Virus record (IMG/VR): IMGVR_UViG_3300037808_000267
Span: 1-30,090 of that record
Direction: 5' to 3' (one strand)
DNA: 30,090 nt
Source of the DNA: a virus
The notes beneath the pieces are model-generated. The model was not told the DNA's origin, did no database searches, and saw only the letters and a list, made by a program, of their open reading frames with translations. The number at the start of each line of letters is the position of its first letter. Positions within the stretch are counted from its first letter, which is position 1. Position numbers and translations under genes: made by a program. Below are positions 1 to 30,090 of this stretch, one piece after another.

Positions 1-1
1 T

Positions 2-421
2 TTGCAAGGAGCATCGAATCTTGCACAGACATTAGAAAGTATGACCCCCAACCAGCGTCATGCTGCGTTGGACTCGTTACTTTTCTTTATAGCCCTTTTC
101 CGTACCTCCGTAACCAATAAGGCAGACAACCCTATTTTTGGACCCCCTTTGGTTAGATTAACCTTTGGAGCTATGTACCAGAGCGTTCCTTGTATTGTAA
201 AAAGCTATAATATATCATGGGATGAAAATGCGGGATACGATATGGAGACCTTAACCCCCCGCAGAGTAAAAATTACTATGCAGTTGCAAGAAGTAAGAGT
301 AGGAAACATGGGTAAGTATGACCCAGCACAGTATTTGGAAAGAGATAACATTGCGGGTTGGGAATCAGCAACTTCAAACTGGTATACTACAGACCCCTTA
401 GAATATGGATGGGCTAAATAA
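2..421 (+). CDS. Baseplate tail-tube junction protein, gp48/gp54-like (5'-truncated)
   Basis: The reading frame is open to the left edge, so only the last 139 or so codons are present; the TTG at position 2 is simply the first possible start and probably not the true one. The visible part has a tube-type beta signature: a PPLVRLTFG strand, then P-C-I-V-K-S and a second strand, and TPRRVKITMQLQEVRVGN near residues 85-103. This pattern (apolar strand, 'P.vvks', then 'P+.vk+.+.l.E') is typical of tail-tube-fold proteins that cap or start the tube, such as T4 gp48 and gp54. It is followed at once by a gp53-like gene through a TAATG overlap, which fits a baseplate cluster. The exact member (gp48 or gp54) cannot be decided from this fragment. 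The fold assignment is by pattern, not by search. Confidence 0.6.
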   Translation: MQGASNLAQTLESMTPNQRHAALDSLLFFIALFRTSVTNKADNPIFGPPLVRLTFGAMYQSVPCIVKSYNISWDENAGYDMETLTPRRVKITMQLQEVRVGNMGKYDPAQYLERDNIAGWESATSNWYTTDPLEYGWAK

Positions 422-735
422 TGGTACGAAAATCAGGAAATAAGAAGAGCAGAGCGGGCTTTGGATTAATTACTATTGTTCACAGGGGGAAGCCTATAAC
501 GACCTCAGTGGGTAGTAGACGCTATGAATCTCTCTATTGTGGTTTAAGTAGTTCTAGACGCTTTAGTAAAAAGCTAGGTACTATTCCCTTTGGCTATGAA
601 CACCGACCAGAGCTAATCTCCTACTTATTTTTAGGTAGTGCTGTTTCATGGTGGGAAATTATGGAAAAAAACTCTATCTTTGATGTGTTCGAACAAATGA
701 ATACAGGTGATAATATCTTTATCCCAGGGGTATAA
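421..735 (+). CDS. 53: Baseplate wedge protein, gp53-like
   Basis: A 104-aa protein whose C-terminal half (about residues 59-102) carries the gp53 hallmark: Y-E-x-R-P-x-L-I-S, then L-G-S-x-x-S-W-W-x-I, N-S-I-x-D, and a closing T-G-D-x-I-F-I-P. In T4, gp53 joins the wedge to the central hub and initiates the hexagonal baseplate; the core is LysM-like. T4 gp53 is about 196 aa, so this is a compact version keeping mainly the core. The basic N-terminus (residues 1-51, rich in K, R and S) has no recognisable domain. The start codon overlaps the upstream stop by one base (TAATG), which suggests translational coupling. Confidence 0.8.
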   Translation: MVRKSGNKKSRAGFGLITIVHRGKPITTSVGSRRYESLYCGLSSSRRFSKKLGTIPFGYEHRPELISYLFLGSAVSWWEIMEKNSIFDVFEQMNTGDNIFIPGV

Positions 736-738
736 GCT

Positions 739-3552
739 ATGGAAGAAAGACATGCAGAAGTCCCTACAGTTAACATTATCATGTCTTACGACTACATGGA
801 TCTTTTGGAGTTTCAAAAGTCTATGACGCTTACTGATTTTAAAACTGGGTTAGGTAGTAAGAAGACAGGTACTCAACAAACTTATATTTTCAGTAATAGT
901 CCCGCTTCTAATTTTATATCACTAAAGCATAAATTTGGATTTTCTCAAGGAGGGAAGCAAGCCGCTGCTCCTGAATTAGAAATTGATTTTATTGATCCAG
1001 AAGGGACCTTTGAGACATCGTGGTTTAAGATAGGCGATCAAGATTTGATTTCTCTTGACGATGATCCTTTAGGCTCACGGTTAGAGCGTAAAAAGAAAGA
1101 GTTGCAGGGATTTGTAACCTTACTTCATAAGATAGAATCAGGAGAGATGGACGAAGCTATTGATAGAGAGAATGATGGTTCTATAAAAGTTCTGGGGATG
1201 AAATTTAATGATGGTGCTACTGAAAACAATCTTGAAGATCATATAGACACATTAAAAGACGAAGTAGAAGTGATGGAGGACGCAAAGAAAGATGCTGCGT
1301 TGGGTAAGAGCAACTTTATTGGCTGGCGAGATAGTAATGATGATGGAGGATATGCAGAGAAAAACCTTGAATTAATTCAAAAACAAATTGATGCTAACTC
1401 TAGCCAACTTCAACGCCCTGTGTGGATAACTTATGGAATAGGAGAGAACTTACTAGACTGGACTCCCGTAATGTGTTTTGATCGCTGTATAAATATGGAA
1501 TACAGCTTTACGGGAGGAGGCGCACGAAGTTTAAAGTTAGTCTATTCTGGGGTAGGCATCCATCCCAATTTAACACAAATGGGTCTTGGACCTCTTAAGG
1601 GCTTTCAACTTGGGATGGTTTTTACTGGAGAATCTAATCCTATGTTTAATAAAAAGGCTTTTGAAGTCGAGAAGAAATTTTATGAGCCCTTACTTAAAGA
1701 GGTAGGATCAGACTACGAACCAGACCTTTGGCGACCCAGCATCCACAAGATTATTAGAGATACTATTCGAAGGTATATTAAAGGAGCCATTGGAAAGAAT
1801 ACAAATGTATTATGTATTTTACCTGATCTTGATAAGTATCTTGCTGGGGAATATAAGAAAAGATTAAAAGAAGTAAGGGCTTCAATGGAGGGTATGCTTC
1901 AAGGAGCTAAAGAAGATAATATGGAAATGATAACCTCACATATTCAGGCTACAAAAGAAGTAATAGAAAGCTGTGGATTAAATTTTGTAGAAGAGTTGAA
2001 CACGGAGATTCAGGTGGCTGTTGGAGCTAATGTATGGGATAGAATTGAAAATATTGAAGATCCTGCGAAGGTAATGGATTGGCTACAAAGCAAAGACCTT
2101 ACTGCTATTATTTCTGGTGATGGAGTAGAGGAAACTATTCAAGAAAAAATCAAGAATGTTATGGAGAAGATTAAGGAGTGCGTTGATGACGAAGGGGCTA
2201 TCCCAGGCTTCGATCCGTATTGGTATGTAGAATGTGATTTCAACATGTTACAGGTGATGTATAAGCATTTTGGTGGGAGGGATATTAAGGCAGGGAAGGT
2301 GCCCGCGCCTGAGTGGATGTATGAGACTAATAGTGTAGGCGAAGCAATGAAGCCCGTAGTTGTGGTGGGGGATAAAAATACCATTATGAGTTATCTCCAA
2401 GCTAGGATCTTTGATCAACAACAATTAGACGAAGAAGGCAATGTTATGAGTTTTGCCAATACAAAAGAGCAGCAGCTTGCACTAGAAGAGTCCATCACAG
2501 AGCAAATTAATCCTTATGACAAAGCAGACGGGCTTACTTATAAATTTTTAAAAGAGATTTATGATGTTAATATACCCATTCCGTGGATTTCTCCGTTTGG
2601 TGGAAGCACAGGTGGCGATTCTGAAGATCTGTACTTGCCGGGGGATACAAATATTCCTAAGGGAGACTTAGACCAGATTAGAAAAGAACAACCTTTGACC
2701 GCTCTTCGAATGCCCGTCTTTGCCTTGGGTACAAAGAACCCTAATGTTTTAAGCTTAGATATTGATATTAATAAACAATATTATAATCTTATGAATAACT
2801 TCGGGATGCAACCTAGAAGTGCCCAACAGTATACTACTTCTATTATGGGAAAGGGGAGTGAAAAGAGTGAAGAAGTAACTAAGATTTTTAATGCAATTGC
2901 TGAATTAAATCTTAATGTTTTAGATAAGAACGGTGTTCCCGTGGGATTTGAAGCTATTGTTTCTCCTTATTGGGATCAAAACATGCAGATATGGGGGACT
3001 ACTGATGCATTTAAAGCAGCGGGGGAGATTGATGATTTAGGAGGAGTAGAAACACTATTCACTCATTTTGGTACTGATAACGATATGCCTGAGCTTGTAG
3101 ACCCAGACGGAAAAGATTTCGATAGTAAAGCAGACATGGTTAAGTTTATGTGGAAAGCCTTCTCTGCTATTGGAGAGACCCATGACATTAAACCTAAAGC
3201 CAAAAAACAAACTAGTGGCAAGGGAGTGAGTGGTGGGAAGAATGCCATAATGACTGCTGCTAAGATGGGAGCTAAGTTAACCAATCAAGCATTATTAGGT
3301 ACTATTACTACGATTCCCATGTTTCATCTTTCTAACGACAGACGAGTAATAAACAGAAAAGCTCTATTATATTGTGTAGAACCTAGGTTTGCAGCCGGGA
3401 ACTCTCTTTTTGAGGAGGGAACTGACAATCTAAAAACAAACTTAACTTGGTTTAGTGGAACTTATATTATGACAGGCTTTGAACATACCATTAGTAAGGG
3501 GGCAGTACAATCCTCTTTTGCTATTAACAGACCTACGGGGGGACGAGAATGA
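739..3552 (+). CDS. Large baseplate hub protein, gp27-like (enlarged)
   Basis: A 937-aa protein placed between gp53-like and gp5-like genes, where a central hub is expected. Two hub-type beta segments are visible near the N-terminus: about residues 58-96 (L-K-H-K-F-G-F, then EIDFIDPEGTFETSWF) and about 227-273 (PVWITYGIGENLLDW, then S-L-K-L-V-Y-S-G). They are split by a charged, helix-rich stretch (about 110-222) that looks like a coiled-coil insertion. The C-terminus ends with the hub/VgrG-type strand pair YIMTGFEHTISKGAVQSSF followed by I-N-R-P. T4 gp27 is about 391 aa, so this protein is more than twice as long; the middle (about 300-870) is not recognised. No signal peptide or membrane segment is seen. 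The hub role rests on context and these motifs; a hub fused to another baseplate domain is possible. Confidence 0.6.
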   Translation: MEERHAEVPTVNIIMSYDYMDLLEFQKSMTLTDFKTGLGSKKTGTQQTYIFSNSPASNFISLKHKFGFSQGGKQAAAPELEIDFIDPEGTFETSWFKIGDQDLISLDDDPLGSRLERKKKELQGFVTLLHKIESGEMDEAIDRENDGSIKVLGMKFNDGATENNLEDHIDTLKDEVEVMEDAKKDAALGKSNFIGWRDSNDDGGYAEKNLELIQKQIDANSSQLQRPVWITYGIGENLLDWTPVMCFDRCINMEYSFTGGGARSLKLVYSGVGIHPNLTQMGLGPLKGFQLGMVFTGESNPMFNKKAFEVEKKFYEPLLKEVGSDYEPDLWRPSIHKIIRDTIRRYIKGAIGKNTNVLCILPDLDKYLAGEYKKRLKEVRASMEGMLQGAKEDNMEMITSHIQATKEVIESCGLNFVEELNTEIQVAVGANVWDRIENIEDPAKVMDWLQSKDLTAIISGDGVEETIQEKIKNVMEKIKECVDDEGAIPGFDPYWYVECDFNMLQVMYKHFGGRDIKAGKVPAPEWMYETNSVGEAMKPVVVVGDKNTIMSYLQARIFDQQQLDEEGNVMSFANTKEQQLALEESITEQINPYDKADGLTYKFLKEIYDVNIPIPWISPFGGSTGGDSEDLYLPGDTNIPKGDLDQIRKEQPLTALRMPVFALGTKNPNVLSLDIDINKQYYNLMNNFGMQPRSAQQYTTSIMGKGSEKSEEVTKIFNAIAELNLNVLDKNGVPVGFEAIVSPYWDQNMQIWGTTDAFKAAGEIDDLGGVETLFTHFGTDNDMPELVDPDGKDFDSKADMVKFMWKAFSAIGETHDIKPKAKKQTSGKGVSGGKNAIMTAAKMGAKLTNQALLGTITTIPMFHLSNDRRVINRKALLYCVEPRFAAGNSLFEEGTDNLKTNLTWFSGTYIMTGFEHTISKGAVQSSFAINRPTGGRE

Positions 3553-4802
3553 TCTCTAACCCATTAAAAATTGGAACAGTAATCTCTAATGACGATATTA
3601 GTCGTTCGGGACAGTTTAAAGTATCCTTTGATACGCAGACAGGAAAGAACCCTAAGGGAGAGTGGGTGAGATATGTAACTCCTTTTGGTAATAATAAGGC
3701 TGCTTTTGTAGCTATCCCGCTGCCGGGAAGCGTTGTAGTTTGTGCAAAAATGGATGTTCCTGGTAGGTCAGGGGACATCTCTAAGGGCTGGTTTTACATG
3801 GGCTCTGTTATGGGAGTAATTCCCGGCTTAAATAATAAAATTGATTTTGAGCCTGATGTTCCTCCCGTAGATGCTGATATGGGGATGACAGGTGATGAAT
3901 ATGTTGAAAAGGAAACTCCAGGAACGCATGGAATGAGAAAGGGGGATCGGGCTGCGGTAATTAGCAAAAAAGAACGAAGTCCTTGGCCTCTTAGATTTAG
4001 AGATATGTATGATGGTAAGGCGTTAGTACCTGAAAAGATTGGACTACACGGCTTGCGAGAAGATACTTTAATGATTACCAACCGCTACCGAGGTAATAAG
4101 GCAAACGACCCCTTCCAGCAGCATGAAACGGTTCTTAGAAGCGGATCAGGTAAGAAATTAGCCTTAGTAGACAGCCCTATTGTTGATGGGTTAGTTTACT
4201 CTAACGAGCATAAGGGGAAAAACTTCTTTATCTGGAGTACAGGTAATAGTAAGATGAGCCCTTTCGCCGCAGGAGAAGTACACCTAAGAACACACGGTCC
4301 TATTAATACTTATACTCTAGAGTCCAATATCCATACTTGGGTTGAAGAGGGTAGGAATATTGAAACAGAGAACAGGGCAACGGGTTCCTTTGCCCCAGCA
4401 GCTACGGTAAACTCTGGAGGGCTTACCCCCACCGCAGATCCTAGACATACCATCACTACTTCTAGTGGAGGGTACAAAGCAGAGAGAAAGGGGAATTGGG
4501 GGAACGAAGATTGGGGGTGTGTTAAAACTTGGTCACACCATAACAATGTTTCTGTAAGTGCTATGGCTCCCGACTCCGTGATCCACTTTCACACTACTGG
4601 AGCGGAAAGTAAGGTTATCATTGATTGTGCGGGAACGGTAGATATTATAGCAGCTAAAAAGCTTACTATACAAAGTGATGAGGAAGTAGAAATTAACGCT
4701 CCTATAGTAGATATTAATGGATCGAATACGGTCTTTATAGATGGGGGTCCAAATATTCAATTAAATATGCCCCATGAAACAGGAGGAGCATATATTCCAT
4801 AG
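3549..4802 (+). CDS. 5: Baseplate central spike, gp5/VgrG-like, no visible lysozyme domain
   Basis: A 417-aa protein with the spike architecture. Residues 1-90 form an OB-fold-like N-terminus (LKIGTVISNDD, then V-R-Y-V-T-P-F-G and AFVAIPLPGSVVVCA). A mid-region reads E-T-V-L-R-S-G-S-G-K-K-L-A-L-V-D-S. The end (about residues 355-407) has short beta repeats of the VgrG/gp5 beta-helix type (VDIIAAKKLTIQSDEEVEIN, then APIVDINGS). In T4 the gp5 trimer pierces the outer membrane. T4 gp5 is 575 aa with a lysozyme domain between OB-fold and helix; here the middle has no recognisable lysozyme motif and the whole protein is shorter. The ATGA overlap with the hub gene indicates coupling. A PAAR-like tip is encoded about 21 kb downstream. 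Confidence 0.78.
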   Translation: MISNPLKIGTVISNDDISRSGQFKVSFDTQTGKNPKGEWVRYVTPFGNNKAAFVAIPLPGSVVVCAKMDVPGRSGDISKGWFYMGSVMGVIPGLNNKIDFEPDVPPVDADMGMTGDEYVEKETPGTHGMRKGDRAAVISKKERSPWPLRFRDMYDGKALVPEKIGLHGLREDTLMITNRYRGNKANDPFQQHETVLRSGSGKKLALVDSPIVDGLVYSNEHKGKNFFIWSTGNSKMSPFAAGEVHLRTHGPINTYTLESNIHTWVEEGRNIETENRATGSFAPAATVNSGGLTPTADPRHTITTSSGGYKAERKGNWGNEDWGCVKTWSHHNNVSVSAMAPDSVIHFHTTGAESKVIIDCAGTVDIIAAKKLTIQSDEEVEINAPIVDINGSNTVFIDGGPNIQLNMPHETGGAYIP

Positions 4803-4810
4803 GATAAATT

Positions 4811-7800
4811 ATGGCTAGTTGGGATTTTTCAAAAGCAGCAGGGATTATTACAACATCCCCTACCCCTATATTGGACGCTCTTTCCGTTCAATATGGGGTG
4901 CCTCAGTGTATGTTGGATATGGCTAAAGATATATTAGCCGCCTTTCCTTCTCCTGTCTTGAATTCTATTCAAGCAGGAATTCAAAATGGCAAGGATAAAG
5001 CAGATGAGATGATGAAGGATATCATGCGTCGAATCTTTCTGGATTCTGGTATTGTGGAGTATGATACCGACTTGGGACGGTTCGTATTCGTGTCCAGTTC
5101 CTCTAACTTAGGGGTTGAGCAGGATATGCTGCAAGGGTTGAACAACCTGTATGGGCTTGGAACTATTTTAGGTTTTGGAGCGCAAGCATGGGTAATTGGG
5201 GAGACGGCTTTATCCCAGATTAATCAGATTAAGTCTTGTATTGATAAGTGGAAGACTTTTGAAACCTTGCAAAAAGGTCCCTCTGCTATAGCAGATAAAA
5301 TTGCAGGATTTCAAGCCCTTGATCCAATTACAGGGGAAGTTCTAACAGAATACTTCGCTCCTCCCCCAGCAGCGGAAGCCGCTAGTTTAGTCTTTGACCA
5401 GACTAAAGCTACACTTGAAGCGGCTGTAGGGTTCGCCAATAAGGCCGACGAGCAAATTCAAAATATTAGAGAGATTACTCAGGCAAGAGCGAAAGATCCT
5501 GAGAATAATCCTGAACCAGCTTTCTGGGGAGGTATGGTAAACACAACTCCTAATAGTCCATGGGAAGGACAAACCCTAACAGAAGCATTGTCTGGAGCAA
5601 CTACTTTTAATATTTTAGAAGGGTTAGATGTAGATGCTAATGGTAATCCTATTTTGCCCCCCTCTGCATTAGGTGAAATTTTTGATCCCTTTACTGATGT
5701 TCTTACCTCTAGTGATGTAGGTCCCCCTGTTTCTGTTAGGGGGCAGTATTTACAATCCCAAACTGGAATGTATTATAATGCCTATGGAGGAGGTATTAAT
5801 ATTCCACAGGTATCGTCTCTAGATGCATACGGAAATGTAGTTTGGAAAGATGGATGTATTACAGGTATTATTAATGCTATTTATTGGGACGAAGCAGGTG
5901 ATCCAATTGCAGGAACAGGTGTTCCCCCAGAAGGACTTAGGTGGTTGCTGGAGCAGAATCCTAATATTGGGGGTAAAGGAAAAGCTGTAACTTGGGCAAC
6001 TTTTAATACCTGGGCTGATACTGTATTTGATATTAAGCATATTGATGAAAGCCCTTTGATGCAGGGATTCTATGAACAAGACCACTTCCTACAAGTTATT
6101 TTAGATCAACGCAACAGAAATATTTATGATCTGTCTTCTTATATTACTAACCTTAAAGTAGAGGGATATGGAGAGGACTCAGCGCAAGTAGTTAATCAAA
6201 GACAGATATTGTATTCTAAAATTGCTGATCACGATAGTAAAATTAATAGAAGAAAAAAGCAAATTGAAGTTCATGTTATATTAGCTCCAGAAGACAGGCC
6301 AGCGGTGGCTGGTGCTATACCTATTAATAATTTAGAGGATTTAGATGGGGCGAAGTTAGCTATTCAAAAAGCACTTCAAGAGAGGATTATGTTTAATCCT
6401 GGCGAGGTGTCAGGTGCTGTTTTACCCCTTTGTCCTACTTTTATTAAGAGTGCTATCCCTCAAGATACTTTTACGGTTGAAGAATTAATGGTGCCTCCTA
6501 TTGGTGTGGGAGGTATTATTACCTCAGACCCACAAGCAAGTGGAACTAGCGGGACTTACTTAGCTCTCAACGATCAAATAACTACCAAGAGTTTAGTAGC
6601 TATTTATAATTTCTTAGATGCAGACATAGTTTTACCTGACTCCAATAATTATTTTACTGTTAACTGTGCTACAAGCTCTACTTCCGCAGCACCAGCGCAA
6701 ATAGTTGCCTCCTCTATTGCTAGTATGTTCCCCTCTGGGGTGGGAATTCCTTATTTCAGAGGAATGTGTAACACTTTTTCTGGGGTAAATGGAAGTACTA
6801 AGGCTTCAAGATATCCAAATAATCTGGAATATTTATATAACGCCTATAGACCTTTAGGTTATGCGCTTCTAAAACAAGGGGAACCAGATATTGATAACTT
6901 CCTATATGCAAGTGGAGGGGCTACCTTCCAAACTTGGATGCATGTTCCAGACTTAGATCAAGAGAATGGTGAGGGGTGGGCTGCGGATAAATCAGTATCA
7001 GCACTTCATAGGGTTGTTTTAGGGTGTGAGAATAGAGGTGGAAGCTTCTCTTCCGCAGACCCCTTATTAGCTCAAGGTCCCCAATATGGGAATACTGTCA
7101 GAGGTTTATTAATGGGCTTTACTAGAGACAGGCGATTAACTCAGGGGACTGCACCCTCTAATAATCCCTCCGAGAACACACTTGCCCAAGGACTTCAGTT
7201 TTATATGAGTCCTACTCAAAGTATTAATACTAGTTGTGTATCCTTCTTAGCAGCATCTGCTAATGTTGCTTACTGTCCTCAGGATGAGGTTCCTCCTAGT
7301 GGTTATCATGGTTTATATATTGACACATCAACAACTGTAGGGGGTATTAAGTTTGGAGATGTATCCTCTAACTTTATGCAGGTTACTGTAACCATAGATT
7401 ATGCTAACAAAGAAGTTGCTTTCTGGCTTAATGGACAGTTAATGACTACAAGCTCTACTTCCTATGTTTTTGGAGTAGAAGGTCCTCCTAATATTCCCAG
7501 TATGGTGGACTCCTCATCTTTCTCTTATAGTAGTCTTTATGATGGGAAGTTAGCTTATAATCCCCCTCTTTACCCTCCTCACTCAGTTGGACAAACCTCC
7601 TTCTGGTATTGGGGTGGTCCTACACCGAAAGGAAACGGGGGCGTTTTAATGACCCCTTGGATTATTGGAGGAGGATATACTGATGGTATGTCAGCTAAGG
7701 CTTTACCACAGTATGTTGCTGGATCTAATGATGGCTCTAATTTTATGGGTGGGAAATGGGGAGGAAAGAAAAGCGGTTTATATGGACATCTTGGTAGTGT

Positions 7801-7888
7801 GAAGCTATATAAGAGAGCCCTCACCGCTGCTGAAATTAGTAAAAACTATGAAGCTCAACGAGGTTTTTTCGAGAATATTAAAATCTAA
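4811..7888 (+). CDS. Virion protein with C-terminal concanavalin/LamG-like lectin domain
   Basis: A 1025-aa protein of unknown function. The N-terminal 200 residues look mostly helical. From roughly residue 690 to the end the sequence fits a concanavalin-A-like jelly roll: a strand with T-F-Q-T-W-M-H-V-P-D, later V-T-V-T-I-D-Y and EVAFWLNGQLM (the classic 'v.lyvnG' strand), and a closing GSVKLYKRALTAAEISKNYE, the standard LamG ending. Such domains bind glycans in many phage and bacterial surface proteins. It sits between the spike gene and the gp25 gene, so it is probably a virion protein. Binding of a host polysaccharide is inferred; no catalytic glycosidase residues could be identified. It ends one base into the next start codon (TAATG). 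Confidence 0.6.
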   Translation: MASWDFSKAAGIITTSPTPILDALSVQYGVPQCMLDMAKDILAAFPSPVLNSIQAGIQNGKDKADEMMKDIMRRIFLDSGIVEYDTDLGRFVFVSSSSNLGVEQDMLQGLNNLYGLGTILGFGAQAWVIGETALSQINQIKSCIDKWKTFETLQKGPSAIADKIAGFQALDPITGEVLTEYFAPPPAAEAASLVFDQTKATLEAAVGFANKADEQIQNIREITQARAKDPENNPEPAFWGGMVNTTPNSPWEGQTLTEALSGATTFNILEGLDVDANGNPILPPSALGEIFDPFTDVLTSSDVGPPVSVRGQYLQSQTGMYYNAYGGGINIPQVSSLDAYGNVVWKDGCITGIINAIYWDEAGDPIAGTGVPPEGLRWLLEQNPNIGGKGKAVTWATFNTWADTVFDIKHIDESPLMQGFYEQDHFLQVILDQRNRNIYDLSSYITNLKVEGYGEDSAQVVNQRQILYSKIADHDSKINRRKKQIEVHVILAPEDRPAVAGAIPINNLEDLDGAKLAIQKALQERIMFNPGEVSGAVLPLCPTFIKSAIPQDTFTVEELMVPPIGVGGIITSDPQASGTSGTYLALNDQITTKSLVAIYNFLDADIVLPDSNNYFTVNCATSSTSAAPAQIVASSIASMFPSGVGIPYFRGMCNTFSGVNGSTKASRYPNNLEYLYNAYRPLGYALLKQGEPDIDNFLYASGGATFQTWMHVPDLDQENGEGWAADKSVSALHRVVLGCENRGGSFSSADPLLAQGPQYGNTVRGLLMGFTRDRRLTQGTAPSNNPSENTLAQGLQFYMSPTQSINTSCVSFLAASANVAYCPQDEVPPSGYHGLYIDTSTTVGGIKFGDVSSNFMQVTVTIDYANKEVAFWLNGQLMTTSSTSYVFGVEGPPNIPSMVDSSSFSYSSLYDGKLAYNPPLYPPHSVGQTSFWYWGGPTPKGNGGVLMTPWIIGGGYTDGMSAKALPQYVAGSNDGSNFMGGKWGGKKSGLYGHLGSVKLYKRALTAAEISKNYEAQRGFFENIKI

Positions 7889-8391
7889 TGGCAACTACTA
7901 GCACACATAACAGGTATGGAGTACCCGTAAGCGAAGGAGCCCTAAAGGGGAGTGCCTCTCAATATAAGAAGAGGTATGGATTAGCTTACCCCCTTATCAG
8001 GAGCCTAGACGGTGCTGTTGTTGAGAGGAGTACTTTAAAGAAGGTGACTAGTCAGGGGGGCTACTTTCAAAAGTGTTCTGGACTAGCTTTGATTAAGAAT
8101 AATCTTAGACAATTGCTTTTAACTGAAAAAGGAGAGAGAGTGATGCTTCCTGATTATGGGCTGTCTTTAAGGAAGTATGTATTTGAACCTTTGGATGAAG
8201 TTACATATTTTTTAATCAAAACGGATATATTAAAAACTTTATATAAATACTTTAGGGTAGTTAAAGTTTTAACAGTAGCCGTAGGGTCCACGGAACAGCA
8301 GTCCGATAGAGGAGAGTTAATCATTAAACTTACTCTTCAGTTAGTAAATGACGATAAAGACATTTTTGATATAGAGGTAAATATAAACTAA
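7888..8391 (+). CDS. 25: Baseplate wedge protein gp25-like
   Basis: A 167-aa protein with the GPW/gp25 domain from about residue 55 to the end. Key stretches are ALIKNNLRQLLLTEKGERVM, then L-P-D-Y-G-L-S-L-R-K-Y-V-F-E-P (the conserved 'GER.m.P.yG..l..y.FeP' signature), and the closing strands LIIKLTLQLVNDDKDIFDIE. In T4, gp25 sits at the heart of the wedge near the sheath and is thought to help trigger sheath contraction. T4 gp25 is 132 aa; this one has about 40 extra basic residues at the N-terminus. It overlaps both neighbours by one base (TAATG) and is directly followed by gp6, the usual wedge partner. Confidence 0.9.
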   Translation: MATTSTHNRYGVPVSEGALKGSASQYKKRYGLAYPLIRSLDGAVVERSTLKKVTSQGGYFQKCSGLALIKNNLRQLLLTEKGERVMLPDYGLSLRKYVFEPLDEVTYFLIKTDILKTLYKYFRVVKVLTVAVGSTEQQSDRGELIIKLTLQLVNDDKDIFDIEVNIN

Positions 8392-9998
8392 TGGTATTCT
8401 CAGGAACAACAACTACAGATTTCATGAAGCTTGTTACTATCCCGGATAGGAAGAAGCAACAATATATTGATTTTGCAGCAGATGATTTTTATTCAATTAG
8501 AAAAGATTTAATTGGGTATATAAAATCGGTATACCCCTTGGATTATCAAAACTTTTCTGAGTCTGATTTAGGATTAATGTTAATAGAGCTTGTATCTTAT
8601 ATGGGCAGCGTGTTTTCTTTAAAGGGAGACATGTTAGCTAATGAAAATTATTTAAGGACAGTAAAAACTAGAGAAAATCTTAAAAAATTATTGGAGCTTA
8701 TTGGAGTTGATATGCGGGGTCCATTATCTGCCGCTGCTGCTGCTAGACTCACAGCAAATACTACCCCTCCTGAAGAGGACTTTCCTCTACTTGTTACTCC
8801 GTCTTCTAGAGTATTTTCAATTATTTCCAAAGAAGATGGGGCACCTGTAAATTACACTTTGTATAAGATTGTAAATAATACTATTTCGGATATTACTTCT
8901 CCTAACGCAACTTTTGAATTAAAGGGAGACGAAGCTGATAACGCAGCAAGTTCTGTTTTTACTAATGTAGCTATACTTGAAGGAGCTATGAGTGTTCAAA
9001 AAGGAACTTTTGATACCTTAGAGGGTAATAAACGAATTGCTTTAACAGACTCTCCAATTATTGAGGGAAGTGTTCAAGTGTTTATTAGTACTGGTAATAA
9101 AGAGGATGAGTCTAATGGAGCATACAGACAGGTCGAAAGACTATTTGCAGCCTCTGGCATAAACGACAGAGTTTTTCAAGTTATTTACGGGGATAACTAT
9201 ACGGCTACTCTCCTTTTTGGGGATGGTGTAACGGGTATTTCTCCTCCTGCGGGAGCAACCTTTACAATAGTGTATAGAGTGGGAGGAGGAAGTAGAGGAA
9301 ATATAATAGGAGGGGCTATCAATATTACTACTACAGTCGAGTCCTCGGATGGTAACACTTTTCATCCCTTCATTACAGAAAACATTACTCCAGCAACAGG
9401 GGGTCAAGATGCGGAGACGGCTGAACATGCTAAAAAGTATGCCCCTCTTACCTTTAAACGACAGGATAGGGTAGTAACCCTAGAAGATTACATTGCTATT
9501 GGAAACACTTTTAGAAGTAAACAAGGTACGGTAGGTAAAACTACTGCTGCGGTAAGAGATGCTTTCTCCTCTGCTAATGTTATTGATGTGTATACTTTAG
9601 AAAAGGCATCAGATCATACTCTTCAAAAGGCTTCTACTACATTTAAAAAAGACTTGTTGGAAGAGATTGAACCTAAGAAAATGTTAACAGATGAAGTGGT
9701 AGTTGTGGACGGTCTAATCAGAACCTTAGACTTAGTAGTTACTATTAGAATTGATGAGGAGTTAGAGCCAATCGCAGGAACGATTCAACAAGAAGTTGCT
9801 GAGATTATTATGAACTTTTTTAATGTAGATAACTTTGATTTCGGAAAACCCTTCATAACTAGTGAGCTAAATCGAGATATTTTTAATTTGGATAAAGTAC
9901 GATACGCTACTGTAGATAATCTCCCAGAAGTAACTAATGTTGATTTCCATGAGATTATTCAACTTAATAACTTTACAATTAATACGATAACGGTGTAA
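8391..9998 (+). CDS. 6: Baseplate wedge protein gp6-like (baseplate J family)
   Basis: A 535-aa protein with the gp6/gpJ hallmark at the N-terminus: an F-Y-S-I-R-K-D-L-I-x-Y motif, then FSESDLGLMLIELVSYMGSV and N-E-N-Y-L-R-T-V-K-T-R-E-N-L. A middle beta region (about 170-310) includes R-V-F-Q-V-I-Y-G-D-N and L-L-F-G-D-G-V-T-G, typical of the family. The C-terminal part (about 330-520) has T-G-G-Q-D-A-E-T-A and RQDRVVTLEDYIAI, the conserved baseplate J region. In T4, gp6 dimers form the inner ring of the baseplate and reorganise during contraction. T4 gp6 is 660 aa, so this is somewhat compact. It sits between gp25 and gp7 with TAATG junctions on both sides. Confidence 0.88.
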   Translation: MVFSGTTTTDFMKLVTIPDRKKQQYIDFAADDFYSIRKDLIGYIKSVYPLDYQNFSESDLGLMLIELVSYMGSVFSLKGDMLANENYLRTVKTRENLKKLLELIGVDMRGPLSAAAAARLTANTTPPEEDFPLLVTPSSRVFSIISKEDGAPVNYTLYKIVNNTISDITSPNATFELKGDEADNAASSVFTNVAILEGAMSVQKGTFDTLEGNKRIALTDSPIIEGSVQVFISTGNKEDESNGAYRQVERLFAASGINDRVFQVIYGDNYTATLLFGDGVTGISPPAGATFTIVYRVGGGSRGNIIGGAINITTTVESSDGNTFHPFITENITPATGGQDAETAEHAKKYAPLTFKRQDRVVTLEDYIAIGNTFRSKQGTVGKTTAAVRDAFSSANVIDVYTLEKASDHTLQKASTTFKKDLLEEIEPKKMLTDEVVVVDGLIRTLDLVVTIRIDEELEPIAGTIQQEVAEIIMNFFNVDNFDFGKPFITSELNRDIFNLDKVRYATVDNLPEVTNVDFHEIIQLNNFTINTITV

Positions 9999-12900
9999 TG
10001 GCAAGAAGGAAGATTACAAGAACTAAGTTTAGCGATCAAGGGGTAATCATTCCTGAGGTCGTTGCTGTAGTATCCGCAAAGGATAAAAATGTTGATCTTA
10101 ATACTCCGCAAAAATATTTTAAGAGAAACTACTTAGATGCTATCCGTACTGTAATCCCTCCTTTTTACTTGTCTGAAGAGAAGGATATTAGCGGGACGCA
10201 TGTTTCATATCCCAACCAGCTTATTAATTCTCACATTTTAGCAAACGCCAATCAGGCTACAATTCTTCCTGTATCTTCTTTGGGGGGCGATGAGTCTCTT
10301 TCTTCTATTGGAAGCCCATCAGGGTTTGCTAAGTTCTTTCATAAGACCTATTCCCCTGCTTCTATTTCTCCTGATGACTTTGAAAGAAATATTCTTTTTA
10401 AATTAGGGAAAGCTTATAAAGGGTTTTCTACAAGTACTGCTTTTCAAAATTATGTAAGTGGAACCTTGCTTCCGTCAATTCCTAGCCTAAGTGATGCAGA
10501 TATTAACTTGGCTACGACTACAGCAAGTGCTTTTGATAACACCTCTTCTGGAACCTATTCTTATCTTGTTAAAAACTTAGGGTGGCTATACTTCTTAAAT
10601 CGTAATGGGTCCGAGGAATTTACCCCCTCTACTGCGGTAGCAGAGTTGATGACCCAGACATTTTACAGGGGACAACCCGTTGTCTTAGAAGATTTAATCA
10701 ACATTTATCAAGAACATCTGTGGAAGGGGCAAGCCTCCTTCGGACTTACAGAAAAGATTATTCCCACAGATTATGTATCGTCTTTAGTTGTAAGCTCTAA
10801 TACCAATACGAGTGGTTCTCAATTACTTGATAGACTAAAGATTCTTAATACTATTAATTACTCTCCCCATTATGTGGATAGCCCCGATATAAAGATTGAA
10901 GAAGCGTTCACTACTTTCTTTGATACTTCAACGACATTAGAAATTGGGACTCTTATTACAGATACGGAGGAAGCAGGACCTTTAGCCAGATTCTTACAAG
11001 CTATGTCCTTCTCTTTTGCAGACAGACTTACGGAACAAGATGAGATAGGTATTCTATATGACATTGGGAAGTGTCCTGATGAGTTTCTAGAGCTTCTAGC
11101 CGAGTTAATTGGTTGGAGATTTATAGGTGCTGACTTTGATAAGTGGCGCGTACAGTTACGCAATGCTGTTGAAATTTATAAGATGAAGGGAACTAGAAGG
11201 TCCATTCAAATTCTAATGGATACTTTATTCTCTACTGGAATATTCAATGTTACCTCTAGTGATACTTTATCCGAGCTTTGGGAGTCGTATGTACCAGACC
11301 TTATGTATTATGCGTTAGCTACAAGCTCTGCTGCATTTCAAAAACTAGGTAGTACCTATACTGAAAAGGTAGCAACTCAATTTGGTATACCGCATTATAG
11401 TAATAAGAGCATGGATCTTAATATCAAATATGCTGTAGATAAGATAATGTTTGATTTAGTAAGAGACTTTCCTAGTTCTTTTCTTTTAGTAGGAAAACGG
11501 TTCCCCACTCCTGAGTTCGTTTATTCTGGAACAACCGTTGTGTACAATGGACCTTACCATTTAATGAGCCCCAACGGGGAGACTGACCCTTATTGGATGA
11601 CTGGGAGGGTACATGAGTCTTCCTCCCTTGCTTTAGATTTTAGGTATGATCCAGACTTTACTTTTGTGTATAGGAATCATTTAAACTATATCCCTCCTTA
11701 TGAGAAACGACAGTACTATACACAATCTCTATTAACTACACCTATGGTTGATAGGATAGAGTTTTATCTAAGGTGTTATGGTTGTGATGCTTCGTTTGCT
11801 AAAGAAGTAACCGATTATATTAGAACCCATACTAGCACGACTGTTAATGTTGATCAAGTTTTAAATAACTTCTTATTGTTTACTAAAAAGAAAACCTATC
11901 CCCCCAATTATGCTACTATTCTTCAAGATGTAACAAAGCAAAGAACCCCAGATCCCGCATCCTTATTGTCTTTGTGGAATGGGAAGTCTTCTCACTTCCT
12001 TATGTCTTTGGATGCTAGTTCTTTTGATTTTAAAACTAAGAGTTTTGGTTATAATACTTCTTATGGAATATCAAAGATTATGCCTATCTTAGATCAGGTT
12101 ATCCCTGCTCATGCTATCCCAGAGATTCTTTTGAATGTCTCAAGCGTAGCTGATGTTTTAGATGCTTTAGGGGATAACGACTGTAGAGAATGGCGACCTA
12201 ATTTTGATGATCTTTACGAGGGTTCTTCCACAGTTACTACGGGCTTTGGTGTGTGTGCGGTTAACATGGCTGCCCTTGCGGCAGCAAATAGTATTACCCC
12301 TCATCGTTTTAAGAGGTTCCAAGCAGATAATGTAACTGATGTTCTTTTATCAGGCAACACTTTTCAAGCTGTTGGGGACTCTAATAGAAACTCTTTGCGT
12401 AGGAGAAACTTTCATAACCTTCTTCCTGAAACAAAAATGTTCACAAGGAATGGAAGAAACAACCCTGGAAGTTTAGAGTTATCTAGTCCTTATTACTCTT
12501 CAGGGGTGGGATACCTTCCCTTAGGGTTTATGCCCTCTTCTTTAAGATATAAAGAAGTAGCACTATCACAGAATAAAAACGACTACGGCATTGGGTCACT
12601 CTTATCAGATAATGTTGATCCTGTATGGGATATCTGCCAGAACTTAACTTCCCCAAGTTCTATGTTTGGGTATGATATTAGTAATACTTTTGCTTCTAGA
12701 GCTAAACAAAATGTGGCTTCCTCCGATTGTAATACTTATGGAAGACGAGGACAACTACAAGAAATTATGTATGTTATGAATACTTTTCATGATAAGGAGA
12801 AGTATCTTCAAGCAAGCTCTATAGTTTCTGGCTACTATGATGAGGGGGGAATAATTGATCCTACTTGGCCTACTAGCAGTATACTATTAACTCCCAATGA

Positions 12901-14449
12901 TTTAAGTTCTTGGTATGCAGAAAAAGCTGTGTATAAGGGTTTGGATATTGTTGGATCTATAGCAAATCAGTTAATTAATAATGAAAGCTCAGATGAGTCT
13001 TTAAACTATTATGAACATTTTACTTTTGGCTCTAAAGTATTTAGGCTATACGATAGCTTTAATAAGCTTTACAAAGCACATGGAACTTCTAATAATTATA
13101 ATTTAATGGGGGGTGCTAATATCTTTAGTCATACCTACGGGCCTTATATTTATAATTCAGATTTTGATATCGACGGTTCTGGTTTAGAAGCCAGTAGTTT
13201 CTTATCTGCTAGTTCTACAGTATATGAAGTAGATATTGCTTACAATGGTGGAAGCGGGGTGTTAAGTATTTCAGGAGTAGAAGGAGAGTATGCGGTGGGA
13301 ACTTCAGCAGCTTCCTCAGTCTCAGACGCATACATTGGATCCCCAGAGTTTAGAAATCCAAATCTTGTAAGTGCTATTGAGTTAGTTGATTCTTCAGTTG
13401 GATGGATTTTTGGAGGACACGGGGGACCCCCTCATCCTATCTTCTCCTTGTTTAATTTGAGTAGGAATGAACAAAGTAAATGGTCTTTTAATCCAAAGCT
13501 TATAAATAATCAAATAATCAAGTACCACCGACCATCTAGTAACTCTTCATTTCCTAGGATTAGAATTCCTATTCATCCTGATAGCGGGCATTTATCAAAA
13601 AACTTTTTCCAACCTGATCATGAGTATGAAATAGATATTTTAGCTCATTGTTTGGAGGTTAGTGGGCTTGAACTTGGGGGTTTAACTTTAGGAGTGTTAA
13701 TACATACAGAGCCAGAAGATGATCAGCTATGGTATTATGATACCCAAGTTCAGGATGAGTGCGGGTTATATTTAGATAAGTGGAGCCAGTGTAAAATGTC
13801 TCAATTGTCTGGGGATGCGGGAATTGCGTTTGCTATTTCTAAAGCTCAGGCTATACCCTTTACTATGGGAAATTTAGATAATTATTCTTATAATGGAGAT
13901 GGCGGGGGTATGAAGCCCCTCAACACTTTATTTTCACATTGTTGGGAGCCGTGGTCTATAACTAGTATTGTGGGGTCTAACCCCCTAGCTATTAATAATG
14001 TTAGTGATCAGTCTCAAGAACGGTTTAAGTTTAGCTTCTCTACAAAGAATAATAAAGCAGTTAAACCCACCGCTAAATACCTCTCTCAGTTTGGAAAGGT
14101 TCATAGAACTGATCAAAAATATGTAATTGAAATTTTTGTTGTCAATGGACATCCCAATAAGTTTGTAGTTTTTGAAAAGGTATCTATTAAAGACCTTACA
14201 AATAAGAGCAACGCTAAGATACAGTCTAAATATGGAGATATTGATTTAAGTCTTTTTGATTTAAAAACTATATTTAAGTATTTCAAAACACTAAGTACTG
14301 GGCTTGCAAGTAGAAACGCAGTGAACACTTCTTCTGTAATGGAAGTAAGTGGAGGCAGTAGATTAAATTACCGTTCTAATGTAGATATGTATGATAACGC
14401 TAGAGCAGCTAATAACCAACTAACGAATATTACGATCAATGAGGGGTAA
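9998..14449 (+). CDS. 7: Baseplate wedge protein gp7-like with tail-protein-I segment
   Basis: A 1483-aa protein directly after gp6, the position of T4 gp7 (1032 aa). Residues about 335-415 match the phage tail protein I (P2 gpI) pattern: C-P-D-E-F-L-E-L-L-A-E-L-I-G-W-R-F, then R-N-A-V-E-I-Y-K-M-K-G-T-R-R-S-I-Q-I-L. This 'LA..ig...R..v.i...KGT' motif connects wedge proteins to the gp6/gpJ layer. A later beta-rich part (about 1165-1260) with F-P-R-I-R-I-P-I-H-P-D-S-G-H may be a jelly-roll-like domain, but I do not recognise it. The excess length over T4 gp7 suggests added peripheral domains. The stop overlaps the next gene by 11 bases. Confidence 0.72.
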   Translation: MARRKITRTKFSDQGVIIPEVVAVVSAKDKNVDLNTPQKYFKRNYLDAIRTVIPPFYLSEEKDISGTHVSYPNQLINSHILANANQATILPVSSLGGDESLSSIGSPSGFAKFFHKTYSPASISPDDFERNILFKLGKAYKGFSTSTAFQNYVSGTLLPSIPSLSDADINLATTTASAFDNTSSGTYSYLVKNLGWLYFLNRNGSEEFTPSTAVAELMTQTFYRGQPVVLEDLINIYQEHLWKGQASFGLTEKIIPTDYVSSLVVSSNTNTSGSQLLDRLKILNTINYSPHYVDSPDIKIEEAFTTFFDTSTTLEIGTLITDTEEAGPLARFLQAMSFSFADRLTEQDEIGILYDIGKCPDEFLELLAELIGWRFIGADFDKWRVQLRNAVEIYKMKGTRRSIQILMDTLFSTGIFNVTSSDTLSELWESYVPDLMYYALATSSAAFQKLGSTYTEKVATQFGIPHYSNKSMDLNIKYAVDKIMFDLVRDFPSSFLLVGKRFPTPEFVYSGTTVVYNGPYHLMSPNGETDPYWMTGRVHESSSLALDFRYDPDFTFVYRNHLNYIPPYEKRQYYTQSLLTTPMVDRIEFYLRCYGCDASFAKEVTDYIRTHTSTTVNVDQVLNNFLLFTKKKTYPPNYATILQDVTKQRTPDPASLLSLWNGKSSHFLMSLDASSFDFKTKSFGYNTSYGISKIMPILDQVIPAHAIPEILLNVSSVADVLDALGDNDCREWRPNFDDLYEGSSTVTTGFGVCAVNMAALAAANSITPHRFKRFQADNVTDVLLSGNTFQAVGDSNRNSLRRRNFHNLLPETKMFTRNGRNNPGSLELSSPYYSSGVGYLPLGFMPSSLRYKEVALSQNKNDYGIGSLLSDNVDPVWDICQNLTSPSSMFGYDISNTFASRAKQNVASSDCNTYGRRGQLQEIMYVMNTFHDKEKYLQASSIVSGYYDEGGIIDPTWPTSSILLTPNDLSSWYAEKAVYKGLDIVGSIANQLINNESSDESLNYYEHFTFGSKVFRLYDSFNKLYKAHGTSNNYNLMGGANIFSHTYGPYIYNSDFDIDGSGLEASSFLSASSTVYEVDIAYNGGSGVLSISGVEGEYAVGTSAASSVSDAYIGSPEFRNPNLVSAIELVDSSVGWIFGGHGGPPHPIFSLFNLSRNEQSKWSFNPKLINNQIIKYHRPSSNSSFPRIRIPIHPDSGHLSKNFFQPDHEYEIDILAHCLEVSGLELGGLTLGVLIHTEPEDDQLWYYDTQVQDECGLYLDKWSQCKMSQLSGDAGIAFAISKAQAIPFTMGNLDNYSYNGDGGGMKPLNTLFSHCWEPWSITSIVGSNPLAINNVSDQSQERFKFSFSTKNNKAVKPTAKYLSQFGKVHRTDQKYVIEIFVVNGHPNKFVVFEKVSIKDLTNKSNAKIQSKYGDIDLSLFDLKTIFKYFKTLSTGLASRNAVNTSSVMEVSGGSRLNYRSNVDMYDNARAANNQLTNITINEG

Positions 14450-15599
14450 GGTAGAAGTATATGCGATAGCCGCAGACGGCTCTCACAGCCTCGTAGCCGA
14501 GGGCAGCAACCTCGTACTAAACGGGGCAGGGGAGAGCGTTGTAGACATGCTCACGACCCCCTCAAGCGTTCTGGGAATAGCTCCAAGGGTCATGGACACT
14601 TCTAACTTCAGGATGGCTGCTGTATCCTTTGGTCCCGCTGCTTCCTCCTTCCAAGAGAACGGGTACTTTTTTCCTAAAGATAACATCTGGTATAAGACTG
14701 ATGATTTATGTTATGGAGCAAGTGCTAATGTTAGCTCATTAATTAATTTAATTGGAACTGATAAGAGAATGCGAGTTATGTGGACAAGCTCGATTACGGG
14801 ACAGGCTTCTGCTTATACTCCACCGTATAGACTACCCTCGTATCCTGATCCTACGAATACCAAGTTAGAAAATGCCGACACAGCATACTCTATTGTTAGT
14901 GGGGACGGAACACAGTCTTACGGCCAGTTTGAAAATAGAATTCAATTTAAGTCCTCGGATGCTTCGTCCTATTTTCAAGGAGTATTCCCCTCCAAAACTA
15001 CCAACTCTACTCAAGGAGCGTTAGTTAGTTCTTACGAGGGAGATTTTACTACTTATACTAATGTGACTGCAAGTACAGACGATGATGATGGTATTCGAGG
15101 ATTGTTTAACCTTAGAGAGTATATGGATTATAGGGGGTATTGCCATTTGAGATATGGTTCTGCTTTTACGGGGGCCAACCGTTTAGGAAGAGCCTTTGTT
15201 TCAGCAGCAGAAGTTTACGCAACCGCCGAAGCTATGGTAGTTGATCCCCGTGTAACCTATACGATAGGTGTCGGTATCTGGGATGTTTGGGCAATGAATC
15301 TCTACGGTGGACTCCACCAGATAGGACTTTGGAATATGGACTGTAAAGAAGCGTTAAAAAATAATGAAGCCCCTTTCTTAGAAAATGGAGTAATAACTGA
15401 TGATAATCCTCAGTTTATTAACACATCAACTGGAGTAACCAAACAGGAATTTAAGTTATTTGCTAAAAAAACCTTTACTGAAAACTTATGTGCTAATAAA
15501 GACCATACCCCCATCGGTGGAAGCGCGAACCCAGGATTTATTAAGCATAAAAATCTGTATATTCTGTGGACACTAGATTTTAGGTCACAACATGATTAA
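14439..15599 (+). CDS. Structural protein, first of three tandem paralogues
   Basis: A 386-aa protein of unknown function, the longest of three related neighbours. The start is shared with its paralogues: a short strand, D-G, then G-S-N-L-V-L-N-G-A-G, comparable to 'Y.DG......N.it.G.G' in the next two genes. The end carries E-F-K-L-F-A-K-K and later L-Y-I-L-W-T-L-D-F, matching the paralogues' 'evGLFaKnP' and 'W.i.F'. The central 200 residues are extra. It overlaps the gp7-like gene by 11 bases and the next paralogue by 8. The 5' end is clearly richer in GC than its surroundings. Position after gp7 suggests a baseplate-peripheral or fibre-adaptor role; it does not resemble T4 gp8, as far as I can judge. 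Confidence 0.55.
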   Translation: MRGKVEVYAIAADGSHSLVAEGSNLVLNGAGESVVDMLTTPSSVLGIAPRVMDTSNFRMAAVSFGPAASSFQENGYFFPKDNIWYKTDDLCYGASANVSSLINLIGTDKRMRVMWTSSITGQASAYTPPYRLPSYPDPTNTKLENADTAYSIVSGDGTQSYGQFENRIQFKSSDASSYFQGVFPSKTTNSTQGALVSSYEGDFTTYTNVTASTDDDDGIRGLFNLREYMDYRGYCHLRYGSAFTGANRLGRAFVSAAEVYATAEAMVVDPRVTYTIGVGIWDVWAMNLYGGLHQIGLWNMDCKEALKNNEAPFLENGVITDDNPQFINTSTGVTKQEFKLFAKKTFTENLCANKDHTPIGGSANPGFIKHKNLYILWTLDFRSQHD

Positions 15600-16332
15600 A
15601 GGACATATCACAATTTGTAAGGTGTACAGCGATGGCACCCAAGAAACAGTAGTAGACAGAGGTAATTTGATTACTGCTGGGCTAGGGTCCTCCCTTATCG
15701 ACATACAGATGGGGGGCGGCTCAGATTATGTTGATGGGTATGGGCCTTACTACTTCCAAGTAGGAACCGATACGATAGACTATGCTACTAAGTTTGAGGC
15801 AGCTACTTCTGCTTGTTTTTATACACTATCCTCCCCGTTTGGTTGGGCAGATTATGGTGATAATACGGATTATGAGGTTACTAAACGGTATAGAGGCTTC
15901 TATGCATCTAGTGAGGGGGGAGAATATAAGGAAATGTTTGGGACTACTGCGCCCCTCTCATCCGTTATATTCTCAGGATCAGATGAGTATTTTGCTAAAG
16001 TAACTGAGGGGAGAATTACTAAAGTTTTTATGGACTCCTTTGAGTCTGAGATAATTCTTGATGAAAATACAGGTAATGGTAAGCTAATTTCCGAGGTGGG
16101 ATTGTTTGCTAAAAACCCCAAAGGGCTTAAAGAGGATACCCCCATTTTGATGGCTTATAGAAGTTTTGCAGGGGTTCCAAAAACTAAAGAATATTCTTTA
16201 GTTATCCATTGGTCTATAGGATTCTTAGGACTTTCAAGAAACATTGATGACCATTACTCAGGAGGGGTATATATTCCTGTAGATACTCTAGCCTATGACC
16301 AAACATCCTCCAAACCCTCCTACCTATTATAA
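15592..16332 (+). CDS. Structural protein, second of three tandem paralogues
   Basis: A 246-aa protein. The N-terminus has HITICKVYSDGTQETVVDRG and then N-L-I-T-A-G-L-G. The C-terminal region has L-I-S-E-V-G-L-F-A-K-N-P-K-G, then A-Y-R-S-F, K-T-K-E-Y-S-L-V-I-H-W-S-I-G-F. These blocks align residue by residue with the third paralogue, so the two arose by duplication. The 'E-x-G-L-F ... aYr.F ... Kt..fsl...W.i.f' ending is a pattern I associate with virion proteins of large tailed phages, with no settled role that I know. A tail of about 25 residues after the shared end is unique to this copy. The start overlaps the previous stop by 8 bases. Confidence 0.55.
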   Translation: MIKGHITICKVYSDGTQETVVDRGNLITAGLGSSLIDIQMGGGSDYVDGYGPYYFQVGTDTIDYATKFEAATSACFYTLSSPFGWADYGDNTDYEVTKRYRGFYASSEGGEYKEMFGTTAPLSSVIFSGSDEYFAKVTEGRITKVFMDSFESEIILDENTGNGKLISEVGLFAKNPKGLKEDTPILMAYRSFAGVPKTKEYSLVIHWSIGFLGLSRNIDDHYSGGVYIPVDTLAYDQTSSKPSYLL

Positions 16333-16341
16333 GGTATAGCT

Positions 16342-16971
16342 ATGAAAAAAGAAGATTACTTAGACGCATCAGGACACTTAGAGATTTGGAAGGTATACCC
16401 AGACGGCTCTGAGGAAAATGTTTTTGATGATAAGAATACGATTACTTCGGGGATGGGAGTAGGGTTAGGTCTTTTATATGCAGGGTCAGGAGCTACAGAT
16501 ATAACTAATTTCCAAATTAGATATTTTCAATTAGGTACTAAAGGTGATACCATTATCAATACTTATGGGGTATCTGAATCTGCACTCGTCTCAGCCTTAG
16601 GACAGGATAATGGTATCGCAGATTATCATACTAATGCAGAGTCGTTTCTGCCTATTGACATTCATGAAGAAATGGCTTGGAATGGAGAAGCTAGACCTGT
16701 ACAAACAACAGGGGATGATAGTAACAATTACCTCTTCCCTGTAATATCAGATAATAGTATCAAAAGGGTTGATCTTAATTCTGTAACCTATATACTTTAC
16801 ATAGACCAGAGTACCTGTAATGGTAATACTCTAAACGAGGTGGGGTTATTTATGAAAAACCCCCTAGGGTATGATCCAGAGAGGTCTCCTCTTGTGGCAT
16901 ATAGACCCTTCACAAATATTGAAAAGACTAATGATTTTTCATTAGTCTTTAAATGGACATTGAATTTCTAA
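16342..16971 (+). CDS. Structural protein, third of three tandem paralogues
   Basis: A 209-aa protein, the shortest copy and probably closest to the basic domain. The N-terminus has S-G-H-L-E-I-W-K-V-Y-P-D-G-S-E-E-N-V and then N-T-I-T-S-G-M-G-V-G-L. The C-terminus has L-N-E-V-G-L-F-M-K-N-P-L-G, A-Y-R-P-F, K-T-N-D-F-S-L-V-F-K-W-T-L-N-F. It is separated from the second copy by 9 bases containing an AAGGT-type ribosome site and from the beta-helix gene by 1 base. Function unknown; three variants of one fold next to the fibre genes suggest an adaptor or collar series. Confidence 0.55.
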   Translation: MKKEDYLDASGHLEIWKVYPDGSEENVFDDKNTITSGMGVGLGLLYAGSGATDITNFQIRYFQLGTKGDTIINTYGVSESALVSALGQDNGIADYHTNAESFLPIDIHEEMAWNGEARPVQTTGDDSNNYLFPVISDNSIKRVDLNSVTYILYIDQSTCNGNTLNEVGLFMKNPLGYDPERSPLVAYRPFTNIEKTNDFSLVFKWTLNF

Positions 16972-16972
16972 C

Positions 16973-19900
16973 ATGGCATTTCAACCAACAGACTTATATC
17001 TACCTTCGGGCACAGGCACTCTGATTAATAATTGGGTTGATCCTGTTTATAAATTCGATTCAAGCTCTTTCTATAACTGGGAGCAGGATAACCTACCAAT
17101 CTATGATCTAGAGGATCGTGATGATTACTTGTATGAGATGGCTGGCTACCCAACTTCTGCTGTTGATGGGATCATGCTAACTGTATCAGCTTGTGGAATT
17201 GATAACAAGAAGGTCTTCGGTACAGTATCTGATGCTTTAGAAGCACTTCCTAATACCATCAGGTTCCCTATTATTATTGAGGTGTGTACTAGCGGTCAGC
17301 TAGGAGGAATCCATGTAGAGAATAAGGAGTTTGAAGGCTCTAGTGCTGGTCTGGAAATTATCAACAGAGGGTTTGCTAAATCTTTATGTGGATCAAGCCT
17401 TACCCCTTCGTCATTTATTACTACTGTAGATGCTAATTCAAGTGCTATTACTCAATTTGAGTCTGAGGATCTGAGTAATACTATGCTAGAGTCCTCTTCC
17501 TTAGGAGTGAGGGATACAGTATGGCAAAAGAATGCTCTGGGAGCTTACTCTTGGTGGGGAAACTTTACTAGAACTTTTGTTCTAGCTCCCGAATGGGCTA
17601 AGGCGGCTGCTACTAGTAATAAGACCATCACTATTTCTACTAAGTTTACCGATACAACAGGGGACCTCTTTGACGCAGTTGCCAACAAGTTTAATGTAGG
17701 AAACTATAGGGATAACTCTACTGCCACAGAAACACTGATTCTTAACCCTAGAACTTCAGTCCTTGTACAAAGAAGTGCCTATGCTACCCCAACCAATACC
17801 TCACGGGCTGTGGGGCTGGTATACGCAAACTCCGCTAGTGGAGTGACAGTTAAGGATTGCGCTGGTAAGGTGTATATTAGAGGCTTCTGCGTAGATGGAG
17901 GCTCTCAAGCTTCTCTGAATAGTGGAGGTGAACAGAGGACTAATATTGGTTTTGATATTGAAAATTCAGAGGTGTTAATAGAAAACTGTACTGCCACTAG
18001 ATGTAAGGATGCTGGGTTACAAGCGGTTAACTCTCATGTAACTTTAAATAGAGGCTTTATAGCTTTTAGAAATTACGAGCTTGAGACTGTGGGGCCGCAC
18101 TTAGATACTAAGGTTACAACAAATCCGACTCCTGGACTAAGAGCAATAACCTCTACTATTACTCTAAATGCGGCGACAGAAGATGCATTAGGTCTTCCCC
18201 TAGACTCTCCTTTCTGTTTCTATAAGAATATGGTTGGAATGGATCTACAAAACTCTGTTGTACAGACTCCTGCTGATTTTAGATATGGAAAAGATGCAAA
18301 TGGAGAAAGTAATAATAATATCGAGGGAAGCCAAAGTTTAGTTCTTCAAACTTTCTTTAATATTAATGAAGGTATTAAAGCTGTAAACTCAACAATTAAT
18401 ACAGGTCAGGTTATCGCCTCCTTCCAAAATGATAAGGGGATTGTATTAGAAAATTCGGTTGTGAAAGCAGCTATCATTACGGCTGATCATAATAGGTATG
18501 AGGGGTTAAAGGCTGTTAATTCTGTTTTGAATTATAACCAATACGCTGAACTCATGTGGCCAACTGGACCGTTCTACCCTAATACTAATTTTGATAACAA
18601 CGGACAGCATATTGTTTTATCTAACTCTGAGGTTATCCCTACTATGGATAGTGAAATAGATGCAAAGTGTACAAGATTTGGATTAAGCGGTACACACGGT
18701 ATGGAGGAGTTTGGGGGAGGTGAGTATACCTCTCTTCCTGCCGTAGTAATTACTGATGGTTCTCATATGAAAGCCTTATTTACACGGGCCGAAGTACACC
18801 AGTCTACCGAAGATGGACCTGCATATTCGATTGTTAACGCAGTAAAGGGTAGTATATTCCAAGTTACTAAGGGAAGTAATTTGGAATTAAACGGTACTTC
18901 TAACAACTCTACTATGATCTTAGGACCTTACTCATCCGATAAACAGCAAAAAACTGCGGCTCTTTATGCAGGAGATAATTCTCATATTAGCATAACAGGC
19001 CCCACTAGCATTGTTCAATTCGGAATTGATGCCTTAGCAGAAAATCACTCTACTATTGAGATCGGTCCTCCTATGAAAGACGGAGTACTAGATATTCGTA
19101 ATTTTAGTTTGGGCACCACGAACAACCACACCAAAGTTCAATTACATGCTACTAGAGCTTGTTTAGTAGCTAATAAAAATTCTCATATTTATATGCACGA
19201 TGCTGGGGATTACCACAGGTTTTGGGCTTCTAAACATCTTGCAGATACTGAAGACTATGATACCGATGTTTTAAATACTTCAAGCTATACTTCTCATGGA
19301 TACATTCAATTTTATCCAAACCCCTTTGCTCCTTATGGAACAGAAGTAACTCAGTTAGACTTACAAGGACAAGCGAGATGGTGCGCTGATAATAATAAAG
19401 TTGGTCTGAATAATACTACCCAGAAAGCTTACGAAGAGCTTCCTCAACAAGATGTAGCAGTAGGTGATGCTGTGTCAAGTCTTTCCTATGGTGGAATGTG
19501 TGTAAGAGCAGTTGGAGGAAGTGAAGTTACCGCAAGGAATGTAACCTTCCCTACAGGCTGGGCAAACCCTTCTGGTCCTTATTATGATGCTTCTACTATT
19601 GGAAACTGTGACCTGTTAAGGATTTGGAATATTGCAGATAACTCAGAGCTACATGCTTCCTACTTAACAGTTTCCTCTTATTTCCCAGAAGACGCTAGTG
19701 GAATCTATTATGGTCCTAGTGCTGTGTGGACATCTTCATTAAATACTGGTTTGTCTGGCGCACCTTCTTCTACAGCGGATACAAGTGGCTTAAGTGTTCT
19801 AGATTCCTTTGGGTTGGGAGTTAACACGGGTGGGGACCTTGGCTACTATGGAAAACCTCTACAGCAAAACATCGGACCCTTTAGAATTTATGTTTCTCCC

Positions 19901-20428
19901 CATCCTAAAGCGAAGTGGTTAGGATATCCTCATACGATTGCAGGGGAGGGTTATATGCCTCCACAACCCCCTGTTGCATTTGTAAGTATGGGCTTTAACT
20001 TCCCAAACACGGCAACACTAAAAACAGGGGCACCTTATCAGCTTTACGCACAAGGTTATTCAACTTCCTCTGATTGTAGTTCTTTAGATCCTACTACTGC
20101 TAGTGACATTTACCAAGACTTAGGTATGAGTGGTCATATTATTACTCTTCCCTCCTCGATGCAGGTTGAAAATGTAGCATCTTCCTTCTTTTACACTTCA
20201 GCTATGCTGTCTTGTGATAATGAGACTAGGATTTGGTTAGATAAGTCTGCTATGAACACTTTTGCAAACGCTAAGAATGGCACTTTAGGAACCTCAGGAA
20301 GAAAGAAAATCTTTAGTTATTATAAAGCCATAATGGAATATCCAGGAGAGGGTTGGTGGCAAGCTACCGCAGGATTTGGTGTAGGGTTAGGATCCGCAAA
20401 CCTCTTTGATTTAGATAGAGACTTATAA
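16973..20428 (+). CDS. Tail fibre/spike-like protein with right-handed beta-helix
   Basis: An 1151-aa adhesin-type virion protein. Residues 31-53 hold a motif shared with the next gene (F-Y-N-W-E-Q-D-N-L-P-I-Y-D-L-E), probably the part that attaches to the virion. From about residue 300 onward it shows beta-helix rungs: G-F-D-I-E-N-S, G-L-Q-A-V-N-S, G-M-D-L-Q-N-S, G-I-K-A-V-N-S, G-I-V-L-E-N-S and G-L-K-A-V-N-S, at glycine positions 326, 348, 422, 467, 489 and 511, i.e. steps of 22. Further S-H-[IM] turns continue to about residue 750. Phage beta-helix proteins of this type commonly bind or cut host polysaccharide; no catalytic site could be assigned. The C-terminal 350 residues are not recognised. 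Confidence 0.62.
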   Translation: MAFQPTDLYLPSGTGTLINNWVDPVYKFDSSSFYNWEQDNLPIYDLEDRDDYLYEMAGYPTSAVDGIMLTVSACGIDNKKVFGTVSDALEALPNTIRFPIIIEVCTSGQLGGIHVENKEFEGSSAGLEIINRGFAKSLCGSSLTPSSFITTVDANSSAITQFESEDLSNTMLESSSLGVRDTVWQKNALGAYSWWGNFTRTFVLAPEWAKAAATSNKTITISTKFTDTTGDLFDAVANKFNVGNYRDNSTATETLILNPRTSVLVQRSAYATPTNTSRAVGLVYANSASGVTVKDCAGKVYIRGFCVDGGSQASLNSGGEQRTNIGFDIENSEVLIENCTATRCKDAGLQAVNSHVTLNRGFIAFRNYELETVGPHLDTKVTTNPTPGLRAITSTITLNAATEDALGLPLDSPFCFYKNMVGMDLQNSVVQTPADFRYGKDANGESNNNIEGSQSLVLQTFFNINEGIKAVNSTINTGQVIASFQNDKGIVLENSVVKAAIITADHNRYEGLKAVNSVLNYNQYAELMWPTGPFYPNTNFDNNGQHIVLSNSEVIPTMDSEIDAKCTRFGLSGTHGMEEFGGGEYTSLPAVVITDGSHMKALFTRAEVHQSTEDGPAYSIVNAVKGSIFQVTKGSNLELNGTSNNSTMILGPYSSDKQQKTAALYAGDNSHISITGPTSIVQFGIDALAENHSTIEIGPPMKDGVLDIRNFSLGTTNNHTKVQLHATRACLVANKNSHIYMHDAGDYHRFWASKHLADTEDYDTDVLNTSSYTSHGYIQFYPNPFAPYGTEVTQLDLQGQARWCADNNKVGLNNTTQKAYEELPQQDVAVGDAVSSLSYGGMCVRAVGGSEVTARNVTFPTGWANPSGPYYDASTIGNCDLLRIWNIADNSELHASYLTVSSYFPEDASGIYYGPSAVWTSSLNTGLSGAPSSTADTSGLSVLDSFGLGVNTGGDLGYYGKPLQQNIGPFRIYVSPHPKAKWLGYPHTIAGEGYMPPQPPVAFVSMGFNFPNTATLKTGAPYQLYAQGYSTSSDCSSLDPTTASDIYQDLGMSGHIITLPSSMQVENVASSFFYTSAMLSCDNETRIWLDKSAMNTFANAKNGTLGTSGRKKIFSYYKAIMEYPGEGWWQATAGFGVGLGSANLFDLDRDL
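17948..18568 (+). repeat. 22-residue beta-helix rung repeats inside the fibre protein
   Basis: In-frame protein-level repeats with consensus G-[hydrophobic]-x-[hydrophobic]-x-N-S-x-[V/I/L]. Glycines begin at nucleotides 17948, 18014, 18236, 18371, 18437 and 18503. Spacings of exactly 66 bases occur between 17948 and 18014, 18371 and 18437, and 18437 and 18503. The DNA itself is only partly conserved, so the repeats are old and selected at protein level, as expected for stacked beta-helix rungs with an asparagine ladder. Confidence 0.65.
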
Positions 20429-20429
20429 T

Positions 20430-23135
20430 ATGGCATACAAATTTCATCAACCTATTAGATACTATAAGGCAAACGATCCTTATTATTATGAAGTAGACAA
20501 CCTTCCAGTTCGTCAGCTTGAAGAGAATATTCTCTTTATTAAAAATAAATTAGAAGGACCAAAAGGCGGTAGTGGAGGTGGCTACCTTACTGAGACTAGT
20601 GAGCTTAGTATTTATAATATTAAGGAGTTACGCCCAAAATCGTCTGGAGGGCGTACTATTAATGTAAATGCAGGTAGGTTTAATTCTAGAATTAATGATG
20701 CTTATAATATAGGCGATACTTTAGCTTCTCTAGTATATGATTCCGTTGGTCCCGGAGGAAGCGAACCTGTTTTAATTCCTGCTTTACGAAATATGTGGAC
20801 GGAGGTACAACGAGATGCCGTATGGAACTCTTTTATTATTAGTGGAGAAAAGCCTTATAATGTTAATGGATTAGAAATTGCTTTTACTTTTTATTCTAGC
20901 CCTGGAGGTGAAGGGGGTAATTGGGGATGGAATACAACTAGTGAGAGAGGTGCTAATTATCCTAAGTATAACATGTCAAGCCAGAGTCATCGCTGGCCTG
21001 GAATGAGTAACTTTGGTCCCCTTGTTGCATCACAACTAGGACCAGTAATTGAATATAATAACCAATACACTTATGAGAACTTACCTTCTATTCATCTAGC
21101 GTTTGTTAAGAAGTGGAGAGGTGTCTTTAGAACTTCTGTTGTAGATTTTCCTGAACAGACTATAGAGATCCCAGCTTTTGATGAGTGGGACTACTACTAT
21201 AGAAGTACGGGAGAAGTAGATGTTGTTATTCCTAATGCAACTCAACGCATTGATTTATTGGTAGCTTATAGTGTTCCCATTGACGCTAGTTCAACTACTA
21301 GACCCAGTTACGAGGAAACATTCTGTCAAATAGGCGGCACCCCAAAACCTAAGCTTGAAACTAAGCCTATGCTTGGTCTTGTAAGAGGTGCAGGAGTGGG
21401 TATTCAAAAAAATAATACTAATGTAGTCCCAAGTATCTCTACAAAAGAGGGGTGTCCTCCAGATAAAGGTACACCAGGATCAGCTAGAATTGCTGGTAAT
21501 ATAAATGATACACAAGCTACGGCAAACCTGGGGATTACAGACTCTGCTGGAAATGTTATTCACGGTAGTTTCCCCTCTCCTGACGATCTTCTAAATATAG
21601 CACCCCTATTAGCTATAGATGTTGATGATGATGATTTACAACTAGTGGGACAAGCTGCTCTTCCTATTGCTTATATTGTAGTTAAACAAGGTCAAGCTAA
21701 TATTACACAAGCTGATATTATTGATATCAGACCCTTCCTTCGTACTACGGAATTTACCTATAATGAACGGGCTGGCGTAGCAGGAGCTAATCCCCCTCTA
21801 TCCCTTGCTAATCCTGCGGTGGGATTATTCCAATTACAAGATGTAACTAAGAAAATTTATACTAGTTTGTATGGATCTATAATCCCCACTTCTGAAATAA
21901 AAGATGGTAAGATTCTTTATACTGATTATGTGATGGGGGGTTTGGCTTATGGTCCTGAAGGAACTCTTTTGAGTATGAACGCTAACTCGTCTCACACTCA
22001 AGATCCTTGGGGAACAACTACACAAAATGCAGGTTTAACTTATGGAGATACTACTTATACCTTCTCTCAGTATACTTCTAATAAAGCCTTTCTAGAAGAA
22101 GCTACTATTACAAATAAAGAAGCTCTACTCCAGTACTTCTATAATAATCGTCAAGCTGATCTAAAAGTATGGCTATCTGATCCTAATTCTTCCTTTAATG
22201 TGGCTAATGGAACCTACTTAGGTCTCCCAGGAGGTACGGAGGGAAGAAATATTCCTCTTTACCCAGAGTGGGATCAACCTTATAACTCTTTAAACCAAGC
22301 CTCAGTTATGACTGGCGCACAGAAATCTGCTAAGGCTACTTGGTGGATGTTTATTGAAGGTTGGAGCGCAGCACGGCAGATTTCCTATCTTCCTGGGGGA
22401 GTGGCCTCTATCAGAGGAACGAAGGACCAATCCGCTAACTGGTTAGATGTAGATTTTAATCCAAGTTGGGGAAGCACAAAATTCCAAGCAATGATTGTTA
22501 CCAATACTAAGCGTATTGAAATTATACTCCCAGACTGGGCGCAAGATTATGATGTTCTAGTAGAATATGTGAATTGTGGACCTCTCACTTCTACCTCTGA
22601 TCCCACAGCGGGTGGCTCGTCAGCAGGTACTAATAAAGGCTTAGGTTCTGGATTATATGTAAACAAAGGTCCTGTTGTTAGTACCCCACAGAAATCCGCA
22701 GTATTTTATATCAACTCTGCTTCTCAGCCCATTCCAGAGAGTAATGGAGGCATATGTGATGGTCGAGTAACAGATGAAGAAGCCAGTAACGGAAATAACT
22801 GTGATGGAACTAGAAAATCTCCTCCTGGTCCTAACGCTGCTTATGATTGGTTGAGCTATCAAGTTTGCTTACCACAGTTTACATCTACAGCATGGGGAAT
22901 GAATCAACAAGGGGATACTTTTAATAACACCACAAGATTTGCCCCTAAGTTTGGGATGTGTTTTTATCCTACTGTTAAGTTTTCAGTAGTTGCTTATAAG
23001 GAGCTTGTTCTTAATAGAAATAGTAATTTGGGAGCCGCAAACAATTATACTTTGATTGAGACAGCAGGTAACTCTGGAGATATCTTATCACCAACTGCTC
23101 CTCTTTATACAGGGACAGTTGTTGATCTATCGTAA
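20430..23135 (+). CDS. Second tail fibre-like virion protein
   Basis: A 901-aa protein one base after the beta-helix gene. Residues 17-35 (P-Y-Y-Y-E-V-D-N-L-P-V-R-Q-L-E-E-N) match the N-terminal motif of the upstream fibre, pointing to the same docking site on the virion. A short Gly-rich linker follows (G-P-K-G-G-S-G-G-G). Residues about 410-445 (L-P-I-A-Y-I-V-V-K-Q-G, I-T-Q-A-D-I-I-D-I-R-P-F) resemble a segment seen in fibre proteins of T4-like phages. The rest is Gly-, Asn- and Tyr-rich with aromatic patches, suggesting an extended beta structure. No enzyme motif is seen. It may be a longer fibre partner or an alternative receptor binder to the upstream gene. Confidence 0.55.
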   Translation: MAYKFHQPIRYYKANDPYYYEVDNLPVRQLEENILFIKNKLEGPKGGSGGGYLTETSELSIYNIKELRPKSSGGRTINVNAGRFNSRINDAYNIGDTLASLVYDSVGPGGSEPVLIPALRNMWTEVQRDAVWNSFIISGEKPYNVNGLEIAFTFYSSPGGEGGNWGWNTTSERGANYPKYNMSSQSHRWPGMSNFGPLVASQLGPVIEYNNQYTYENLPSIHLAFVKKWRGVFRTSVVDFPEQTIEIPAFDEWDYYYRSTGEVDVVIPNATQRIDLLVAYSVPIDASSTTRPSYEETFCQIGGTPKPKLETKPMLGLVRGAGVGIQKNNTNVVPSISTKEGCPPDKGTPGSARIAGNINDTQATANLGITDSAGNVIHGSFPSPDDLLNIAPLLAIDVDDDDLQLVGQAALPIAYIVVKQGQANITQADIIDIRPFLRTTEFTYNERAGVAGANPPLSLANPAVGLFQLQDVTKKIYTSLYGSIIPTSEIKDGKILYTDYVMGGLAYGPEGTLLSMNANSSHTQDPWGTTTQNAGLTYGDTTYTFSQYTSNKAFLEEATITNKEALLQYFYNNRQADLKVWLSDPNSSFNVANGTYLGLPGGTEGRNIPLYPEWDQPYNSLNQASVMTGAQKSAKATWWMFIEGWSAARQISYLPGGVASIRGTKDQSANWLDVDFNPSWGSTKFQAMIVTNTKRIEIILPDWAQDYDVLVEYVNCGPLTSTSDPTAGGSSAGTNKGLGSGLYVNKGPVVSTPQKSAVFYINSASQPIPESNGGICDGRVTDEEASNGNNCDGTRKSPPGPNAAYDWLSYQVCLPQFTSTAWGMNQQGDTFNNTTRFAPKFGMCFYPTVKFSVVAYKELVLNRNSNLGAANNYTLIETAGNSGDILSPTAPLYTGTVVDLS

Positions 23136-23156
23136 TAATAAATAAGAGGTAATATA

Positions 23157-25991
23157 ATGGTTTTTAAGCATGAATGTTGTTATGAAAACCTTATTTATAA
23201 TCCAGGACCTACTGGAAACCGTGGGGATCCTGAAGTTGCTTCGGATTGCGCTGTAGTACCCCAGCAACCCGGCCCTACTGGGCCTACTGGGCCTGGAGGG
23301 TATCATGGAGGGGGTATTATTGGACCTACTGGTGTAGATGATCCCGAAGGACCAAGACCTGGACCTTTTGGAGTCCCCCCAGGACCAAGGGGGCCAACGC
23401 CAAATCCAACAGGGCCTACTGGGCCTACTGGGCCTACTGGGCCAACAACCCCACCCCCAGGAGGTCCAGGTGCGCCTACTGGAGTAGGTCCAACTTCTCC
23501 TGCGGGAAGTACTTGTCGCTGTGTAAGTACTGGAGGCCCCTTTTCTAATCCTAGTCAACCCCCTATTATTAGGGATGACGGGTGTACAGTTTCTACTTAC
23601 TTTTTTACTTACGAGTGTAGATCTTCAATGGGACCAACGCCTACTGATCCTTTAGATACTTTTGTTAATGGGGAGAAGGCTAAGGGGAATGATGTTCAGG
23701 TTAGACCAGGATCAACGACCAGTCCTTGTAAAGGTAGTGTTGGTTGTAGTGGGGAATGTCCTGATACATATGTAATTGTTACCGTTTGTCCTGCGGGACC
23801 TGTTACTAGCGTTGAGAGAACTAATATAGATGTTGCTCTGGCTCTTGAGGTCAAAGATGGTCCTACCACTACTGGAGGATCTGACTCGATTTATGAACTT
23901 CCGGGAAATACTCCTGTTGGTTGGTCAACTATATCCTCAAATTCAGGGGACACAGATACAAAGGGTCCTTCTAATATTCCTTCTTATCCTGTTAGCAAAA
24001 AGACTGGATCCGTTATTTTAAATAAATCTTTAAATGTTCCTATTGGTCCTACTATAGCAGATGCTTTTGATACAGCCGAAAACGAATCAAGAAATACTGC
24101 TCCTCTTAATGACCTCCTTCCTTTTGATCCTTCGATGGAAATTTTTGATAGAGATTATAATTATTTAATCCCTGATGACCCTGATACTCTTAGTCGTGCT
24201 ACCAATATAATTAATAGAAATAATACTGATAATAATATTATGGGTACTTTTGTTCCTAACTTTGTTAATGATGTATTACTTGCGGGATTAGGGGCAGAGG
24301 TTCCTTTTGATGGAACAACTATAGGAGCTTATTTATTTTCTAATCTCACTGCAAAAATGCTTAGTGAAGCTACCAAAGAAAGCTTAGCAAAATTAGAGAC
24401 TGCTAATATATCCTCTCTAGCCCTTAGTACTTATTTAAAAACTGCAATTACTCTAGCTGTTTCTCAAGGAAATGTGAATGATTACTCTCAAAGCTTATTT
24501 ACAGAAATGTTCCAAGGGGCTAAGAATTCTTTCCCACAGGGGTTTCCAAAGATAGAACTTTCGGGAAGTAGGCGCAACGCTTTTGGATTAGTGAGAGACA
24601 AGAAGCAAAGTTTAGACAATAAAGCTTATAAAGCAAAAGGAACCCAGCAACGCATGGTTCAGATGTACAGGATCGTAGCTCCTGATATTGATCTAAGTCT
24701 TCCCGTAAGAACCTTTTTTGGTAAGGTTACTAGTGCAGCAATTGGGTCGAATAATAAACTTAAGGTTACAAGGGCAAACGGAAAAGTTGAACATGTATCT
24801 GAGACAAATGATTTCATTAAAGTAAGAACTGTAAAGGGAAAGCAGGAAACCATTGAATTAAAATCTAATAGAAATATTGCATATAATTTTGATACTCCAG
24901 ACCTGTCTGTAATTTATGCACACTTCGCTAAACAAAACAGCACTCAATATGGGTTTAATCTATCTGTAAGCTCTAAGTATGAGGATGAGGTAGAGCAGGG
25001 AAATATAGATAGGGAGGGGTCCCTTATTAATAAAGGGTATCTGTTTACCATAAATGCAGATAGCCTTGAAGATGTGCCTAATACTGACCCTTATACCAAA
25101 CAAACTAAAGTTGAGTATACAAGGGCATGGAAGGATGGGGATTCTGCTTTAAATTTCAACAATATAGTTGGGGCACACTCTGGGCCTAGAAATACAGTAT
25201 ACATTCCCGTGGATGATCCTTGGTGGGGGCATTTCCTTAACCAAGATGAGTTGGGAAGATATGTAGTAAATGCTACCTTTACGGACTTAGATCTAGATGG
25301 TTTTGATGGAAAGGTTTACCCCCGTAGGATACCTAATGATTTATTAATTGTTCCAAGCAATGTAACTGCCTATAATGTATTACAGGGGGGTTCAGTGTTG
25401 GAACAGTATGAGGTTGATAAACCAGTTATACGATCTGCCTCTATTATAATGAATCCTTTACCTTCTATTTTTAATAAAGACTATGTACAAACTACGAAAG
25501 CCGCTAATGGACTTAACCAGGACGGAAGACCTGATATTTTTGCCTTTACCTTCCAGCAGCATAAGAATAATAAGGATGATTTCACCCCAGCACTAGACGC
25601 TTTAGTAGGTCCAACAACTATTTATAAATCAAAGCCCTCTCCTTTAGGTGAAGTATTAAATAAGATTGAAGATATTAAAACTTCCTATGATCTTACTAGG
25701 GGAAGGTTAGGAAAGGGGCTCCCTCAAGGGGACTTACTGACTAGATTTACTATGCCACAGCTTATTAACTACATAGCGAGAACTCCTGCTAATGTTAGAG
25801 CAAGGGTGTTAGATGGAAAGTATAATAATATTAAGATTTTCTCTGTTAAGAAGACAGATAGGGAAAAAACTTTTTTTACTGCTGCTAGACTGAAGCAAGG
25901 AGGAACTCCACAAATACCTAAAAAGATTCCACAGGTAACAGGAAATTACTATCCCCCCTCTGACAAAGGTAAAATTGGAGGGTTTTTGTAA
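23157..25991 (+). CDS. Cysteine-rich virion protein with collagen-like Gly-Pro-Thr stalk
   Basis: A 944-aa protein. Between residues 17 and 117 are collagen-type triplets, including GPTGPTGPTGPT near 86-97 and further G-P-R, G-P-T and G-A-P units, interrupted by short insertions. Cysteines are concentrated in the first 211 residues (7, 8, 31, 120, 122, 143, 154, 191, 197, 201, 211) and could form disulfides or bind metal. The remaining 700 residues, with a beta-rich region around 520-780, are not recognised. Collagen-like stretches in phages usually form trimeric stalks of fibres. Start choice: AAGAGG lies 7 bases before the ATG. It ends with a TAATG overlap into the PAAR-like gene, so the two products may belong together. 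Function unknown beyond a probable fibre or spike-associated role. Confidence 0.6.
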   Translation: MVFKHECCYENLIYNPGPTGNRGDPEVASDCAVVPQQPGPTGPTGPGGYHGGGIIGPTGVDDPEGPRPGPFGVPPGPRGPTPNPTGPTGPTGPTGPTTPPPGGPGAPTGVGPTSPAGSTCRCVSTGGPFSNPSQPPIIRDDGCTVSTYFFTYECRSSMGPTPTDPLDTFVNGEKAKGNDVQVRPGSTTSPCKGSVGCSGECPDTYVIVTVCPAGPVTSVERTNIDVALALEVKDGPTTTGGSDSIYELPGNTPVGWSTISSNSGDTDTKGPSNIPSYPVSKKTGSVILNKSLNVPIGPTIADAFDTAENESRNTAPLNDLLPFDPSMEIFDRDYNYLIPDDPDTLSRATNIINRNNTDNNIMGTFVPNFVNDVLLAGLGAEVPFDGTTIGAYLFSNLTAKMLSEATKESLAKLETANISSLALSTYLKTAITLAVSQGNVNDYSQSLFTEMFQGAKNSFPQGFPKIELSGSRRNAFGLVRDKKQSLDNKAYKAKGTQQRMVQMYRIVAPDIDLSLPVRTFFGKVTSAAIGSNNKLKVTRANGKVEHVSETNDFIKVRTVKGKQETIELKSNRNIAYNFDTPDLSVIYAHFAKQNSTQYGFNLSVSSKYEDEVEQGNIDREGSLINKGYLFTINADSLEDVPNTDPYTKQTKVEYTRAWKDGDSALNFNNIVGAHSGPRNTVYIPVDDPWWGHFLNQDELGRYVVNATFTDLDLDGFDGKVYPRRIPNDLLIVPSNVTAYNVLQGGSVLEQYEVDKPVIRSASIIMNPLPSIFNKDYVQTTKAANGLNQDGRPDIFAFTFQQHKNNKDDFTPALDALVGPTTIYKSKPSPLGEVLNKIEDIKTSYDLTRGRLGKGLPQGDLLTRFTMPQLINYIARTPANVRARVLDGKYNNIKIFSVKKTDREKTFFTAARLKQGGTPQIPKKIPQVTGNYYPPSDKGKIGGFL
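23271..23444 (+). repeat. 9-bp tandem repeat coding for collagen triplets
   Basis: The unit GGGCCTACT, coding G-P-T, occurs in two clusters: once plus a variant copy around 23271-23288, and three perfect copies at 23412-23438 followed by a partial unit. The identical third codon positions indicate recent copy-number change by slippage or recombination rather than old protein repeats. Confidence 0.75.
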
Positions 25992-26341
25992 TGGCAGCAC
26001 TAGCTAGATCGGATGGAATAGATACTGTTGATTCTATTGATGGGATTAGTACAGCCCTCAAGCCCTGTTGCGCGGATAAAAGCCAGCAGTTCACGGATGA
26101 GGGATCTTTAAATGTTTTTGTTAATGGAGCAGGGGTGGTGCGCGAGGGAGATGCGATGATCATACACCCCTTTCCTTTTCCCCCCTGCTGTGGCGAACAT
26201 GCTCCGACATTAAACACTTTTTCCCCAAGTGTGCTTGCTAATGGGCTTTCAATGGGGAGAAAAGGTGATGACTATGGAAACCCTGTTCCAGAACATATCA
26301 TTTCTAGCGGTTCTTCTAATGTTTTTGCTAATGGAGCTTAA
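25991..26341 (+). CDS. PAAR-like spike-tip protein
   Basis: A 116-aa protein with two halves of the PAAR pattern. The first has N-V-F-V-N-G-A-G-V-V-R-E-G-D-A-M, then H59, C66, C67 and H70 (P-P-C-C-G-E-H-A-P). The second has V-L-A-N-G-L-S-M-G-R-K-G-D-D-Y-G, then H102 and S-G-S-S-N-V-F-A-N-G. PAAR proteins form a metal-stabilised cone on the tip of gp5/VgrG spikes; T4 gp5.4 is the phage example. The His and Cys residues are candidates for the metal site. It is tied to the collagen-like gene by a TAATG overlap and lies far from the spike gene at 3549-4802. It is the last gene before the late promoter region. Confidence 0.8.
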   Translation: MAALARSDGIDTVDSIDGISTALKPCCADKSQQFTDEGSLNVFVNGAGVVREGDAMIIHPFPFPPCCGEHAPTLNTFSPSVLANGLSMGRKGDDYGNPVPEHIISSGSSNVFANGA

Positions 26342-26379
26342 CAAAATAAAATAAAAAATAATATACTTAAAGTAGAGTA

Positions 26380-26387
26380 TATAAATA
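26380..26387 (+). promoter_or_regulatory. T4-type late promoter box
   Basis: A perfect TATAAATA, the T4 late promoter consensus read by RNA polymerase carrying gp55 and gp33 with the gp45 clamp. It lies in the largest gap of the window (26342-26441). A start 7-9 bases downstream would give a leader of about 45-48 bases before the ATG at 26442. It would drive the prohead/capsid module. Three other exact matches occur inside genes and are likely chance. Confidence 0.7.
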
Positions 26388-26394
26388 TAAGGTA

Positions 26395-26414
26395 AGGACA
26401 CCTCTGTTTGTCCT
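26395..26414 (+). other. Small hairpin in the leader of the prohead module
   Basis: AGGACA (26395-26400) pairs with TGTCCT (26409-26414), leaving an 8-base loop CCTCTGTT. It would lie at or near the 5' end of the transcript from the TATAAATA promoter, upstream of the ribosome site AAGGAA (26429-26434). No T-run follows, so it is not a standard terminator. It may protect the messenger or may be chance. Confidence 0.35.
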
Positions 26415-26441
26415 GAGCTAACAACAATAAGGAATACTATT

Positions 26442-27005
26442 ATGTCAGAACATTTAAAAGTTGAAGAGAGCTTTGTAAAGACTCTACTCGAAAACGCTGC
26501 GTGGGACGCAGCAAAGATCGAGCTTGTAGAGAAGAAAGCCGTAAAGGAAAAGAAGGTTAAGGAGCAGGATGACGAAGAAGAAGAGGTTCCCGCAGAGGAA
26601 GCTAAGAAGGTCAAGGAAGCTTCTAAGAAGGTTAAGGAGCAGGATGATGAGGAATATGATGATGAGATGAAGGAAAGCGTTGAGGTGCATACTTGTCCTC
26701 TATGCGAGTCCACTCTTGAGGAGGAGCTTAGTGATGAGCAAATCCGAGAGCATGTCGCTCAGATCCAAGCTGCTATGCAATCTATTGATGAGTTTAATGG
26801 CGATGATGAGGATGATGCCGTTGACTCACATGATGACCCAGAAGCTGATGCTGCTGCTTCGGAAGAAGATCCTGACGCTGAGGCAGATGCTAAAGCCGAT
26901 ATGGATATCAACGCATCCAAGAAGAGCAAAAAGAAGAAGAAGTCTAAAAAAGAGTCCGTTATGAAGAAGGTTAAGGAGCTTAAGAAGGCTTCCAAAGGTA
27001 AATGA
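26442..27005 (+). CDS. Highly charged prohead core-type protein with CPLC motif
   Basis: A 187-aa protein of mixed acidic blocks (for example residues 43-48 and 119-150) and lysine blocks (31-40, 160-187). Charge alternation and position at the start of the head module resemble T4 gp67-type prohead core proteins, which fill the prohead and are degraded by gp21. A K-K-V-K-E-Q-D-D-E-E block occurs twice, 25 residues apart, and K-K-V-K-E recurs near 57 and 175. A single C-P-L-C pair (85, 88) with H83 and H104 nearby could bind metal, which is unusual for a core protein. The start has AAGGAA 7 bases upstream. Assignment rests on composition and neighbours, not on detailed similarity. Confidence 0.5.
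   Translation: MSEHLKVEESFVKTLLENAAWDAAKIELVEKKAVKEKKVKEQDDEEEEVPAEEAKKVKEASKKVKEQDDEEYDDEMKESVEVHTCPLCESTLEEELSDEQIREHVAQIQAAMQSIDEFNGDDEDDAVDSHDDPEADAAASEEDPDAEADAKADMDINASKKSKKKKKSKKESVMKKVKELKKASKGK
26550..26647 (+). repeat. 23-bp direct repeat in the core protein gene
   Basis: A 23-base sequence beginning AAGAAGGTTAAGGAGCAGGA occurs at 26550-26572 and again, identical, at 26625-26647, exactly 75 bases (25 codons) apart. The first 16 bases recur at 26964-26979. This points to internal duplication of the charged segment. Confidence 0.8.
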
Positions 27006-27013
27006 GGTAAGAA

Positions 27014-27478
27014 ATGAGTGTCTCAGTTGGAGATTTTGCAGAAAATTTGTTAGCTCAGGGGACAATAGAGGCACCTAAAGAGGGTGCCCCGTCCTTAGAA
27101 GCCAATCCGTCTATATATTCTGCCGATGTGACTGCACAAGCTCCAGATATTTCTGATGTAGAGGTCCCTGCTAACTTTGTTCAAAGTATTGTAGAGGAAA
27201 AAACTCCTGAGATGCCCATAAGAGAAGAGAAGTCTTCACCCCCTTCTCCCCCTCAAGAGATTTCAGAGGTTGCAGAACTTAAGACTCTCATTCAAGAAAT
27301 TAAAGATTTATTGCTTGAAGTAAAAGGAACTCTTACCGAAGTAACCGCTGCTGGAAGCTTAGGAGTTAATTTGGCAGGACCTGATGCTACCAAGACGAAA
27401 GAGCAAGAGAATGCTGAAAAAATGGATGTTTTTTTAAATAAAATTCGTAAGAAGAAGAAGAAGGCTATTACACGATGA
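27014..27478 (+). CDS. Probable prohead core protein (acidic, Pro-rich, short coiled coil)
   Basis: A 154-aa protein not recognised by sequence. The first half is acidic and probably disordered, with a Pro/Ser-rich patch around residues 74-81 (S-S-P-P-S-P-P). Residues about 83-109 form a likely amphipathic coiled coil (V-A-E-L-K-T-L-I-Q-E-I-K-D-L-L-L-E-V-K). The C-terminus is a basic tail (I-R-K-K-K-K-K-A). Size, charge pattern and place between the first core-type gene and the protease fit a small prohead core protein, in the slot where T4 has gp67/gp68. It overlaps the next gene by four bases (ATGA). Confidence 0.45.
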   Translation: MSVSVGDFAENLLAQGTIEAPKEGAPSLEANPSIYSADVTAQAPDISDVEVPANFVQSIVEEKTPEMPIREEKSSPPSPPQEISEVAELKTLIQEIKDLLLEVKGTLTEVTAAGSLGVNLAGPDATKTKEQENAEKMDVFLNKIRKKKKKAITR

Positions 27479-27879
27479 CTTTGTTTGATATCTTAACAGA
27501 GCGGGGTAAGCCCAAAACTGACGCAGCTAAAGACAAAAAAGGGGCCGTAAAATCTAGAAAAGCTAGGGTAAGAGTTTACGCTACTATAGCTAAAGCACTA
27601 GAGCAGGGATATGCGGGACAGATTTTTAGTACTAAGGGGGCTGATAGGCTCTATGTTATTTCCAAATCAGGATGGGGAGAAAAAAGTAAGGGTAAGATTG
27701 CTAAGGGGTTTACTCCTGGTAGCGCAACCCCCTCCGCAGATTTTAAGAGTGTTAAAGCTCACTCTATGAGAACCGCTCTTAAGCACGGTACTACCTCTTC
27801 TAAGAGAATTAAAGATAAGTATGGCCCAGGTGCGAAAAATAAGATTAAGAATTCTAAGAAAGCCGTAGGGGGCAAATAA
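27475..27879 (+). CDS. Very basic small protein in prohead module
   Basis: A 134-aa, lysine-rich protein. The middle has a compact globular-looking stretch (Y-A-T-I-A-K-A-L-E-Q-G-Y-A-G-Q-I-F, then G-A-D-R-L-Y-V-I-S-K-S-G-W-G), with basic tails on both sides (N-terminal K-K-G-A-V-K-S-R-K-A-R and C-terminal K-N-K-I-K-N-S-K-K). Such a protein could balance acidic core proteins or touch DNA, but that is a guess. It occupies the place of T4 gp68, just before the protease, and is joined to both neighbours by overlaps (ATGA, TAATG), so joint expression with the core is likely. I do not recognise the family. Confidence 0.5.
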   Translation: MTLFDILTERGKPKTDAAKDKKGAVKSRKARVRVYATIAKALEQGYAGQIFSTKGADRLYVISKSGWGEKSKGKIAKGFTPGSATPSADFKSVKAHSMRTALKHGTTSSKRIKDKYGPGAKNKIKNSKKAVGGK

Positions 27880-28484
27880 TGTTTATAACTGATACCTTTA
27901 TTATTGAAGACATGCAAGTGTTAGAGGAGTCCAAAGCTAATGGAACCATGAAGATTGCAGGGGTATTCCAGAGGGCAGGAACCCCTAATCAAAATAAGAG
28001 AATTTATGAAAAGAAACTCTTAGTTAGAGAAATGACCCGATTAGACGAAGCTATTCAAGAGCGACGATTAATGGGAGAATTAGATCACCCTACACATGAT
28101 GCAGTAAAGCTAGGAAATGTTTCTCATTTAGTAACTAAATTACATATGAAGGGGGATGATATGCTTGGTGAAGCAGAGATCCTTAATACTCCTTGTGGGC
28201 AGGTAGCCCAAGCTTTAATTAAAGGTGGGGTAAAGTTAGGAATTTCTTCAAGGGGAATGGGTTCCCTTACGGAGAAAGGGGATTATTCAGTAGTTAATGA
28301 TGATTTTAAACTAGTAACCTTTGATTTAGTAGCTGATCCATCAACTAAAGGAGCGTTTCCTGGCTTGGTAAATGAGAGTAAAGACTCTAAGTTTATCGAA
28401 GATACGGTTAAAGCTACATATGATAAGGCTTTATCAGAGAAGATTTTTATTCAAAAGCTATTTAATCAACTACGCAAAAAATAA
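27879..28484 (+). CDS. 21: Prohead maturation protease, gp21-like
   Basis: A 201-aa protein with the T4 gp21 protease signature. The catalytic His lies in G-E-L-D-H-P (H70) and the Ser in G-I-S-S-R-G-M-G-S (S123 or S124). An N-terminal G-V-F-Q-R-A-G-T-P-N-Q-N-K-R-I-Y block and a later D-L-V-A-D-P-S block complete the herpesvirus-assemblin-like fold. The enzyme acts inside the prohead, digesting the core and trimming gp23 after (L/I)-x-E. Length is close to T4 gp21 (about 212 aa). It is preceded by core proteins and followed by gp22 and gp23, the T4 order. It starts through a TAATG overlap. Confidence 0.93.
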   Translation: MFITDTFIIEDMQVLEESKANGTMKIAGVFQRAGTPNQNKRIYEKKLLVREMTRLDEAIQERRLMGELDHPTHDAVKLGNVSHLVTKLHMKGDDMLGEAEILNTPCGQVAQALIKGGVKLGISSRGMGSLTEKGDYSVVNDDFKLVTFDLVADPSTKGAFPGLVNESKDSKFIEDTVKATYDKALSEKIFIQKLFNQLRKK

Positions 28485-28531
28485 AAATTTTTAATTAATT
28501 ATACATTACATCTGTAAATATTGTGATGGCT

Positions 28532-28536
28532 GGAGG
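28532..28536 (+). promoter_or_regulatory. Ribosome binding site deciding the gp22 start
   Basis: GGAGG lies 7 bases before the ATG at 28544. Earlier in-frame starts (GTG at 28523, ATG at 28526) have no such site and would place GGAGG inside the gene, so 28544 is preferred. Confidence 0.75.
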
Positions 28537-28543
28537 TTACGCT

Positions 28544-29182
28544 ATGAAATCAAAAATTGAACAAACATTACCAATCGCAGAATTGTTGCCTGAAGGTCTT
28601 TCAGAAGCAGCAGTTACTGAGATTGCTAACTTAGTGAATACCGTCATTTCGGAACAAGTAGACGAAAAAACTTCTGCTCTAGAAGCAAAAGTAAAAGGTT
28701 TTATTAGGTCCCGAGTTGATGAATTAAAGGACCAAGCTGTAAGAGAGCTTCAAGAGGAGAACGAAACGATGCGAAATGCATCGCTTTTTGAATCTGTGAA
28801 GACACTTATGGCTTTGGAATTGAAGAAGGGCGATGAAGATAATGTAATTTCTGACCTCGTTCAAGAGCAGAAAGAGTATGAGGCTGAAGTAGATATTTTA
28901 ACGGATGAATTAAGGAAATCCTTTGAGGAAACCGAAAAGATGAATACTTCAATCAATGCTCTTACTCAGAAAGTTGACAAGCTTGAAGAAGATAAGGCGA
29001 CACTCTTAGAGGCAGTCGATATATTAGAGGAATCTAAGGAAAAGCCATTTAAGTCTTCAGAAAAAGCAGTTATCATCAAAGAAGATGTTGACAAAAAGGA
29101 GGCAAGAACCCCTGTACCCCAGGAACTTAATGACCTCTTAACCCCCGAGGTTATGAAGTTCATGCCTCAATCTAATCTTTAG
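28544..29182 (+). CDS. 22: Prohead scaffolding core protein, gp22-like
   Basis: A 212-aa protein from the ATG chosen by the strong GGAGG site. It is almost entirely helical and charged, with long coiled-coil heptads (about residues 45-85 and 105-165, e.g. V-D-I-L-T-D-E-L and V-D-K-L-E-E-D-K). This and its place between gp21 and gp23 match T4 gp22, the main scaffold on which the capsid assembles. A possible gp21 cleavage site, P-I-A-E, ends at residue 13. The C-terminus ends with LTPEVMKFMPQSNL, a motif typical of gp22 tails in T4-like phages. T4 gp22 is about 269 aa. A 59-base AT-rich gap precedes it. Confidence 0.8.
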   Translation: MKSKIEQTLPIAELLPEGLSEAAVTEIANLVNTVISEQVDEKTSALEAKVKGFIRSRVDELKDQAVRELQEENETMRNASLFESVKTLMALELKKGDEDNVISDLVQEQKEYEAEVDILTDELRKSFEETEKMNTSINALTQKVDKLEEDKATLLEAVDILEESKEKPFKSSEKAVIIKEDVDKKEARTPVPQELNDLLTPEVMKFMPQSNL

Positions 29183-29196
29183 TAAGGAAAAACACT

Positions 29197-30090
29197 ATGT
29201 TACAAGAAAATTCAGAAATCTTAACTAAGTGGGGACCCGTGCTAGAGGGGATTAACAACGATTACACCAAGCGTGTAACGGCACAATTGCTTGAAAACCA
29301 AGCCAAGTCCATCATTGCGGAAAATCATGACCGCATGGACGAGGCTGGCAGTCCAACTACGGTTGGTAAGCTTGGAACTTTCCAGAAGTTTGCATTTCCC
29401 CTCGTTCGTCGCGTATTTCCACAACTCATTGCCAACAATATTGTTGGCGTACAGCCTATGGGTGGACCTGTTTCGCAGATCTTCTACCTAGGCAACGACC
29501 GTGTATTCAAAGGTTCTGCTGAAACTATTTACAGCAAGTACAACCTGACATACGCTGGCAAGACGGCAACGCCTAACTTTACTGGCGCAAACATTGATGG
29601 TACTGGAACTGTTTACATGTCCAGCATCCTTAATGATGCTACTGGTTCCGTATCAACCACGATGGGAGGCTTTATTGCTTCTTGGCCTGACAAGGATACG
29701 ATCCTTGGCTACAGCGTAAGTGCTGGTGAAGCTCTTTCGGGCGAAGAGATCCCTGAGATCAACATGCACATCGAGCAGCAACCAGTTGTTGCGCGTACTC
29801 GCAAGATGCGCTCACTCTGGACGCTTGAGGCTGCACAAGATCTTCGTGCTTATCACAACATTGATCTAGAAGGTGAACTTACAGACCTTCTTTCCAAGGA
29901 ACTTACCCTTGAGATCGACCGTGAATTGGTTGAAGACCTTCGCATGATCGCTTACGATCCTGATGGCCTAACTGGTTGGAACCGTAGTGCGCTTGATAAC
30001 GCGAACTCAAACGACTTCAAGCAGACTGGTACTCTTCATACTCCAGCATCTGGTACGGGCATTGAGGGCTTTACTCCCGGCTCTTATCTC
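29197..30090 (+). CDS. 23: Major capsid protein, gp23-like (3'-truncated by window)
   Basis: The first 298 codons of gp23, open to the right edge with no stop. Start is supported by AAGGA 8 bases upstream. Hallmarks are L-L-E-N-Q near residue 31, FAFPLVRRVFPQLIANNIVG followed by V-Q-P-M-G-G-P-V (about 66-89), and V-A-R-T-R-K-M-R-S-L-W-T-L-E-A-A-Q-D-L-R (about 199-218), then E-I-D-R-E-L. In T4, gp23 forms the hexamers of the head after removal of its N-terminus by gp21; here I-A-E (residues 40-42) is a candidate cleavage site. GC and codon choice are higher than in the tail genes, as expected for the most abundant protein. Confidence 0.95.
   Translation, partial: MLQENSEILTKWGPVLEGINNDYTKRVTAQLLENQAKSIIAENHDRMDEAGSPTTVGKLGTFQKFAFPLVRRVFPQLIANNIVGVQPMGGPVSQIFYLGNDRVFKGSAETIYSKYNLTYAGKTATPNFTGANIDGTGTVYMSSILNDATGSVSTTMGGFIASWPDKDTILGYSVSAGEALSGEEIPEINMHIEQQPVVARTRKMRSLWTLEAAQDLRAYHNIDLEGELTDLLSKELTLEIDRELVEDLRMIAYDPDGLTGWNRSALDNANSNDFKQTGTLHTPASGTGIEGFTPGSYL

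Follow-up and report, generated by a model that had tools for sequence, protein, structure and literature searches.

A 30,090-nt viral sequence (the whole stretch of DNA analyzed, hereafter the window) carries three tandem genes, A, B and C, whose products appear from sequence comparison to be three diverged, old copies of one connector protein. We place them with good confidence in the gp8 class of connectors, and it is likely that they lie at the rim of the baseplate, joining a gp7-like wedge protein to the tail fibers. What is new is that C is constant among relatives, whereas A and B accept insertions or tails, some of them enzymes.

Three paralogous genes after the gp7-like gene

The initial annotation described three tandem open reading frames of 386, 246 and 209 aa, and their coordinates and sizes hold. 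Gene order in the window is gp25-gp6-gp7-A-B-C-fibers, which parallels gp25/gp6/gp7/gp8 of T4 and phiM12 and agrees with the earlier placement of the array at the T4 gp8 position. The features are as follows:

7888..8391, + strand: putative gp25-like baseplate wedge protein (phrog_261, E 1.4e-16), the gp25 label following from gene order
8391..9998, + strand: gp6 / J-like baseplate wedge protein (phrog_219, E 2e-37)
9998..14449, + strand: gp7 / tail protein I-like protein at the BW3 position, 1483 aa (Pfam Tail_P2_I; phrog_48)
14439..15599, + strand: gene A, 386 aa, putative connector paralogue interrupted by an A-specific middle (ORF; both ends homologous to B/C by profile)
14439..14663, + strand: N-terminal scaffold block of A, residues 1-75 (hhalign against the B/C N-block)
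14664..15290, + strand: A-specific middle, residues 76-284, without B/C match (alignment; length range of relatives)
15291..15590, + strand: C-terminal scaffold block of A, residues 285-384 (hhalign against the B/C C-block)
15592..16332, + strand: gene B, 246 aa, putative connector paralogue extended by a 35-aa C-terminal tail (full-length homology to C)
16342..16971, + strand: gene C, 209 aa, putative bare connector scaffold (AlphaFold2 model; PDB comparison; length constant among relatives)
16973..20428, + strand: F1, 1151 aa, presumed fiber, N-terminal anchor at about residues 22-61 (N-terminal homology to F2)
20430..23135, + strand: F2, 901 aa, presumed fiber, N-terminal anchor at about residues 6-46 (N-terminal homology to F1)
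23157..25991, + strand: F3, 944 aa, third large gene, adjoining a PAAR gene (N-terminus differs)

The gp7-like assignment comes from Pfam Tail_P2_I (E 3.3e-4; 21 bits, with the cut-off at 20.6) and phrog_48 (E 0.011). This protein, presumably the attachment partner of the connectors, has a C-terminal tail that is conserved among relatives. The N-termini of F1 and F2 are homologous (prob 93%, E 2.8e-7); that of F3 matches neither anchor, and a search of PDB sequences with F1 gave no match. DNA repeats around the locus were limited to short matches.

B and C are full-length paralogues at the BLASTP level (31% identity over 208 residues, E 9e-32), and phrog_5417 matches both (E 2.8e-7 and 8.5e-8, respectively, profile positions 11-156 of 156); A has no match to this family. 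As first proposed, similarity is strongest between the second and third proteins. A is far more distant, with BLASTP E-values of 8e-5 against B over the first 37 residues, 0.053 against B at the C-terminus, and 0.007 against C.

Profiles connect A to the other two at both ends. In an early comparison using few sequences, the N-terminal block alone emerged (prob 29%, E 5.8e-4). Deeper profiles, built separately from 23 A rows and 47 B/C rows, aligned the N-terminal block of A with that of B/C (prob 97.7%, E 1.4e-12) and confirmed the common C-terminal block in A (prob 92%, E 6e-7). Crossed controls (A N-block against C C-block, and A C-block against C N-block) gave probabilities of 0.1-0.5%, and the A-specific middle of about 210 residues had no match to whole B/C (0.1%). 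The C-terminal motif noted earlier is shared as a block, but its wording in A differs: the profile alignment sets KLFAKKTFTENL of A against LVAYRPFTNIEKT of B/C, and HQIGLW (residues 293-298) is the most likely A counterpart of EVGLF, matched by eye outside the profile alignment. The scaffold blocks of B are residues 1-62 and 142-211. E-values from iterated HMM searches were discarded in favor of separately built profiles because A sequences had entered the B/C profile. Cleanly built HMMs offer weaker but consistent backing for homology: hits at E<1e-3 include 17 of 23 A proteins for the B/C profile and 17 of 45 B/C proteins for the A profile.

Slot lengths and inserted modules in relatives

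One scan confirmed 325 relatives in this uncultured, widespread group of phages. Contigs from bacterial and archaeal genomes yielded 13 pattern matches, none of which was confirmed, so no host is assigned. Among named phages, six records match C and none matches A or B; the C-slot protein of L037 and the A-slot protein of L088 also found no match there. For the slot survey, 115 loci were examined (with one contig contributing several), 87 contigs were kept, and these were dereplicated to 62 clusters, with contigs cut inside the array left out of the slot counts. The array follows the gp7/BW3 gene here and in the 87 contigs with complete arrays, a set selected for having a gp7 gene immediately ahead of the array.

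Across the 62 clusters, C spans 189-221 aa, A 321-2161 aa and B 206-1523 aa. The stepwise decrease in size that was originally noted holds in this phage, but in relatives only C is constant. The giant insertions in A fall within its A-specific middle, and inserts in the scaffold reach about 1800 residues. Of 31 long proteins in the A slot, 2 carry RCC1 propellers; of 24 long proteins in the B slot, 3 carry a sulfatase. B forms one clade (support 99/93), and the connector slots are ancient and unmixed.

Since length variation is confined to A and B and these modules occur there, A and B might be mainly host-surface proteins, for binding or as enzymes, with the scaffold as a mount and C alone as a structural connector. 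There is a precedent in Vp4 Gp119, which combines a gp105 fold with two carbohydrate-binding modules and binds host cells as a GFP fusion (PMC11406892). However, B is essentially bare in 19 of the 43 clusters that have it, this phage included, A retains its scaffold even where the middle is short, and most long A/B inserts have no Pfam family match. We consider this explanation possible but doubtful.

Fold of C and A

AlphaFold2 modeled C with a pLDDT of 91.2 and a pTM of 0.88; the model of A was weak (pLDDT 58, pTM 0.69). In a VIA-align comparison of C with the PDB, where a Z of 6-7 can mirror a common arrangement, all 12 best rows were phage tail or neck proteins (Z 8.9-5.1), and the first unrelated row came at Z 4.8. 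The matches were an HFTV1 tail chain (Z 8.9, 128 aligned, 2.3 Å), phiKZ gp139 (8.4), a phiKZ outer baseplate protein (7.8), A511 gp105 (6.6, 108 aligned), a phi812 baseplate protein (6.3), a phage KP1 variant (6.3), T4 gp8 (6.3, 111 aligned), a phi812 arm segment (6.1), a second T4 gp8-sized chain (5.6), a 1004-residue T4 baseplate chain (5.5) and two neck proteins (5.4 and 5.1). Foldseek found nothing for C in the PDB at E<=1e-3, the best being A511 gp105 (0.087) and the phi812 arm (0.13). The A model was led by phiKZ gp139 (Z 7.7) and the phiKZ outer baseplate protein (7.5), and its 15 best viral fold matches all lie within the best 23 of C. The model of C thus appears to have the gp8/gp105 fold of BW3TFN connectors, with some reserve because the Z-scores are moderate. 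BW3TFN stands for baseplate wedge 3 to tail fiber network connector.

Pfam Phage-Gp8 had no match at E<=1, hhalign against ten gp8 sequences stayed at a probability of <=0.5%, no sequence link was found to T4 gp8, gp9, gp10, gp11, gp7, gp6 or gp53, and the B/C profile found nothing relevant among PDB sequences. The earlier statement that these proteins do not look like gp8 is right for sequence but not for fold, since T4 gp8 is among the matches.

The fold also occurs in fiber N-termini and in archaeal filamentous viruses, so fold alone cannot fix a role. Among the BFVD fold matches, some bear the name tail-collar fiber; the tail-collar fiber N-terminal domain PF12571 had no match in the window, with controls matching in 2 of 14 genomes. 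Z-scores of 6-7 within the chance range and the missing sequence link would also fit a gp8 likeness that reflects a common beta arrangement, with the proteins forming another peripheral tail part. The unbroken run of tail and neck proteins, the gap to unrelated rows and the position right after gp7 make this rather unlikely.

Connector number, proposed role and known systems

The initial annotation suggested three adaptors for three fibers. An adaptor class is plausible because the fold of C and the gene position match known wedge–fiber connectors, but the pairing of one adaptor with one fiber fails. The assignment of A, B and C to one large downstream protein apiece, as dedicated adaptors, was suggested by the three genes before three genes here, by the old and unmixed slots, and by a first set of contigs, in which a large gene at the F3 position was present in 15/15 with B and 0/10 without it. 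This coupling, perfect in the first set, was contradicted by the wider set and abandoned. After dereplication, the third large gene was present in 27 clusters with B, absent in 1 and unscorable in 15; without B, it was present in 10, absent in 4 and unscorable in 5. (L053, tallied as "none" in the 87-contig count, is an artefact because it is cut at 252 aa in F3.) Connector number does not track the large downstream genes: 10 of 14 scorable two-connector lineages keep the third gene, and one three-connector lineage (L128/L129, with A, B, C, F1 and F2) has no F3. Moreover, F3 lacks the N-terminal anchor common to F1 and F2. Dedicated adaptors are quite improbable on these counts.

Small genes adjoining fibers are often chaperones. 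A role as assembly helpers for the large fibers or gp6, outside the virion, would recall T4 gp8, which PMC3004832 also lists as a gp6 folding helper but describes as itself a virion protein. We regard this role as very unlikely: a helper would hardly need insertions as long as about 1800 residues or a sulfatase joined to its scaffold.

In the connector reading that we prefer, one scaffold of the T4 gp8 / A511 gp105 type (BW3TFN) would have given rise to A, B and C, positioned at the baseplate rim with the gp7-like wedge protein (upstream gene) on one side and the fibers (downstream genes) on the other. In T4 and in A511 a single connector is present in several copies; this phage group would instead employ two or three different ones, presumably as dimers within the virion. 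A mixed chain of connectors in some order along gp7 is conceivable, though we would not count on it. C would act as the structural bead that stays constant, and we suggest tentatively that it holds the anchor-sharing fibers F1 and F2. In distance correlations over 18 loci, C covaried with the F1 and F2 N-termini beyond gp6 (partial r 0.69 and 0.61; 0.38-0.44 for A or B), which is only a hint because the other two proteins lie closer to saturation. A and B would be beads whose insertions or C-terminal tails carry extra modules outward, perhaps enzymes or domains for binding. More speculatively, the rim may be a modular arm of different gp8-fold beads, with C fixed and with A and B as payload beads that go on acquiring new modules, among them an active sulfatase through which the baseplate itself would trim sulphated surface polysaccharide during adsorption.

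This reading proposes a role for phrog_5417, a family so far labelled unknown, and suggests that the homo-oligomeric connector of model phages is replaced by a specialised paralogue set in a widespread uncultured group. Adjacent fixed and variable slots may reveal which connector can acquire further modules for host contact. They also draw attention to sulfatases and propellers of phages that a search limited to fiber genes would miss.

Two sequence relatives, Halogranum tailed virus 1 gp28 (profile E 4.5e-9; directly after baseplate gene 27) and Vibrio phage D69 gene 16 (1.9e-17), are each single copy, unlike the array here. The phiKZ gp139 and outer baseplate proteins resemble both C and A in fold, but the baseplate genes of this jumbo phage form an unrelated set. 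T4 gp8 shares the place directly after gp7 and a fold like that of C without sequence similarity to A/B/C; it is one gene whose product is a dimer present in 12 copies, according to PMC3004832, whereas here there are paralogues. Listeria phage A511 gp105, the BW3TFN connector between baseplate wedge and fibers, likewise resembles C in fold and had no sequence match to A/B/C. According to PMC10811340, it is positioned after the BW3 protein, as here, and forms beads on a string; A511 has three dimers of one protein on that string, in contrast to two or three paralogous genes here. The Milano garland proteins gp125/gp127, as described in the same paper, have a gp8/gp105-like fold and, as here, belong to a phage with more than a single gene of this class, but sit away from the baseplate. 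Gp119 of Bacillus phage Vp4 has a gp105-like fold bearing extra modules; it differs in being a single gene with carbohydrate-binding modules and, in the available part of PMC11406892, no reported enzyme.

Three paralogous genes downstream of the gp7-like gene

The virus record is 30,090 bases long, as is the window. Its genes run in the order gp25-like, gp6/J-like wedge, gp7/tail-protein-I-like, A, B, C, F1, F2, F3 and a PAAR gene, where A to F3 are as follows:

14439..15599, + strand: A, 386 aa
15592..16332, + strand: B, 246 aa
16342..16971, + strand: C, 209 aa
16973..20428: F1, presumed fibre
20430..23135: F2, presumed fibre
23157..25991: F3, third large gene

The initial annotation described A, B and C as paralogues, and this was borne out, with B and C homologous lengthwise and A joined to them through its two ends. 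Pairwise, B and C are 31% identical over 208 residues (E 9e-32), a homology that spans their length, and their profiles match with a probability of 99.6% (E 5e-24). Using separately built profiles, the N-terminal block of A matched that of B/C (E 1.4e-12) and its C-terminal block did likewise (E 6e-7); neither the middle of A against B/C nor the two crossed block comparisons gave a match. Since only its ends match, A shares this scaffold, its two blocks being separated by about 210 residues specific to A. The window copies are modest: a short middle in A, a 35-residue tail on B, and a bare C.

A fixed slot and two variable slots

IMG/VR scans yielded 4, 5, 41 and 28 loci. A broader profile scan brought 325 confirmed relatives, and we retained the 80 best. 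We drew gene maps for 115 loci. In 87 contigs the array is complete from gp7 through F1; these contigs formed 62 clusters at 90% identity of C (43 with A-B-C and 19 with A-C).

Freedom differs between the slots, a feature newly recognised here: C is fixed, and A and B are variable. Every one of the 62 clusters has a C of 189-221 aa. Among relatives A spans 321 to 2161 aa, and in 82 of 87 contigs both scaffold blocks were detected at its ends. Of the 43 clusters with B, 19 have a bare B; in 14, B is extended at its C-terminus by a tail of 500-1307 residues, in 9 about 430-470 residues are inserted between its two blocks, and 1 combines tail and insertion.

Most long inserts matched no Pfam family. 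Those with recognisable domains are:

L046:5724-8969, L111:4136-7114: RCC1 beta-propeller repeats, inserted between the two scaffold blocks of A-slot connectors (2 of the 31 long proteins in this slot; best E 4e-51)
L106:4393-8961, L099:5744-8992, L126:4417-8961: a sulfatase domain (PF00884) at the C-terminus of B-slot connectors (3 of the 24 long proteins in this slot; best E 5e-29)

The active-site motif C-[ST]-P-T-R, which we take to be the sulfatase signature, is intact in all three sulfatase proteins, and the L106 protein matched sulfatases among PDB sequences (best E 2e-8). Two B tails gave weak esterase-like matches under Pfam cut-offs. A narrow literature search found no published report of a sulfatase in a phage baseplate. 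Gp119 of Vp4 is a known connector of the gp105-like fold with carbohydrate-binding modules and binds host cells (PMC11406892).

B forms one clade against C (support 99/93), so the slots are old and have kept their identity. In three related contigs with an A-B-C set (L122, L124, L125), the B-slot gene (206 aa) scores as a second C-like protein rather than as B; the B slot may therefore lack a single origin everywhere, and these contigs may reflect a separate duplication. Vibrio phage D69 and the archaeal virus HGTV-1 each have a single-copy relative (profile E 1.9e-17 and 4.5e-9, respectively), which in HGTV-1 lies directly after baseplate gene 27. The 595-kb uncultured phage LR756511 encodes a weak C-like protein (L077:18347-18808) about 2 kb past its gp6 match (E 2.8e-5 against the C profile and 0.0025 against the B/C profile).

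Probable connectors and presumed fibres

The suggestion that each of the three proteins adapts one fibre finds no support in copy number across clusters. Of the 14 scorable clusters that lack B, 10 retain the third large gene, and in L128/L129 three connectors occur with F3 absent. When N-termini were compared, F1 and F2 had in common an anchor of about 40 residues with a DNLP motif (window 16973-17160 and 20430-20570; probability 93%, E 2.8e-7), which F3 lacks.

At its C-terminus (window 14250-14449) the gp7-like protein has a tail with an SRN...SGGSRxNYR pattern that most relatives keep, the rest of the sequence being divergent. This tail is a candidate docking string. A, B and C would be beads of a connector chain, which could sit at this conserved tail, encoded immediately upstream of A.

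Fold and likeness to the gp8 class

The three proteins are best interpreted as paralogous members of the gp8 class of connectors, which joins baseplate wedge to fibres (T4 gp8, A511 gp105; BW3TFN). We found no sequence link between gp8 and these proteins, so class membership rests on fold and position. The relation of the set to the class is sequence-blind, and its split into fixed and variable slots is informative.

AlphaFold2 modelled C well from 45 sequences (pLDDT 91.2, pTM 0.88). The best 12 PDB matches to this model are phage tail or neck proteins only (Z 8.9 to 5.1), and unrelated proteins begin at Z 4.8. With Foldseek alone, no PDB entry reached E<=1e-3; the top two were A511 gp105 (0.087) and an arm segment of phi812 (0.13). 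Phages Bas63 and Sf14 have small neck proteins (9mt4_K, 9c39_K) with an arrangement in common with C (Z 5.4 and 5.1). Among the BFVD matches to the C fold are proteins from filamentous viruses of archaea (Betalipothrixvirus, Acidianus filamentous virus 1, SIFV), which are without a baseplate of this type.

The A model is weak (pLDDT 58, pTM 0.69), and its match to phiKZ gp139 (Z 7.7) agrees with C; all 15 of its top viral matches fall within the best 23 of C. Among known structures, the C model resembles phiKZ gp139 (Z 8.4), A511 gp105 (Z 6.6), the phi812 arm proteins (Z 6.3 and 6.1) and T4 gp8 (Z 6.3).

Follow-up and report, generated by a model that had tools for sequence, protein, structure and literature searches.

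In phage T4, the PAAR tip protein gp5.4 caps gp5 (PMC7600766), and effectors of T6SS and eCIS are often encoded beside PAAR genes (PMC8651086). Other T4-like phages carry the PAAR gene beside gp5, gp25, and gp6 in the hub cluster. A different arrangement is found in the window described here, a stretch of 30,090 nucleotides from IMG/VR record IMGVR_UViG_3300037808_000267, whose annotated features given below lie on the + strand. It covers the tail-to-head region of a T4-like phage, with gp25, gp6, Tail_P2_I (found within a 1,483-aa protein), and gp21. Between the baseplate genes (gp25, gp6, Tail_P2_I) and the prohead protease lies an ORF with an ATG start (23157..25991), encoding a two-part virion-module protein of 944 aa, termed P944, with homologues in the corresponding position in about 36 lineages. 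It is followed by the gene for a 116-aa PAAR spike-tip protein resembling T4 gp5.4 (25991..26341). Both ORFs are present where the original prediction had placed them. The P944 gene recurs, identical or one SNP apart, in four further IMG/VR assemblies of the same phage and is therefore not an assembly artefact.

The downstream gene, originally described as PAAR-like, is a genuine PAAR gene according to both Pfam and PHROGs. Its product passes the PF05488 cut-off (29.7 bits against 27) and matches phrog_281 with an E-value of 4e-15, and tblastn connects it to phage PAAR genes. A Shine-Dalgarno-like AGAGGT precedes the P944 start, while the PAAR gene has its own Shine-Dalgarno-like GGAGGG (25977..25982) within the 3' end of P944. 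The P944 stop and the PAAR start overlap by one base, TAATG, as had been reported. The accompanying claim that translational coupling is directly seen at this overlap did not hold, since 6 of the 19 gene junctions in the window are of the same kind. One-base overlaps are a local habit of this tightly packed late cluster, so the overlap alone says little about P944 and PAAR, and coupling between them is a plausible interpretation rather than an observation.

PAAR proteins normally pair with a gp5/VgrG spike, and the genetic partner in this window had been described as the collagen-like protein; PAAR is not deprived of its usual partner, for which the same late cluster encodes a candidate. The 417-aa protein at 3549..4802, as indicated by PF04717 and by its relatives, is a putative gp5/VgrG-like spike on which PAAR would be expected to sit, and its OB domain lies at the N-terminus. 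PF04717 (Phage_base_V) is matched by five of the seven members of this protein family, with a best E-value of 8.7e-6; the window protein itself scores 21.2 bits against a cut-off of 23.8, and one relative matches DUF2345. The spike gene is conserved in relatives, and the PAAR gene lies about 21 kb downstream of it in the window. The usual PAAR slot, between the gp5-like spike and gp25, is occupied by P1025 (1,025 aa, 4811-7888), the C-terminal end of which is laminin-G/concanavalin-like at a sub-threshold level (PF13385, E 8e-5). Elsewhere in the window, three successive proteins of 386, 246, and 209 aa (14439-16971) share an N-terminal motif, and the second and third are paralogous over their full length (31% identity, E 3e-32).

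Relatives were collected in IMG/VR with the prohead protease gp21 as the anchor, and their loci are referred to by L numbers. The figure of about 36 lineages is our own count, with near-identical contigs merged by eye; searches of viral contigs with the core alignment added no loci beyond those already known. In these marine contigs, P901 lies upstream of the P944 homologue wherever that side is visible, and PAAR or P187 lies downstream, giving the conserved order P901-P944-[PAAR]-P187-P154-P134-gp21 across the roughly 36 lineages. In the window, synteny delimits this module by P1151, a conserved upstream neighbour (16973..20428), P901, directly upstream of P944 where both are visible (20430..23135), and P187, which follows PAAR as the first gene of the prohead block (26442..27005). 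The anchor is a gp21-like prohead protease (27879..28484; PF03420, E 5.6e-25; phrog_207). A tblastn search with the window protein and three distant members recovered no relatives from the INPHARED isolate phages, and family profile searches of RM378, P-HM1, Mel-JY01, and phiM19 were empty. The relatives are metagenomic contigs with a single exception, a contig within a Prochlorococcus single-cell genome. Judged from these sequences, the P944 family is an unnamed and widespread group of two-part proteins of marine T4-like phages, and the phages that carry it are only distant kin of cultured cyanophages.

The exceptional contig (L079/L110; QCKN01000003.1, 130,604 bp) is a large member of the group within the genome of Prochlorococcus sp. 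AG-409-P03, which is a possible host of that phage and is treated as a lead only. The psbA gene was not found in QCKN01000003.1, and for this reason no host is claimed for the group.

P944 divides into a conserved C-terminal core and a variable N-terminal part. The core (residues 319-944; 24111..25988), of about 626 residues, can be aligned throughout the family, whose members share 15-34% identity with the window protein, and the C-terminal 600 residues of family members usually contain 0-3 cysteines. An AlphaFold2 model based on 34 family sequences confidently predicts a mixed alpha/beta globular monomer (pLDDT 86.3, pTM 0.87); an earlier model from 15 sequences reached a pTM of 0.78. At E<=1e-3, Foldseek returned no match for either model in the PDB and none in BFVD for the earlier model; the two AlphaFold models and three Foldseek searches thus revealed no known tail-protein fold. 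Profile searches of the core against the PDB, PHROGs, and Pfam matched nothing, and no receptor-binding domain was recognised in P944 by profile searches. A weak PDB profile match to PHIKZ129 (E 0.54) was also rejected as homology, with an hhalign probability of 3.5%. Neither the sequence nor the predicted monomer fold of the C-terminal region resembles an ordinary fibre. The most conserved core residues, R759, S746, P677, P925, and D687, form no recognisable catalytic motif, and their conservation suggests, in our judgement, a structural role over a catalytic site.

The N-terminal part (residues 1-318; 23157..24110) is Gly/Pro-rich and is distinguished by its composition and by its below-core identity in close pairs. 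As originally noted, eleven cysteines lie within the first 211 residues, at positions 7, 8, 31, 120, 122, 143, 154, 191, 197, 201, and 211; residues 212-944 contain no cysteine. The last eight form a module (residues 120-211; 23514..23789), and like modules were recognised by eye in L025, L042, L044, L048, and L049. GPT occurs 14 times in P944, mostly within the first 120 residues, and at least 11 copies in that stretch were seen in none of 20,000 composition shuffles. The longest pure GPT tract, and the only one to exceed two triplets, is (Gly-Pro-Thr)x4 at residues 86-97 (23412..23447). The longest unbroken G-X-Y run is five triplets (GPTGPTGPGGYHGGG), a length also attained in 874 of the 20,000 shuffles, and no collagen profile in Pfam matches P944. 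Across 31 relatives, the maximum G-X-Y run spans 1-6 triplets, mostly 2-4, and the majority have N-termini that are Gly-rich or cysteine-rich instead of collagen-like. The term collagen-like GPT stalk consequently overstates this stretch, because the runs do not exceed five triplets, chance reaches five, and the trait is not family-wide. The N-terminal stretch of P944 is better described as a linker rich in Gly and Pro, in which the collagen-like tracts are short.

The N-terminal part varies widely within the family: it has about 40 residues in L079 and about 1,230 in L091, its cysteines number between 0 and 101, and in a few members (L079, L031) the module is almost absent. Every close pair compared shows lower identity in the N-terminal part than in the core, with N-part/core identities of 95/99, 64/81, 43/67, 39/64 (L088-L093), 43/60 (L022-L025), and 48/60%. 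Among the near group, an N-terminal motif of Pro-x-Gly-Asn-like residues followed by a cysteine seems recurrent by eye. Additionally, a profile detected a six-cysteine repeat (C-x3-C-x4-8-C ... C ... C-x3-C) in 13 copies in L091 and 9 copies in L097, in arrays at L091 2327-6000 and L097 1-2600. Among the ORFs of the loci searched, the L091 repeat is confined to P944 homologues, and no Pfam match was obtained for the arrays; the repeat is apparently an undescribed domain. Separately, at L052 4700-4950, an 11-residue Gly-Ala-rich repeat of the N-terminal part differs in make-up from that of L051 and L053, which suggests a change in repeat length; the difference may be partly due to assembly, as two contigs break inside it.

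The survey of related phages shows that PAAR and P944 are not routinely separated, and their pairing is no accident. PAAR lies directly 3' of P944 in 32 of about 36 lineages, of which 31 are supported by profile or an evident motif and one, L083, is marginal (E 0.073); in about 21 lineages the PAAR start and the P944 stop overlap. No PAAR gene follows P944 in L042, L049, L071/L073, or L084, and none was found anywhere in the records of L042, L049, and L073 (PF05488 or phrog_281) or L084 (phrog_281), all of which are fragments; the L049 record covers 28 kb from gp5 to gp21, and that of L073 98.5 kb. The pairing is therefore strongly conserved without being obligatory, and P944 is not strictly PAAR-dependent, since four lineages keep it without an adjacent PAAR gene.

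The PAAR genes also vary among themselves. C-terminal extensions of about 150-220 residues occur at L022 7511-8401, L044 3100-4155, L082 2320-3105, L088 7622-8623, L091 7819-8682, L097 4401-5294, and L099 7787-8692. In one marine phage population represented by four assemblies (L051-L054), the PAAR gene behind the P944 homologue (starting at L051 2360, L052 7101, L053 2318, L054 8196) contains an in-frame TGA. It falls on a conserved cysteine site, GSP*PSHTAP against GSPCPPHTAP, and the remaining frame is open. A bacterial SECIS element was considered and rejected, as Rfam gave no support and the folding was not unusual, and the TGA may be either a nonsense mutation or a recoding signal.

The combination of a conserved core with a fast-changing, module-swapping, cysteine-rich part, encoded in a late tail block, is the reason for reading P944 as an adsorption protein. 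The reading tentatively preferred here, at somewhat less than an even chance, is that P944 is a tail adhesion protein anchored by its conserved C-terminal core, with the variable N-terminal module exposed. Its position among virion genes suggests that the protein is part of the virion. P1151, P901, P944, and PAAR would be expressed from the fixed block, all as late tail proteins; PAAR would cap the gp5-like spike, and the core of about 626 residues would attach P944 to the tail or baseplate. The N-terminal linker and the cysteine modules, presumed to be of disulfide type, would point outward and either contact the host surface or resist the environment. The lower conservation of this part, relative to the core, in each close pair is what a region touching the host would be expected to show. 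In tail fibres, the N-terminus is usually the attached end and the C-terminus the variable one, which counts against the adhesin reading, because an anchoring C-terminus and an exposed N-terminus would reverse the usual fibre polarity. The failure to recognise a receptor-binding domain and the near absence of the N-terminal module from L079 and L031 also speak against it. The orientation, the disulfides, and adhesion itself are accordingly put forward as probable features of a model.

The alternatives differ mainly in where P944 would sit and what PAAR would mean to it. The core might dock at PAAR or at the gp5-PAAR needle, either directly on it or around it, so that the N-terminal module would come to lie centrally in the baseplate. 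The adjacency in 32 of about 36 lineages and the overlapping starts in about 21 speak for this arrangement, as does the location of PAAR beside gp5, gp25, and gp6 in other T4-like phages, which makes its position behind P944 look derived and maintained. However, four lineages, including those with the 98.5-kb and 28-kb records, have P944 with no PAAR found, a candidate gp5-like partner for PAAR is present, and one-base overlaps are frequent in the genome, so that docking at the spike is considered unlikely. A direct P944-PAAR contact is possible. A more specific version, a tail-tip adhesin whose new fold docks at the PAAR-capped spike and whose hypervariable, disulfide-rich N-terminal arrays would recognise the host there or close by, and not at peripheral fibres alone, is doubtful. 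Alternatively, the two genes may be plain neighbours, with P944 acting as an adhesion or decoration protein elsewhere, in the fibre network, the collar, or the head surface, and merely sharing an operon with PAAR. Synteny extends beyond the pair and takes in all genes between P901 and the prohead protease, and P944 is kept where PAAR is missing, both of which fit this explanation; yet the pair is kept despite the strong divergence of PAAR and its acquisition of C-terminal extensions, and no head-specific signature was found. This possibility, too, is given a low probability, similar to that of docking at the spike.

Two further proposals give P944 a different function altogether. By analogy with the PAAR neighbours of T6SS and eCIS (PMC8651086), the core, which is large, globular, and unrecognised, could be a toxin or an enzyme that the spike carries along, in a type VI secretion-like manner. 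But toxin and enzyme families went unmatched in Pfam, PHROGs, and PDB profiles, the five most conserved residues lack a recognisable catalytic motif, and an effector of 600 residues has no evident use for a single-use phage tail, which makes an effector very improbable. Hardly more probable is an assembly factor that folds or installs PAAR or nearby fibres and is absent from the mature virion. The tight pairing of the two genes agrees with such a factor, and the genes of fibre chaperones often neighbour those of their clients, but hypervariable arrays with up to 101 cysteines would be unexpected in it.

The family occurs in dozens of marine phage lineages and in no isolate genome or protein family library searched. 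If P944 is an adhesin, as tentatively preferred, its modular cysteine-rich N-termini would represent a large and as yet unread repertoire by which ocean phages recognise their hosts, and contractile tails would have a new structural component in the conserved core. Furthermore, because PAAR accompanies P944 almost invariably, a specific contact between the two lends itself to testing.

Compared with known systems, the locus combines familiar and divergent features. As with the gp5-gp5.4 spike of T4, the window encodes a PAAR protein and a candidate gp5/VgrG-like OB-domain spike; unlike in T4, PAAR lies about 21 kb away behind P944, a protein for which no T4 counterpart was detected. With tail fibres that have collagen-like or Gly-rich stalks, P944 shares a Gly/Pro-rich, repeat-bearing linker and a place in a late tail block, but it differs in its G-X-Y runs of five triplets or fewer, its predicted globular alpha/beta core, and the N-terminal position of its variable part. 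PAAR-linked effectors of T6SS and eCIS (PMC8651086) offer the parallel of a large unrecognised protein directly beside PAAR, whereas P944 is without a toxin domain, is kept when PAAR is lost, and belongs to a phage late structural module. Far-T4 phages such as RM378 (PMC4360716), in which P944 and PAAR are not detectable, resemble this group as environmental T4-like phages distant from isolates, a likeness judged by gp23 identity: between relative L035 and the nearest cyanophage, gp23 identity is no higher than about 31-33%.
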